This document shows positions 1-60,111 of a stretch of DNA of 60,111 nucleotides, piece after piece. This DNA is from Acidimicrobiaceae bacterium. GTDB taxonomy: Bacteria; Actinomycetota; Acidimicrobiia; Acidimicrobiales; RAAP-2. The translations under genes were made by a program, and so were the position numbers. Every line of letters begins with the position of its first letter. Positions within the stretch are counted from its first letter, which is position 1. Where the stretch lies: assembly GCA_003142095.1 (NCBI GenBank), contig PLON01000072.1:64480-124590 (forward strand), written 5' to 3'. The notes beneath the pieces were generated by a model. The model was given only the letters and a program-made list of their open reading frames with translations. It was not told where the DNA came from and ran no database searches.

Positions 1-74
1 ACCGCATTTTTGGCTCCGTACGCCCGCACCTCGCCCTCGAGGGCACCGGCGGGCTTTACCACGAGAGAAGTCAC
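1..74 (-). CDS. murA: MurA, UDP-N-acetylglucosamine 1-carboxyvinyltransferase (N-terminus only)
   Basis: Read leftward from a GTG at 74-72, the first 25 codons give VVKPAG and then GEVRAYGAKNA, the N-terminal signature of MurA/EPSP-synthase-fold enzymes, including the conserved Lys-Asn pair of the active site. MurA transfers enolpyruvate from PEP to UDP-GlcNAc in the first committed step of peptidoglycan synthesis, in the cytoplasm. The gene runs off the left edge, so only the start is visible. murA also lies close to the ATP synthase operon in Mycobacterium, which supports the call. It diverges from glpX. A -10-like ATACTT sits just upstream of the GTG. Confidence 0.85.
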   Translation of the reverse strand, partial: MTSLVVKPAGALEGEVRAYGAKNA

Positions 75-93
75 CCTGTAAGTATTGCCGCTC

Positions 94-132
94 CCCACAA
101 TTGGCCAAAATTTCGTTTGGGCCAATTGTGGG
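94..132. promoter_or_regulatory. Perfect 13-bp inverted repeat between murA and glpX
   Basis: The arm CCCACAATTGGCC (94-106) is repeated as its exact reverse complement GGCCAATTGTGGG (120-132) around a 13-base spacer. The repeat lies in the 77-bp region between divergent murA and glpX and overlaps the presumed -35 region of glpX. Because the genes diverge it cannot be their terminator, and no T-run follows it. A dimeric regulator operator is the simplest reading; the regulator is unknown. Confidence 0.7.
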
Positions 133-151
133 CGCCGAGTACGCTGACCCT
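117..151 (+). promoter_or_regulatory. Predicted leaderless promoter of glpX
   Basis: TTGGGC (117-122), a 17-base spacer and TACGCT (140-145) are followed six bases later by GTG at 152. An actinobacterial -10 of the form TANNNT placed 6-7 bases before a start codon usually marks a leaderless transcript. The same TACGCT-N6-start arrangement precedes the TetR gene at 28871. No Shine-Dalgarno sequence is visible before GTG 152, which fits. Confidence 0.5.
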
Positions 152-1141
152 GTGCAGCCACCGATTCGGCCCGACCGCAACCTCGCTCTCGAACTGATTC
201 GAGTCACCGAGGCCGCAGCGATTGCGGCCGCGCGTTGGTCCGGCCGCGGCGACAAGATCGCCGCCGATGGAGCAGCGGTTGACGCAATGCGTTTTGTCTT
301 GGGCGCAGTCACCATGGACGGCGTCGTCGTCATTGGTGAAGGTGAAAAAGACGAAGCACCGATGCTCTACAACGGCGAGAAAATTGGCGACGGTCGACCA
401 CCCCTCGTAGACGTGGCGGTCGACCCCGTCGACGGTACGCGTCTCACGGCTCTTGGGCGTAACGGCGCGCTCGCCGTGATTGCACTCAGTGAGCGGGGAA
501 CGATGTTCAATCCCGGCCCGTGCTTCTACATGAAGAAGATCGCCGTTGGTCCGCGCGGCCGCGGCGCTGTCGACATCAACGCGTCAGCCACCGACAACCT
601 GACTGAACTATCGAAGCGTCTTAATAAGCCCGTTCAGGAGATGGGCGTCGTCATCCTCGATCGCCCGCGACACGACGATCTGGTCGCCGAGGTCCGCGAA
701 GCCGGTGCGCGCGTCATTTCGATCACTGATGGCGACGTCGCCGGCGCCATCGCGACCGGCTGGCCCAACTCGGGCGTTGATGTCTTGCTCGGTATCGGTG
801 GCACCCCCGAGGGTGTCATCGCAGCCGCTGCGCTGAAGGGTCTCGGCGGTGAGATTCAAGGAGTCCTACACGCCGACAACGAAGACGTGCGCCGCAAAGC
901 CGAGGCGCTTGGGTACAGCTTCACCAGAGTGTTGACAACGGATGATCTCGTTGCGAGCGATGACTGCTTCTTCTCCGCGACCGCCATCACCGACGGGGAT
1001 TTTCTGCGCGGTGTACGTTTCTATGACTTCGGCGCCGCGACGCAGTCACTCGTAGTGCGATCAAGAACGGGCACGATTCGCACAATCGAGACTTTCCACC
1101 GCCACGACAAACTTCAAGAATTCACCACCGCGGGCTTTTAA
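152..1141 (+). CDS. glpX: Class II fructose-1,6-bisphosphatase GlpX
   Basis: Hydrolyses fructose-1,6-bisphosphate to fructose-6-phosphate in gluconeogenesis; cytoplasmic. The 329-residue protein has the GlpX landmarks in order: DRNLALELIRVTEAAA at the N-terminus, GEGEKD near residue 62, the metal/phosphate motif DPVDGT near 91, ILDRPRH, ITDGDVAGAI and GIGGTPEGV. Length matches the family. I chose GTG 152 over the longer TTG 101 reading: TTG 101 falls inside the inverted-repeat arm, has no ribosome site and adds non-conserved residues, whereas GTG 152 follows a TACGCT -10 by six bases. The upstream dyad suggests specific transcriptional control, possibly shared with murA. Confidence 0.95.
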   Translation: MQPPIRPDRNLALELIRVTEAAAIAAARWSGRGDKIAADGAAVDAMRFVLGAVTMDGVVVIGEGEKDEAPMLYNGEKIGDGRPPLVDVAVDPVDGTRLTALGRNGALAVIALSERGTMFNPGPCFYMKKIAVGPRGRGAVDINASATDNLTELSKRLNKPVQEMGVVILDRPRHDDLVAEVREAGARVISITDGDVAGAIATGWPNSGVDVLLGIGGTPEGVIAAAALKGLGGEIQGVLHADNEDVRRKAEALGYSFTRVLTTDDLVASDDCFFSATAITDGDFLRGVRFYDFGAATQSLVVRSRTGTIRTIETFHRHDKLQEFTTAGF

Positions 1142-1176
1142 TCCTCAACTTCTGGCGCAGCGAGATGACTTCGTAG

Positions 1177-1494
1177 CTACTCGGCCACACGTTGCTCATT
1201 CCAGTCCCCCGCTGCGACGGATATCACTGCCTGCTCGGCGTCGGCGAGAGAAGGATAGAGGTTCCACGACCATCCGTTCATGTCAATGAAGAGTCGAAGC
1301 GTCACCCACGCGGCGCGCTTATTGCCGTCGAGCAAGGGATGGTTTGTTGTGTCGCTCTTACAAGGCCTCTTGACGAATTCGACGGCGAGCCATCTGACCT
1401 TCTGAATCGACCACCGTTCCTGAGGAACGCGACACGTGACAACCCGTTCATTCATGCTCATTTCGTAGCGAGGCTTAGAAGTGCTTTTGTTCAC
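1177..1494 (-). pseudogene. Remnant of a Fic/Doc-family toxin (C-terminal half)
   Basis: The C-terminal half carries the Doc/Fic signature NHPLLDGNKRAAW and then LRLFIDMNGW and DAEQAVISVAAG, as in Doc toxins that phosphorylate EF-Tu. The N-terminal half (about 45 residues) has no recognisable Doc sequence, so that part is lost or frameshifted. The reading frame ends RVAE-stop, but the next codons read Leu-Arg; Doc proteins often end this helix in AEWLR or AAWLR, so a Trp codon (TGG) appears to have become TAG. No Phd-type antitoxin is visible upstream. A recently inactivated toxin-antitoxin remnant is the best reading; a divergent short Fic protein is the alternative. Confidence 0.6.
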
Positions 1495-1583
1495 AAAGTT
1501 GCTGGTTGCGCTGGAGAATTCATCGACCTAGCCTGCGCCCTAGAACCCGAAGGAACCAGGCGTTCCGATAAAAGGAGGGTGCA

Positions 1584-2015
1584 ATGAAGGTATCGAATCT
1601 ACTCACGACAAAGGGCCACGAGGTATCAACCATCTCGCAGGAGCGATCGGTCACTGACGCGATCGCACTACTGAAGGAACGAGGCATTGGTGCTCTCGTC
1701 GTTACCGGAAAAAAGGCGCCACTCGTGGGCATCTTCTCCGAGCGCGACGTCGTTCGGGCGCTAGCGGCCAGTGGCGAGAAGGCGCTCAAGCTCAAGGTGT
1801 CCGAGCTCATGAGTCACGACGTCGTGACGTGTAGCGAGTCCACGGAGCTGAACGAACTCATGACGACCATGACCGATCGGCGAATACGTCACGTGCCGGT
1901 CGTTAACGACGGTCAACTCACTGGACTGATTTCCATCGGCGACGTGGTGAAGGCGCGGCTCGATGAACTTGAGAACGACAAGAAGAGTCTGCTGGACTAC
2001 GTGTCTGCCCGCTAG
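1584..2015 (+). CDS. CBS-domain protein (tandem CBS pair)
   Basis: A 143-residue protein made almost entirely of two CBS motifs, with GIFSERDVVRAL at the end of the first and RHVPVVNDGQLTGLISIGDVVKA in the second (given here in part: RHVPVVNDGQLTGLIS). Stand-alone CBS pairs bind adenosyl ligands (AMP, ATP, SAM) and act as energy-state sensors; the partner here is not evident. A strong ribosome site AAAGGAGGG sits 7 bases before ATG 1584. Its TAG stop (2013-2015) directly abuts the stop of convergent atpC (2016-2018), leaving no intergenic base. Confidence 0.9.
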   Translation: MKVSNLLTTKGHEVSTISQERSVTDAIALLKERGIGALVVTGKKAPLVGIFSERDVVRALAASGEKALKLKVSELMSHDVVTCSESTELNELMTTMTDRRIRHVPVVNDGQLTGLISIGDVVKARLDELENDKKSLLDYVSAR

Positions 2016-2434
2016 TTATTTGGCGGCAGCGCTCAATCGAAGTTCGGCACGTTCGAGGGCCGCGTAGGCGAGAAGTTCTTCGTCCTCGCCTTTGGTGGCC
2101 GCGGCGAGACGCGACTCGGCCGCGTCCTTGGCCGCCTGTGCGCGCGCCACGTCGATCTCGGTCGTGCGTTCGGCCACACTCGCGAGCACCGTGGCGAGCG
2201 TCGTGTCAGGCTCAAGCCCCTTACCTACTTGAAAGAAGCCCGAGTGAACCGCGAAGGCGATCTCGCCTTCGTCGGTCTGCACGCGCACGACACTCGACAC
2301 CACGTCGCCGACGGTCGCGGTGTGCTCTGGCAATACCGTGAAGTTGCCCTCTGAGGAGCGCGCCATCAGGGCCGACGCCGTCCCCGTCCACAGCGCCGCC
2401 TCGGGTGAGAGGATCTCCACATTCAACGTCGCCA

Positions 2435-2435
<1 letters not shown>
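2016..2435 (-). CDS. atpC: ATP synthase epsilon subunit
   Basis: The 139-residue F1 epsilon subunit belongs to the central stalk, couples rotation to catalysis and can inhibit ATP hydrolysis. The N-terminal beta sandwich (about 1-85) shows VEILSPEAALW, EGNFTVLPEH and HSGFFQVG; a two-helix C-terminal domain rich in Ala and Glu follows. It is the last gene of the operon and overlaps the atpD stop by one base (2435). Its 3' end abuts the convergent CBS gene with no spacing, so no intrinsic terminator fits between them. Confidence 0.95.
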
Positions 2436-4769
<2,334 letters not shown>

Positions 4770-4798
4770 GACTCCTCCTTTCTCTCGCTCGTGGTCTC

Positions 4799-6316
4799 TT
4801 AGTTACTGGTCGCGAAGCTGTCGAGAAACGACTTCAGCGCCGCGTCGAGCGCGTCGGTGTCGTTCAACGCCAGGGTCTCGCGAATATTGCTCAAGATGTC
4901 CGCGTGCTTCGCGCGCATGTCAGTCAAGAACTCCGCTTCGAAGCGGATGACGTCCTCCACGGGAATCGTGTCAAGCCAGCCTTTGGTGCCAGCGTAAATG
5001 ACGACGACCTGCTCCTCAACGGGCACGGGCGCGTTGAGACCCTGCTTCAACAGTTCGGTGAGGCGATAACCGCGGTCGAGCTGTTGCTGCGAGCCCTTGT
5101 CGAGTTCCGAACCGAAGGTTGCGAACGACTCGAGGTCGCGGAACTGCGCGAGGTCGATCTTCAACGTACCGGCGACCGAGCGCATGGCCTTGATCTGGGC
5201 CGCACCACCCACGCGCGACACCGAGTTACCTACGTCGATGGCGGGTCGTACACCGGAGTAGAAGAGGTCGGCCTGCAAGAAGACCTGCCCGTCGGTAATC
5301 GAGATCACGTTCGTCGGGATGTAGGCCGAGATGTCGCCGGCCTTCGTTTCAATGATCGGCAGAGCGGTGAGCGATCCGCCACCGAGCTCGTCGCTCAGTT
5401 TCGCGGCGCGCTCGAGAAGACGGCTGTGCAGGTAGAACACGTCACCCGGGTAGGCCTCGCGGCCCGGTGGGCGACGAAGCAGCAACGAGATTTGGCGGTA
5501 GGCCTCAGCCTGCTTCGAGAGGTCGTCGTAGACAACGAGCGCGTGCTCGCCCTTTTCCATCCACTCTTGACCAATCGCGCAGCCCGCGTAGGGAGCGAGG
5601 AATTTGAACGGCGCGGGGTCGCCGGCACCGGCCACCACCACGACGGTGTACTCGAAGGCCCCGAAGTCCTCCAGGGTCTTCACGGTCTGAGCCACCGACG
5701 AGTTCTTCTGACCAATGGCGACGTAGATGCATTTCACGCCCTGACCCTTCTGGTTCAGAATCGTGTCGATGGCGACGGTTGTTTTGCCCGTCTTGCGGTC
5801 GCCAATGATGAGCTCGCGCTGACCACGGCCGATGGGCGTCATAGCGTCGATCGCCTTGATGCCGGTCTGCAAGGGCTGACTGACGGGCTGGCGACCGGTG
5901 ATACCGGGCGCCTGGATCTCCATGCGTCGGGTCTGAGGGTTGACGAGCGGACCCTTGCCGTCGATGGGCTCGCCGAGCGCGTTCACGACGCGTCCGAGCA
6001 GCGCATCGCCCACGGGCATCGACAAGATTCGTCCCGTCGAGCGGACGACCTGCTCTTCTTCAATGTTGTCGACCGAGCCGAGAACGACTGCGCCGATGGT
6101 CTCCTCGTCGAGGTTCATCGCGAGGCCCACGGTGCCGTCTTCGAACTCGAGTAGTTCGTTCACCTTCGCCGAGGGCAGTCCCGACACGCGCGCGATCCCG
6201 TCACCGACCTCCACGACACGCCCGACCTGCTCGGCCGTAACGGCCGGGTTGAAGTCGGTGACGTGCTTACGCAGTGCCTCAGTGATCTCGCTGGCGCTAA
6301 TGGTGAGCTCAGTCAT
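4799..6316 (-). CDS. atpA: ATP synthase alpha subunit
   Basis: Non-catalytic nucleotide-binding F1 subunit (505 residues). Walker A GDRKTGKT lies near 172-179, [19 protein letters not shown] carries the Walker B region, and [20 protein letters not shown] contains the arginine-finger neighbourhood. The start is ATG 6316, placed 7 bases after AGGA; the immediately preceding in-frame GTG at 6319 is less well placed. It follows atpH by 15 bases. Confidence 0.97.
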
Positions 6317-6331
6317 CACGTATTCCTTTTC

Positions 6332-7243
6332 TTAATTGTTTCGTTGTAGTGCGGATTCGAGAGCCCGGCCCGACGCCACGGCGTCGTGAAGCGCACCGAG
6401 GCGTCCCTTGGTTGATGCGTCAAGACGTAGGTCGCCAATCTCAACGAGTACGCCGCCGAGGAGCGACGGGTCGTCAGCGATCTGGAGTTCCACGTCCTTG
6501 CCGGTGAGAGCGTGCAGCGATTCGACGAGATCGTGTTGGCTGTCGTCGGAGAGTTCGCGCGCGGTGTGCACGCGAGCGACGCGCCAGTCGCGCGACTGGG
6601 CAACGTAGTTGACGAGGTAATCGAGCGTGCCCACGACGTCGCGCGGACGGCCGCCCACAATCGTGAACTGAGCGAGGGCCAAGGAGACAGGGTTGACCTT
6701 GCCCTCAAGCAGTTGATTGGTGAGTCCGAGTCGCGATTCCAGTGGCGCGTCGCGGTCAAGCAGAAGGTGACGAAGGTCAGCGTTCCCCTCAACCGTGCGG
6801 GCCCAGCGGAAGAGATCATCTTCGATGTTCGAAAAGTTCTCCGTGTCGATCTCGTCGAGTAGAGCATCTGCGAATCCGGCCACGCGCCGACGGGCATCGA
6901 GAAGTCCGAGGCTGGGGTGATGAAACTCTCCGGTGTCTTTAAGAGTATGTGCCGCGTACACGAGGTCATTGACGGCGTGGGGTACTTCTTGCGCCGGCAC
7001 GGCCGTTGCCGCATAGACCGAGAGGCGCAGCGCCTCGGGACTTACTTTGTTTTCCAATAGGTCGTTTACGACCTGGCCTCGCGCGACGTGCGTGATCGAC
7101 GTATCCGTGAGGACGGCACTGAGGTCGGCGCGCGACAGAATCGTGACGTCGAACGCCTCGAGGTCAGCCGTCGCTCGAGCCAGCGACGCTGCGTCGAGTC
7201 GGCCCAAAAGGGCGGTCGCGAATCCTTCGAGCTTGGCCAGCAT
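6332..7243 (-). CDS. atpH: ATP synthase delta subunit with duplicated N-terminal domain
   Basis: Peripheral-stalk subunit joining F1 to the b subunits. At 303 residues it is much longer than the roughly 180 of E. coli. Two stretches look alike: residues about 5-80 (GFATALLGRLDAASL ... LLENKVSPEALRLS) and about 125-205 (GFADALLDEIDTENF ... LLEGKVNPVSLALA), each ending in a matching LLE-K-V-P motif. The second copy continues into the normal C-terminal domain with TGKDVELQIADDPSLLGGV. Extended delta subunits are usual in Actinobacteria (fused to b in Mycobacterium); here b and delta are separate genes two bases apart. Confidence 0.93.
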   Translation of the reverse strand: MLAKLEGFATALLGRLDAASLARATADLEAFDVTILSRADLSAVLTDTSITHVARGQVVNDLLENKVSPEALRLSVYAATAVPAQEVPHAVNDLVYAAHTLKDTGEFHHPSLGLLDARRRVAGFADALLDEIDTENFSNIEDDLFRWARTVEGNADLRHLLLDRDAPLESRLGLTNQLLEGKVNPVSLALAQFTIVGGRPRDVVGTLDYLVNYVAQSRDWRVARVHTARELSDDSQHDLVESLHALTGKDVELQIADDPSLLGGVLVEIGDLRLDASTKGRLGALHDAVASGRALESALQRNN

Positions 7244-7245
7244 GA

Positions 7246-7767
7246 TTAGCGGCTCGCCCCCTTGGCGGCTTCGGCGTTCAGTGCAGCGACCGCTTCACGA
7301 ACCAGGTCGTCGTGAGTGCTCTGGTCTACTTCACGCGCCACGATCTTCGACACGAGGTCAAAGACAATCTCACCAATTCGTGCTGACGCATCATCGATGG
7401 CGTGCTGACGTGCGGCGACGACTTCGCTTTGGGCGGTGGCCACGATGCGGTCGTACTCCGTCTGGGCGCGCCCCGCGGCTTCAGCCTTCAGTTGATCAGA
7501 CGTCTCTTGCGCACCCGCCACAATGGTGCGTGCCTGCTCGCGAGCCTCGACGAGCACCTTCGCGCGCTCGTCGTCGGCCGCGGCCGCTTCGGCGCGTGCG
7601 GCGTCAGCCGCCGCGAGGGCGGCACGAATCTTCTCTTGGCGTCCCTCCATGGCTTTGTTGAGGGGCGGCAAGATGTACTTCGTCATGAGGAACAAAATGA
7701 CCGCCACCACCAGCAGTTCTACGAAGAACGTGCCATTGGGAAGCAGGAAGATTGACGTCGCAATCAT
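7246..7767 (-). CDS. atpF: ATP synthase b subunit
   Basis: Peripheral-stalk subunit (173 residues) anchored in the membrane by one N-terminal helix (about 8-30, FVELLVVAVILFLMTKYILP) and continuing as a long, highly charged Ala/Glu-rich coiled coil. Its length is normal for b, and there is no fusion to delta. The predicted ribosome site GAAGG lies about 10 bases before ATG 7767. A stable hairpin separates it from atpE upstream. Confidence 0.95.
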   Translation of the reverse strand: MIATSIFLLPNGTFFVELLVVAVILFLMTKYILPPLNKAMEGRQEKIRAALAAADAARAEAAAADDERAKVLVEAREQARTIVAGAQETSDQLKAEAAGRAQTEYDRIVATAQSEVVAARQHAIDDASARIGEIVFDLVSKIVAREVDQSTHDDLVREAVAALNAEAAKGASR

Positions 7768-7800
7768 CTACTAAGACCTTCTTTCATATGGAACATCACG

Positions 7801-7828
7801 CGCGACGTTCCACCGTTGGAACGTCGCG
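7801..7828 (-). promoter_or_regulatory. Perfect 12-bp hairpin between atpE and atpF
   Basis: CGCGACGTTCCA (7801-7812) and TGGAACGTCGCG (7817-7828) are exact complements around the 4-base loop CCGT. The hairpin lies 6 bases beyond the atpE stop in the operon transcript and has no T-run after it, so it is unlikely to be a full terminator. It could protect the 3' end of an atpE-containing mRNA or attenuate read-through, which would suit the c subunit's high copy number. Confidence 0.65.
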
Positions 7829-7834
7829 ACACCA

Positions 7835-8104
7835 CTAGTGCTTCTCGAAGACGTAAACGAAGACGACCATGAACAGCAGGTTGATGAAGTACATTGCCTC
7901 CACCAAACCGACCGTCAAGAAGAAGTACTGACGTGCCTTGTTCTCAATTTCGGGCTGGCGTGCGATGGCCGCGATGGTCTGGCTACCGGCCAGGCCGTCA
8001 CCAATCGCCGCACCGATAGCGCCGCCACCGAGGGCTAGTCCGCCGCCGACGAGGGCACCGGCGATGCGTACTGCACTCGCGATGTCATCTGTATTTGTAG
8101 CCAT
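7835..8104 (-). CDS. atpE: ATP synthase c subunit (proteolipid ring)
   Basis: An 89-residue hairpin of two membrane helices. The first is Gly/Ala-rich ([20 protein letters not shown]), the polar loop reads IARQPE, and the second carries the ion-binding Glu at about residue 69 ([14 protein letters not shown]). The sequence around Glu lacks the Gln and Ser ligands of sodium-type rings, so a proton-driven enzyme is likely. A strong ribosome site, AGGAGG, lies about 7 bases before ATG 8104. Confidence 0.97.
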
Positions 8105-8125
8105 TAATCATTTCCTCCTGGTTGG

Positions 8126-8887
8126 TTAATGCGAGGTCTCTAAAGCCGGTTCGTGATCGTGATCGTTGCTCGTGGCAAAGGCGAAGTACAGAATCGTTAA
8201 CAGCATGAAGATGTACGCCTGGATCAGACCGATGAAGAGGTCGAAGGGCTTCCAGATCAGTTCGCCCAGTGGCGAGACGAAGATGGGCAGCAATGACACC
8301 ATGACGGCGATCATGAGTCCACCCGAGAAGAGGTTGCCGAACAAACGGAAGGTCAGCGTGATGGGTTTCGTGACTTCTTCAATCATGTTGATTGGCGTCA
8401 AGGCGATATATGGCTCTTTGTAGTGACCGAAGTATCCGCGAAAGCCACGCGCGCGAAGAGACTCAATGTGTACCCACACGATGACGAAAAGCGCCATCGC
8501 CAAGGGAAGGTTGACGTCGCTCGTCGGCGCCGGCAGAATCTCGGCCGACACGCCCGGGTGCAACGCCGAGGGGATAAATCCAATCCAGTTGCAGATCAAG
8601 ATAAAGAGAAAGAGCGTGACGGCGATCGGCACAAATCGTCGGCCCTTGGGTCCGATCGCGGAGTCGGCGAGATCGTTGACCTGCTCAACGAGAATTTCCC
8701 AAAAGAGTTGCAGCTTCCCCGGAACTCCGTCGGTCACCTTGGAACGCATGCGAAAACCGAGGAAGAGCAAGATAATCATGGCCACGATGGTGGAAGTCAC
8801 GATGTCGGTGTCAATAGCGAAGCCCAAGACGTGCACCTGGGGGTGCACGCCGACGGTGATGTTCCCCGCGGCCTCAGTAATCCTCAC
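8126..8887 (-). CDS. atpB: ATP synthase a subunit
   Basis: Membrane stator subunit (253 residues) that forms the proton half-channels against the c ring. Several hydrophobic helices are visible. The essential Arg lies in TLTFRLFGNLFSG, and the last helix contains GLIQAYIFMLLTILYFA, typical of the family. It starts with GTG 8887, preceded by the ribosome site GGGAGGA, and the GTGA overlaps the stop of the atpI gene by 4 bases. Confidence 0.96.
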   Translation of the reverse strand: MRITEAAGNITVGVHPQVHVLGFAIDTDIVTSTIVAMIILLFLGFRMRSKVTDGVPGKLQLFWEILVEQVNDLADSAIGPKGRRFVPIAVTLFLFILICNWIGFIPSALHPGVSAEILPAPTSDVNLPLAMALFVIVWVHIESLRARGFRGYFGHYKEPYIALTPINMIEEVTKPITLTFRLFGNLFSGGLMIAVMVSLLPIFVSPLGELIWKPFDLFIGLIQAYIFMLLTILYFAFATSNDHDHEPALETSH

Positions 8888-9291
8888 GAAATTCCTCCCT
8901 GGCTCGCCACGACCCGAAGGACGTTGACGACAAAAACGATCTGATATAGAACAAGCCCTGCCACAATACCGATTCCCAGAGGAGCGTTCAGAAAGACGAA
9001 GCCCAGCACGATCACGGTCATGATCGCGAGGCGACCGGTCGTTTTCCCTCCAAGTTGGCGGCGTACGGCCTTGGTGCTCTGTTCACCGCGAAGTTCGACG
9101 CGCGCCGCTTGCTTATCGAGAAAACGAAGGTTCAAAATCGCGAGAGCCACACCCAGGGCGACACCAAGAGCTGCCAGCGGCGGCGCTATGAAGATTGCAA
9201 CGAGAAAACCAACCGTTCCCACCACGATGGCGGACAACGTGGTTCGGCGCAGTAGACGTGGGAGGGTATTTGTGGGCAGGTTTTCTAACAC
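8884..9291 (-). CDS. atpI: AtpI-like membrane protein (ATP synthase subunit I)
   Basis: A 135-residue protein with about four membrane helices: residues 18-38, 40-55, 86-103 and 105-127. A charged segment between the two pairs reads FLDKQAARVELRGEQSTK. Proteins of this size and topology directly upstream of atpB are AtpI family members, thought to help assemble the c ring or in ion supply. Sequence identity is low in this family, so the call rests on position and topology. It overlaps atpB by 4 bases. Confidence 0.75.
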   Translation of the reverse strand: MLENLPTNTLPRLLRRTTLSAIVVGTVGFLVAIFIAPPLAALGVALGVALAILNLRFLDKQAARVELRGEQSTKAVRRQLGGKTTGRLAIMTVIVLGFVFLNAPLGIGIVAGLVLYQIVFVVNVLRVVASQGGIS

Positions 9292-9303
9292 GGGCGGTCA
9301 ATT

Positions 9304-9501
9304 TTAGAGGTAACGACGGACAAGCTTTACAACGCTCGCCACGGCCGCAACCGTCCCTAACACTATCCCTATAAAAAGACCCCACGGCGCGAAGTTTCCC
9401 AGCCCGTCGAGGTACAGACCAAGTAGCACGCCGAGGCCCTCGCAGATCGCGAGCGTCGTGCCCATGGCCGCGAAGGCGGCGAGCCCGGGCAGGTCTCGCA
9501 T
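9304..9501 (-). CDS. Small AtpZ-like two-helix membrane protein
   Basis: A 65-residue protein with two hydrophobic helices (about 5-31 and 38-60) and a basic end (KLVRRYL). It sits 12 bases before atpI and is comparable to AtpZ / the small AtpI-neighbour proteins at the head of ATP synthase operons. I chose ATG 9501 because AGGAG lies about 9 bases upstream; an in-frame ATG at 9546 would add 15 mostly polar residues but has no clear ribosome site. The ribosome site is part of a palindrome (9511-9524). Confidence 0.65.
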   Translation of the reverse strand: MRDLPGLAAFAAMGTTLAICEGLGVLLGLYLDGLGNFAPWGLFIGIVLGTVAAVASVVKLVRRYL

Positions 9502-9510
9502 CGTTGATTT

Positions 9511-9537
9511 CTCCTGATCAGGAGCCTGATGAGGCTC
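9511..9537 (-). promoter_or_regulatory. Two overlapping hairpins over the AtpZ-like ribosome site
   Basis: CTCCTGATCAGGAG (9511-9524) is a perfect palindrome whose AGGAG is the ribosome site of the gene starting at 9501. GAGCCT/AGGCTC (9522-9537, loop GATG) is a second hairpin that shares three bases with the first. In the transcript the two are mutually exclusive at that edge, so they could regulate access to the ribosome site. If translation starts at 9546 the region is coding instead. Confidence 0.4.
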
Positions 9538-9554
9538 GTGGCTCATCGGTCCCG

Positions 9555-10697
9555 TCACCGGACGATCCCTTCGTGGTTTTCCTCTGCCTCTTCGCGTCGA
9601 CGCCGCAGGCGCCAGCGCAGAGGACTGAACCACGTAAAGAGGGCAATCACGAGCACGGCCACGCCGAGGGGAATGAAGACGTTGGCCTCGGTATCGAAAA
9701 GGGGCAACAACACGAAGCCGCACAGCAGCACGGTCCACAACCAGAGAATAATCACCGTGCGTCGATGTCCGTGACCTAGGCGCATGAGTCGATGGTGAAC
9801 ATGGAGCTTGTCGGGCGTATGGAACCCCTGTCCCGACACCGTGCGTCGCGCGAACGCCCATACGGCGTCGGCGAGGGGCACGCCCAAGATGAACACCGGA
9901 ATCAAGAGCGGTGCAAAGAAGAAGAAGGTGACGCCGCTCGCTGGCGGGGTGCGCCCGCCGATCACCATGGTCGAGGCGCTCATCAAGAGTCCCAGCATCA
10001 GCGCCCCGGCGTCGCCCATAAAGAGCTTGGCGGGATGAAAATTGTCGCGTAGAAATCCAATACAGATCCCGCACGTCAAGGCCGCGATCAACGGCCCCAC
10101 GTTCGTCGCTGGCAGCAGCCCAAGGTGCTCGAGGCGTAGCCCATATACGCACAGCGTTCCCGAGGCAATGGCGACAATGCCGGCGGCCAGCCCGTCGAGA
10201 CCGTCGATGAGATTCACGGCGTTCGACAGCGCGAAGACCCACACCGCCGTGATGATTGGCAACACCGACGGTCCGAGCACGATGAAACCGGCGAACGGCA
10301 GCTTCAGCTGGTACATCGTCGCTCCGGAGAAGTAGAGAATCGACGCGGCGAGGAACTGACCGGCCACTTTGGCCGGGGCACTCATTTCACGAAAGTCGTC
10401 GAGGACGCCCACAACGAAGATGACGCCCGCCGCCAAAAGCACGCCGAGCATTTCGTGCGACGAGGTGATGACGCTACGCAGTGTCGGCACAAGGAACGCG
10501 GCTATCAGCGCCACGCAGAACCCCACCAGCATCGCGCCGCCGCCCCCGTAGGGCGTCACGCTTTCGTGGACCTTGCGCTCACCGGGCTCGGCGACGTAGC
10601 CCACCTTGAGCGAGATCAGCCGCGCCGGTCGATTCGCAATCAGCGTCACCACGGCGCCGACGAGTGCAACAACACCGTAGGCGGCAATATTGCCCAT
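9555..10697 (-). CDS. wecA: WecA/MraY-family undecaprenyl-phosphate sugar-1-phosphate transferase
   Basis: An integral membrane enzyme (380 residues, about 10-11 helices) that transfers a UDP-linked aminosugar phosphate to polyprenyl phosphate, the first lipid-linked step of cell-wall polymer synthesis. Family motifs are visible: GVLDDFREM (metal-binding Asp pair, near 100), NLIDGLDGLA (near 160), FMGDAGALMLG (near 230) and the cytosolic HVHHRLMRLGHGHR (near 315). The equivalent gene (rfe) precedes the atp operon in Mycobacterium. It starts 3 bases after the glyA stop. Confidence 0.9.
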   Translation of the reverse strand: MGNIAAYGVVALVGAVVTLIANRPARLISLKVGYVAEPGERKVHESVTPYGGGGAMLVGFCVALIAAFLVPTLRSVITSSHEMLGVLLAAGVIFVVGVLDDFREMSAPAKVAGQFLAASILYFSGATMYQLKLPFAGFIVLGPSVLPIITAVWVFALSNAVNLIDGLDGLAAGIVAIASGTLCVYGLRLEHLGLLPATNVGPLIAALTCGICIGFLRDNFHPAKLFMGDAGALMLGLLMSASTMVIGGRTPPASGVTFFFFAPLLIPVFILGVPLADAVWAFARRTVSGQGFHTPDKLHVHHRLMRLGHGHRRTVIILWLWTVLLCGFVLLPLFDTEANVFIPLGVAVLVIALFTWFSPLRWRLRRRREEAEENHEGIVR

Positions 10698-10700
10698 TGG

Positions 10701-11990
10701 CTACTTCGAGAAGTTCGCGTACGGGTTAAACGACGCGCAGAGCGCGGCGACGTCGCGACGAACATCTTGCAGTGCGCTGTCGTCATCACGCTGACGAAGG
10801 GCGCGCGCCATCAGTGACGCAATCGTTTCGAACTCACCTTCGCGCATGCCGGCCGTCGTTTCGGCGGCCGTTCCTACGCGAAGACCCGACGTGATGAAGG
10901 GACTGCGGGGGTCGTCGGGAATGGTATTGCGATTCGTCGTGATGCCCGCTCGATCGAGTACTTCTTGAGCGACCTTGCCGGTCAAGTCGACGTCGAACTC
11001 ACGTAGGTCCAACAACACCATGTGATTCTCGGTGCCGCCCGAGACCATCCGGAACCCTTCCTTCGCGAGTGCCTCACCGAAGGCTTGGGCGTTGGCGACC
11101 ACCTGGTTGGTGTAGGTCGCGAAGCTCGGCTGGCTCGCTTCTTTGAAGGCCACGGCCTTCGCGGCAATCACGTGTTCAAGGGGTCCGCCCTGCTGACCGG
11201 GAAAGACCGCCGAGTCAATCTTCTTCGCAAACTCCTCGCGACAGATGATCGCTCCCCCGCGTGGACCGCGAAGCGTCTTGTGCGTCGTGAAGGTCACAAC
11301 GTCGGCGAAGGGCACCGGATCTGGGTGCGAGTGACCAGCGATGAGCCCCGCCACGTGAGCCGAGTCGAACATCAACAACGCTCCGACCTCGTCGGCAATT
11401 TCTCGAAAGGGAGCCGGGTCGATGCGTCGCGCGTAGGCGGTCGCGCCGGCGACGATCAACTTCGGGCGATGTTCGAGCGCGAGATCGCGAACGTTGTCAA
11501 AGTCGATCAGTTCGCCTGGCGACGTGGGGTCGTCGGACCGCGGGGTCACGCCGTAGGAGACGAACTTCCAAAATTTCGAAGTGATCGAGGCCGGCGAACC
11601 GTGGGTGAGGTGGCCACCTTGATCGAGGCGCATGGCGAGGATCGTGTCGCCCGCGTCGAGCAGCGCCTCGTACACCGCCACGTTGGCGTTGGCGCCACTG
11701 TGGGGCTGGACGTTCGCGTGATCGGCGCCGAAAAGTGCAGTAAGTCGCTCTCGAGCGAGGTCTTCCACCTCGTCGACGACGTAGTTGCCGCCGTAGTAAC
11801 GACGCCCCGGGTACCCCTCGGCGTACTTATTAGTCAGGACCGAACCCGTGGCGGCGAGCACCGACGGCGAGGCGAAGTTCTCGCTCGCGATGAGTTGAAT
11901 CGTGCTCGTCTGGCGCTCGAAATCGCGCCGCAGCAACGCGACGATCTCGTCGTCGTCGCTAATCCAGGCGTCTAATGGGGACGAGGCCAT
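10701..11990 (-). CDS. glyA: Serine hydroxymethyltransferase
   Basis: PLP enzyme converting serine and tetrahydrofolate to glycine and methylene-tetrahydrofolate; cytoplasmic tetramer. The 429-residue protein has the family motifs [11 protein letters not shown] at the N-terminus, [15 protein letters not shown], and [11 protein letters not shown], whose Lys binds PLP. Start ATG 11990 gives the sequence MASSPLDAW just after the rpiB stop. An in-frame ATG at 12008 would overlap rpiB and lacks a ribosome site. Confidence 0.97.
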
Positions 11991-11994
11991 CCTT

Positions 11995-12450
11995 CTACTC
12001 TCTCTCATTCAGCGCGTCGTCGAGTTCAGTCAGTTTCTCGATGCGCGCGTCGTGGCGGCTTTGCGGTTCGGCTTTTAACCAGGCGGCGAGGGATTCCACC
12101 GCGACGATTGGGCCAATCAGCCGCCCGCCCATGCAGAGTACGTTCGCGTGGTTGTGTTCGCGGGCCAAATGTCCCGACGTGACGTCGTGGACGACCGCTG
12201 CCCGTACTCCTGGCACTTTATTGGCGGCCATCGCGATCCCAATACCCGACCCGCACACCGCCACGCCAAGCTCTACGTCGCGTGAAACAACCGCGCGACC
12301 AACGGCCGCGCCGTAGTCGGGGTAGTCGACTGGTTCGGCGGCGCTATTCGTGCCGAGATCGACGACGTCGTGGCCCCACGACTCGAGCGACGACTTAAGT
12401 AACGTCTTCAAGTCGTAGCCGGCGTGGTCAGAGCCGAGGGCAATGCGCAT
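11995..12450 (-). CDS. rpiB: Ribose-5-phosphate isomerase B
   Basis: Interconverts ribose-5-phosphate and ribulose-5-phosphate in the pentose phosphate pathway. The 151-residue protein begins [15 protein letters not shown] (phosphate-binding His in DHAG), carries the catalytic Cys in [16 protein letters not shown], and has the [12 protein letters not shown] segment. I chose ATG 12450 over the longer GTG-type reading because the family starts at this Met and a TAGGGT -10 lies 7 bases upstream. It is the first gene of the leftward rpiB-glyA-wecA-atp run. Confidence 0.93.
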
Positions 12451-12457
12451 TGGACCC

Positions 12458-12463
12458 ACCCTA
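12458..12463 (-). promoter_or_regulatory. Predicted -10 box of rpiB
   Basis: On the minus strand TAGGGT is followed by 7 bases and then the rpiB ATG at 12450. That spacing fits a leaderless or near-leaderless transcript. No good -35 box was identified, so this is tentative. Confidence 0.35.
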
Positions 12464-12561
12464 CCGTTCACCTAACACCGCTCTCGAGCTCCGCCAGTCG
12501 CTCAGCGCTCATCAGGTTCCACGAAGAACCCGAGAGTGACCTCATAACTAGGATCGGCTCA

Positions 12562-14199
12562 ATGAAGCAAGTGCTGCTCGCGCCACCTCTCGTCTCGTCG
12601 CTCAACACCGCGTCCGACGAGTACCAAAAGAATCACGCGGACATGCTCGAACAGCTCGGTGTCATCGACGATCTCCTCGACCAAGCCGAAGCCGGTGGCG
12701 GCGAGCGGGCCATGGAGCGAATGCGCTCGCGGGGCAAACTTCCGGTACGCGAACGCATCGCCCAAGTTCTCGATCCCGACTCGCCGTTTCTTGAAATCTC
12801 TGCGCTGGCCGGATACGACTCGGACTACACCATTGGTGGCGGCATGGTGGTGGGCGTCGGCGTCATTGCCGGCACGGAGTGCCTGATCATGGCCAACGAC
12901 CCCTCTGTCCTTGGCGGAGCGCTCACCTTGTACTCGGCCAAAAAGTGGATGCGGGCGCTCGAGATAGCGCGCGACAACCAGATCCCCTACGTCAGTTTCG
13001 TGGAGTCGGCCGGCGCGGACTTGCGCGTTGGTAGAGGTGGAGGCGGGCGCATGCAGACGGGACACTTCGCCGAGAGCGGTCGGTTCTTCTACGACCTCAT
13101 TGAACTCTCCAAGATGCGCGTGCCCACGATCAGCGTTGTCTTTGGCTCTTCCACCGCAGGCGGCGCGTATCAACCGGGTCTCAGTGACTACAACATCCTC
13201 GTCAGGGATCAGTCCAAGATCTTCCTCGCCGGACCCCCTCTCGTGAAGATGGCGACGGGAGAAGAGTCCGATGACGAAACACTCGGCGGCGCCTTGATGC
13301 ACGCCGAAGTCTCGGGTCTCGGTGACTACTTCGCCGAAGACGAGATGGACGCCATCCGGATGTGTCGCGAAGTGGTGTCGCACCTCAATTGGCGAAAGCA
13401 CGGCCCACCGGCGTCGCTGCAGAGCGACGAGCCTGTCTACGACGCCGAGGAGTTGCTCGGCGTCGTCAGTCGCGATCTGCGCCAGAGCGTCGACGTGCGC
13501 GACGTCCTCGCCCGAGTTGTGGACGGTTCCCGGTTCGAAGAGTTCAAGGCTCGCTACGGCACGACGTTGGTGTGCGGCTGGGCCAGTGTCCACGGATACC
13601 CGGTCGGAATTCTCGCCAACAACGGGGTCATCCATCCCCAGGCCGCAGAGAAGGCCGGCCAGTTCATCCAGTTGTGCAATCAGATCGACGTGCCGCTCGT
13701 TTTCGTTCAAAACATCACGGGGTACATGGTCGGAAAAGAAGCTGAAGCCGAAGGAATCATCAAAAAGGGATCGCAGATGCTGAACGCGGTCACGAATTCC
13801 AGCGTTCCGCACATCACACTGATCATCGGTTCGTCCTACGGCGCCGGCACCTACGGGATGTCAGGCCGAGCCTTCAACAACCGCTTCACGTTTCTCTGGC
13901 CCACCGCCAAGATCGCCGTCATGGGACCAAAGCAGATCGCCGGCGTGATGTCCCAAGTGCGCCGCGCCCAGGCGGAGCGACAAGGGGACGTGTTCGACGA
14001 GGAGGAGGACGCCACGATCGTGGCCATGGTCGAAGAGGCGCAGGAGAAAGGCTCCCTGGCCCTCGCCGCCACCGGTGCCGTCAGTGACGACGGCGTCATC
14101 GATCCGCGCGATACTCGCACGGTCCTTGGAATCTGTCTCTCGGTTGTTCGCCGTCGACCCGTTGAGGGTGCAACTAGTTACGGAGTCTTTCGACTGTGA
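12562..14199 (+). CDS. Acyl-CoA carboxylase, carboxyltransferase (beta) subunit
   Basis: Transfers CO2 from carboxybiotin to an acyl-CoA. The 545-residue protein has the two crotonase-fold carboxyltransferase halves: FVESAGADLR and FGSSTAGGAYQPG in the first, and LVFVQNITGYMVG and IGSSYGAGTYGMSGRAF in the second. These match methylcrotonyl/geranyl-CoA carboxylase beta chains better than the propionyl or acetyl type. Start ATG 12562 follows TAGGATCGG, which could be a -10 (leaderless) or a weak ribosome site. It overlaps the alpha-subunit gene by 4 bases. The exact substrate cannot be read from the sequence; the AtuA neighbour points to a branched or terpenoid acyl-CoA. Confidence 0.9.
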   Translation: MKQVLLAPPLVSSLNTASDEYQKNHADMLEQLGVIDDLLDQAEAGGGERAMERMRSRGKLPVRERIAQVLDPDSPFLEISALAGYDSDYTIGGGMVVGVGVIAGTECLIMANDPSVLGGALTLYSAKKWMRALEIARDNQIPYVSFVESAGADLRVGRGGGGRMQTGHFAESGRFFYDLIELSKMRVPTISVVFGSSTAGGAYQPGLSDYNILVRDQSKIFLAGPPLVKMATGEESDDETLGGALMHAEVSGLGDYFAEDEMDAIRMCREVVSHLNWRKHGPPASLQSDEPVYDAEELLGVVSRDLRQSVDVRDVLARVVDGSRFEEFKARYGTTLVCGWASVHGYPVGILANNGVIHPQAAEKAGQFIQLCNQIDVPLVFVQNITGYMVGKEAEAEGIIKKGSQMLNAVTNSSVPHITLIIGSSYGAGTYGMSGRAFNNRFTFLWPTAKIAVMGPKQIAGVMSQVRRAQAERQGDVFDEEEDATIVAMVEEAQEKGSLALAATGAVSDDGVIDPRDTRTVLGICLSVVRRRPVEGATSYGVFRL

Positions 14200-16142
14200 C
14201 GTTCACTTCCCTGCTCGTTGCAAATCGGGGCGAGATCGCGCGACGAGTGCTGCGAGCGGCGCGCGCGTCGGGACTGCGCACCGTCGCCGTTTACGTCGAG
14301 GCCGACACGAACACGCCCTTCGTGCGTGAAGCAGACCAGGCCATTTTGTTGCCGACGAGTTACCTCGACGGCGAGGCAATCATTGCGGCGGCGCTTCGAA
14401 GTGGCGCCGAAGCGGTGCATCCGGGGTATGGATTTCTCTCCGAGAACGCAAGTTTCGCCTCGGACGTCCTCGCCGCCGGGCTCGTCTGGGTCGGCCCTCC
14501 CCCCAATGTCGTGGCGACGGTCGGCGACAAACTCGCGGCGAAGTCGTTCGCACTCGACGCGGGCGTACCCACACTCATCTCGAGTGAAAACTCTCGCGAC
14601 GCCCTCGACGTCGGATACCCCCTCTTGATCAAGGCGGCCGCCGGCGGGGGCGGCAAAGGAATGCGAGTGGTGGAGAAACCCTCGCAGCTCGCCGATAACC
14701 TTGACGCGGCGCGGCGCGAAGCCCTCGCGGGATTCTCCGACGACCGCGTCTTTCTCGAGCGCTACGTCGCTCGTTCGCGACACGTTGAGATTCAGATACT
14801 CGGCGACCAGCACGGTCATCTGGTGCATGTGGGAGAACGCGACTGTTCCATTCAGCGCCGTCACCAAAAGCTGGTCGAAGAGTCGCCCTCGCCCGCGCTT
14901 GACGCGTCGACTCGACAGGCGATGGGAGACGCTGCTCTCGCGTTAGCCCGCGCGATCGGGTACCAGTCGGCGGGAACCGTCGAATTCCTGGTCGACGACG
15001 AAACCCGCGACTTCTATTTCTTGGAGATCAACGCGCGCCTGCAGGTTGAGCACCCCGTCAGCGAAGCGGTCAGTGGCATCGACATCGTGCGCGAACAACT
15101 CCGCCTTGCACAAGGTGAAGAACTGGGCTACACCCAAGACGACGTCGTCCTACGCGGTCACGCGATCGAAGTCCGCCTCTGCGCCGAAGATCCACTCGTC
15201 GGATTTTTGCCGGCGACGGGCACGCTGCACGCCTTTGAGCCAGCGAGTGAGCCGACGCTTCGCTGGGAGAGCGGCGTCGAAGCGGGTTCACTCATCACGG
15301 TCAACTTTGATCCGCTCCTCGCCAAGATCATCTCGTACGCGCCTACGCGCGAGTTGGCCGCCGCGTCGCTCGCCTTAGGACTCGAGCGCTTACACCTCGG
15401 CGGCGTGACGACGAATCGAGACTTCCTCGTCAACACGTTGCGCAACGAGCACTTTCAGCTCGGCAACACAACGACCGACTTCATCGAACGCTTCGACCCT
15501 CCGAGGACTCTCGAACTCAGTGACGAAGAACTGACCTCGGCGGCCTGTGCGGGAGCACTCTGGCTACAAGGTCGCCATCGTGCGGACGCACTGGTGCTCG
15601 CGGACATCCCGAGCGGCTGGCGCAATGCGCGCCTTCCGCGCCAGCGAATCGAGCTTCTCTCTCAAGAGCGCTCGATTGAGGTGAACTACGTGCGCCGACG
15701 CGACGGGATCTTCGATCTCGGCGAGTTCGGCGTCGCTCGCGTTCATGACTGGAGTGCCGACGCCATCGACGTGGAGATCAACTCGCAACGACGTCGAGTG
15801 CGCGTGACGTACGCTGGCGGACACCTTTACGTGCAAGCGCTTCGTGGAACCGTCGACTTTGAAGTGGCGGAACGATTTGAAGTTCGACGCCCAGAACCGA
15901 GCGTGGGCGGACTCAGCGCACCGATGCCCGGGCGAATCCTCGACGTGCGCGTCACGCCCGGACAACTCGTTCACGCGGGCGAAACGCTCGTCATTATGGA
16001 GGCGATGAAGATGGAGCACATCATCGCCGCCAGCACCGACGGGACCGTCGGTGAAGTACTCGTAGTGAAGGACGAGCAGGTGGAGCGCGGCACAGCGCTT
16101 CTCACCATGCTCTCGAACGTCTCCCGGGAGATCCCCGCGTGA
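14196..16142 (+). CDS. Acyl-CoA carboxylase, biotin carboxylase / BCCP (alpha) subunit
   Basis: A 648-residue fused biotin carboxylase and biotin carrier. Residues 1-450 hold the biotin carboxylase domain: LLVANRGEIARRV, HPGYGFLSENA, the ATP-grasp Gly-rich loop AAAGGGGKGMRVV and FLEINARLQVEHPVSE. The C-terminal 75 residues are the carrier domain with EAMKMEH, whose Lys is biotinylated. It is the partner of the beta gene upstream and starts with GTG inside that gene's stop (GTGA). Biotin must be attached by BirA, which is not in the window. Confidence 0.95.
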   Translation: MTFTSLLVANRGEIARRVLRAARASGLRTVAVYVEADTNTPFVREADQAILLPTSYLDGEAIIAAALRSGAEAVHPGYGFLSENASFASDVLAAGLVWVGPPPNVVATVGDKLAAKSFALDAGVPTLISSENSRDALDVGYPLLIKAAAGGGGKGMRVVEKPSQLADNLDAARREALAGFSDDRVFLERYVARSRHVEIQILGDQHGHLVHVGERDCSIQRRHQKLVEESPSPALDASTRQAMGDAALALARAIGYQSAGTVEFLVDDETRDFYFLEINARLQVEHPVSEAVSGIDIVREQLRLAQGEELGYTQDDVVLRGHAIEVRLCAEDPLVGFLPATGTLHAFEPASEPTLRWESGVEAGSLITVNFDPLLAKIISYAPTRELAAASLALGLERLHLGGVTTNRDFLVNTLRNEHFQLGNTTTDFIERFDPPRTLELSDEELTSAACAGALWLQGRHRADALVLADIPSGWRNARLPRQRIELLSQERSIEVNYVRRRDGIFDLGEFGVARVHDWSADAIDVEINSQRRRVRVTYAGGHLYVQALRGTVDFEVAERFEVRRPEPSVGGLSAPMPGRILDVRVTPGQLVHAGETLVIMEAMKMEHIIAASTDGTVGEVLVVKDEQVERGTALLTMLSNVSREIPA

Positions 16143-17890
16143 TTCGCATCGCGAACTGTTCGGGCTTCTACGGCGATCGCCTTTCGGCGGCGCGCGAGAT
16201 GGTCGAGGGTGGACCGATCGACGTCCTCACCGGAGACTGGCTCGCGGAGCTCACCATGTTGATCTTGGCGCGCACGCGGGCGAAGCATCCCGGTCAGGGG
16301 TACGCACGTACGTTTCTCACCCAAATGGAACAGGTCATGGGCACGTGTCTCGACCGCGGTATCAAGGTTGTTTCGAACGCGGGTGGATTGGACCCCGAAG
16401 CCTGCGCGCACGCTCTGAGTGACCTCGCGGATCGACTCGGACTCTCGCCCACCATTGCCTACGTCAACGGCGACGATCTTCTCGGTCGCCTCACTAATCT
16501 TCACCACACGGGAGCGCTCACCCACTTTGAGACGGGCGAACCCTTCGCCGACATCTCGCCATTCATCACGGCCAACGCCTACCTGGGCTGCTTCGGGATC
16601 GTCGAAGCTCTCGCCGCGGGCGCGGACATCGTCGTCACTGGTCGCGTCACCGATGCCGCGCTCGTGTGTGGCCCGGCCGCGTGGCACTACCAGTGGCGTC
16701 ACGACAATTTTGACGCCCTCGCCGGAGCCGTCGTGGCCGGGCACGTCGTTGAGTGCGGCGCGCAGGTGACCGGCGGTAACTACTCGTTCTTTCGCGAGGT
16801 TCCCAACATGGCGCGAGTGGGCTTCCCCTGGGTCGAGGTCGCCGAAGACGGCAGTTGCGTCGTTGGCAAACACGACGGCACCGGCGGTGAAGTTTCCATC
16901 GGCACCGTGACCTCCCAATTGCTCTACGAAATCGGATCCCCGTCTTACCTTGGTCCCGACGTCACCGCCCGTTTCGACACGATCGAGCTAGAGCAGCTCG
17001 ACGTCAACCGCGTGCGAATCAGTGGCGTCCGCGGAGAAGCGCCCCCGACCACGTTGAAGGTGGCGATGAACGAACTTGGCGGCTATCGCAAGGACCTCAG
17101 CGTCGCGCTGACCGGACTCGACATCGAAGAAAAAGCCGAACTTCTCGAAGAGGGGTTTTGGTTGGCGTCGCCCTTCGCGCGCGAGGACTTCGACAGCGTC
17201 ACAACTCGGCTCGTGCGTACCGACAAGGCCGACCCCACGACGAACGAAGAGGCTGTGGCGACATGGCGCGTCACGATCAAAGATCACGACGAGCACAAAG
17301 TTGGACGCGCGCTCGCCGACGCGGTCGTCGAGCTCGCCCTCGCGAGCGTGCCCGGCTTCTTCACTCCCGGGGCCAGCCCGTCGCCGGGCTCGCCCTACGG
17401 CGTGTATCGCCCGGCGTTGGTCCCGAGCAACTTGGTTCCTCAGTACGTCGCGGTTCTCGGAGGCGAACGCACCGTCATCGACTCGGTCGCGCCCACGGCG
17501 ACGACGCACGTCGTGACCAATCATGGATCACGCATTGAAGCGCCTGGGGGTGCGACGACGCTCGCTCCGCTCGGTGAACTCTTTGGCGCACGCTCGGGCG
17601 ACAAAGGGGGCCACGCGAACCTGGGCATCTTCGCCCGCAGCGACACAGCGTTCGCCTGGCTTGACAGTTTTCTCAGCGTGGAGGAACTTCGCCGGCTCCT
17701 GCCCGAGGCGGCTCCGTTGGACATTGACCGCTTTCGCCTCCCGGCACTACGCTCACTCAACTTCGTCATTCACGATCTGCTCGACGAAGGAGTCGCGGCG
17801 TCAACTCGCCACGACGCCCAGGCGAAGGGCCTTGGAGAATGGCTGCGCAGTCGCTACGTCGAGATCCCGACCGCACTCTTTACGTCGTGA
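16139..17890 (+). CDS. AtuA-like protein (DUF1446, acyclic terpene utilization family)
   Basis: A 583-residue cytoplasmic protein of the AtuA/DUF1446 family, recognised by RIANCSGFYGDRLSAAREM at the start, VVSNAGGLDPEAC, VTGRVTDAALV, TGGNYSFF and LYEIGSPSYLGPDV. In the C-terminal third, ARSGDKGGHANLGI is the typical second-domain motif. In Pseudomonas, atuA belongs to the citronellol/geranyl-CoA operon; its biochemical role is unproven. It starts with GTG overlapping the alpha-subunit stop by 4 bases and overlaps the next gene the same way, so it is made with the carboxylase. Confidence 0.9.
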   Translation: MIRIANCSGFYGDRLSAAREMVEGGPIDVLTGDWLAELTMLILARTRAKHPGQGYARTFLTQMEQVMGTCLDRGIKVVSNAGGLDPEACAHALSDLADRLGLSPTIAYVNGDDLLGRLTNLHHTGALTHFETGEPFADISPFITANAYLGCFGIVEALAAGADIVVTGRVTDAALVCGPAAWHYQWRHDNFDALAGAVVAGHVVECGAQVTGGNYSFFREVPNMARVGFPWVEVAEDGSCVVGKHDGTGGEVSIGTVTSQLLYEIGSPSYLGPDVTARFDTIELEQLDVNRVRISGVRGEAPPTTLKVAMNELGGYRKDLSVALTGLDIEEKAELLEEGFWLASPFAREDFDSVTTRLVRTDKADPTTNEEAVATWRVTIKDHDEHKVGRALADAVVELALASVPGFFTPGASPSPGSPYGVYRPALVPSNLVPQYVAVLGGERTVIDSVAPTATTHVVTNHGSRIEAPGGATTLAPLGELFGARSGDKGGHANLGIFARSDTAFAWLDSFLSVEELRRLLPEAAPLDIDRFRLPALRSLNFVIHDLLDEGVAASTRHDAQAKGLGEWLRSRYVEIPTALFTS

Positions 17891-18681
17891 GTACGGTCGC
17901 GGAGTTGCGTCACGACCTGGTCGCGGAGCAGAACTCCCTCGACGGAATTGTGGCGGGCCTCACCAACGAACAGTGGCGTCGCGCTACCCCGAGTCCCGGA
18001 TGGGACGTGTTCGACCAGGTCGCCCACCTCGCCCACTTCGACGAGCGAGCGGCGATCGCCATTACTGACCCCGTCACGTTTCGACGCGACGTCAACGAGA
18101 TGCTCGAGCGAACATCGCACGAGAGCGTCGATGAGATCACCCTCACGCCATACCGGGCCTTGTCGCCCGAAGAGTTACTCGCCCGCTGGCGAGCGTCGCG
18201 GCAGTCTCTCAATGTGGCGGCCACCACACTGTGCGACGACTCGCGCATCGCGTGGTACGGCCCGTCCATGGGGGCGAAGTCGTTTCTCACTGCGCGGCTC
18301 ATGGAGACGTGGGCGCACGGCGTCGACGTCGTAGACGCGCTCGAGGTGACTCGAGAGGCAACTGACCGACTCCGCCACGTCGCACAACTGGGATTTCTCA
18401 CCCGGCAGTGGTCGTACGCGGTGCGAGAAGAAGTCGCTCCCCCCGGTGACGTTCGTCTCGATCTCGTGGGACCCCGCGGGGAACTGTGGCGCTGGGGCTC
18501 TCTCGACGCCGACGACACGGTCGAGGGATCGGCCGAAGAGTTCTGTCTCGTAGTAACCCAACGACGCCACGTCAGTGACACCACACTCGTCGCCGGCGAA
18601 CTCGGGACCCACTGGTTGACGCGCGCCCAAGCCTTCGCCGGAGCGGCGACCGATGGACCACCACCGAGGAGCCGCCAATGA
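17887..18681 (+). CDS. TIGR03084-type DinB/MDMPI-fold protein
   Basis: The 264-residue protein starts at GTG 17887, overlapping the atuA-like stop by 4 bases. It resembles the actinobacterial TIGR03084 group of the DinB / mycothiol-dependent maleylpyruvate isomerase superfamily: an N-terminal helix with LRHDLVAEQNSLDGIV, then TPSPGWDVFDQVAHLAHFDE, where the His residues would bind metal, and later METWAHGVDVVDAL with a third His. The enzyme reaction is unknown. Its place between a carboxylase module and a hydratase suggests a role in the same catabolic route. Confidence 0.8.
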   Translation: MSTVAELRHDLVAEQNSLDGIVAGLTNEQWRRATPSPGWDVFDQVAHLAHFDERAAIAITDPVTFRRDVNEMLERTSHESVDEITLTPYRALSPEELLARWRASRQSLNVAATTLCDDSRIAWYGPSMGAKSFLTARLMETWAHGVDVVDALEVTREATDRLRHVAQLGFLTRQWSYAVREEVAPPGDVRLDLVGPRGELWRWGSLDADDTVEGSAEEFCLVVTQRRHVSDTTLVAGELGTHWLTRAQAFAGAATDGPPPRSRQ

Positions 18682-19448
18682 GTCTCGTCGATTTCAGCGT
18701 CAGCGACCACGTCATGACTATCTCGCTCAACGACGAAGTTCACCGAAACGCGCTCAGCGGGGAACTGGTCGCTGAACTCGTCGAAGCCATCGACGCGGCC
18801 AACGCCAACCAAGACGTTCGGGTCGTCGTCGTAACGAACCGCGGGTCGGTCTTTTGCGCGGGAGCCGATTTGCGTGAACGCTCGTCGAAAAGTGCGCCCA
18901 CGGTGACGTTCGGTGAGCTCTTTTTGCGCATTCGTACTTCACCAAAGATCTTTGTTGGCCGTATTGCGGGACACTGCGTCGCCGGAGGCGTCGGCCTCGC
19001 CGCTGTCCTCGACATCTCAGTCGCGATCGACACGGCCACGTTTGGCTTCAGCGAGGTGCGCGTCGGTGTGGCACCCGCGATCATCTCAGTGGTCTGTTTA
19101 CCGAAGATGCGCTTCGCCGCCGCTCAAAGCGCGTTCCTTCGCGGACACCGATTTGGTGCGGGCGAGGCGGCGAACGCCGGCCTCATAACGATGTCGGTTC
19201 CAATGGAAGAGCTTGACCAAACCGTGCACGACATTGCGAACGATCTGCTCGCAGGGGAACCCCACGCTCTTGCCGCTACCAAAGAGCTCCTCCACACGGT
19301 GCCGTCACTCCCGCTCGAAGACGCCTTCGCATGGACGTCGAAACTATCGAACGCGTTATTCGCGAGTGACGCGGCTCACGAAGGGATGACTGCGTTCTTG
19401 GAGAAGCGTCCCGCGTACTGGGTTCAGCGGTTGCCCGAGATCGATTAA
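18678..19448 (+). CDS. Enoyl-CoA hydratase/isomerase (glutaconyl-CoA hydratase-like)
   Basis: A 256-residue crotonase-family protein with the oxyanion-hole segments VFCAGADLRE and GHCVAGGVGLAA. The stretch SEVRVGVAPAIISV resembles that of LiuC/AtuE-type 3-methylglutaconyl- or isohexenylglutaconyl-CoA hydratases (their consensus is close to LGLAPAVIS), which act directly after methylcrotonyl or geranyl-CoA carboxylases. It starts by ATGA overlap with the previous gene, closing the operon. Its stop TAA interlocks with that of convergent sua5 in the shared TTAA (19445-19448). Confidence 0.85.
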   Translation: MSLVDFSVSDHVMTISLNDEVHRNALSGELVAELVEAIDAANANQDVRVVVVTNRGSVFCAGADLRERSSKSAPTVTFGELFLRIRTSPKIFVGRIAGHCVAGGVGLAAVLDISVAIDTATFGFSEVRVGVAPAIISVVCLPKMRFAAAQSAFLRGHRFGAGEAANAGLITMSVPMEELDQTVHDIANDLLAGEPHALAATKELLHTVPSLPLEDAFAWTSKLSNALFASDAAHEGMTAFLEKRPAYWVQRLPEID

Positions 19449-20050
19449 CTCGCCTCCAGCGTGGTCGCAATTCGCTCCACAAGGACCGCGCCTTCACGCA
19501 GAACCCGCCACGAGGTTTCATTCACCTCAACAACTGTCGACACCTCTCCTCGACGTTCGCCACCATCGAGGACACCCGCCAGGCGGTCTCCCGCCAGAGC
19601 CATCAGGACCTCTTGCGCGGTACGACACGGAGACTCGCCGTGAGCGTTGGCGCTCGACACGGCGAGCGGTCCACACTCACGCAGCAGCGATAACAGCAGT
19701 TCGTCATTGGGAACGCGCACACCAATCGTGTCTCCGGATCCCCCAACGCTGACCGCCAATTCGCGCGACGATGGCACCACGATCGTCAGCGCACCGGGCC
19801 AAAACTCTTGGGCGAGCCGCTGCGCTCGATCGCTCCACGCAACGTCCAACTCGTCGACGACGCTCAGCGAGCTGACGAGTATTGGGAGTGGCACCGTCGA
19901 CGGACGGTCCTTGAGAAGAAAGAGCGTTGCGACGGCGTCGCCCTGCGCCAGTGATGCGCCAATTCCGTAGACCGTGTCGGTGGGCACAGCGACCACGTCA
20001 CCGTTGAGCAACAGGCGGAGCGCTTCGTCGCGATCGACGATACGCGTCAT
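19445..20050 (-). CDS. tsaC: L-threonylcarbamoyladenylate synthase (TsaC/Sua5/YrdC)
   Basis: Makes threonylcarbamoyl-AMP from threonine, bicarbonate and ATP for the t6A modification of ANN-decoding tRNAs. The 201-residue YrdC fold shows VAVPTDTVYGIGASL (substrate and ATP site), FLLKDRPSTVPLPIL, and VRVPNDELLLSLL, with SSANAHGESPC downstream. The C-terminal Sua5 extension is absent, so it is the short type. It starts by ATGA overlap with prmC, a pairing conserved in Actinobacteria. Confidence 0.95.
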   Translation of the reverse strand: MTRIVDRDEALRLLLNGDVVAVPTDTVYGIGASLAQGDAVATLFLLKDRPSTVPLPILVSSLSVVDELDVAWSDRAQRLAQEFWPGALTIVVPSSRELAVSVGGSGDTIGVRVPNDELLLSLLRECGPLAVSSANAHGESPCRTAQEVLMALAGDRLAGVLDGGERRGEVSTVVEVNETSWRVLREGAVLVERIATTLEAS

Positions 20051-20874
20051 CGCCGCGCCACCAATATTCGGTGTCGACCGGTGAGGTCATCGAGGTCTTC
20101 GACGGTACCAAAGCCCACTGCGTGCGCCAACTCCAGAACAGCGCGACGGTGCGTCTCGGAGTGCTCGCAGACGAGCGCCCCGTAGGGCGCCAACCACACG
20201 AACGCGTCTCGAATGACGATGTCCAGGTCAGCAAAGCCGGGGATCCCTCGAGCGTCTTCGGCGACCAGAGCACCGCGGGGCTCGTGATGAAGTATCGGAT
20301 CGAGATCGGCAAACTCGGCCTCACCAACGTAGGGCGGATTGGCCACAATCAGGTCGACTCGTCCACGCAGCGATTCATCGAGAGATTCGAACCACGACGA
20401 GTGGACGAAGGAGACGGCGTCCAGGCGGTGCTTGCGAGCGTTTTGGCGCGCGAGCGCGAGGGCGTCGCTCGACTCGTCCACCGCGATGAGACTCGCCGCC
20501 ACTCCGCGCGTCAGCAGTTCGCTCACGAGGGAAAGGCCAATCGCTCCCGAACCGGTACCGAGATCGACGATGAGGGGCGCGGCGACCGCACCCGCCGCGA
20601 GTTCTCGCAAGGCGACGTCCACTAGTTCTTCGGTTTCCGGTCGCGGGATCAAGGCTCGTTCGTCGACATCAAGGTCGAGTGTTCGAAAGGGCCAGTGACC
20701 GATGATGTACTGCAAGGGCTCACCGTTGAGGCGACGGGTCGCTGCGGCGAGTAACGCGTCGTGGGCGTCGCGCTCGGATCCGAGGACAAACTCTTGCACC
20801 AGCCAGCGCGCCTCGCGGCGGTCAATCCCCGCGTCGACGAGCTCACTTACGAACTCGGCGTTAACTTCCGTCAC
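20047..20874 (-). CDS. prmC: Release factor glutamine methyltransferase PrmC/HemK
   Basis: SAM-dependent enzyme that methylates the Gln of the GGQ motif in release factors. The 275-residue protein has an N-terminal helical domain and then the methyltransferase with LIVDLGTGSGAIGLSL (SAM site) and the signature VANPPYVGEAEF, where NPPY binds the target Gln. The GTG start at 20874 overlaps the prfA gene, whose product is its substrate, by 14 bases, so the two are co-translated. Confidence 0.95.
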   Translation of the reverse strand: MTEVNAEFVSELVDAGIDRREARWLVQEFVLGSERDAHDALLAAATRRLNGEPLQYIIGHWPFRTLDLDVDERALIPRPETEELVDVALRELAAGAVAAPLIVDLGTGSGAIGLSLVSELLTRGVAASLIAVDESSDALALARQNARKHRLDAVSFVHSSWFESLDESLRGRVDLIVANPPYVGEAEFADLDPILHHEPRGALVAEDARGIPGFADLDIVIRDAFVWLAPYGALVCEHSETHRRAVLELAHAVGFGTVEDLDDLTGRHRILVARR

Positions 20875-21940
20875 TCTCGGCCAATTGGCGCCCGCGCTTG
20901 TCCGCGAGCAACGCGTCGATGTAGGAATCTAGGTCTCCGGCCAGTACCGCGTCGAGCGAGTAGTTCGTCAAATTGATCCGGTGATCGGTCACGCGATTCT
21001 CTTTGAAGTTGTACGTGCGAATCTTTTCGCTGCGCCCGCCGCTACCGAGTTGTGAGCGCTTGAGATCTCCCAGTTCGTTGGCTTGGGCGTCTTGGGCGGC
21101 CTTCAGTAAACGCGATCGCAGGACAATGAGAGCCTTCGCTCGATTTTGGATCTGGCTCTTCTCGTCCTGCATCGACACGACGATGCCGCTTGGAAGGTGC
21201 GTAATGCGCACCGCCGAGTCCGTGGTGTTCACGCTCTGGCCCCCCGGGCCGGAGGAGCGATACACATCAATCTTGAGATCGCCGATGTCGATCTTCACGT
21301 CGACTTCCTCGGCTTCGGGCAGTACCGACACCGTCGCGGACGAGGTGTGCACGCGTCCCTTGGCTTCAGTGACGGGTACACGCTGCACGCGATGCACGCC
21401 CGCTTCGAACTCCAGACGCGACCAGGCGTCGTCACCCTTGATGAGATAGATGGCTTCGTCCAGGCCACCCTGCTCGGACTCGCGCTCTTCGATGACCTCG
21501 AGCTTCCAGCCGCGCAGCGAGGCGTAGCGCCGGTACATTTCGGCGAGGTCACCGGCGAAGAGGTTGGCTTCCTCGCCACCCTCGGCGCCACGGATCTCCA
21601 AGATCACGTTGCGGCCCTCATTGGGGTCGTGGGGCAACAGCAACGTTTCGAGATTCTCTTCGAGCTCGGTGATTCGCGTTTCGGTGACGTTGACCTCGTC
21701 GCGCCACTGTTCGCGGTCGGCCCCGTCGGTCTCGTTGAACATCTCGCGGGCCGTGGCGAGGTCGTCTTGGGCGCCGCGCAGTTCGAGCCACGCGACGTTG
21801 ATATCGTTCAATTCTTTGTGGCGGCGCGAGAGGTCGCGCAGGCGCGTGAGGTCGCTCGCAACGTCAGGTTCCGACAGTTGAGCTTCGACGGTACGAAGCT
21901 CGTCCTGAAGAACGTTCAGCGTCTCGTCAAGAGAGCGCAC
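20861..21940 (-). CDS. prfA: Peptide chain release factor 1
   Basis: Reads UAA and UAG and triggers release of the finished protein. The 359-residue protein has the GGQ motif in SSGPGGQSVNTTDSAVR (near 228-235) and the stop-codon-recognising tripeptide region RVPVTEAKGRVHTS (near 184-197; RF1 carries a PxT-type motif there: PVT). The N-terminal helical domain precedes these. It starts with GTG 21940, 24 bases after the rpmE stop. Confidence 0.97.
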   Translation of the reverse strand: MRSLDETLNVLQDELRTVEAQLSEPDVASDLTRLRDLSRRHKELNDINVAWLELRGAQDDLATAREMFNETDGADREQWRDEVNVTETRITELEENLETLLLPHDPNEGRNVILEIRGAEGGEEANLFAGDLAEMYRRYASLRGWKLEVIEERESEQGGLDEAIYLIKGDDAWSRLEFEAGVHRVQRVPVTEAKGRVHTSSATVSVLPEAEEVDVKIDIGDLKIDVYRSSGPGGQSVNTTDSAVRITHLPSGIVVSMQDEKSQIQNRAKALIVLRSRLLKAAQDAQANELGDLKRSQLGSGGRSEKIRTYNFKENRVTDHRINLTNYSLDAVLAGDLDSYIDALLADKRGRQLAESDGS

Positions 21941-21964
21941 GAAACTGGCTGAGCGCTCGAGGAC

Positions 21965-22192
21965 CTAAGCCTTCGGAGCGCGCGCCTTCGTCTTTTGCGC
22001 GTAGCGGCGCTGGAAGCGCTCGACGCGCCCACCGGTGTCGACGAGCTTCTGCTTGCCGGTAAAGAAGGGATGGCACTCGTTGCACAGTTCGACGCGCAGG
22101 GTCGACTTGGTCGACTCGGTGATGAAGGTGTTGCCGCACGAGCAGGTCACGCTGGCTTCGCCGTAGGTGGGGTGGATATCTGGCTTCATCAT
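21965..22192 (-). CDS. rpmE: Ribosomal protein L31
   Basis: A 75-residue 50S protein. Cys residues in [12 protein letters not shown] and [16 protein letters not shown] form the zinc-binding (C+) type of L31. The start has two in-frame ATGs (22192 and 22189) after AAGGAG; the first is taken. Position between rho and prfA matches other Actinobacteria. The basic tail [13 protein letters not shown] is Lys-rich. Confidence 0.95.
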
Positions 22193-22226
22193 GCTCCTTA
22201 GTGCGAAGAGAAAGTTTAGCGGGAAA

Positions 22227-23906
<1,680 letters not shown>

Positions 23907-24022
23907 GCATGATCCTTTCTCGCCGCTCAGGATGATGTGACAGAGCGGAGAAGAAAATCGGGAAATGTCGTCTCGGAAGAGATTCCTTAAACGTCGGCAC
24001 AGCCGAACGGACGACAATTAAC

Positions 24023-24052
24023 AGTATAGCCGAGGTTTAGCTACACGTACAA
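24023..24052 (-). promoter_or_regulatory. Predicted rho promoter
   Basis: On the minus strand TTGTAC (24052-24047) and TATACT (24028-24023) are separated by 18 bases, four of six and five of six matches to the sigma-70 consensus. The -35 box ends directly beside the thrC stop. The transcript would begin near 24016 and carry a leader of about 110 bases before rho, long enough for the autogenous attenuation known for rho in E. coli. Confidence 0.6.
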
Positions 24053-25090
24053 CTATGCGAGTTCGCTGAGTAGCGCCTTCAGCGTGGCATCGACGACGTC
24101 GGGTGACGCACTCGAACTAACGGCGGTGTCAGGGTCCTTCAATCCGTTGCCCGTGAGAACGCACACCACGGTCGAATTCTTCGGCACACCGTACTTTAAG
24201 AGCCCCGCAACGGACGCGGCTGACGCTGGCTCGCAAAAGATCGACTCATGACGAGCCACGTAATGATAGGCGTCGAGAATCTCTTCATCGGTCACCGAGC
24301 GGATGTCGCCGAGCGACTCGTGGATGACCTCAAGAGCCGGTACCCAACTCGCGGGGTTACCAATACGAATGGCGGTGGCGATGGTTTCAGGGTTAGCGAC
24401 AGGGTGACCGAGAACGATCGGTGCGGCGCCAGCCGCCTGAAAGCCCCACATCTTCGGCAGCGTCGCGCAGCGCTGCGCGAAGTGGTATTGAGTGAAGCCC
24501 CGCCAGTACGCCGTAATGTTTCCGGCGTTGCCGACAGGGATGGAGAGAATGTCGGGCGCTTTTCCGAGCACGTCGACGATCTCGAACGCGCCGGTCTTTT
24601 GACCCTCAATGCGGTCCGGGTTGACGGAGTTGACAATGGTGATTGGCAGGTGCTGAGTGAGTTCGCGCGCGAGGTTGAGCGCCTGGTCGAAGTTGCCGCG
24701 AATCTGCAAGACCTGTGCCCCGTAGATGATGGCCTGGGCGAGTTTGCCGAGCGCAATTTTGCCCTCGGGAACGAGGACCACGCACTCCATATCGGCTTTC
24801 GCCGCGTAGGCCGCCGCGGCCGCCGACGTATTGCCAGTGGAACCACAAATCACCTTGGTCGCGCCGAGCGCCTTTGCCTTGGTGATCGCCATTGTCATGC
24901 CGCGATCCTTGAACGATCCCGAGGGGTTCAGACCTTCGTACTTGAGCCAGACGTCGGCTTCAAGACGTTCGGAGAGTTGGTCAGCGTGCAGCAGCGGAGT
25001 ATTTCCCTCCTGCAAGGTGACGACGTCGCCCACCCCATCGAGATCGAGCCAGTCCGCGTACTCAACGAGAAGCCCGCGCCAGCCGATCAC
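24053..25090 (-). CDS. thrC: Threonine synthase
   Basis: PLP enzyme that converts O-phosphohomoserine to threonine. The 345-residue protein has the PLP Lys in PSGSFKDRGMTMAI (near 60), the phosphate-binding CGSTGNTSAAAAAYA and the nucleophile-associated SIPVGNAGNITAYW. GTG 25090 overlaps the stop of hom by 4 bases. thrB (homoserine kinase), which follows thrC in Mycobacterium, is absent: rho follows directly. The substrate must therefore come from a kinase encoded elsewhere. Confidence 0.96.
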   Translation of the reverse strand: MIGWRGLLVEYADWLDLDGVGDVVTLQEGNTPLLHADQLSERLEADVWLKYEGLNPSGSFKDRGMTMAITKAKALGATKVICGSTGNTSAAAAAYAAKADMECVVLVPEGKIALGKLAQAIIYGAQVLQIRGNFDQALNLARELTQHLPITIVNSVNPDRIEGQKTGAFEIVDVLGKAPDILSIPVGNAGNITAYWRGFTQYHFAQRCATLPKMWGFQAAGAAPIVLGHPVANPETIATAIRIGNPASWVPALEVIHESLGDIRSVTDEEILDAYHYVARHESIFCEPASAASVAGLLKYGVPKNSTVVCVLTGNGLKDPDTAVSSSASPDVVDATLKALLSELA

Positions 25091-26385
25091 GTGACGCCTT
25101 CGTCAATGACGCGAATGCAGGCGCCGACGGATTCAACTGATTCGAGCGCGATGAGTTCCTTCACCGTCGCTTCGACGTCGGCGCTGAGCGCCTCGTGCGT
25201 CAAAAAGGCGAGTCGCGCCTCGTCACCAAATCCTGACTGATCCATTGATTGGATGGAGACGTCGTGACGGCCAAAGACGCTCGCCACTTCGGCGAGAACT
25301 CCCGGCCGGTCCAACACATCGACACTCAGGTAAAACGGACTCGACAGTTCGCTCGCCGGTACGTAGTGCAGGGACCGGTCACCGGTGAAGGGGACGTCGT
25401 GTCGACCACTGATGCGGTTTCGCGCGGCGTCGAGGACGTCGCCGAGTACGGCGGTCGCCGTTGATTCGCCACCGGCGCCTTGACCGAGCCACATCAGCGG
25501 CCCGCTCTTCACTCCTTCGACGAAGACTGCATTCATCGCTCCGTTCACCGATGCCAACGGGTGACCAACGGGAATCATGGCCGGATGAACTCGACGCGAG
25601 ATACCCGTCTCGCCCACACGCTCGGCGACGCCGACCAGTTTGATGACGTATCCCATACGCGCGGCGAAGTCAACGTCGACGATACGAACTCCGGTAATGC
25701 CTTCTCGAGCGATCTCTTCGCCTCCGAGGCGCGTGCCGAAGGCCAACGTCGAGAGGATCTGTACTTTGGCCGCGGCGTCGAAGGCCTCGACGTCTGCGCT
25801 CGGATCAGCTTCGGCGTAGCCGAGGGCCTGCGCCTCGCGAAGCGCTTCGCCGTAGTCACTCCCCTCCGTGGTCATCTTGGTGAGGATGTAGTTGGTCGTG
25901 CCGTTGACGATGCCCATCACGCGAGTGATGCGCTCACCGGCCAGAGAACTCCGCAAGGCGCGCAGGATTGGAATAGCTCCGCCCACGGCCGCCTCGTAGA
26001 AAAGATCGGCGCCGTGCTCGTGCGCGAGTTGGGCCAACTGGGTGCCACTCTCGGCCATGAGCGCCTTATTGGCGGTCACTACCGATATGCCGCGCTTCAG
26101 CGCACTTTCAACGTAACTTCTTGCGGGCTCGATTCCTCCGGCGACCTCCACGAGGACGTCCAGATCGCTGGCGATGAGCGCATCGACGTCGGTCGTGAGC
26201 AGTCCCAGTCCGATGCCCGGACGGGGTTTCGCGACGTCGCGCACCGCGACGCCCACGAGTTCGACGGTAGCGGTCGCGGCGTCAACGAGAGCCTCACTGC
26301 GGGTGGGATCGCACAGTAGCTGGACGAGTGCCGCGCCGACGAAGCCGCCGCCGATCACGCCGACTCGAACCACCGGACTTTCCAT
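25087..26385 (-). CDS. hom: Homoserine dehydrogenase
   Basis: NAD(P)H-dependent reduction of aspartate semialdehyde to homoserine. The 432-residue protein has the Rossmann nucleotide motif VGVIGGGFVGAALVQLL at the start, VVTANKALMAESG, the catalytic core GIVNGTTNYILTKM and EADPSADVEAFDAAAKVQIL (20 residues), and a C-terminal ACT domain (about 350-428, LDRPGVLAEVASVF) that usually mediates threonine feedback. It lies 30 bases after lysA. Confidence 0.96.
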   Translation of the reverse strand: MESPVVRVGVIGGGFVGAALVQLLCDPTRSEALVDAATATVELVGVAVRDVAKPRPGIGLGLLTTDVDALIASDLDVLVEVAGGIEPARSYVESALKRGISVVTANKALMAESGTQLAQLAHEHGADLFYEAAVGGAIPILRALRSSLAGERITRVMGIVNGTTNYILTKMTTEGSDYGEALREAQALGYAEADPSADVEAFDAAAKVQILSTLAFGTRLGGEEIAREGITGVRIVDVDFAARMGYVIKLVGVAERVGETGISRRVHPAMIPVGHPLASVNGAMNAVFVEGVKSGPLMWLGQGAGGESTATAVLGDVLDAARNRISGRHDVPFTGDRSLHYVPASELSSPFYLSVDVLDRPGVLAEVASVFGRHDVSIQSMDQSGFGDEARLAFLTHEALSADVEATVKELIALESVESVGACIRVIDEGVT

Positions 26386-26415
26386 GAAATAAGGCTAACC
26401 GACGACCGGAGAAGC

Positions 26416-27693
26416 TTAGATTCCGACCTCAAGGTGTGCGAGGTCCTCGAACGTCTCACGTCGGAGCACCTCGCGCACCTCCCCGTCGCGCACGAAGACG
26501 ACGGCCGGGCGTGGCACGCGGTTGTAGTTCGAGGCCATCGAATATCCGTAGGCACCGGTCACGGGTGTCGCCACGAGGCTGCCGACGCCGGTCGACGCGG
26601 GCAGGTACGCCTCATCAATCAAGACGTCACCACTCTCACAGTGCTTGCCGACGAGTCGAACTTGTTGGGGTCGCTCGGCGAGCGGTTGGTCAACATCGAA
26701 GGCCTCGTAACCGGATCCGTAGAGCACGGGCCGAGGGTTGTCGCTCATGCCACCGTCGACCGCCATGTAGGTGCGTTGGGTGACGGGTTTCACGACTCCC
26801 ACCCGATAGAGGGTGACGCCAGCCTGGGCCACAATGGCCCGACCGGGTTCCGCCAGGATTCGCACGCCCGGACGCAGTCCGCAGTGTGTCGCGGCGTCGC
26901 GCAGGGCCACGGCCCATTCCTTGATCGATGGCGCCGACTCACCCGCGACGTACGCCACGCCCAGTCCGCCGCCGACGCACAGCTCGTCGAAGTCATCGTT
27001 CGCCGTGAATTCGGCCAGCACCGTCATTGATTCGCGGAAACCCTCGACCTCGAAGATCTGCGATCCGATGTGCGCGTGCACTCCGTGCAGCGTGAGTCCC
27101 TCAATGTCCTTCAACTCGTCGATCGCTCGACGCGCCTCGCCCGTCGCGACCGAGAACCCGAACTTGGTGTCCTCTTGGCCGGTCCGAACGTACTCGTGGG
27201 TGTGGGCCTCGACCCCGGGAGTAACGCGCACCAGGGCGTTGAGCGGCGCCGCAGGAGATACGAGCGCTCTAAGACGCGTAATCTCGTCGAAATTGTCGAC
27301 GACCAATCGGTGAACGCCAGTGGCGATCGCGCGCTCGAGTTCCTCGTGAGACTTGTTATTGCCGTGAACGATGATCCGATTCGCCGCCACGCCGGCGCGA
27401 AGAACAATGTCGAGTTCTCCCCCAGTCGCCACGTCGACGCAGAGACCTTCCTCAAAGGCCAGTCGGGCCATCGCCGCGCACAGGAAGGACTTGGAGGCAA
27501 AGGCCACGCCGTCATCGAAAACGCTCGCTGCCTCGCGACAGCGTTCGCGCAAGGTCTCTTCGTCATACACGAAGAGTGGCGTACCGAACGTGGTCGCGAG
27601 ATCGCGTAGTTCGACGCCGCCGATGCTCACCCCGTCATTGCGCAACTGCGCCGTGTCCGAAAACAGAGACGCCGTGATCGGCTCAACACCCAT
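26416..27693 (-). CDS. lysA: Diaminopimelate decarboxylase
   Basis: Last step of lysine synthesis, decarboxylating meso-diaminopimelate. The 425-residue PLP enzyme has the PLP Lys in VAFASKSFLCAAMAR (near 66), the His-containing HGVHAHIGSQIFE and the catalytic Cys in GKHCESGDVLIDEAYLP. It is the first gene of the leftward lysA-hom-thrC operon, with ATG 27693 preceded by AAGG, and is divergent from the tRNA-Arg gene. In Mycobacterium argS precedes lysA; here argS is about 15 kb away. Confidence 0.96.
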   Translation of the reverse strand: MGVEPITASLFSDTAQLRNDGVSIGGVELRDLATTFGTPLFVYDEETLRERCREAASVFDDGVAFASKSFLCAAMARLAFEEGLCVDVATGGELDIVLRAGVAANRIIVHGNNKSHEELERAIATGVHRLVVDNFDEITRLRALVSPAAPLNALVRVTPGVEAHTHEYVRTGQEDTKFGFSVATGEARRAIDELKDIEGLTLHGVHAHIGSQIFEVEGFRESMTVLAEFTANDDFDELCVGGGLGVAYVAGESAPSIKEWAVALRDAATHCGLRPGVRILAEPGRAIVAQAGVTLYRVGVVKPVTQRTYMAVDGGMSDNPRPVLYGSGYEAFDVDQPLAERPQQVRLVGKHCESGDVLIDEAYLPASTGVGSLVATPVTGAYGYSMASNYNRVPRPAVVFVRDGEVREVLRRETFEDLAHLEVGI

Positions 27694-27765
27694 ACATTTA
27701 CCTTACGAGTTGATCGCGACGCGTCTCGGTCCTTCGAAAATCTCGTCAGGTAGGCTTGGCGCGCG

Positions 27766-27840
27766 GCCCTCGTAGCTCAGCGGATAGAGCATTGGCCTCC
27801 GAAGCCATGTGCGCAGGTTCGACTCCTGTCGAGGGCACCA
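27766..27840 (+). tRNA. tRNA-Arg (anticodon CCG)
   Basis: A 75-base cloverleaf with acceptor GCCCTCG pairing with CGAGGGC, a D arm, an anticodon loop CTCCGAA (CCG, reading CGG), the T arm GCAGGTTCGACTCCTGT and an encoded CCA end. One outer pair of the anticodon stem is T-T. A short hairpin (27852-27866) follows. Confidence 0.95.
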
Positions 27841-27881
27841 TCGAACTCATCCGATCTCGAAGATCGAAACAACGGGTACTT

Positions 27882-28775
27882 TTACTGCCCGACTTGTTGG
27901 GTGCTCGGTGCTCCCGTTGGAATCAAAATAAATGACACCCCCGCGCCGGCCTTGTAATACGGACTGATGTCGGCTCGATACGAACTATTGGGGATATCGC
28001 CGGGCAAGTTCTCGTTGAGTTCCGCCACCGTGAACTGGCCACCGATCCCCACGGCCGTGACCCACGCGACATGCCCGTCGGAGTTGGCAACACCGTCCCA
28101 TCCGGGTTGGATGACCACGATGGAATTGACCGTTGGGGTCGAAGTGATCGTCCAGCCCTGGGCGGCCGCGTTCGCTTTCCACTGGTAGGCGTTCCCGTTG
28201 ACGTTCATGAAAGTGTGGCCTGGCGGATACAACGCCGGGTAGTGAACGACAAACGCGTGGAATCGTTGTTCGGCGTACCAGGTGCAGTAGTCGTCCTCGA
28301 CGAAGACATTTTTTGCCACGGTCTGGCCGAGAGTCGCGTCGCCGATGACCAGTGGTGCGGGGATCGCGGGCGTCGCCGGAAGAGCGGGCGTTGACGTGCA
28401 CTCAGGAATGGGCGACGCGGAGTCAGCGACCGTCGATACGTTCGTGTAATAGCTCGTCACGTATTGGCCACCGCTCAGTTGGTACCAGATAGACGTGCCA
28501 AAGATGTCCGTGCCCGAGCTCTGGCACACCACGTTGATGGTCGTGCCCACGCTCAGAGTTCCGACGACGGGATCGTTGGTTCCGGGGCCCGAGCGCTGAT
28601 TGACCGTGCCACTCGTCGAGCCGGGATTGGTGATCTGATACGCGAACGTTGATGCGCTCGCCCGACTGGAAACGACGGCGGATGCGGCAAGGGCGCAACA
28701 CAACACGACTGCGAACAAGGTTCGGTTCTTGCGCGCAATTGGTGGAACTATGTCGAAAGCGTGGCGGACCGACAT
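27882..28775 (-). CDS. Secreted SH3b-CHAP domain protein (probable peptidoglycan hydrolase)
   Basis: A 297-residue exported protein. The N-terminus has basic residues, a hydrophobic segment (FAVVLCCALAASAVVSS) and a cleavage-like ASA. An SH3-like domain (about residues 42-115) contains TVNQRSGPGTND and SIWYQLSGGQYV. A Pro/Ala linker leads to a CHAP domain with the catalytic Cys in DDYCTWYAEQRF, His in DGHVAWVTAV and Asn/Glu in VAELNENLPG. It would cut peptidoglycan outside the membrane. I chose ATG 28775 for its strong GGGAGG ribosome site; an upstream Met would add 14 residues. It diverges from the TetR gene. Confidence 0.85.
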   Translation of the reverse strand: MSVRHAFDIVPPIARKNRTLFAVVLCCALAASAVVSSRASASTFAYQITNPGSTSGTVNQRSGPGTNDPVVGTLSVGTTINVVCQSSGTDIFGTSIWYQLSGGQYVTSYYTNVSTVADSASPIPECTSTPALPATPAIPAPLVIGDATLGQTVAKNVFVEDDYCTWYAEQRFHAFVVHYPALYPPGHTFMNVNGNAYQWKANAAAQGWTITSTPTVNSIVVIQPGWDGVANSDGHVAWVTAVGIGGQFTVAELNENLPGDIPNSSYRADISPYYKAGAGVSFILIPTGAPSTQQVGQ

Positions 28776-28831
28776 CCGACCTCCCTTGACCAAACCGAAA
28801 GTCTTAACGATGGCCATCGGTCGAGTCCAAT

Positions 28832-28843
28832 TGACACATGTCA
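28832..28843. promoter_or_regulatory. Short dyad TGACA-CA-TGTCA upstream of the TetR gene
   Basis: The half-sites TGACA and TGTCA are separated by two bases and overlap a TTGACA -35-like box (28831-28836). The site lies in the 95-bp region between the divergent CHAP and TetR genes, a normal position for a TetR autoregulatory operator that could also control the CHAP gene. Confidence 0.45.
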
Positions 28844-28870
28844 GTCTCTGTCATCATGTACGCTCGAATC

Positions 28871-29437
28871 ATGACGCGATGGGAGCCCGACAGTCGCGGA
28901 AGGCTTGAAATGGCCGCCCTCGAGCTGTATTTGGAACAAGGCTTCGACCAGACCACCGTGGCGCAAATTGCCGAGAGGGCGGGACTCACGGAGCGGACGT
29001 TCTTTCGCCACTTTGCCGACAAGAGAGAAGTCCTCTTCTCTGGCGGCGCTACGTTCCAGTCTCTGATCACGAGCACCGCGGCGGCGGCGGACCATGACTT
29101 GGGCCCCCTGGACGCCGCCATGGTTGGTTTCGAAGCCGTCGGCGCATTCTTTCAAGACCGGCGCACGCTGGTGCAGCAGCGTCACAGCATTATCGCGGCC
29201 AACGCCGAGCTTCAAGAAAGAGAACTGATCAAACTCCAATCGCTCGCGGTCGCTCTGGCTGACACGCTGCGCGGGCGCGGCGTCAGCGATCCTTCCGCCG
29301 CTCTCATTGCCGAAGTCGCCGGGGCGGTATTCAAAATCTCTTTTGAAGTCTGGGTGACCGATGCCGAATCGCGCGATTTGGCGCAGGTGCTGCGTCAGTC
29401 TCTTGGTGAACTGAGATCCCTCGCGTCCATCACCTAG
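28871..29437 (+). CDS. TetR-family transcriptional regulator
   Basis: A 188-residue regulator. The N-terminal helix-turn-helix spans about residues 9-55 (ALELYLEQGFDQTTVAQIAE, then AGLTERTFFRHFADKREVLF). The C-terminal all-helical ligand domain is unassigned. ATG 28871 has no ribosome site but has TACGCT six bases upstream, suggesting a leaderless transcript; an in-frame upstream ATG at 28838 would overlap the dyad. The ligand is not predictable. It does not look like the mycofactocin regulator MftR, which is usually next to mftA. Confidence 0.85.
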   Translation: MTRWEPDSRGRLEMAALELYLEQGFDQTTVAQIAERAGLTERTFFRHFADKREVLFSGGATFQSLITSTAAAADHDLGPLDAAMVGFEAVGAFFQDRRTLVQQRHSIIAANAELQERELIKLQSLAVALADTLRGRGVSDPSAALIAEVAGAVFKISFEVWVTDAESRDLAQVLRQSLGELRSLASIT

Positions 29438-29478
29438 CGGATGGAGCGGGACGAGGAAAGCTTCGTAGTCGGAAGTGG

Positions 29479-29772
29479 TCAACTGACCACAACGCTGCGG
29501 GTGCCCTGAGCGACGCTGTCGACGAAACGATGGACGGTGCCGTCGTGCGTCCACTCGGCGCGCAGGGTCGTGCGCGGCTCAATGCGACGAAGGGTTGAGA
29601 ACAGTTGACGATGTGCGCTTTCCGGGTCATCGCCCGCTACCTGGCCCTCGACGTGAAAGCCGTTCGGTGTGGCCGTCACTGTTCCGTCAACCAAATTCGT
29701 CAGAGCGGCACGAACGGGCACTGGTTGAGCGGACGATACATCCGCAACTAGATCAAAAGTTGAATTTTCCAT
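29479..29772 (-). CDS. Hypothetical 97-residue protein
   Basis: A 97-residue soluble protein with no family I recognise. It shows an alternating beta-rich pattern (GTVTATPNGFHVEGQVAGDD, then RAEWTHDGTVHRFV) and no membrane segment or Cys. It sits alone between the convergent TetR gene and the downstream pyk gene. ATG 29772 lies after an AT-rich stretch. It may be a real small gene, as codon choice looks like its neighbours, but the evidence is limited to an open frame. Confidence 0.5.
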   Translation of the reverse strand: MENSTFDLVADVSSAQPVPVRAALTNLVDGTVTATPNGFHVEGQVAGDDPESAHRQLFSTLRRIEPRTTLRAEWTHDGTVHRFVDSVAQGTRSVVVS

Positions 29773-29889
29773 TCTTCAATGCAAACACGGGTTCAACACA
29801 ATTCCATCTCTGCGTTCACATACTTTGCCCAACTCCCCTGGTCAACACCCCGACGACGGGCCAGAAGAGCAGTTTCAGGCCGTACGGGA

Positions 29890-31308
29890 CTACGGAACGA
29901 TGATCATCCGAACCGTGTCGGTGACGGCCGCACCCCCCGACGACGAACCCGCCATCACGACGATCGGGTCGCCCGACTTGGCAAAACCCGTTTCCTTTAA
30001 CTGGGTCACGGCGTAATCGCAGAGCCCATCAATGTCACTGATCGGCGTGACGAATATCTCTTGAATACCCCAAGAGCTGCGAAGTTGACGACCGGTCGCG
30101 GTGTTGGGTGTAATCGCCACGATCGGCATCGGGGGACGAAAACGAGAGATCGCGCGGGCTGTCAGTCCGGATCGCGTGCAGGCCACGAGCGCGACGGCGT
30201 TCTCGTCCATCGCCGCTCGCCACGCCGCACCGGTGATGGCCGCAGTGACGCGCTGAGCCTGCGTGCTGGAGGCGACGAGATGTTGAATCCCAAGTCCCGC
30301 ACCCCATTCGACGTACGGAAAGGACTCTTCGGCGCGACGGACAATACGGTCCATCGTGACGACGGTTGCTACGGGGTCGTCGCCGATCGCGGTTTCGCCG
30401 CTCAACATGACGGCACTGGCCCCGTCAAGCACCGCGTTCGCGACGTCGGTCACTTCGGCGCGCGTTGGCACTTGGGCGTGGGTCATCGACTCGAGCATCT
30501 GGGTCGCCACCACCACTGGACGCGCATAACGGATGCCGAGACGCACGATCTCCTTTTGCAGATGGGGCACTTCTTCAATGGGTAGGCGAACACCGAGGTC
30601 GCCGCGCGCCACCATGAGTGAATCGGAGTGTTCGATGATCTCGTTGAGGTTCTCGATCCCTTCGCTCGTCTCGATCTTCGACATGATCATGACGTCGGGA
30701 CGTGAGAGCACGGCCCGAACGGACTCGACGTCAAAGCCCGATCGCACGAAAGAGACGGCGAGAATCTCGAACTCTTCGTCACGCAAGGCTTCGAGACGTA
30801 GTCGATCCTCATCGGTCGGCAGTCGGTCGTCCATGATCGACGACGGCAACGAGAGCCCGGGTTTACCCATGACTGCTCCCCCGGACGTCACTCGCGCCCC
30901 CACGGTCTGGCCAACTCGCGTCACGACAAGTGAGACGCCGCCGTCACCAATGTGCACTCGGTCGCCGAGCTTCAATTGACCAAGAACACGGTCTCGTTCG
31001 ACGGTGATTCGTTCGGCCGTGGAGCCCTCGCCGAACGCCTCGACGAGTTCGGTCTCTTCGCCGACGCCGAGGGGGACCGACGTTGTCCCAAAGGATCCGG
31101 CACGAATCTTCGGGCCCGGAATGTCCACCATGATCGCCAAATCTGGGGCAATGGCGCGCACTCGGCGCAAACGCTCGATTCCTGAGGGAATATCGCCGTG
31201 AGCGAAGGAGAGTCGAAAGACGTCTACACCCGCCATGGCGAGTTCTTGCAGCTTCTCGTCAGAGTCAGACGCCGGACCAATTGTCGCTACGATTCGCGTG
31301 CGCCGCAC
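29890..31308 (-). CDS. pyk: Pyruvate kinase
   Basis: Transfers phosphate from PEP to ADP in the last step of glycolysis. The 472-residue protein has the family's start RRTRIVATIGPASDSDE, the catalytic MIMSKIETSEGIEN (Lys and Glu of the metal site) and MVARGDLGVRLP, and VATQMLESM with a C-terminal allosteric domain (about 345-472). GTG 31308 is the start, after GAAGGGAA. Upstream lie several short inverted repeats (31333-31347 and 31384-31399) that may hold regulatory sites. Confidence 0.96.
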   Translation of the reverse strand: MRRTRIVATIGPASDSDEKLQELAMAGVDVFRLSFAHGDIPSGIERLRRVRAIAPDLAIMVDIPGPKIRAGSFGTTSVPLGVGEETELVEAFGEGSTAERITVERDRVLGQLKLGDRVHIGDGGVSLVVTRVGQTVGARVTSGGAVMGKPGLSLPSSIMDDRLPTDEDRLRLEALRDEEFEILAVSFVRSGFDVESVRAVLSRPDVMIMSKIETSEGIENLNEIIEHSDSLMVARGDLGVRLPIEEVPHLQKEIVRLGIRYARPVVVATQMLESMTHAQVPTRAEVTDVANAVLDGASAVMLSGETAIGDDPVATVVTMDRIVRRAEESFPYVEWGAGLGIQHLVASSTQAQRVTAAITGAAWRAAMDENAVALVACTRSGLTARAISRFRPPMPIVAITPNTATGRQLRSSWGIQEIFVTPISDIDGLCDYAVTQLKETGFAKSGDPIVVMAGSSSGGAAVTDTVRMIIVP

Positions 31309-31383
31309 GGCATTCCCTTCGTTTCTTTTGCAAAGTCTACGAGACTTAGCCCATGCCAGTTTCCGTACGTTCGCGCATGAGGT

Positions 31384-31413
31384 GTTACTTCAAAGTAACG
31401 GTTTGCGTAACGG
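31384..31413. promoter_or_regulatory. Cluster of GTTAC/GTAAC half-sites upstream of pyk
   Basis: GTTACTT-CA-AAGTAAC (31384-31399) is a perfect 7+7 inverted repeat, and GTAACGG recurs 12 bases on (31395 and 31407). The cluster lies 76 to 105 bases upstream of the pyk start, where an activator or repressor could bind. A smaller dyad, AAGTCT-ACG-AGACTT, lies at 31333-31347. Confidence 0.45.
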
Positions 31414-31482
31414 CACGTGCGTCGCGCGCTGATCACGGATACGTCTCACACTTTCGCGACTCGCTGACATCCGTCTTCTACG

Positions 31483-31522
31483 CGAGAGTCCCGCGCCACA
31501 CGTGTGGCGCGGGACTCTCGCA
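31483..31522 (-). terminator. Perfect 40-bp palindrome after the cysteine-synthase-like gene
   Basis: GCGAGAGTCCCGCGCCACAC is followed immediately by its exact reverse complement, giving 20 paired bases with no unpaired spacer. It lies 71 bases beyond the stop of the leftward gene at 31593. No T-run follows on either strand, so a U-less terminator or an mRNA-end stabiliser is the best reading, although protein binding cannot be excluded. Confidence 0.55.
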
Positions 31523-31592
31523 ATCGACAACGACTGCGGAGTTATTAGATACGGCGGCATTCACGCGGCCTGCGTCACGCCGCTGTAGACGA

Positions 31593-32519
31593 TCAGGGTA
31601 TCGTGGACGCCGGGATGAAGTACTCGCTCAAGTACTTCTCGCCCTCGTCACAGAGAATCGTGACGACGTTGGCGGCCTCGCCCAGTTCATCACGCACGCG
31701 GCGTGCGACCACCATGTTGGCGCCCGAACTCGGACCGACCAAAAGGCCGTGCTCGCGCGCGAGTCGGCGCATCTCTCGTACCGCGTCGTCGCTGTGCACC
31801 CCAACCACGCGGTCCACGAGCGAACGGTGTCGCTGGTAGATGGTCGGGATGAAGCCGTCCGCGATCCCCTCTATCTGGTGCAGTCCGGTATCGCCGCACT
31901 GAATGGTGCACGACTCACTGGGCTCGAGCGCGATGATCAACACGTTGGGGTTTACCTCCCGAAACGCTTGACCGACGCCGATCAACGTCCCGCCCGTGCC
32001 CACGCCCATCACGAAAGCGTCGGCCGAGAGATCGCTGGGCAGTTGGCCCAGTATCTCGGGACCAAGCCAGGTGCGATTCTCTTCGACGTTCCATTCGGAC
32101 TCAAACTGGTGTGGCGCAAAATAGCCGGGCTTGTCACCCAGGCGACTCGCTTCCTCAAGCGCTTCATTGACGTGAAAGGTGCCGACCCTCAGCATCTCCG
32201 CGCCGAAGGCGAGGGAGATGGCAGCGCGTTCGGGGCTAAGACCCTCGGGCATGACCACCAGCATCTTGTATCCGAGGACCGCGGCGACCATGCTCATCGC
32301 GTTGCCGGTGTTACCGCTCGAAGCTTCGACGATGGTGTCACCCGGGCGAAGGAATCCTTCACGCTCGGCGCGCTCAATGATGTAGCGGGCCATGCGTGCC
32401 TTTATCGAACCCGACGGGTTCAGATACTCCAGTTTCACGAAGATGCCGTCAACCTGGATCAATGGAGTGGAACCGATTGCCTCGAGCACCGTTGCTCCAG
32501 GGCGATAGTTGGCCGACAT
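31593..32519 (-). CDS. Cysteine synthase / cystathionine beta-synthase family PLP enzyme
   Basis: The 308-residue type II PLP enzyme has the PLP Lys in LNPSGSIKARMARYI (near 39), the substrate loop EASSGNTGNAMS and the phosphate-binding GVGTGGTLIGVG (near 175). It resembles CysK/CysM and cystathionine beta-synthases without extra domains. Either O-acetylserine, O-phosphoserine or serine plus homocysteine could be the substrate. ATG 32519 follows GAGGGGAG; the longer GTG-type reading lacks this. It lies 75 bases after the homospermidine synthase gene. Confidence 0.88.
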   Translation of the reverse strand: MSANYRPGATVLEAIGSTPLIQVDGIFVKLEYLNPSGSIKARMARYIIERAEREGFLRPGDTIVEASSGNTGNAMSMVAAVLGYKMLVVMPEGLSPERAAISLAFGAEMLRVGTFHVNEALEEASRLGDKPGYFAPHQFESEWNVEENRTWLGPEILGQLPSDLSADAFVMGVGTGGTLIGVGQAFREVNPNVLIIALEPSESCTIQCGDTGLHQIEGIADGFIPTIYQRHRSLVDRVVGVHSDDAVREMRRLAREHGLLVGPSSGANMVVARRVRDELGEAANVVTILCDEGEKYLSEYFIPASTIP

Positions 32520-32594
32520 TGGCTCCCCTCTCAAAACATCTCCGCTCACCATACGTCGTTGATCGATCCAAATTGTCTCACCTTGGAGGCGCGA

Positions 32595-34052
32595 TTACGG
32601 CACGAGGAAATTTGTGAACTGCCACGGGTCCTCCGCGTCAAGCGAACGACCTGACCATTGATCGAACCAGTCCGTGTGCGTCGAGACAGGATCCCAGTCG
32701 AGCGGTCCCGACCAGAGCGTGCCGACGTAAGGCATCGCAACGTCGAGCACGTCGCGCCACGGCAGCTCGTCGGGCACGTGGACGCCTTCGCGCGGAGAGG
32801 TGAGCATCCACGCCACCGCGCCAAGAATCGACGCGGCCACCTGAATTGTTGTCGCGTTCTGATGGGGCGCCAACGATCGAGCTTCGTCGATCGTTGTCTG
32901 CATACCAGTCCACCAAGCTTTGTAGGGGTGACCCATCACCAGCACGCCGAGCTCGTCGCGGCCCGAAATGATCTCGTCGTTCATGATGCGCTGACGATCG
33001 GGGTAGAGATAGTCGTTGCCCTCGAGCTCCACGAAGCTCGCCCATGCGGCGTCGCTCGGACAGTAGGCGTAGTGAACCGTCGGCCGATAGACCGCAGTGT
33101 CGCCCTCCCAGACTGTCAAGTGGTCACAGATCGTGAAAGCTTCACCGTGTCGAATCACCATGCCGACAATGGGGCCAGAGGGCACCGTTGACCGCACCAA
33201 CGTCTTGTGGGCCATCTTCGCCAAGCAGATCTGGTTACGCGGTCCCTCGCCTTCGTGGGTGAGCCCGAGAGGTGGCAGCAACTTTTCGTGCGTGCCCCAG
33301 CCCATCTCCGCGGGCGCTACGCCCTCTTCGTAGAAGCCGTCCACGCTCCAGGTGTTGACGAATTCGCCCACTTCTTTGGGGCGGTCACTGATCTGGGTGT
33401 CGCGTTCGGCGATGTGTATGGATTTCACGTCGAGAAGCTGTGCGAGCACGTTGAAACGCTGTGCGCTCAACGCCTCGGTAATGGCGTCGTGGCGTTTGGC
33501 GAGTAGTCCGTCGCGCAGCACTGCTTCGGCGATTTCACTCAGCGCCTGCTTCGTAAAGTGACTCACCAACCCGGGGTTGGCGCCGTGCTCGACAACCGCC
33601 GAGGGGCCGTCGTTCGCGCCCCAGCGAGCGAGTTGGCGACGCAGCGCCATGTGGCGCCAGTAGAGCGTGCGTTCTTGGGGCGAGGCACTCGCGGGATCGT
33701 CGTAGGGCGACCACACTTCGACCGAGGTATTCAGATAGCGAACGTTGTGGTCGCGACACCAGTCGAGCAGTTCGTCGAGCCCGATATTCCACGCGAGATC
33801 AATGAGCAGATCACCGTCGCCGAGCAGTCCGTCCAGCGTCGCTTCGAGGTTGTCCTTCGTGATCTCAATTTGGACGTAGTTCACGCCACGTTCGATCGAC
33901 GACGCGATCCGCGAGCGATTGTCGCGACTTTCGAGCACCGTGACCGACGCCGGATCGAGCTTGAATCTTTCGAGCAGGAGTGGCAACAGACACTGGGCTA
34001 CCGACCCACAACCAAGAATGACGACACGATCTGGCGCGACGAATTCGCTCAA
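32595..34052 (-). CDS. hss: Homospermidine synthase (saccharopine-dehydrogenase fold)
   Basis: The 485-residue protein begins with an NAD-binding motif VVILGCGSVAQCLLPLLLER and continues with VNYVQIEITKDN, DLLIDLAWNIG and VVEHGANPGLVSH, features of bacterial homospermidine synthase. The enzyme joins two putrescines, or spermidine and putrescine, with NAD as prosthetic group to make sym-homospermidine. The start is TTG 34052; a stop codon lies directly before it and the glycine motif follows 11 residues later, so no better start exists. It is 81 bases downstream of the SDR gene and may be co-transcribed with the mycofactocin operon. Confidence 0.85.
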   Translation of the reverse strand: MSEFVAPDRVVILGCGSVAQCLLPLLLERFKLDPASVTVLESRDNRSRIASSIERGVNYVQIEITKDNLEATLDGLLGDGDLLIDLAWNIGLDELLDWCRDHNVRYLNTSVEVWSPYDDPASASPQERTLYWRHMALRRQLARWGANDGPSAVVEHGANPGLVSHFTKQALSEIAEAVLRDGLLAKRHDAITEALSAQRFNVLAQLLDVKSIHIAERDTQISDRPKEVGEFVNTWSVDGFYEEGVAPAEMGWGTHEKLLPPLGLTHEGEGPRNQICLAKMAHKTLVRSTVPSGPIVGMVIRHGEAFTICDHLTVWEGDTAVYRPTVHYAYCPSDAAWASFVELEGNDYLYPDRQRIMNDEIISGRDELGVLVMGHPYKAWWTGMQTTIDEARSLAPHQNATTIQVAASILGAVAWMLTSPREGVHVPDELPWRDVLDVAMPYVGTLWSGPLDWDPVSTHTDWFDQWSGRSLDAEDPWQFTNFLVP

Positions 34053-34133
34053 TTAGAACCCCACAAAGACTCAAGGTGACGTTTGGCCACGAGCGAGCCT
34101 ACCGTCAATGCGATTTTGTACTGGTGCAGTAAA

Positions 34134-34919
34134 TTACGAGACCGTCATGCCACCGTCGACGGCGATGTCTGCGCCAGTGACTGCCGATGCGGACGCCGAG
34201 CACAGCCACACAATGGCCGCCGCAATCTCGGTTGGTTCGAGCAGGCGACCGATGGGTTGTTGGTGCGCGAACTCTTCGACGCTCGCGAGGTCGTAGATCT
34301 TCGCCGACGCTTCGAGGATCGCGGTGCGGGTCGATCCCGGACTCACGGCGTTGGCGGTGACGCCGTAGTGCGCCAGGTCCATCGCGACACCGCGGATCAA
34401 TCCGACAACGGCGTGTTTCGCGGCGCTGTAGGGCGCGAGATGGTAAAGACCAGTGTGTCCAGCCGCTGAGGCGACCGCCACGATGCGTGAATGCGCATCC
34501 TTGCCATTGGCGATGAGCACTGGTGCGGCGGCTTCGATCAGTCGCCGGGTGCCGAGTACGTTCACTGACCACACCGCGTCCCACGCGGCGTCGCTGATCT
34601 CCCAGAGTGGCGCCCCGGCACCGAGCACGCCCGCGCACGCGACGACCGCGTCTAGTCGACCGAAGTGGCGCGTCGCGGTCTCGACCGCGAGCTGCATGTC
34701 GGTAGCGCTTCGCACGTCTCCCACCAGTCCCAGTACGACGTCTCCGTGACGGGCCACGACGGCGTCGAGATCCGCCCGCGTCGCAAGTGCGTACGGAACG
34801 TCGGCAATATCGCGACAGCGATCCACGGCGATCACGTGGTAGTTCTCGTTCACCAGCGCGTCGACGGTCGCGGCGCCGATGCCGCGCGCGGCGCCGGTGA
34901 CGATGGCGACCCGACTCAC
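34134..34919 (-). CDS. Mycofactocin-coupled SDR-family oxidoreductase
   Basis: A 261-residue short-chain dehydrogenase. TGAARGIGAATVDAL near the N-terminus binds the nucleotide, and the catalytic Ser-Tyr-Lys lie in VASAAGHTGLYHLAPYSAAK (20 residues). The end, VTGADIAVDGGMTV, is standard. Its GTG start shares one base with the mftD stop, and SDR proteins next to mftD are a known group that keeps its NAD tightly bound and needs mycofactocin to be re-oxidised. That coupling is inferred from the context and from ALWEISDAAWDAVW-like features (here PLWEISDAAWDAVW). Confidence 0.85.
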   Translation of the reverse strand: MSRVAIVTGAARGIGAATVDALVNENYHVIAVDRCRDIADVPYALATRADLDAVVARHGDVVLGLVGDVRSATDMQLAVETATRHFGRLDAVVACAGVLGAGAPLWEISDAAWDAVWSVNVLGTRRLIEAAAPVLIANGKDAHSRIVAVASAAGHTGLYHLAPYSAAKHAVVGLIRGVAMDLAHYGVTANAVSPGSTRTAILEASAKIYDLASVEEFAHQQPIGRLLEPTEIAAAIVWLCSASASAVTGADIAVDGGMTVS

Positions 34920-36088
34920 TAGCCGAGCCTTCGAAAGAAGTCCGTGGGCGCGAGAACGTCGGTGCGGTCAAGTTCTTTGATGTCGGATTTGCCGAGTGCC
35001 AGAAGCGCCGAATCAATACCGCCGCGTATCACGTCAAGCACGTTCTCGACGCCGGCTTGGCCATTCGCGGCGAGTCCCCACAGGTACGCGCGTCCGACCA
35101 TGACGGCATTCGCGCCAAGGGCGAGAGCCTTCACGACGTCGCTGCCACGGCGCACGCCACCGTCAAGAAGAACTTCAATCTGATCTCCGACGGCGTCAAC
35201 GACGGCCGGCAGAGACCGCAAGGGTGCGGGAGTGCCGTCAAGATTGTTGCCGCCGTGGTTTGACACCGAGAGTGCGCTCGCGCCCAGATCGACCACTCGC
35301 TTCGCGTCGTCGACGCGACTCACGCCCTTCACCATGAAGGGTCCCTCCCACTGCGCACGCAACCACGCGACGTCGCTCCAGCTCGGCAGCGCGCTCTGCA
35401 TCCACTCGTAGTACGCGGCGAAGAACGTCGGGGGCTTCTCTCCTGGTGCGGCCATGTTGGGTGTCGTGAGCGTGGGCATGTGTCCCGTGCGGGCGAATGA
35501 CCAGAACCAACGAGGACGCGCGAGAACGTCGGGAGCCAATTTCATCACCGCTTTGAGATCAATCGTGTCGGGAATCCAGGGACTGCCCCAGTCGCGACCG
35601 TTTGAAAACGACCAGTCGAGGGTGAGGATGATCCCCTTGGCTCCGGCGTTCTTCGCGCGCTCGAGGCGTTGGACCATCGTGTCGCGATCGCCGGACCAGT
35701 ACATCTGAAAGAGAACCTGATCGCTGACGCCACAGACCTCTTCGAGCGAGTGGCTCGCGAACGAGCTCAGTCCCATCGCGACCCCGCGCGCCGCGGCCGC
35801 GCGAGCGACGGCGACTTCCCCTTCGGGATGAACCGCCTGTACGCCCGTGGGCGAAATGAGCACCGGCATCGAGACCGATTGGCCCATCACGGTCGTCGCC
35901 ATAGAACGTTCATTGGAGAGACCCGCCACGTGAGGCGCAAAACCGAGTTGGTCGAAGCTGGCGAGGTTGTCGTTCGACGACAGTCCCTTTTCCGAGCCCG
36001 CGACGAGGGCACCGTAGACCGACTTGGGCAGGCGTTTCTCGGCACGACGCTGCGCGACGGCCACCGTTTCAAACCACGAACTAGCCAC
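34919..36088 (-). CDS. mftD: MftD, pre-mycofactocin synthase (FMN alpha-hydroxy-acid oxidase family)
   Basis: FMN enzyme that oxidises the AHDP intermediate to the redox-active alpha-keto amide, pre-mycofactocin. The 389-residue TIM barrel shows WFETVAVAQRRAEKRLPKSV at the start, VLISPTGVQAVHPEGE, SVSNHGGNNLDGTPA (substrate-binding His) and LLDGGVRRGSDVV for FMN, all nearly as in mycobacterial MftD. I chose GTG 36088 (after GGGAG), which matches the mycobacterial start; GTG 36109 would add 7 residues. It is 52 bases downstream of mftC and overlaps the SDR start by one base. Confidence 0.95.
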   Translation of the reverse strand: MASSWFETVAVAQRRAEKRLPKSVYGALVAGSEKGLSSNDNLASFDQLGFAPHVAGLSNERSMATTVMGQSVSMPVLISPTGVQAVHPEGEVAVARAAAARGVAMGLSSFASHSLEEVCGVSDQVLFQMYWSGDRDTMVQRLERAKNAGAKGIILTLDWSFSNGRDWGSPWIPDTIDLKAVMKLAPDVLARPRWFWSFARTGHMPTLTTPNMAAPGEKPPTFFAAYYEWMQSALPSWSDVAWLRAQWEGPFMVKGVSRVDDAKRVVDLGASALSVSNHGGNNLDGTPAPLRSLPAVVDAVGDQIEVLLDGGVRRGSDVVKALALGANAVMVGRAYLWGLAANGQAGVENVLDVIRGGIDSALLALGKSDIKELDRTDVLAPTDFFRRLG

Positions 36089-36140
36089 ATTTCTCCCGTC
36101 ACGGCTCACCGCGACACTACCTGAGCGGTTTCGCTGATCT

Positions 36141-37256
36141 CTACGAACGCGACGTCAACGAAACGGACACCCGTCGCGAATGGTCCGGCGTTGAATGCGG
36201 TCGTATGGCGACCTGCTTTGTCGCCAAGGCACGCTCACCATGGCCAAAGACGCACTCGGGATCAGGGTCGGTCATCTCGAGACCCGTGAAGAACTTGGCC
36301 GCCATGCAGCCGCCCCGGCACGCGTCGTACGACCCGCACGACGCGCACGCGCCAGGGCTCGTGGGCTCGCGCAGCGATCGAAACAACTCGCCATCACTCC
36401 ACACGGCCGCAAACCCGTTCTCGCGGACGTTGCCCGCGAGGAACTCGTCGTGAATTACGAACGGGCACGCGTAGACGTCGCCAACGGGATCGATGAGGCA
36501 CACCACGCGCCCGGCGCCACAGAGGTTCAGACCCTCGAGAGGATTTCCTAGAGCGGAGAGATGAAAGAAGGAGTCGCCCGTCAAAACATTGGGACGCGCG
36601 AGCAACCACCGATAGAGCGCGCGACCTTGATCGAGCGTCGGGTGCAGATCGTTCCAGACGTCGGCGCCGCGACCTGACGGACGAAGTCGCGTGAGTCGCA
36701 GTTCGGCACCGTAGTCACGCGCGAGCGCCTCGAAGTCATCAAGCTGCTCCACGCTGTCGCGCGTCATCACGACCGAGATCTTGAACTGTCCAAAGTTGGC
36801 GAGGCGCAGGTTGTCCATCGCGCGCCGAGCGGCCGCGTAGCTTCCCCGACCTCGGATGCGGTCATTTGTCGCGGCGTCGGCGCCGTCGATGGAGACTTGA
36901 ATGTCGAGGTAGTCGATTCGCGCAAGACGTTCGGCGGCGGCTCGATCAATACGGGTGCCGTTCGTTGAGAACTTGACGCCAACGCGCTGCGCGACCGCGT
37001 GTTCGACCAATTCAAAAAAATCACGACGAACCATTGGTTCGCCGCCACCGATGTTGACGTAGAAGATCTGCATCGCCGCAATCTCGTCGATCAACTTCTT
37101 CGCCTCGCTCGTGGTGAGTTCGCGAGGATCGCGACGACCCGATGACGAGAGGCAGTGGGTGCAGGCCAGGTTGCACGCGTAGGTCAATTCCCACGTCAAA
37201 CAGATCGGTGCCGCGAGACCTCGCTCGAAGCGATCACGCAGTGACGACTCAGGCAC
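36141..37256 (-). CDS. mftC: MftC, mycofactocin radical SAM maturase
   Basis: Radical SAM/SPASM enzyme that decarboxylates the C-terminal Tyr of MftA and then forms the Val-Tyr lactam crosslink. The 371-residue protein has the 4Fe-4S motif CNLACTHC (near 27-34), GGGEPMVR (SAM-binding GGE) and a SPASM domain with CGAGRVVCLIDPVGDVYACP, CASCGSYDACRGGC and a last Cys at DPDPEC for two auxiliary clusters. GTG 37256 overlaps mftB by 8 bases. The sequence matches MftC closely, including the TWELTYACN lead-in. Confidence 0.96.
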   Translation of the reverse strand: MPESSLRDRFERGLAAPICLTWELTYACNLACTHCLSSSGRRDPRELTTSEAKKLIDEIAAMQIFYVNIGGGEPMVRRDFFELVEHAVAQRVGVKFSTNGTRIDRAAAERLARIDYLDIQVSIDGADAATNDRIRGRGSYAAARRAMDNLRLANFGQFKISVVMTRDSVEQLDDFEALARDYGAELRLTRLRPSGRGADVWNDLHPTLDQGRALYRWLLARPNVLTGDSFFHLSALGNPLEGLNLCGAGRVVCLIDPVGDVYACPFVIHDEFLAGNVRENGFAAVWSDGELFRSLREPTSPGACASCGSYDACRGGCMAAKFFTGLEMTDPDPECVFGHGERALATKQVAIRPHSTPDHSRRVSVSLTSRS

Positions 37257-37527
37257 TCAAGAGTCCCGAGCGGTGGAGCGACGCTAGCGCCGCGACGTAG
37301 CGCGCGCGCTGCTCACTCGAGACCAGTTCGTCAAGTGCGGCACTGACGTTGTCAAAGTCACCGAGACGGCGAACGAGTTCGACCAGATCGCGCGACTTGA
37401 GAAACACCAAGCGACGATTGCCGTGATGGTAGGCCAGTGCTCCGAACGCTTCGTCGCGCAGAGACACCTGTGGGCTCAACTCCCAATGGCTCGACTCGTC
37501 GAAGACGTCGATGCTCGTCGTCGACAC
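37249..37527 (-). CDS. mftB: MftB, mycofactocin peptide chaperone (RRE domain)
   Basis: A 92-residue PqqD-like RiPP recognition element that binds the MftA leader and presents it to MftC. Visible features are LSPQVSLRDEAFGALAYHHG and a following NRRLVFLKSRDLVELV helix. It begins with GTG 37527, only 3 bases after the mftA stop, and ends by overlapping mftC by 8 bases. Length and sequence fit the family. Confidence 0.93.
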   Translation of the reverse strand: MSTTSIDVFDESSHWELSPQVSLRDEAFGALAYHHGNRRLVFLKSRDLVELVRRLGDFDNVSAALDELVSSEQRARYVAALASLHRSGLLSA

Positions 37528-37530
37528 GGA

Positions 37531-37638
37531 TTAATAGACCCCGCACAGACCATCGATGGAGACCTCTTCGACCAGCAGCTCTTCGACCTCGGCGCTCACG
37601 TCGGTCGTCACTTCGTAGATCAGGGTTTCTGGCGTCAC
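37531..37638 (-). CDS. mftA: MftA, mycofactocin precursor peptide
   Basis: A 35-residue ribosomal peptide ending in SIDGLCGVY, the diagnostic C-terminus of MftA, where the last Val-Tyr is turned into mycofactocin. The N-terminal part is acidic (SAEVEELLVEEV) and serves as leader. GTG 37638 is chosen because the ribosome site GAGGAGG ends five bases before it; longer open reading upstream overlaps mftF and is not peptide-like. It is followed at 3 bases by mftB. The cleaving peptidase MftE is not encoded in the window. Confidence 0.93.
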   Translation of the reverse strand: MTPETLIYEVTTDVSAEVEELLVEEVSIDGLCGVY

Positions 37639-37665
37639 GATGCCTCCTCGACGTCCATTCTGCCT

Positions 37666-37684
37666 CGCCCGCGACGTGCGGGCG
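37666..37684. promoter_or_regulatory. Inverted repeat between mftA and mftF
   Basis: CGCCCGC-GACGT-GCGGGCG is a 7-bp dyad in the 70-bp gap between the divergent mftA and mftF starts, 27 bases from mftA and 24 from mftF. It could be an operator shared by both directions or a leader hairpin. No regulator gene of the MftR type is adjacent. Confidence 0.4.
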
Positions 37685-37708
37685 CAACACACATGAGAGA
37701 CTCCGATC

Positions 37709-39154
37709 GTGAGCGAATCCAGGCCACTCGTTCCGACCCCGCCGGAGACATCTCTTCCCGAGGGCGTCATGGTGCGCGTCGACGATAACGCGTCATTCAT
37801 TGATCGAGATCTCGTCAGCGGAGGCAGTCCCTGGCGCCTCCTTCGTTTACGCGGTCACTCGAGAGCCATTGTCGAGCGCTGGCGCGAGGGTGCTCCCGTG
37901 CGCGCTGGCGAAGAGCGATTCGCTCGAACGCTGGTTCAGCAAGGCTTCGTGCACCCGACCTTTGATACACCACTCTCACGAGAGGACATTGACGTCATCA
38001 TTCCCGTCTATGACGACGTCGCCGCCTTGTCATCGCTCCTTATCCAGTTAGGGGGATATCACGTCATGGTGGTCGACGACGGTTCCCAGGACCGTGAGTC
38101 CGTCGCGCAGTGTGCGAGCGAGCACGGTGCGTCTCTGGTGCGCGTTGAATCGAATCGGGGTCCCGGTCATGCCCGCAACGTCGGCGCGGCGGCGACGACA
38201 CGGAGACTTCTGTGGTTCATTGACGTTGACGTCTCGCTCGACGACGCTGACCGGGTGGCTCGGCACCTAGAGAGCGCCTTCGAAGACCCTCTCGTCGCGG
38301 CGGTCGCTCCTCGAGTTCGCGGGGCCGACGGACCATCGTTGCGCGACCACTTTGAGCATCACTTCGGTCCACTCGACATGGGAGAGCACAGCGCCCTCGT
38401 GGTCCCGACGGGTGCCGTGGCGTATGTGCCCAGCGCGTGCGTGATGGTACGCCGCGACGCCTTCGGTGACGGGTTCGACGAGTCGCTTCGTCTCGGTGAA
38501 GACGTGGATTTTATGTGGCGACTACACGATCAGAACTGGCTCGTGCGATACGACGCAACGGTGCAGGTCTCGCACCGTGCTCGTTCGTCGTGGCTCGAAT
38601 GGTGGCGCCAACGCCAGCGTTACGGAGCTTCCAGTGCCGAACTCGCGAAGCGACACGGCAAGCGCCTCGCGCCGTTGCGCGCCGATTCCTGGACGTTTGT
38701 CGCGTGGACTTCCGTGCTCGTTGGTCGACCGACCCTGGGGGGGCGCATCGTCAACGGTGCGCGACGCCACGCCCGTGAGCGATTTTTTCAGTCGGAGGAT
38801 AACCCCGACGCCGCTGCGAATCAGATAGTTACTCGCAACATGATCCGTGCCGGCGGACCACTGGCGCGCGCCACGGTTCGAACTTTTGGTGTCGTCCTAC
38901 TGCTCTGCGCACTTCACCCGCGACTGCGCGCCCGCGCTCTCGGACTCTTCCTCGTCGGTTCGGCCTGGCGCTGGCGCCACGACCAATTTCATCCGACTGA
39001 CGTGCCCTTTGCTCTCGCGGACGATCTGGCCTACGGAACCGGCGTCATTCGCGGTGCCGTGCGCGCGAAGTCGTTTCGTTCACTGACTCCCGATGTGACA
39101 AAGTCGACCGTCGGGCTACGCGAGATCTTGGGTCTTCCAGACGGCACCAGGTAA
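37709..39154 (+). CDS. mftF: MftF, mycofactocin glycosyltransferase
   Basis: GT2-family enzyme that adds beta-1,4 glucose units to premycofactocin. The 481-residue protein has an MftF-type N-terminal domain (LPEGVMVRVDDN, SGGSPWRLLRLRGHS), then the GT-A fold with DVIIPVYDD, MVVDDGSQD and FIDVDVSLDD (DXD) and EDVDFMWRLHDQNWLVRYD. C-terminal hydrophobic segments (near 383-425, VVLLLCALHPRLRARALGLF) suggest membrane attachment. It starts with GTG 37709, divergent from mftA rather than downstream of mftD as in many genomes. Confidence 0.93.
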   Translation: MSESRPLVPTPPETSLPEGVMVRVDDNASFIDRDLVSGGSPWRLLRLRGHSRAIVERWREGAPVRAGEERFARTLVQQGFVHPTFDTPLSREDIDVIIPVYDDVAALSSLLIQLGGYHVMVVDDGSQDRESVAQCASEHGASLVRVESNRGPGHARNVGAAATTRRLLWFIDVDVSLDDADRVARHLESAFEDPLVAAVAPRVRGADGPSLRDHFEHHFGPLDMGEHSALVVPTGAVAYVPSACVMVRRDAFGDGFDESLRLGEDVDFMWRLHDQNWLVRYDATVQVSHRARSSWLEWWRQRQRYGASSAELAKRHGKRLAPLRADSWTFVAWTSVLVGRPTLGGRIVNGARRHARERFFQSEDNPDAAANQIVTRNMIRAGGPLARATVRTFGVVLLLCALHPRLRARALGLFLVGSAWRWRHDQFHPTDVPFALADDLAYGTGVIRGAVRAKSFRSLTPDVTKSTVGLREILGLPDGTR

Positions 39155-39157
39155 TTA

Positions 39158-39784
39158 CTATCGACTGGTGTAGCTCGCCAACTTCAACTGCAATCTTTCA
39201 CGCACAGCGGGCCACTCAGTGTCGAGTACGGAGAAAATAGCCGAGTCACGCAGCCGCCCCTCTTCGCCCGGCACCATGGAGGGCTGCCAGTGTCGAAGCA
39301 CTCCTTCAAAGGTCGCGCCAATCCTTAAGATCGCATTTCGCGATCGCTCGTTACGGGCGTCGGTCTTCAGGTCAACGCGACCGACGCCGAAGGTCGTAAA
39401 GGCGTGCTCCAACAAAAGAAGTTTGGCATTGGTGTTGATTCCCGTTCGCTGGGTCGACGCCGCGAGCCACGTCCCGCCGATCTCCACGGCATACGGCGTC
39501 GAAGAATCATTGAGACGTCGAATTGTCATGATCCTCGTGACCCCCACGACGCGCTCGCGAGCGACGTCGACCTGCACGAAGGGCACTACTTCGCCCGACT
39601 TCCACATTGACAACATGACGTCGACGTACTGGGTAGCTTCGTCGACGGTCTGAAAGACCGTGGTATAGAAATACGACGAACGATCTTCGTTCGCCGCCAC
39701 GACGAGTGCGTCAATGTGCTCTGGTGCGAGAGGCTCGAGTCGAACGTAGGAACCGGTCAGAGTAGGAATCGGGTAGGCGTTCAC
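39158..39784 (-). CDS. GNAT-family N-acetyltransferase
   Basis: A 208-residue protein of the RimJ/RimL type. It shows [20 protein letters not shown] at the start, [11 protein letters not shown], then [20 protein letters not shown] for the acetyl-CoA pyrophosphate loop and [20 protein letters not shown], typical of the family. It would acetylate a protein N-terminus, antibiotic or small amine; the substrate is not evident. Its stop lies 3 bases from that of convergent mftF. Confidence 0.85.
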
Positions 39785-39834
39785 TCATCCATCTTTTCGT
39801 GACGTCGCATAGACCTCGCGACGATAGTGCTGAG

Positions 39835-40170
39835 CTACGTCTCGCGCGGAAGGTTGTTCGTCGCCCACAACGTCAATTCGTGCATCGCCGGCATGAGTGC
39901 CGTACCGGCACTCGACAGCGTGTACGTGACCGAGACGGGCGGTCCAACGTGAACGTCACGAACGATCAGACCACTCGCCTGCAGTTCGCTCAGTCGCTCG
40001 GCGAGAACGGAGTCACTTATTCCCTCCACTCGTCGTCCGAGTTCCGCGAATCCGAGCGGTCCACTCGCAAGCGTCCCCAGAATCACGCCGCTCCAACGCT
40101 TACCAAGAAATTGAAAGGCCCGCACCAGCGCCTCATCACAGGATGAAGTAGCGCCAGCGCAATCCAACAT
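39835..40170 (-). CDS. HxlR-family transcriptional regulator
   Basis: The 111-residue winged-helix protein begins with CAGATSSCDEALVRAF, where an N-terminal Cys pair can sense redox or electrophiles, then FLGKRWSGVILGTL, LGFAELGRRVEGISDSVLAE and a wing with VTYTLSSAGTALM. ATG 40170 gives the usual family length. A longer reading from 40266 would run across the divergent promoter and adds 32 residues. HxlR proteins often repress an adjacent quinone reductase, as found here. Confidence 0.88.
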   Translation of the reverse strand: MLDCAGATSSCDEALVRAFQFLGKRWSGVILGTLASGPLGFAELGRRVEGISDSVLAERLSELQASGLIVRDVHVGPPVSVTYTLSSAGTALMPAMHELTLWATNNLPRET

Positions 40171-40273
40171 CGGAGAATCAGCCTTTACCGGCTCAGTACT
40201 CGCGGTTGGTGTCACCTCCAGAATTGTACCATTTACTACGCAGAAGCGAGCCGCTTTGTTTTTCAAAGTCGCC

Positions 40274-40279
40274 TATACA
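40274..40279 (+). promoter_or_regulatory. Predicted -10 box of the quinone-reductase gene
   Basis: TATACA lies 30 bases upstream of the ATG at 40310, inside the HxlR-reductase intergenic region. No clear -35 box is placed at 17 bases. Flanking GTAC-containing sequences (40226-40237 and 40279-40290) are roughly inverted and could bind the HxlR protein. Confidence 0.4.
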
Positions 40280-40309
40280 GTGAAAGTACCCCACTATTTA
40301 GGAGTTCAT

Positions 40310-40960
40310 ATGTCACTCTTTCGCTTGGACGCCAGTATTCGAACCGAAGGCTCGAACAGTCGTGCCGTCGCCGACATCGTCGAAAACGCGTGGCGCAAAG
40401 GTCATCTCGACGCCGATGTCACGCGACGTCACGTTGGCGTCGAGCCCTTACCTTCGAGGCTGTGGCCCGAGGCCGTGTTCGCCAGCTGGACGCCAGAAGA
40501 CGACCGCAGTCCCGAACAGCGTGACACGGTGGCCACGGTCGCCGCTCTCGCGGACGAAGTTCTCGAAGCTGACGCGCTGCTCTTCGCGATCCCGCTCTAT
40601 AACTTTGGTGTCTCGCAGCACTTCAAGGCGTGGGTCGACGTGATGTTGACCGATCCACGACTCTCCTCCGCGGCCGGTCGGGCCCTCGACGGTCGTCCCG
40701 CGGTACTCGCGATGATTCGCGGAGGCGCCTACGGTGCTGGCACGCCCCGAGAGGGTTGGGACCACGCCACGGGTTGGATTCGTCGAATTCTCGAAGACGT
40801 GTGGGGACTGGACCTCAAAGTGGTGGAGCTTGAGTTCACGTTGGCGGGGGTGAACCCGGCCCTCGACGAGTTCAAGGAGCTTGCGGCGACCATGCGACAA
40901 GACGCCGAAGCACTGGCGCTTGAACACGGCCGTCACTTGGCGGGAGCCACCGTCCGATAA
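40310..40960 (+). CDS. Flavodoxin-fold NAD(P)H:quinone oxidoreductase / azoreductase-like
   Basis: The 216-residue flavodoxin-like protein has LFRLDASIRTEGSNSRAVAD at the start (phosphate loop), ADALLFAIPLYNFGVSQHFK (20 residues, FMN-binding and family signature IPLYNFGVS) and MIRGGAYGAGTPREGWDH. It would reduce quinones or azo compounds with NAD(P)H and FMN. ATG 40310 follows AGGAG by 6 bases. It is divergent from the HxlR gene, which is its likely repressor. Confidence 0.88.
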   Translation: MSLFRLDASIRTEGSNSRAVADIVENAWRKGHLDADVTRRHVGVEPLPSRLWPEAVFASWTPEDDRSPEQRDTVATVAALADEVLEADALLFAIPLYNFGVSQHFKAWVDVMLTDPRLSSAAGRALDGRPAVLAMIRGGAYGAGTPREGWDHATGWIRRILEDVWGLDLKVVELEFTLAGVNPALDEFKELAATMRQDAEALALEHGRHLAGATVR

Positions 40961-41004
40961 CGACTCTACGGACGTCGCTCGAGGTCTAAGAGTACGTTTC
41001 GTAC

Positions 41005-41463
41005 ATGGAGTTCGAAGAGTCCGCTCGCACTCGCGCTCGGTACATGATCGTCACGGGTTTTGCCGTTGTTGCCGCGGGTTCTCTCACGACACTTATTCAA
41101 TGGATCGGAGATGGAGCACTCAGATTCAGTTCAAACTTTGACATCGAAGAGTTTGCCGTAGCTCTCAGTTCCTTGGCGGCACTCGTCGCTTGGTGGTTTC
41201 TTTCACAGGTCATCGCAAAAGTTGGCTCCGAGAGGCAGCTCGTGCGAAGAGCTCTTGCGGGCTTAGCGGCTCAATCGTTGCTACTCGCCGTCAGTGCGTT
41301 TGCGATTGTCGCGATCGTCAACGTTATTACGTGGCAACTTGTCGCCGACACGCTGTCCGGAGCTGGCTCGCTACTGATCTCGCTTGGATTCCTTACGATG
41401 ATGCTCACGTACCGCGGCGACGCCGAACTACCAGTTTCGATTGATACTCCAACGAACGTGTAA
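41005..41463 (+). CDS. Hypothetical four-helix membrane protein
   Basis: A 152-residue protein with about four membrane helices, near residues 14-34, 48-70, 82-107 and 118-135. The N-terminus and loops are charged (FEESARTRARY, KVGSERQLVRRAL). I do not recognise a family. ATG 41005 has a weak ribosome context. The gene lies 44 bases downstream of the quinone-reductase gene in the same direction, and its stop is 4 bases from that of the convergent alcohol dehydrogenase. Confidence 0.65.
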   Translation: MEFEESARTRARYMIVTGFAVVAAGSLTTLIQWIGDGALRFSSNFDIEEFAVALSSLAALVAWWFLSQVIAKVGSERQLVRRALAGLAAQSLLLAVSAFAIVAIVNVITWQLVADTLSGAGSLLISLGFLTMMLTYRGDAELPVSIDTPTNV

Positions 41464-41467
41464 CTAC

Positions 41468-42619
41468 TTAAAAGCGAATCACGCCCCGTAGGTTCTCGCC
41501 CGATTCGAGATCGTCGTAGCCCTGTTGCACGTCATCGAGGCCGTACTCCTTCGTGATGAGGTCATCGACGTGCAACTTGCCTTCGTGGTGGAGGCGAAGC
41601 AACCGCGGTATCTGTACTCGGGGACTCTCCGAGCCAAAGATCGTTCCGCGCAGTTCTTGGTTCAACATCGCGAACATGAACAGGTTCAGGTCAACGGTGG
41701 TCTGGTCGTAGGGGGCGATCGATACCGTCACAACGACGCCGCCCTTCGCAGTGATTGAGCGGGCCTGCTCAATAAGCTCGCCCGTCAACACCCCGACAGT
41801 GATGATCGTCACATCGCAGTTCTTCCCGCTCGTGAGCTCGGGCAAGATGCCAAAGGCTGCTTCAAGAGTGGTCGGGCAGCCGTGCGTGGCACCAATCTTG
41901 AGGGCTCGGTCGATCTTGGACTGATTAGTGTCGATCGCAATCACGGCACGTGCGCCGGCGTGCGCCGCGCCCTGGATCGCGCCCGAACCGACGCCGCCGC
42001 AGCCAATGACCGCCACGGTGTCACCCGGCTTTACGCCACCGCGACTCACCGCTGACCCGAATCCGGTGGAGAGACCGCACGAGATCAGCGCGGCTGCCCG
42101 AAGGTCGTACCAGGGATCAATACGGATCAGTGACGCCTCATTTACCACGATGTACTCAGAAAATGTCCCGAGCTGACACATGCGATTGAGATCGACATCG
42201 CCGAAGTGGTGGCGCCACGTTCCATCCGAGATCATGGGACCCATCAAGGTGTACGCGCCCAAGTCACAGAGATACTGGCGTCCCGAGGCGCAGTATTCGC
42301 ACCGTCCGCACGAGGGAACGAACGACACCGCAACATGGTCACCTTCCTTGATCGTGGTGACGTTCTCGCCCACTGACTCGACGATCCCCGCTCCCTCGTG
42401 ACCCCCAATGACGGGAAACATCGAACTGTGACCGGTCAACAACTGGACAAGGTCAGAACCCGGCACCATGTCGCCGCTACGCACGTGCTCGTCGGAGTGA
42501 CAGAGTCCGGCGAAGCTCATCTTCACCTTGACTTCGTTGGCGTGCGGCTCGTCGATCTCAATGGTCTCGGTGAGCCATGGCCCGTGGAGTTCGCTTACGA
42601 TGGCAGCTCTAACTTGCAT
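41468..42619 (-). CDS. NDMA-dependent alcohol dehydrogenase (mycofactocin-associated, Zn-MDR family)
   Basis: A 383-residue zinc alcohol dehydrogenase with the catalytic-zinc residues in CHSDEH and GGHEGAG, the structural-zinc cysteines in CGRCEYCASGRQYLC, and the Rossmann motif GCGGVGSGAIQ near 190. It belongs to the Rxyl_3153-like NDMA-dependent group, known from its insert (VRSGDMVPGS ... QLLTGH) and from MCQLGTFSEYIVV. Such enzymes hold NAD tightly and need mycofactocin to regenerate it, so this is a probable client of the mft genes 2.3 kb to the left. ATG 42619 follows GGGGGAACG. Confidence 0.9.
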   Translation of the reverse strand: MQVRAAIVSELHGPWLTETIEIDEPHANEVKVKMSFAGLCHSDEHVRSGDMVPGSDLVQLLTGHSSMFPVIGGHEGAGIVESVGENVTTIKEGDHVAVSFVPSCGRCEYCASGRQYLCDLGAYTLMGPMISDGTWRHHFGDVDLNRMCQLGTFSEYIVVNEASLIRIDPWYDLRAAALISCGLSTGFGSAVSRGGVKPGDTVAVIGCGGVGSGAIQGAAHAGARAVIAIDTNQSKIDRALKIGATHGCPTTLEAAFGILPELTSGKNCDVTIITVGVLTGELIEQARSITAKGGVVVTVSIAPYDQTTVDLNLFMFAMLNQELRGTIFGSESPRVQIPRLLRLHHEGKLHVDDLITKEYGLDDVQQGYDDLESGENLRGVIRF

Positions 42620-42683
42620 ACGTTCCCCCAGGAAATCGGTCGGCGTGTCGCCTCCGCTCAGACTCTAGTAAGTGCTGCGGGCT

Positions 42684-44396
42684 CTACATCTGCTCGGGGG
42701 CGTCGATGCCCAGGACCGAAAGGCCGAGTCGCAGCATGCGCGCTGTCAAGTCACAGAGCGCCAGTCGCTCGTCGCGTAGAGCACCCTCCGAGGACAGCAC
42801 CGGGCACGCGTCGTAGAACGACGTGAAGCGCTGAGCGAGATCGAAGAGGTAGGTACAGAGTCGGTGAGGCTGCAACGCCGCGAGTGAGGCCGAGAACGCC
42901 TCGGGCAGCGCGAGCAGGCCGAGCGCCAATTCCCGCTCGGCCGCTTCGGCGAGCGCGAAATGCGCGTCGGGCGGCGTGTCGTCACCCGCTCGACGGAAGA
43001 TCGAACGAACGCGCGCGTGCGCGTATTGCAAGTAGGGACCGGTGTCGCCTTCGAAGGCGATCATGCGTTCGAGGTCGAAGACGTAATCGTGTTGACGTTC
43101 GGTCGAGAGGTCGGCGTACTTGATGGCGGCGCGCGCGATCTGCTCGGCCAGGTGGAACTTGGCGTCCCCGTCGAGATCTGTCCCGCGCTCGTCGAGAATG
43201 ACGTAGGCCCGCTCGATCGCTTCGTCGATCAACGTGACGAGCTTCACGCTCTGACCTTCGCGCGATTTGAACATCTTGTGATCCTTGCCGAGCACGTTGC
43301 CAAAGACCACCTGCTCGCAGCGCACTCGTTCGGGGAGCCACCCGGCGAGACGCGCGACGGCGAAGACCATCTCGAGGTGTTGCACTTGGGGAGCGCCCAC
43401 GACGTAGAGCATCTCGTCGGCGCGCAGCACGTTCACGCGGTCGCGTACGGCCGCAAGATCGCTCGCGGCGTATCCGAACCCGTCGTCACTCTTTTGCACG
43501 ATGAGAGGAAGCGGCTGGCCCTCGCGATTTTGAAATCCTGGCGGAAAGACGCAGAGCGCACCCTCGCTCTCGACGAGAAGTCCCGCCGCGTCGAGGTCGT
43601 GTACCACGCCCTCGAGTAAATCGTTGTAGTACGACTCGCCAACAACGTCGTCGGGGGTCAAGGTGACGTCGAGTTTGGCGTAGACCTCGCTGAAGTAGGC
43701 GATCGATTCGTTGACGAGCACGTGCCACAAGCGAAGAGTTTCGGGGTCACCGCTCTGTAGGGCGACGACGCGCGCGCGACTGCGCCCCTTAAAGGCGTCA
43801 TCGGCCTCGAACTTCACCCGCGCTTCTTTGTAGAAGCCGTCGAGATCACCAATGGACAACGTCGCGACAGCCTGATCTTCTCCCAGGTCGAGGAGGTGCT
43901 CGATCAGCATGCCAAAGGGCGTGCCCCAGTCGCCCACGTGATTGCGAGCGATGACCTCGTGCCCGGCAAAGCGATTCATGCGCGCGAGAGCGTCGCCAAT
44001 CACCGTCGAGCGCAGATGCCCAACGTGCATCTCTTTAGCGACATTGGGCGCCGAGTAGTCGATCACGACGCGCCGCTCGACACCCATTTCGATTCCCAGG
44101 CGCGCGTCGCCCCGAAGTGCACGCAGTCGGCTATCCAGAAACGACGTCTCGAGGGTCAGGTTCAAGAATCCCGGTCCGGCGATCTCGACGCTAGCGAGGC
44201 CCTCAACGTCAAGGGCTTGCACCACTGCGTCGGCCACCTCGCGCGGGGGGCGTCCGAGGCGCTTCGCGAGAGACATGACGCCGTTCGCTTGATAGTCCGA
44301 TCGATCGGACGTGCGAAGCGCCGGGTCGGCGCCGACCTCGAGCGCGTTGAAGGCACTCTGCAGGCGAGAACGCAGTGTTTCGTAGGTTGACGTCAC
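42684..44396 (-). CDS. argS: Arginyl-tRNA synthetase
   Basis: Class I synthetase (570 residues). The ArgS N-terminal domain is followed by the HIGH-like [17 protein letters not shown] (near 124-134) and [20 protein letters not shown] in place of a classical KMSKS. The DALR anticodon-binding domain ends the protein. It is divergent from aconitase. The tRNA-Arg gene at 27766 is one substrate. Confidence 0.96.
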
Positions 44397-44476
44397 GCTC
44401 TCCAGTCTCGCACTCGCCGCACTCGCGTCACGTACGAGCCCGGTTCGCCATCTCGAAAATACGGCAGAATGGGAGC

Positions 44477-47158
44477 ATGACCTCCTCGATGAACTCCTTT
44501 GATACGAAGAGCACCCTTGACGTTTCGGGTCGCTCGCTCACCTACTTTTCTTTGCAAAGCGAGCGACTAGAAAAATTCGGCGTCGAGCGTCTTCCGTTCT
44601 CGATCAAGGTCCTCCTGGAAAATCTGCTGCGTCACGAAGACGGTGTGAAAGTTACGGCGAGCGACATCGAGGCGCTGGCGCGCTGGGCCGACACTCCCTC
44701 GAACCACGGCGAAGCGGCGGGCGACGACGCACGCGAGATTGCCTTCACCCCCGCGCGAGTCCTGATGCAGGACCTGACCGGCGTGCCCGCCGTCGTCGAC
44801 CTCGCCGCCATGCGCGACGCGATCGTCGCCCTCGGCAGTGACGCGAAGAAGATCAACCCGCTCGTGCCCGTCGAGTTGGTCATTGACCACTCGGTCATCG
44901 TGGAACGTAACGGCACCGCGACGAGTTACGACGAGAACGTCGCCATTGAGTACCAACGCAATGTCGAGCGCTACACCTTTTTGAAGTGGGCTCAGAGCTC
45001 CTTCGAGCAGTTTCGCGTCGTCCCTCCGGGCATGGGCATCTGCCACCAGGTGAACCTTGAACACCTCGCCAAGGTCGTCTTCGACCTCGAAGGCGTCGCC
45101 TACTTCGACACCGTGGTCGGCACCGACTCACACACGACAATGGTGAACGGTCTGGGCGTGCTCGGCTGGGGGGTTGGCGGCATCGAAGCCGAGGCGGGCA
45201 TGCTGGGTCAGCCGGCGTCCATGCTCATTCCACCGGTGGTCGGACTGCGCATTGTGGGTGCGACGCGCGAAGGCGTCACCGCGACCGACGTCGTTTTGAC
45301 GATCACTCAACTCCTTCGAGGTCACGGGGTCGTGGGTAAGTTCGTCGAGGCCTTCGGGCCTGACGTGAAGTCGCTCTCGGTCGAGACGCGCGCCACTATT
45401 GGAAACATGTCGCCGGAATACGGGGCCACCTGCACGCTCTTTCCGATCGACCAAGTCACCCTTGACTACCTCGCCTTCACGGGTCGCCCCGCAGGTCAGC
45501 TCGAACTCGTCAAGGCCTACGCGCAGGCTCAAGGCGTCTGGCACCACGAACACGCGCCCGAGCCCGTGTACTCGGAGTACGTCGAGCTCGACCTCGCGAG
45601 CGTCGAGCCGAGCCTCGCGGGTCCGAAGCGTCCCCAAGACCGCGTGTCACTATCGGGCGCGCGCGCCGCGTTTCGTAACGCCCTCGGTCGCGAGCCCATC
45701 GAAGTGCGCGGCGTTGCGGCCGCCGATCACCTGCGTGACGGCGACGTCACCGTGGCCGCGATCACTTCGTGCACCAATACGTCAAACCCGTCGGTGCTCG
45801 TCGCCGCGGGCCTGGTCGCCAAAAAGGCCCTCGAGCGAGGACTACAAACAAAGCCCTGGGTAAAGACGTCGCTCGCACCGGGTAGCCGGGTCGTGACCGA
45901 CTACTTAGAACGTGCCGGACTGATTGAGCCACTCGACGGGCTCGGCTTCTACCTCGCCGGCTACGGATGCACCACGTGCATCGGTAACACCGGTCCCTTG
46001 CTGGAGGGCGTCTCGGACGCCGTCAATGAGCACGACCTTTCGGTGGTGTCGGTGCTCTCGGGAAACCGCAACTTCGAAGGACGCATCCACCCCGACGTCA
46101 AGCAGAATTTCCTCGCCAGTCCTCCCCTCGTTGTCGCCTACGCCCTCGCCGGCACGATTGACATTGACCTCAGCAGCGAACCCCTCGGCACCGACTCGAA
46201 CGGCCAGCCGGTCTTTCTGTCCGAACTCTGGCCGAGCGACGCCGACGTCGCAGACGCGGTGCGGACTTCGGTCACTCCCCAAATGTTCGAAGAGCGTTAC
46301 GCCAGCGTCTTCAGTGGCGACGAACGCTGGAGCGCGGTGCCGACGACCCACGAAGTCACTTACAACTGGGATCAGAAATCAACCTACGTAAAGCTGCCGC
46401 CCTACTTTGACGGACTGACCATGGAGCCCGGCGTCGTGACGGACGTGGTCGGCGCGCGAGTGCTGGCGAAGCTCGGCGATTCGGTGACGACAGACCACAT
46501 CTCTCCCGCGGGCAACATCCGTGCGAGCAGCCCGGCGGGAAAATATCTCGTCGACGCGGGCGTCGACCCGTCCGCCTTCAACAGCTACGGCACGCGTCGC
46601 GGTAATCACCAGGTCATGATGCGCGGTACTTTCGCCAACATTCGCCTGCGCAACCTCATGGCGCCCGGTACCGAAGGCGGCGTCACGATCAAGCTGCCCG
46701 AGGGCACGCCGATGTCGATCTTCGACGCCGCGATGGCCTACGCCGAGGAGGGCACTCCGCTCGTCATTCTCGCGGGTAAGGAGTACGGAAGTGGTTCGAG
46801 CCGTGATTGGGCCGCGAAAGGCACCAAGTTGCTCGGCGTGCGCGCCGTTCTCGTCGAGAGTTTCGAACGCATTCACCGTTCGAACCTCGTGGGCATGGGA
46901 GTCTTACCGTTGCAGTTCTTGCCCGGCGAGAGCGCGGAGACCCACGGCCTCGACGGAACCGAAGTCATCTCCATCACCGGACTCGAGCCACTCAATCACG
47001 GAGAAACCGTGCCCCGTGTCACCGTGCACGTCACGCGCGACAATGGTGAGTCGTCCACGTTCGAAGTGCGTCTGCGCATCGATACGCCCACCGAGGCCGA
47101 ATACTTCCGTCACGGCGGGGTATTGAACTTCGTGCTGCGTCAACTGGCCCAGAGTTAG
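44477..47158 (+). CDS. acnA: Aconitate hydratase A
   Basis: TCA-cycle enzyme isomerising citrate to isocitrate with a 4Fe-4S cluster. The 893-residue protein has [20 protein letters not shown] (20 residues) near 215, the cluster Cys in [12 protein letters not shown] (near 434) and [12 protein letters not shown] (near 500), and the substrate-binding swivel domain [16 protein letters not shown] near 775. ATG 44477 is chosen; the longer reading from 44375 overlaps the divergent argS start. Its TAG stop interlocks with that of the convergent transporter (TTAG, 47155-47158). Confidence 0.97.
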
Positions 47159-48852
47159 CCAACGAGAGCGACGAGCGCCTGATCCACGCTCTCGTAGATC
47201 GGAATCTTCTGAATCGCCGGGTCAAAGGACGTAGCGAGAGTCTTCTTCACCCCCGTGTTCACACGGGCGAAGGCCATCGTGACGTGGTCTTTCTCTAAAT
47301 CGGCGACGACCTGCGAGAGAATCGTCATGCCGGTGAAGTCGATTTCGGCCATCGCCGCGGCGTCAAAGACGAAATGCTGCGTCGTCGGATAACTCGCGAG
47401 AAGTTGATGAAGCTCTCGGCGAAAGATTCCGGCATTCGCGAAGAAGAGATCGTTGTCGAAGAGCGCGACGAGCGCGTGGTCGACGATGGTCACGTCCGCC
47501 TCGCTCAAGGGCTCCCAGCTCGTCGTTCCGTCACGTCGACCGAGCACGACCAAGTGCGGGCGCGCCGAGCGCCAGGTCTGATCGAACACGGCGAGCCCGA
47601 CCGCGATGGCAATACCTTGTTCGACGCCGATGAAGATGACGCCGAGCGCCGACACCACGGCGAAGAGGAACTCCACGCGATTCGCACGCCAAATCTTCTT
47701 GAGCAACTCGACTTTGATCAGTCGCGAGGCGACGAAGAACAGCACGCCGGCGAGGGCGGCCAAAGGAATCGTGTGAGCGTATTTGCCGAGCGGCGACAGC
47801 ACAATTGCGAGCACCGCCGCAGTGAGACCGACGAGCTTCGTAGATCCTCCGGCCAGACGCGAGACGGTCGTGCGTGGGGGCGAGGCATCCACCGGGAAGG
47901 CGCCCACGAGCCCACAGGCCACGTTCGCGAGCCCCACGCCCACGAAGTCACGGCTGATGTTGGCGTCGACCCCGAGGTCGTCGGCCGCCGTTCTTGACGT
48001 CGCGGCCGTCTGAGAAAGAATGACGATAACGAGCGTGACGGCCGTGGTCAGCACCACGCCCCACTGACCCGACGACAACCAATGCAGACGCCACGTCGGA
48101 GGTCCGACGTGAACCGACCCGAGCTCCTTCACACCGTGGTTCTCGAGGGCCAACGTAACGCACAAGACCGTCGAGATAGCGATTGCCGCGAGCGCCCACG
48201 GGAGGCGCGCGTTGATCTTCTCGCCCACCAGCATCAGAACGAGTGTCCCAACGGCGAGGGCAATCGACCAGGCACTGACGTGCGTGAGATGGTGCGCCAT
48301 CCAGTTCACTCTTTGGACGTCACTGGTGCCCCCCGAAGGTACGCCGAGTGCGCTCGGGAGTTGATGCACGAAGATGATGACGCCGATGCCGCAGAGAAAT
48401 CCCGTCACGATCGGTAACGACAGGAAGTCGGCAATCCAGCCCAGCTTCAAGAGTCCTACCGCGAGAACGGCGAGCCCCGTGACGACGGCCGTCGCCGCAA
48501 CCAACTCGAAATACAGAGTCGTCGACACCGGCGCGAGACGGATCAACACGACCGCGAAGAGCGGCGCAATGGTGGAGTCGGCACCGACCGACACGATGGG
48601 ATTGGAGCCAACGAAGACAAAGACCACCGTCGCTGTAATGAAGGCGATCATCGCAATAAATGCGGGCACACCGGCGAGTCGAGACGTCGCCAGCTGCTCG
48701 GGAATCGCAATCGCGAGAAGGGTGACCCCGGCGAGAAGTTGACCGGCGTAGTTCTCTCGCGTGACGCCGCGGAACGTATCGCGAAGTCCTCGTGACGGTT
48801 GACGCAGTCCGATTGGCGTACGCGACTCGTTCGGAGTCAACGGTTTCGCCAT
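47155..48852 (-). CDS. SulP-family inorganic anion transporter with STAS domain
   Basis: The 565-residue integral membrane protein has about 10-12 helices in the first 420 residues, with [20 protein letters not shown] (SulP signature near 35) and [20 protein letters not shown] near 290. The C-terminal cytoplasmic STAS domain (about 440-560) ends in [20 protein letters not shown] (20 residues). SulP carriers move sulfate, bicarbonate or similar anions; the substrate is not predictable. The stop overlaps that of aconitase by 4 bases. Confidence 0.92.
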
Positions 48853-48884
48853 CTCCTCACCCTACGGCCGCAGGGCGGCGCGAT

Positions 48885-49622
48885 CTAGCTCGTCGCGACG
48901 ACGCGAAAGCCCTCGGCGAGTCGGCCCTCTTTCATCCCGGCGCTTTTCGCCGTGGCGGCAGACCAGTTACGCAACATCTTCTTCAGCCCCTTACGGTTAC
49001 CGATCTGACTGACGTGCTTACTGAGTGCCTCGAACTTCTGGTCAAAGGTCTTCGTGATGTCGACAACCATCGTGGGACTCGCGCCACCGAGCCACACTTC
49101 GGCAACGGTGTGGGGTTCGAAGCCCTCACGAATCAGTTCGGGGAAGGCGTGGGGGTTACGCGCGTCGGGGTAGACCGCGCGCAGGGTCGCTTCGCCCGTC
49201 GCCATGTGGTCGGGGTGACTCGCGAAAATGCGCTCGTAGTTGCGCTCGGGGCTCTGGGTGATCACGAGCTGTGGCCGGTGCGTGCGAATGACGCGGGCGA
49301 TCTCGCGACGCAGCGCCATCGTTGTTTCGACGCGTCCGTCGGGCCAGTGCAGGAAGGTCAGGTTGGTGACACCCACTTCTTTGGCGGCCGCGGTCTGTTC
49401 GGCTTCACGAACCGCTACGCGCTCTTCGCGGCTATGGGTGGACTCGTCGCCGCCCGCGTCGCCCGACGTGACGAGGCAGTACCCGACGTCGACGCCGCGA
49501 TTGGTCAGGTAGGCAATCGTGCCGGCCGTACCGAAGTCCACGTCATCGGGGTGCGCGACCACGACCAGCGCGCGCTTGAGCGACTTGTCGTAGGCGTAGA
49601 CCGGCAGGGCTTTTGTGCTCAC
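48885..49622 (-). CDS. PIG-L/LmbE-family deacetylase
   Basis: The 245-residue zinc-dependent deacetylase has LVVVAHPDDVDFGTAG (zinc His and catalytic Asp), CLVTSGDAGGDE and FASHPDHMATGEATL (second zinc His). Such enzymes remove N-acetyl groups from amino sugars, as MshB/Mca do in mycothiol metabolism; which one applies here is unknown. GTG 49622 overlaps the helicase stop by 4 bases (GTGA); a Met at 49652 would lie inside the helicase gene without a ribosome site. Confidence 0.85.
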   Translation of the reverse strand: MSTKALPVYAYDKSLKRALVVVAHPDDVDFGTAGTIAYLTNRGVDVGYCLVTSGDAGGDESTHSREERVAVREAEQTAAAKEVGVTNLTFLHWPDGRVETTMALRREIARVIRTHRPQLVITQSPERNYERIFASHPDHMATGEATLRAVYPDARNPHAFPELIREGFEPHTVAEVWLGGASPTMVVDITKTFDQKFEALSKHVSQIGNRKGLKKMLRNWSAATAKSAGMKEGRLAEGFRVVATS

Positions 49623-50869
49623 GATACAGAGTCTTGCATCGTCGGGTCCCAATTCGCCAGATCCTTCAAACGGGGGTCGTTGGAGAAGATCTCGATAATC
49701 GGACGCTTCAAGTTCAGTCGCCGCATGATCACTTCGGCGTCAATGGCCTGATTCCAGAGCAGAAGCGACACCACGACGCCGGTCGATCCGGCCCGGGCGG
49801 TGCGTCCGGAACGGTGCAGGTAGGCCTTTTGGTCCTCCGGTGGGTCGAAGTGCATCACACAGTCCACCCCGTCGATGTGCAATCCGCGCGCTGCGACGTC
49901 GGTCGCCACGAGGACGGGCAGTTTCTCCGCCTGGAAGTCCGCCAACGCCTTTTCGCGTTGGCTCTGGCGAAGGTCCCCGTGGATCGCGGCAGCCGTCACG
50001 CCCTCTTTTTGGAGTTGCTCAACGAGTCGATCGGCGCCGCGCTTCGTGCGACAGAAGATGATTGTCTTATCGAAGGAGCGACAGATCGTGGCCGCAACCT
50101 TGACACGGTCCATCTGGTGAACCTGCAAGAAGTGATGCACCATGCGCGAAACAGTCTGGGTGTCGCTCGCTACTTCGTGAAAGACGGGATCGGTGAGGTA
50201 ACGCTTCACGAGTCGATCAATGGCGCCGTCGAGCGTGGCCGAAAAGAGGAGCGTCTGGTGAGGCTTCGCCGCGATGCGACGAAGAACCCACTCGACCTGG
50301 GGCATGAAGCCCATATCGGCCATGCGGTCGGCCTCGTCGAGAACGAGTACGTCGAGACTCTCGACGTTGACCTCGCCGCGATCGCCGAGGTCGATCAGTC
50401 GCCCCGGGGTAGCGATAATGACGTCGCAGCCCTTCGCCAACGCTTTGATCTGTCGTTCGATGTCGGCGCCACCGTAGACGGCTGCGACGTGAAGACCGAG
50501 GGCCGCACCGAGAGGCTTTAAGACTTCGTAGACCTGAACGGCCAGTTCGCGCGTTGGTAGTAGCACCAATCCACGCGGTCGGGCCGGTCGAGCGTTCGCT
50601 CCCCCGAGGGTCGTGCCCGCAGCGAGACGCTGGAGCATGGGCAGGCCAAATCCGAGGGTCTTACCCGAGCCGGTCTTGGCCTTGCCGCACACGTCGCGCC
50701 CGGCGAGGGCGTCAGCGATGGTCAGGGCCTGAATGGGAAAGGCGGTCGTGATTCCCTGGGCGGTCAAGACCGCTACGAGTTCGCTGGAGACGCCAAGTCC
50801 CTCAAAGGTTTGATTGGTGGCGTACGAGTCCGCGCCTTGCGCGATGGACTCAACTATTTCACTGCTCAC
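49619..50869 (-). CDS. DEAD-box RNA helicase
   Basis: The 416-residue RecA-like helicase has a Q-motif region FEGLGVSSELVAVLTAQGIT (20 residues), motif I AKTGSGKT, Ib, II VLDEADRMADMG, III SAT and VI HRSGRTARAGSTG. It is RhlE/DeaD-like without a C-terminal extension. It may act in RNA decay or ribosome assembly. It overlaps the PIG-L gene downstream. Confidence 0.95.
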   Translation of the reverse strand: MSSEIVESIAQGADSYATNQTFEGLGVSSELVAVLTAQGITTAFPIQALTIADALAGRDVCGKAKTGSGKTLGFGLPMLQRLAAGTTLGGANARPARPRGLVLLPTRELAVQVYEVLKPLGAALGLHVAAVYGGADIERQIKALAKGCDVIIATPGRLIDLGDRGEVNVESLDVLVLDEADRMADMGFMPQVEWVLRRIAAKPHQTLLFSATLDGAIDRLVKRYLTDPVFHEVASDTQTVSRMVHHFLQVHQMDRVKVAATICRSFDKTIIFCRTKRGADRLVEQLQKEGVTAAAIHGDLRQSQREKALADFQAEKLPVLVATDVAARGLHIDGVDCVMHFDPPEDQKAYLHRSGRTARAGSTGVVVSLLLWNQAIDAEVIMRRLNLKRPIIEIFSNDPRLKDLANWDPTMQDSVS

Positions 50870-51112
50870 GTAAATACGGGTCGTTTCTCGGCTGGACCCG
50901 TAACCGTCGTCTGTAGCAAATGTGGGCCCGAGCCCATCTCATCGAGCTCCCCTACAGTCTACGTGAGAGTTCGCGCCACTTGCCGCACGCGGGGCCACAT
51001 TGTTCGTCACCTTCGGAGACCCCAAAAGAGGACCTTCGTCCTTAGCGCCCGCTCCGTAGGATTGCCGTATGGTCGTCGAGGGTTCTCACGACCAGAAATG
51101 ATGAGGGCGGGC

Positions 51113-52264
51113 ATGATCGAACCACGAGTCAAGGTGACCACTAAGAACCAGTTCGATCGTCGGCCCCTGCTGGTCTTCTGGGAGATGACGAAGGCCTGTC
51201 CGCTGGCCTGTTTTCACTGTCGAGCCGACGCACAACTGCGCTGCGGTCCCGACGAGCTCTCGACGCTCGAGGGCATCAACCTGATCGACTCCTTGGCGGC
51301 GCTTGGCCGACCGCGCCCTATTCTCATTCTCACGGGTGGGGACTGTCTCATGCGCGACGACATTGTCGATCTTGCCGCCTACGCCCACTCTCAGAACGTT
51401 CCCGTCGCGATCGCGCCGTCGGTCTCCCCGAAACTGGCTACGTCGACTCTTGAGGCCCTTCGACGTGCGGGAGTGAAGAGTGCGTCATTGAGTCTGGACG
51501 GCTCGAACGCGCTGACCCACGATGCGGTGCGTGGGATACCTGGTCACTTTGACGCAACGCTGCGCGCGATCGACGAACTGCAGGCCTGCGGATTCACCAC
51601 GCAGATCAATACCACCGTCATGGCGGCGAACGTTCGCGAGATGGCCGACGTTGCGTCGTTACTGCACGAACGAAACGTCGACGTGTGGGAGGTGTTTTTT
51701 CTGATCACCACCGGTCGTGGCTCGAGCGTTCGAGCGACCTCGGCCCAAGAGAATGAAGAGGTGTGCCACTTTCTCGTCGATGCGTCTCGATACGGATTTA
51801 CCGTGCGCACCGTAGAAGCTCCGTTTTTTCGTCGTGTCGCCCTCGAGCGTCAAAAGAATCTCAACCGCGAACTGCGCGCCGACATTGACTCAACGTACGG
51901 ATTCCTACGTGCGCGCCTCGTCGAACTATTAGGACCGAGCTCGGCGCCAATACGAACCCCGAGTGCGGCCACGCGAGACGGGAAAGGAATCATCTTCGTC
52001 GGAGCAAATGGCGACGTCTACCCGTCAGGTTTTCTGCCCATAACCCTCGGTAACGTCCGCCACTCCAACCTCATCGAGATATATCGCGATCACGAACTAC
52101 TGCGCTCGATCCGTGCGGCCCACTTCGTGGGACCCTGCAACGACTGCGAGTACGCCGATCTGTGCGGTGGTTCGAGGTCACGCGCCTACGCCGCACACGC
52201 GAACGCGCTCGCCTCGGATCCCGGATGCGTGCGCACGGGCGACGATCTGGCTCTCGCGCGGTAG
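51113..52264 (+). CDS. Radical SAM/SPASM-domain protein (TIGR04053-like)
   Basis: The 383-residue protein has the CX3CX2C motif CPLACFHC (near 31-38), TGGDCLMRDD for SAM, SASLSLDGSNALTHDAVRG (a PqqE/MftC-like strand) and a C-terminal Cys cluster GPCNDCEYADLCGG and a later DPGC of a SPASM domain. It belongs to the PqqE/AlbA-like SPASM enzymes and resembles the TIGR04053 group. The substrate is unknown and no precursor peptide is evident. ATG 51113 is chosen because GAGGGCGGG precedes it; ATG 51098 or 51101 are less well placed. Its stop is 11 bases from the convergent PPOX-type gene. Confidence 0.85.
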   Translation: MIEPRVKVTTKNQFDRRPLLVFWEMTKACPLACFHCRADAQLRCGPDELSTLEGINLIDSLAALGRPRPILILTGGDCLMRDDIVDLAAYAHSQNVPVAIAPSVSPKLATSTLEALRRAGVKSASLSLDGSNALTHDAVRGIPGHFDATLRAIDELQACGFTTQINTTVMAANVREMADVASLLHERNVDVWEVFFLITTGRGSSVRATSAQENEEVCHFLVDASRYGFTVRTVEAPFFRRVALERQKNLNRELRADIDSTYGFLRARLVELLGPSSAPIRTPSAATRDGKGIIFVGANGDVYPSGFLPITLGNVRHSNLIEIYRDHELLRSIRAAHFVGPCNDCEYADLCGGSRSRAYAAHANALASDPGCVRTGDDLALAR

Positions 52265-52275
52265 CGAGCAGCCAG

Positions 52276-52737
52276 TCAACTGCGCTGAACTTTTCGCCCG
52301 GTTATCTCCGTCACACGGACCCGAAAGGCCACCGGGACGCGACCCGAACCCCGGTCCTGCTCGCGAGAGTTGGTGGATGAGCGCACTCGGTCGCTAATGA
52401 TTTTGAGAGCACGACGTGCGTCCTCGTCGTGCAGTTCCTCGTACGTACCTTGGACGATGACGCTACGCCAACCTCCGGTGACGAGGTATTCGTCCACTTC
52501 AAAGCAGACTCGCGCATTTTTCCGCATCATCTCGACCTTCTTGCCCTCGGTCGTGTAGACGTACAGGCAGTCGTCGTGCCGCGCGAAGATTACGGGAACG
52601 ACGTAGGTCTCTCCGTCGCTAGAACACCCGACGCGACCAACTTTCTGCGTCAGCATGAACTCGTCAATTTCCCCTGGCGACATCTCGTCGATCACGGGGC
52701 GACCCTCCCGCGAGATAGTGCGCCTACCACCATTCAC
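52276..52737 (-). CDS. Pyridoxamine 5'-phosphate oxidase-like flavin-binding protein
   Basis: A 153-residue split-barrel protein with EIDEFMLTQKVGRVGCSSDG, YVVPVIFARHDDCLYVYT and KKVEMMRKNARVCFEVDE, features of the PPOX/flavin-reductase-like family that binds FMN or F420. The reaction is unknown. It starts with GTG 52737 overlapping the nitronate-monooxygenase-like stop by 4 bases, so the two are translated together. Confidence 0.85.
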   Translation of the reverse strand: MNGGRRTISREGRPVIDEMSPGEIDEFMLTQKVGRVGCSSDGETYVVPVIFARHDDCLYVYTTEGKKVEMMRKNARVCFEVDEYLVTGGWRSVIVQGTYEELHDEDARRALKIISDRVRSSTNSREQDRGSGRVPVAFRVRVTEITGRKVQRS

Positions 52738-54182
52738 GGCGCCACGGGGCTGGCCACCGAGAGGTGCGCTATGACGTCGAGCGCGCTGTAACTGTCTCGT
52801 CCGCGGAGAAGTTCTCGCACGTCGTTAATGCAGTCACCACTCGTCACGATGGCCGGTTCACGGTGGCCGTCGGCGCGAAGTTGACCGAGGCCGCAGGTCG
52901 CCATCAAACCGTTGCAGAGACACGCCGAATCCACGGTCGCTTCGCGCGAACCACCCTTTTTCACGTACGTCGAGACGGGTTCCGCAGCGCAGCGGTAACC
53001 GATCGATCCGTCGGGCTGGGCGTACGGCTCGCGCAGGTAGCCCAGATCACACCGTCGTGTTCGCTCGTCGTACACGGATGATTCGGAAATTGTTCCGGGT
53101 ACTGAGGCCACCTTGAAGGGATACCCGGTCGACGAGGCGCGAAGCGATGTGCGAACGTGAACCGGTCCTTCGGCAATCTCCTCAAGGACTTGTCGCCTGA
53201 GCACGGGATCCATGCCGGACTCGCTGCAGTAGGCAAAGAGCGTACCAACCTGCACGCCGCTCGCCCCAAGCGACAAAGCCTCTCGCACGTGCTCGGGCGA
53301 GGTGACGCCACCGCCAATCCAGAACGGTCGATTCAAACCAACCAGCACCTCGTAGTCGACGACGTCACGTTCTCCGTACTGAGGATTACCGTCGGCGTCG
53401 ACGTCGACGGCGCCGCGAGGCGGGGCGTTGTGCCCACCGGCTACCGGTCGCTCCACAACGAAACCGTCAACCGGCCCGTTACTGCGTTTGGCGAGCGCGG
53501 AGGCCAACACGTGCGACGACACGATTCCGATGAATCGCGGTCGGGTGAGCGTTCGTGATCCGAGGTACGGAGTGGGATCGAAGTGAAGGGTCGTCGCAGG
53601 ATTGTCACTGGCCGCACCGGTCACACTCAGAGGGAGGTCGACTGCTTCACCGAGGCTGAGCCGCTCGAGCACACCGGGAATGTGCGTCGGCACACCCGCG
53701 CCCATCACCACGTAGTCAACGCCGGCGAGGACGGCCCCGCACAGTGTGGCGGCAGTCGGGATCTGAACCTTGGTCAAGAGGTTGATGCCCACGACACCGT
53801 CGTGACCCATTTTGGCCAGCGTGACCTCAACGAAGGATGCGAGAACCAGGGCGTCGATCCTACGGCCGCTGCTTTGCTGCGTCAACATCGGCAGTGTGCG
53901 ATACGCCCCCGACGCGCTACGGTGCGACGCAAAGTCGCGAACGATCTCTTCGACAACGCGTTCAGAAGGGAAGAGGTCGAATGCCGCCTGCAAGGAGTCG
54001 TCGATTCCGTATTCCTGCAATCGGCGGATGAACACAGCGTCAAGTGCCGTTCCCGACACCACGCCGAGGTGACCCGCGCTCGAAACGGCGTGGGCGAGTT
54101 GCCAACCGGAAATCGCAATGCCCATGCCGCCTTGGATGAGCCAAGGGACCTTTTCCTCCGCCGAAACACCGCTCTGCGTCAT
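52734..54182 (-). CDS. Nitronate monooxygenase-family flavoprotein, long type with Cys-rich tail
   Basis: The 482-residue TIM-barrel protein has WLIQGGMGIAISGWQLAHAV at the start, VDYVVMGAGVPTHIPGVLER (20 residues), VERPVAGGHNAPPRGAVDVD (FMN and nitronate-type His) and GASGVQVGTLFAYCSESG. It is longer than the usual 320-380 residues: about 100 C-terminal residues hold CDLGYLREPYAQPDG, SACLCNGLMATCGLGQ and SGDCINDV, a Cys-rich segment of unknown purpose. ATG 54182 is preceded by AAGG; an upstream GTG 54230 would add 16 residues. Confidence 0.85.
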   Translation of the reverse strand: MTQSGVSAEEKVPWLIQGGMGIAISGWQLAHAVSSAGHLGVVSGTALDAVFIRRLQEYGIDDSLQAAFDLFPSERVVEEIVRDFASHRSASGAYRTLPMLTQQSSGRRIDALVLASFVEVTLAKMGHDGVVGINLLTKVQIPTAATLCGAVLAGVDYVVMGAGVPTHIPGVLERLSLGEAVDLPLSVTGAASDNPATTLHFDPTPYLGSRTLTRPRFIGIVSSHVLASALAKRSNGPVDGFVVERPVAGGHNAPPRGAVDVDADGNPQYGERDVVDYEVLVGLNRPFWIGGGVTSPEHVREALSLGASGVQVGTLFAYCSESGMDPVLRRQVLEEIAEGPVHVRTSLRASSTGYPFKVASVPGTISESSVYDERTRRCDLGYLREPYAQPDGSIGYRCAAEPVSTYVKKGGSREATVDSACLCNGLMATCGLGQLRADGHREPAIVTSGDCINDVRELLRGRDSYSALDVIAHLSVASPVAP

Positions 54183-54281
54183 GAACCGGACCTTCAATAT
54201 CGCACTCGACGAACTCACCAAACGCTTCACCTAGGCTAATACGACTTTGAAGGCGCCTAAAATCTCAGCAGGGAGGCTTCC

Positions 54282-54746
54282 ATGACACGACTCGCGGTGG
54301 GAAAGAAGGCGCCAGCCTTTACGTTGTCCAATCAAGACGGCGAGGACGTGTCCTTACGGGACTTCGCCGAACGTCGTGTCGTCGTTTACTTCTATCCCGC
54401 TGACGACACTCCGGGTTGCACCAAAGAGGCGTGCCAGTTCAACGACCTCCTCGCGTCGTTCAAGGAAATGGACGTGGCCGTGCTCGGCGTGTCGCCGGAC
54501 AGCGCGGACGCGCACAGGGCCTTCCGCTCGAAGTACGGGCTCACGTTTCCTCTTTTGAGCGACCCTCAAAAGAAGATCATGACTAAGTACGGCGCGTACG
54601 GCGAGAAGATGCTCTACGGCAAGAAGGTGATGGGGGTCATCCGATCCACGTTTGTAATTGGTCCGACCGGCATGATCGAACACGCCTTCTATGGGGTTCG
54701 CGTCGACGGACATCCGGCGAAGGTGTTGACGAAGTTAACGAACTAA
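54282..54746 (+). CDS. bcp: Thioredoxin-dependent thiol peroxidase Bcp (peroxiredoxin)
   Basis: Reduces hydrogen peroxide and organic peroxides. The 154-residue peroxiredoxin carries YPADDTPGCTKEACQFNDLL with the peroxidatic Cys and a resolving Cys five residues later (CTKEAC), the atypical 2-Cys Bcp pattern. GVSPDSADAHRAFRSKYGL and FPLLSDPQKKIMTKYG are also typical. ATG 54282 has a strong AGGGAGG ribosome site. Its TAA stop interlocks with that of the convergent dedA gene (CTAA, 54743-54746). Confidence 0.96.
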   Translation: MTRLAVGKKAPAFTLSNQDGEDVSLRDFAERRVVVYFYPADDTPGCTKEACQFNDLLASFKEMDVAVLGVSPDSADAHRAFRSKYGLTFPLLSDPQKKIMTKYGAYGEKMLYGKKVMGVIRSTFVIGPTGMIEHAFYGVRVDGHPAKVLTKLTN

Positions 54747-55351
54747 GCGGCGTTGCTGCGACGCACCGAGCGAAGCCGGTGCCAGAAGCCGAGGGCGAGC
54801 AGAAGAACGACCACGATGACGGTGGGCCACTCCGCGTCATGAAAGTCACCCGAAACGCGGTGCCAGTTCTTGCCCGCGGCGTAGCCGAGCAACGTTAAGA
54901 CGACAACCCAGACGGTCGATCCAATCAACGTCAAGACAGCGAAAAGAGTTCGCTTCATCTCGGCGATGCCGGCCGGTAGCGAGACAAAGCTACGCACGAA
55001 GGGCACGACACGGCTAACGAGCACCGTCACTGGGCCGTACTTCTCGAACCATCGCTGCGACGCGTCGATGTCCTTCGGGCTCACCAAGATCCACTTACCC
55101 CAGCGTTCAACGATCGGACGTCCCGCGTAACGGCCGACTTCGTACGCAATCTGCGCGCCCACCAGTGAGCTGAGAGAGCAGGCGACGATGACGGCCCAGA
55201 GCGAAAACTCGACGTGACCCGTGACGGCGGTCGTGCAGGCCGCTCCCGCAATGATGTACGTGATCTCCGAAGGAACGGGAATGCACGCCGAACTCGCGAT
55301 GGAGAGCAGGATGAGCGCGAAGTACCCGTAGTGCTGAACGAAGGACTCCAC
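54743..55351 (-). CDS. DedA-family membrane protein
   Basis: A 202-residue integral membrane protein. Signatures are FALILLSIASSACIPVPSEI (20 residues, the family's P[VS]PSE motif), GAQIAYEVGRYAGRPIVERW and FVRSFVSLPAGIAEMKRTLF, with about five hydrophobic helices. DedA proteins act in proton-dependent flippase or membrane homeostasis roles, and some flip polyprenyl phosphate or phosphatidylethanolamine. GTG 55351 starts it. Confidence 0.92.
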   Translation of the reverse strand: MESFVQHYGYFALILLSIASSACIPVPSEITYIIAGAACTTAVTGHVEFSLWAVIVACSLSSLVGAQIAYEVGRYAGRPIVERWGKWILVSPKDIDASQRWFEKYGPVTVLVSRVVPFVRSFVSLPAGIAEMKRTLFAVLTLIGSTVWVVVLTLLGYAAGKNWHRVSGDFHDAEWPTVIVVVLLLALGFWHRLRSVRRSNAA

Positions 55352-55387
55352 TGGTCCATTCTTGTCGACGCGACGCGGTGCCCCGCG

Positions 55388-56179
55388 CTACGAGGAATGC
55401 TGGTGGATAGAACACCAGTAGGTGGTGCGTCCGCCAATGGTGGCCAGCAGCATCGTGCCACCGTCTCTTGGACAGAGTCCCCCGGGAAATCGTGCGTCCA
55501 TATGGTCGCCCAAGTGCGAGCCTCCGCGACGCTGAAGGGTGTTCATGGTTTGGCGAAAGGCGCGAAAGAGCCGATCTTTCTCGGCCGCGCTGAGGAGACC
55601 GGTTGGGGTCCTTGGATCGATGCTCGCGCGATAGAGCATCTCGTCGCCGAGCAGGTTTCCCACGCCGGCGACGCGTGACTGGTCAAGGAGCCGCGCCTTG
55701 ATGGCGGGACCGTCCCCGCGATCAACTCGCACGACTTCATTGAACTCACGACGAGTGAGCGTCAGCGCGTCGGGACCCAATTCGTCAAGGTCGGGATTGA
55801 TCTCGACGCGCGCCATACGACGCGGATCGTGCACGATGAGCTTGCGGCCATCGCGAAACTCAAGCCCTCCGCGCAGCCACTTCGCGTCGAAGAGGTGAGG
55901 GCCGTAGAAGAGTCCTTCGATGCCGGCGTCGCCGTCGAGGAGCAACACGCCCGTCATGCCGAAACGAAATGCGAGTGTGGGTCCGTTCGTCTCAAGCAGC
56001 AACAGCTTGCCGCGACGTCCCGTTCCCGTGATTGTCAAGTTCTTTACCGTGCGGGCCCACGCGGAGGGTGACGGGAGCTTTTTCGCAAGGTACGCGTCCG
56101 CCCAACCGCGGGCGATCGTTGCACCTACCACTCGATCGGCGAGGAGTCGATACGACTCCACCTCAAGGATTTCGGGCAC
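55388..56179 (-). CDS. Fpg/Nei-family DNA glycosylase with altered zinc finger
   Basis: The 263-residue glycosylase has the N-terminal catalytic Pro-Glu (VPEILEVE; Fpg normally reads MPELPEVE, so Leu replaces the usual Pro), the Lys of the GRRGKLLLLE loop, and the H2TH element with SRVAGVGNLLGDEMLYRASI (conserved Asn). The C-terminal zinc finger normally has four Cys. Here it reads CPRDGG and WCSIHQ, so one Cys is Asp and another is His. The start is GTG 56179. The substrate (formamidopyrimidine or oxidised pyrimidine) cannot be told. Confidence 0.88.
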   Translation of the reverse strand: MPEILEVESYRLLADRVVGATIARGWADAYLAKKLPSPSAWARTVKNLTITGTGRRGKLLLLETNGPTLAFRFGMTGVLLLDGDAGIEGLFYGPHLFDAKWLRGGLEFRDGRKLIVHDPRRMARVEINPDLDELGPDALTLTRREFNEVVRVDRGDGPAIKARLLDQSRVAGVGNLLGDEMLYRASIDPRTPTGLLSAAEKDRLFRAFRQTMNTLQRRGGSHLGDHMDARFPGGLCPRDGGTMLLATIGGRTTYWCSIHQHSS

Positions 56180-56232
56180 GGAACGAATCGTACCGGGGTC
56201 GAACGATCTGCCCGTCTTACTAAGGTTGTTTT

Positions 56233-57357
56233 GTGGCCGTCGAAAAACCGCAGTGGCGAGAGCTCTTTCGTGAAGTTGTGACCTCGGGACTATGCACGGG
56301 GTGCGCCGCGTGCGTCATTGCCTGTCCCCACCCCGTCCTCGACTACGAGGCCGATCAGGGCATCTATAAGCCCTTTCACCTCGAACTCGACGGCGGCCCA
56401 GACGACTGCACCCACGGCCAAAAAGGCTGCACGATGTGCACGCGAGCCTGCCCGCGCTTTCGAAACTGGGAGAGCGAGATCGACCTGCAGCGCTTCGCGC
56501 GCGAACGAACGGACGACGAAGTCTGGGGCGTCGGTGACGTCCTGCTCGCACGCGCGAGCGACGAGTCACTCGTCGACAACGGACAAGACGGCGGTTTCGT
56601 CTCCGCCCTTCTCATCTACGCCCTCGAGCACGACATCATCGACGCGGCGTTGGTCAGTGGTCTCGAAGGCGACGGTTCGACCTGGCGCGCGACGCCCGTG
56701 GTCGTGCGTACGAAGGAGGACATACTCGCTACGGCGAAGTCGCGCTACACCTACTGCGCGAACTTGCTCGCCTACAACGAAGCCGTCGAGGGCGGCGCTG
56801 AGCGCATCGGACTCGTCGGCATGGGGTGCATGGCCTCCGCACCAGGCGCGATGCAGGCTCGAAAGGCCGGCAAGGTCGCCCGGCGACTTAGCCTCACCAT
56901 TGGCCTGCTCTGTTCCAAGACCTTCGACGACTCGATCTTCGAAGAGCTCTTTGAAGCAAAATACAACATCAAGCGCGCCGACATCACGAAGATGAACATC
57001 AAGGGCGTCTTTCAACTGTGGACGAAAGACGGCGGCTACTACGAGGTTCCCTTGAAGGAAGCGCACGCCTACACCCGTGAGGGCTGCACGCACTGTCCGG
57101 ACTTCGCGGCCGAGCACGCGGACCTTTCAACCGGTGGCATCGGCGCCTTCGGTGACTGGACGCTCGTTATTGTCCGTACCGACCTCGGTCGAGAGCTCCT
57201 GAGCGCCATGAAGAGCGAAGGTCTGATCGAAACGCGTCCCGGAGACGACGATCCCGGCGCTGTAGCGCTGCTGCACAAACTCGCGCGCGTTTCGCGCAAG
57301 CGCTGGCCCGAGTCGGCCGCGCCGGGCCCGGGCCGACTGCCCGTGACGTCGGGCTAG
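56233..57357 (+). CDS. FrhB-like iron-sulfur flavoprotein (coenzyme F420 hydrogenase/dehydrogenase beta family)
   Basis: A 374-residue protein with an N-terminal ferredoxin-like CTGCAACVIACPHP 4Fe-4S motif, a second Cys cluster GCTMCTRACP, and the FrhB domains RYTYCANLLAYNEA, GLVGMGCMASAPGAMQ and IGLLCSKTFDD. A Cys pair lies in EGCTHCPDF near 289. FrhB-type proteins bind FAD, iron-sulfur and F420. No hydrogenase, Fdh or other partner lies nearby, so it is probably an F420-linked or related oxidoreductase on its own. GTG 56233 diverges from the glycosylase. Confidence 0.85.
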   Translation: MAVEKPQWRELFREVVTSGLCTGCAACVIACPHPVLDYEADQGIYKPFHLELDGGPDDCTHGQKGCTMCTRACPRFRNWESEIDLQRFARERTDDEVWGVGDVLLARASDESLVDNGQDGGFVSALLIYALEHDIIDAALVSGLEGDGSTWRATPVVVRTKEDILATAKSRYTYCANLLAYNEAVEGGAERIGLVGMGCMASAPGAMQARKAGKVARRLSLTIGLLCSKTFDDSIFEELFEAKYNIKRADITKMNIKGVFQLWTKDGGYYEVPLKEAHAYTREGCTHCPDFAAEHADLSTGGIGAFGDWTLVIVRTDLGRELLSAMKSEGLIETRPGDDDPGAVALLHKLARVSRKRWPESAAPGPGRLPVTSG

Positions 57358-57364
57358 TGACACC

Positions 57365-58000
57365 GTGACGGCACCCTCGACGACGACCATCCTCTTTGTT
57401 AGACACGGCACCACCGCAACCACGGGATCCGTATTGCCCGGGCGCGCGCCGGGACTGCATCTGTCCGAACGCGGGATCGAACAGGCGACGGCGCTCGCCG
57501 AACGCCTGAAGGATCTCAGTCGCAAACCGACCGCGCTCTACGTCTCACCACTCGAGAGGGCGAGAGAAACGGCCGCGCCCATCGCGAAGGCCCTGCGACT
57601 GCGTCCCGTCGTGGACAAAGGGCTCCTCGAATGCGACTTCGGACTCTGGACGGGAAAGCGTCTCGCGACGCTCGCGCGGCGCGCTGAGTGGCGCGCTGTC
57701 CAGCACGCGCCAAGCACGTTCCGCTTCCCCGAGGGCGAGTCGTTCAGCGAAATGCAACTACGCATGTGGGAGGCGGTGACGAAGATCGTGAAGCGACATC
57801 GCAATCGCACGGTCATCGTCGTCAGCCACGCCGATCCCATCAAGGCCGCCGTCACCTACGCCCAGGGAGTACCGCTCGATCTCTTTCAGCGTACGGTCAT
57901 CTCGCCGTGTTCGCTGAGCGCCGTGGCCTTTACCGGCGGCACGCCAGTTGTGCTCTGTGTCAACAACACCGGATCGCTGAAAGACCTCAGTCCGTCATGA
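57365..58000 (+). CDS. Histidine phosphatase family protein (MSMEG_4193 type)
   Basis: The 211-residue phosphoglycerate-mutase-fold protein carries the catalytic LFVRHGTTATTG (RHG), the second Arg in YVSPLERARETA, the Glu in GLLECDFGLWTG and His in VVSHADPIKAAVTY. It matches the MSMEG_4193 group that pairs with DUF3090 and SCO1664 genes in Actinobacteria. It may act as phosphatase or mutase on an unknown sugar phosphate. GTG 57365 has no clear ribosome site but sits 7 bases after the preceding stop. Confidence 0.88.
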   Translation: MTAPSTTTILFVRHGTTATTGSVLPGRAPGLHLSERGIEQATALAERLKDLSRKPTALYVSPLERARETAAPIAKALRLRPVVDKGLLECDFGLWTGKRLATLARRAEWRAVQHAPSTFRFPEGESFSEMQLRMWEAVTKIVKRHRNRTVIVVSHADPIKAAVTYAQGVPLDLFQRTVISPCSLSAVAFTGGTPVVLCVNNTGSLKDLSPS

Positions 58001-58476
58001 ACTACGTCTTTTCGAACCCCGACAAGATCATGGTCGGCGTGCGTGGCGAGGTCGGCAATCGGCTCTTTCTGCTGCAAGTACGCGAAGGTCGACGCCTCGT
58101 CATCGTCAAATGCGAAAAAATCCAGCTCGCGGCCCTCGCCGAATGGATCAGTCAAGTGATGCTCGAACTCGGCCGGCCCGGACACCTGCCCGACGACTTC
58201 TCCCTCGAGCCCGAATACGAGAGCGACTTTGTTGCCGGCGACATCGCGGTGTCGATTGACGAAGAGGCCCAAGCCATCGACGTCACTATTGAGTCCATCG
58301 AAGAAGATTCGACGCTAACCCTGCGCCTTACCAAAGAGTGGGCCGGCGGTCTCGCGATCGCCATCGTGCGGCTCGTCGAAGCGGGCCGACCACTCTGTCC
58401 GCTCTGTGGCGGGCCACTCGACCCGAAGGGCCACGACTGTCCGCGCACGAACGGCCACCGCGCGCCGATCCGCTAG
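57997..58476 (+). CDS. DUF3090-family protein (TIGR03847 type)
   Basis: A 159-residue protein of the actinobacterial DUF3090 family, with FSNPDKIMVGVRGEVGNRLF at the start, RLVIVKCEKIQLAALAEWIS and a C-terminal zinc-ribbon-like CPLCGGPLDPKGHDCPR. ATG 57997 overlaps the phosphatase stop by 4 bases. Function is unknown; the fixed trio with the phosphatase and the SCO1664-type gene suggests one shared process. Confidence 0.9.
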   Translation: MNYVFSNPDKIMVGVRGEVGNRLFLLQVREGRRLVIVKCEKIQLAALAEWISQVMLELGRPGHLPDDFSLEPEYESDFVAGDIAVSIDEEAQAIDVTIESIEEDSTLTLRLTKEWAGGLAIAIVRLVEAGRPLCPLCGGPLDPKGHDCPRTNGHRAPIR

Positions 58477-58478
58477 CC

Positions 58479-59186
58479 GTGACGCGCGACGAACAGCGCA
58501 CGCTGTTAACGAACGGCGAGATCAAGGTCGAAGGTCGCGTCGCCGGATCCTCCAACCACGCTCTGTTGGTTTCAGTGACCCTCGACGACGTCAGCGCTCT
58601 CGCCTGCTACAAGTCCGAAGCCGGCGAACGGCCCCTCTGGGACTTTCCCGACGGCCTTTGGCGACGTGAAGTGGCGGCCTACGAACTCGACGTGCAACTC
58701 GGCACCGATCTCGTGCCAACGACGATCGCGCGCGACGACGCCCCCTTCGGGCCAGGTTCCCTGCAGTGGTGGGTTGACGACAATCAAGAGGACCACTACT
58801 TCACGTTGCGCGAGCGACCCGAGTTCCATGACTGGTTCGCCCGTCTCGCCGCCTTTGACGTGGTGGCCAACAACGCCGACCGCAAAGCTGGCCACGTCCT
58901 CTACGACGACACGCGGCTCTGGGCGATCGATAACGGTCTGTGTTTTCACGAAGAGGACAAACTTCGAACGGTTATCTGGGAGTACGCCGGCTTGGCCGTT
59001 GAGACGCATCTGCTGGAGCGAATTAAGCGTTTCTCGAACGGCGAGGTCGGAGACGTCGCTACCTGGCTCAACCCGAGCGAACTCGCCCTGGCCCAGTTAC
59101 GCGCCCACGGACTCGTGGAGAACGCTCTCTACCCCGAGCCCGACGAGACGTCGGACTGGCCGCCCTACCCCTGGCCGCTGATCTGA
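58479..59186 (+). CDS. SCO1664-family protein (kinase-like fold)
   Basis: The 235-residue protein fits the actinobacterial SCO1664 family of PI3/4-kinase-like fold, with VSALACYKSEAGERPLWDFP (20 residues, Lys), VAAYELDVQLGTDLVP, FDVVANNADRKAGHVLYD (kinase-like HxDxxxxN/D region as NNADRK) and LWAIDNGLCFHEEDKLRT. GTG 58479 lies 2 bases after the DUF3090 stop. The 3' end overlaps the convergent MFS gene by 22 bases. In Streptomyces the next gene is the mycothiol ligase mshC; it is not seen here. Confidence 0.88.
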   Translation: MTRDEQRTLLTNGEIKVEGRVAGSSNHALLVSVTLDDVSALACYKSEAGERPLWDFPDGLWRREVAAYELDVQLGTDLVPTTIARDDAPFGPGSLQWWVDDNQEDHYFTLRERPEFHDWFARLAAFDVVANNADRKAGHVLYDDTRLWAIDNGLCFHEEDKLRTVIWEYAGLAVETHLLERIKRFSNGEVGDVATWLNPSELALAQLRAHGLVENALYPEPDETSDWPPYPWPLI

Positions 59187-60111
59187 GTCGCCGCGACCAA
59201 TGCGGGCTCCGTCACCGTGGCGCCCGATTCCAGCATGAAGAGACTCACGATCGCGCCGAGTCCGAAGAATCCGGCGGCCCACCAGAAGGCGACCGAGTAG
59301 CCGTGCACGGTCGCGAGCGTCGCACGGAGAGAGGTTGGTTTCGCACCACTGTGCAGTGCTCGCATGGTGACCGTGACGGCGATGGTGTTGAGTAGGGCCG
59401 TTCCAATCGAGCCGCCGATCTGCTGACTGGTGTTCACAATCGCCGACGCCGCACCCGCGTCGCGAGGGCGCACGCCGGCCGTCGCGCTCGCGATCGCCGG
59501 AGCGAAGATGAGCCCGAGTCCGAGCCCCGTCACGACGAGTCCCGGCAGCACGTGACCCCAATAGTCCGAATAGGTCGTCACGCGGGTGAAGAGCACCATG
59601 CCCATGGTGGCGAGTGCCATGCCAGTTGGCACGAGCGGGCGCGGGCCCGTGCGCGCGAGCAGTCGAGCACTCGCAAATCCTGCCGACAACGTGATGGCGA
59701 GCACCAAGGGCATAAAGGCGAGGCCCGTGCGTAGCGGTGAGAAGCCGAGCGTCTCTTCGAGGTAGTACGCAAGTAAGAGGAAGACGGCGTAGACGCCCAT
59801 GGTGGTGAGTAGCAAAGCGATCAGTGACCCGGCCCGCGTACGACTCTCCACAATGCGCAGCGGCAAGAGAGGGTGATCGCTGCGGCGCTGCGACCAGACG
59901 AAAAGAGCGAGGACGCCAACGCCGAGCACGATTGATCCCCACGTTCCCACGTTCGTCCAACTCGACATCCAGGCGTGGCTAAAGCCGTAGACGATGAAGA
60001 AGAGCCCCGCGCTGCCGAGCACAGTGCCCGGAACATCGAGACGAGTGTGGTGTTCGCTGCGCCCGCCATGGACGAAGAGCGCGACCCCTACAAGTGCAAT
60101 GGCGGCGAAGA
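59165..60111 (-). CDS. MFS transporter, DHA2-like (5' end beyond the window)
   Basis: About 315 C-terminal residues of a major-facilitator transporter. From the right edge it reads FAAIALVGVALFVHGGRSEH and continues through TRLDVPGTVLGSAGLFF, RTGLAFMPLVLAITLSAG, ASARLLARTGPRPLVPTGMA (20 residues) and GAASAIVNTSQQIGGSIGTA (20 residues). Around nine hydrophobic helices are present. The RLDVPG motif and the TSQQIGGSIG signature are typical of 14-helix drug/proton antiporters. The start and first helices lie off the window, so it cannot be judged intact. It overlaps the SCO1664-type stop by 22 bases. Confidence 0.9.
   Translation of the reverse strand, partial: FAAIALVGVALFVHGGRSEHHTRLDVPGTVLGSAGLFFIVYGFSHAWMSSWTNVGTWGSIVLGVGVLALFVWSQRRSDHPLLPLRIVESRTRAGSLIALLLTTMGVYAVFLLLAYYLEETLGFSPLRTGLAFMPLVLAITLSAGFASARLLARTGPRPLVPTGMALATMGMVLFTRVTTYSDYWGHVLPGLVVTGLGLGLIFAPAIASATAGVRPRDAGAASAIVNTSQQIGGSIGTALLNTIAVTVTMRALHSGAKPTSLRATLATVHGYSVAFWWAAGFFGLGAIVSLFMLESGATVTEPALVAATQISGQG

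Follow-up and report, generated by a model that had tools for sequence, protein, structure and literature searches.

Most mycofactocin species, but not every one, have the MftE, MftD, and MftR families (Haft 2011, PMC3023750). Deletion of mftE in Mycobacterium smegmatis lowers mycofactocin production without abolishing it, and Gly-AHDP forms build up in the mutant; the authors of that work inferred an unknown host peptidase and described the released amine AHDP as the substrate of MftD (PMC7491314). Among M. smegmatis mft mutants, only the mftE mutant grows on ethanol, with a delay (PMC6529628). Loss of mftE with retention of mftD and mftF was reported for Herbiconiux sp. L3-i23 (PMC11778925). 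The Mycobacterium mftA-F cluster (M. smegmatis and M. tuberculosis) has the same mftA, mftB, mftC, mftD, mftF, and client families as the locus described here, and mftC is followed by mftD in both.

The window, i.e., the whole 60,111-nucleotide stretch of DNA that we analyzed, comes from a soil actinobacterium (genome G000; 2.64 Mb, 96% complete, 77 contigs) and carries a mycofactocin locus: mftA-B-C-D and an SDR gene share one strand, mftF runs divergently, and a gene for an NDMA-dependent alcohol dehydrogenase (ADH) lies nearby. mftA (37531..37638 including the stop, minus strand) encodes a 35-codon precursor with the C-terminal end VEEVSIDGLCGVY; its C terminus matches TIGR03969 (41.8 bits; cutoff, 25), and its start, the GTG at 37638, is by our reading of the sequence preceded by GGAGG. 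Also on the minus strand are mftB, encoding the precursor chaperone (37249..37527; TIGR03967, 92.5 bits; cutoff, 33); mftC, encoding the radical SAM maturase (36141..37256; TIGR03962, 597.6 bits; cutoff, 265); mftD, encoding premycofactocin synthase (34919..36109; TIGR03966, 670 bits; cutoff, 471); and the gene for the mycofactocin-coupled SDR (34134..34919; TIGR04504, 331.9 bits; cutoff, 250), which overlaps the mftD stop. The glycosyltransferase gene mftF (37709..39154, plus strand) starts 70 bp from the mftA start, and its product passes TIGR03965 narrowly (288.6 bits; cutoff, 280). The NDMA-dependent ADH gene (41468..42619, minus strand; TIGR03989, 480.3 bits; cutoff, 440) lies 2.3 kb past mftF, is close to mftF in most mapped relatives, and encodes a probable client of mycofactocin. 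At NCBIfam cutoffs, then, the locus holds MftA with a C-terminal CGVY, MftB with MftC, MftD, and MftF, and dependent nicotinoprotein dehydrogenases of two families (TIGR04504 and TIGR03989) adjoin it. An earlier note on this DNA had described the leftward gene run, the mftF divergence, the ADH spacing, and a 35-residue MftA; the NCBIfam matches, which fall at or near its coordinates, bear this description out. Its emphasis on the flipped mftF did not hold up: as an oddity we reject it, because mftF is divergent in all 57 genus loci and, among other mapped loci in which both genes are present, in 16 of 19. Genus g186, of the same family, has mftF downstream on the same strand (7/7 loci with both genes).

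What the locus lacks is mftE. The MftE model TIGR03964 gave no match at an E value of 0.001 in the window or in the whole of G000, the Pfam creatininase model reached 13 bits (E = 0.055, below the cutoff) over the whole genome, and an MftE profile built from the same genus and family found nothing at E ≤ 1. MftE, common but not universal in mycofactocin loci, is therefore missing not just from the window, as the earlier note had claimed, but from G000 as far as these searches reach; the genome-wide check for a creatininase-family MftE that the note proposed found none over the cutoff. Its suggestion that mftE lies elsewhere is excluded as far as the 96% completeness of G000 and 53 more mftE-less relatives allow (33 of these 54 genomes are ≥90% complete).

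Across the genus, many of whose genomes are incomplete, mftE is absent from 54 of 61 mftC-bearing genomes; 53 of these 54 keep mftD, usually right after mftC. The remaining seven have mftE in the slot after mftC, the slot that mftD occupies in the window, and carry mftD elsewhere. A strict either-or relationship, with mftE-bearing relatives lacking mftD, is thereby rejected. In three such relatives (G055, G063, and G502), mftD sits in the region with genes for a sulfate permease, a PIG-L-type deacetylase, a DEAD-box helicase, and aconitase; family searches and synteny place the sulfate permease, deacetylase, and helicase genes of the window, beside the aconitase gene, at 47155..50869 (minus strand), and mftD is not there. 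By match coordinates, the mftD-SDR junction measures 0 to 18 bp in 51 of 51 loci. Wherever mftA was found in the genus, SIDG(L/I) precedes CGVY, the search in relatives having been keyed on CGVY itself.

In trees of MftC, ArgS, and ArgS plus AcnA, the mftE-bearing genomes are interspersed with the mftE-less ones, with mixed support; the AU test does not reject a single mftE-less clade (p-AU = 0.446; quick tree, 34 rows versus 18), and the near uniformity of the mftD-SDR junction favors one origin within the genus. Distant loci were dropped (eight before the first trees, thirteen before the later trees and the p-AU test), as were short proteins; the MftD tree is noisy, with a broken G468 copy on a long branch and G477 mislabeled as operon type. 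In g186, mftC-D-E-SDR-F and mftC-D-SDR-F loci occur side by side among genomes. Three g186 genomes (G450, G454, and G456) have no mftE between mftD and the SDR gene, and it may lie elsewhere in them because their assemblies are 70, 58, and 71% complete; a fourth (G432) has a shrunken mftE, with 46 residues missing in the alignment, ASTKQHG in place of GSTEQHG, and SGAA in place of TETS, which looks like a loss in progress. Both sampled genomes of genus g3 (G106 and G118) are without mftE.

The genes left behind are maintained. Median pairwise dN/dS in the absence of mftE is 0.18 for MftC, 0.19 for MftD, and 0.16 for the SDR, in 38 hand-picked genomes out of the 54 without mftE (35 to 38 per gene, by length) and for pairs with 0.1 < dS < 1.6 only; mftC, mftD, and the SDR gene are under purifying selection and are therefore not decaying. 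mftF and mftB evolve faster (0.41 and 0.36). Each of the 44 genus MftC sequences aligned retains all 12 cysteines of the window MftC. For a comparison of residues, we dropped seven genomes and short proteins and kept six further family genomes, mftE-less or contig-cut, out of the mftE-bearing set. At the thresholds applied, no MftD position separates 46 mftE-less from 14 mftE-bearing sequences; the MftF proteins of the two sets differ at three positions. An MftD altered to take over the cut is rejected on this comparison.

We consider it probable that a working mycofactocin pathway has here dispensed with MftE, general cytosolic peptidases releasing the core, in line with the inference drawn for the M. 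smegmatis mftE mutant (PMC7491314). MftB would present MftA, and MftC would decarboxylate and cyclize its C-terminal Val-Tyr; the AHDP core would then be freed by general peptidases of the cytosol, in the simplest case aminopeptidases working inward from the N terminus, oxidized by MftD to premycofactocin, and glycosylated by MftF, and the adjacent SDR and ADH would use the cofactor. On the genomic side, mftE would have been lost, and mftD now occupies its place beside mftC. Because MftD acts on the released amine, its upkeep implies core release. We infer that the cofactor is made without MftE and that peptidases of the host make the cut. All 42 genomes searched for an M17 aminopeptidase have one (40 of the 64 genomes from the MftE profile search plus G165 and G326), with or without mftE and including G000, which fits a host peptidase but singles out no candidate. 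Loss of mftE costs yield in M. smegmatis, and mftF and mftB are the faster-evolving genes; both points weigh against our reading.

A dedicated, unrelated peptidase, encoded off the locus, might instead have been gained and let mftE go. Such a gain would explain the near-fixed loss in the genus (54/61) and accords with a single origin, which the tree test does not reject, but the further losses in g186 and g3 suit a preexisting peptidase better, and we found no convincing replacement near the locus, either in family searches of window proteins beyond 27.8 kb (besides the locus, ten by Pfam and ten by NCBIfam) or, by eye, in the neighbor clusters of relatives. Of the window proteins searched, a single one has a peptidase-like domain, CHAP, which is fused to SH3_3 (27882-28817), a combination that usually acts on the cell wall. 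We regard a gained peptidase as unlikely; the earlier note's broader option, that another peptidase replaces MftE, survives, although the window and relative searches name no specific enzyme.

Alternatively, the core may not be fully freed, with a variant cofactor still carrying Gly or more of the leader, or the role of MftD may have changed. Pointing this way are the Gly-AHDP forms that accumulate in M. smegmatis without mftE (PMC7491314), the dN/dS values of mftF and mftB, and the three differing MftF positions. We think it quite unlikely, however, given the purifying selection on MftD, its lack of separating positions, and the requirement of a free amine for ketoamide formation from AHDP.

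That MftE is there but has diverged beyond recognition, or that a distant creatininase paralogue acts, is very improbable and, for G000, largely refuted. With the genus profile, 5 of the 54 mftE-less genomes have remote creatininase-family genes (E values of 1e-16 to 4.5e-26) and 6 more show fragments (0.0017 to 0.29), but 43, including G000, have nothing at E ≤ 1, and the Pfam score across G000 is weak; six mftE-bearing genomes score 5e-92 to 1.6e-101, by construction, as all six are profile rows. An mftE hidden in the missing few percent of a 77-contig assembly or lost at a join, the kind of assembly error that the earlier note had named as a refutation, is scarcely worth entertaining: mftC, mftD, and the SDR gene abut in a closed slot, which together with the like junctions elsewhere refutes the idea for the usual mftE position; it is not credible that all 54 genomes carry an unseen mftE at a remote site; and the same gene order, with like junctions, recurs in dozens of separate genomes (including G208, in 3 contigs) and is therefore neither chance nor an assembly join.

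A bolder proposal, which we put forward tentatively and hold to be rather unlikely, is that this acidimicrobial lineage exchanged MftE for MftD in the operon and lost MftE for good, with either a dedicated, different leader-removal enzyme or a remnant-bearing cofactor variant.

In annotation, a missing mftE should not be taken as missing mycofactocin. That MftE is not universal has been on record since 2011 (PMC3023750); to this we add the repeated loss of mftE, its slot exchange with mftD, and a copy in decay, and the parts of that paper cited here describe no lineage and none of these three. Compared with the Mycobacterium cluster, the window locus is without mftE, has mftF divergent and the SDR and ADH genes beside the biosynthetic genes, and belongs to a genome with no MftG by the TIGR03970 model (no match at E ≤ 1e-10 in G000). 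Herbiconiux sp. L3-i23, as reported in the part of PMC11778925 cited here, also lost mftB and mftC, which breaks the pathway, whereas the window locus keeps both. The M. smegmatis mftE mutant, in the work cited above, is a laboratory deletion with reduced yield; here, most members of a genus lack mftE naturally. The M. smegmatis mutant work left open which peptidase stands in for MftE, and mftE-less and mftE-bearing genomes occurring naturally within one genus offer a route to it through gene-content comparison.

The mycofactocin locus lies inside its contig, away from the contig ends, in a 2.64-Mb genome (77 contigs, 96.13% complete, 3.54% contamination) of which the window is C18:64480-124590. 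All named genes score above curated NCBIfam cut-offs, in agreement with the identities given in an earlier note; mftA has a GTG start at 37638, 35 codons, and GGAGG ahead of the start. The absence of mftE from the window, also claimed there, is confirmed and extends to the whole genome: TIGR03964 found no match, and the best creatininase-family Pfam match was a 13-bit fragment. We also ran profile A1, built from seven genus and three family MftE sequences, on 64 genomes. It gave no match at E ≤ 1 in 43 of the 54 mftE-less, mftC-positive genomes of the window's genus (g1), that of the window among them; five others have only remote creatininase relatives (best, 4.5e-26) and six have fragments at E 0.0017 to 0.29. 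Thirty-three of the 54 are ≥90% complete. The same profile matched six mftE-positive genus genomes, all of which had supplied profile rows, at 5e-92 to 1.6e-101, and found no match in G106, G118, G417, and G477.

Other features of the window and its genome include a saccharopine-dehydrogenase-like protein of 485 aa at 32595-34052 (minus strand), without an NCBIfam match, whose gene lies <600 bp from that of the mycofactocin-coupled SDR in 18 mftE-less genus loci, the window counted. A further radical SAM/SPASM protein, which scores 465 bits against the TIGR04053 family (cut-off, 395), is encoded at 50810-52264 (plus strand), and a coenzyme F420 hydrogenase/dehydrogenase beta-subunit-like protein, recognized by Pfam and below NCBIfam cut-offs, at 56233-57357 (plus strand). 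TIGR03970 found no MftG in the whole genome at E ≤ 1e-10.

Counts across the class, the family, and other classes show that mftE loss is unusual in other sampled genomes and nearly fixed in the window's genus. Among 395 genomes of the class, mftC exceeded its cut-off in 96 and mftE in 80, with both in 76 of the 96. The 20 mftC-positive genomes without mftE above cut-off include ten of the window's genus, besides G055 and G326, where mftE adjoins mftC at 169 and 152 bits, below cut-off (the G326 copy is cut at a contig end), together with G106 and G118. Six fall outside the family: in three of these (G202, G356, and G374), creatininase relatives of 132 to 138 bits, located away from mftC, are all that matched; G173 and G233 gave no mftE match at E 1e-15; and mftC of G197 is truncated at a contig end. 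In other actinobacterial classes, mftE was above cut-off in 16 of 19 mftC-positive genomes; G597 has mftE near mftC at 169 bits, below cut-off, no match appeared in G752 at E 1e-12, and G697 combines a weak mftC (335 bits) with only a 94-bit relative.

Within the family (n = 160), mftC exceeded its cut-off in 121 genomes, 61 from the window's genus and 60 from outside it. Seven of the 61 have mftE and 54 do not; mftD is kept in 53 of these 54, the exception being G526, whose contig stops soon after mftC. MftE is also encoded in a further genus genome, G165, where a contig cut removes mftC. In the genus, mftC was not above cut-off in 26 of 87 sampled genomes (G165 among them through this cut), so loss of the whole system, or incompleteness, is frequent as well. 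Outside the genus, mftE was above cut-off in 49 of the 60 and not in 11; locus inspection covered nine of the 11 (all but G455 and G457). Six of the nine (G106 and G118 of genus g3; G432, G450, G454, and G456 of genus g186) are described below; in the other three, contigs stop inside mftD (G411 and G417) or within mftC (G440). MftD was not above cut-off in 27 of the 60 (e.g., G231, G391, G398, and G409), at least two of these absences (G411 and G417) being due to the contig end. By eye, mftC is followed in G231, G374, G233, and G173 by one or two flavin oxidoreductase-like proteins of 630 to 730 aa, with ETF-like genes farther on in some of these loci.

The genus-wide synteny comparison shows that the mftC-mftD-SDR order without mftE recurs. 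The usual mftE-less order is ADH, divergent mftF, mftA, mftB, mftC, mftD, and SDR; mftE-positive genus loci are identical except that mftE stands where mftD would be. By match coordinates, mftC and mftD are ≤71 bp apart in 47 of 52 loci, the five wider gaps being those of G491, G488, G483, G307, and G478, whose mftC match is split; mftD-SDR spacing is 0 to 18 bp in all 51. Divergent mftF, contrasted in the earlier note with the one-strand order of many mycobacteria, is the rule (all 57 genus loci and 16 of the 19 other loci mapped); in g186, another genus of the family, mftF is downstream and co-directional (7 of 7).

In the mftE-positive genomes G055, G063, and G502, mftD is remote from mftC: it adjoins aconitase and an alpha/beta-hydrolase-like gene, followed by PIG-L-type and DEAD-box helicase genes. 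The aconitase of the window also neighbors PIG-L-type and DEAD-box helicase genes, plus a sulfate permease common to G063 and G502, and its region has neither mftD nor the hydrolase-like gene. Thus, mftD occupies either the slot directly after mftC or the aconitase site, with further, different places in G102, G235, and G485; in the sister genera examined, it lies outside the slot. The hydrolase-like gene (∼300 aa), identified from a motif alone, was not found in the mftE-less loci compared.

On an ArgS+AcnA tree, mftE-positive genus genomes form two groups among mftE-less ones; both are well supported, their placement less so, and the AU test does not reject one common clade of mftE-less genomes (p-AU 0.446). 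The near-uniform mftD-SDR junction favors one origin of the mftE-less state within the genus. Across the family, three or more losses of mftE are probable, because genus g3 groups with mftE-positive genera in this tree and g186 includes mftE-positive members. The g3 genomes G106 and G118 have mftB-C-SDR, with mftD elsewhere and no mftE above cut-off. In g186, G420, G439, and G452 have mftC-mftD-mftE-SDR-mftF, and a simple deletion of mftE from this order would yield that of their congeners G450, G454, and G456 (mftC-mftD-SDR-mftF, with 42 to 87 bp between mftD and SDR matches), which are only 58 to 71% complete; G454 has a 111-bit creatininase on a separate contig. The mftE of G432 is, judging from its alignment, a copy in decay: the match spans 172 codons versus 220 to 221 in three congeners, 46 residues are missing, the GASGEH segment among them, and GSTEQHG and TETS have become ASTKQHG and SGAA. 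Alignment A1 shows no variation at the Glu of EQHG, at S, G, E, and H within GASGEH, or at the Glu of TETS; these positions presumably include metal ligands or catalytic residues. In G432, the matches to mftC and mftD span nearly the full length of each.

Median pairwise dN/dS among mftE-less genus genomes (35 to 38 of the 54 per gene) is 0.18 for mftC, 0.19 for mftD, 0.16 for SDR, 0.41 for mftF, and 0.36 for mftB. All 12 cysteines of the window's MftC recur in every one of 44 aligned genus sequences. Where MftA was found in genus loci, SIDG[LI] precedes CGVY, the latter by construction since the last four codons were the search key; the five of 63 loci without a match are all contig ends or second pieces. 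At the thresholds used, MftD has no position that distinguishes the 46 mftE-less from the 14 mftE-positive sequences; mftC has one such position, SDR two, and mftF three, which ancestry may explain.

The nearest MftC proteins among named genomes (best 80 of at least 589 matches) are 83 to 85% identical and come from Acidimicrobiaceae bacterium MAGs (palsa_662, palsa_458, palsa_657, bog_806, and others); we read these record titles as peatland and the habitat as soil. Among the same best 80, loci with MftC ≥75% identical have mftD after mftC in 12 of 16, mftE in 2, and a contig end first in 2, some being the same contigs as our compared genomes and so not independent.

Most of the genus has genuinely lost one step of a known pathway, and additional losses occurred elsewhere in the family. 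Of the two explanations raised earlier, mftE elsewhere in the genome fails on the negative searches, as far as a 96%-complete assembly and 53 further mftE-less relatives can show; replacement by another peptidase stands as the putative mechanism. According to PMC7491314, MftE frees the AHDP core, which MftD then deaminates; a Mycobacterium smegmatis mutant without mftE continues to produce mycofactocins, in smaller quantity, and builds up Gly-AHDP forms, from which the authors proposed an unknown host peptidase, an aminopeptidase being sufficient in theory. Such a peptidase probably stands in for MftE in mftE-less lineages. M17 aminopeptidase is present in 42 of 42 genomes tested, mftE-positive and mftE-less alike, so a possible enzyme exists and M17 is not singled out. 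Besides the locus, the sole peptidase-like domain among window proteins searched is CHAP with SH3_3 (27882-28817, minus strand).

We found no report of this acidimicrobial lineage in titles and abstract openings of mycofactocin papers in the open-licence PMC literature. In PMC3023750, MftE and MftD families occur in most, not all, mycofactocin species, and one Herbiconiux genome differs from ours in lacking mftB and mftC along with mftE (PMC11778925). Among mft mutants of M. smegmatis, only that in mftE grew on ethanol, with delay (PMC6529628), and the natural losses described here are compatible with the host peptidase proposed for that species.
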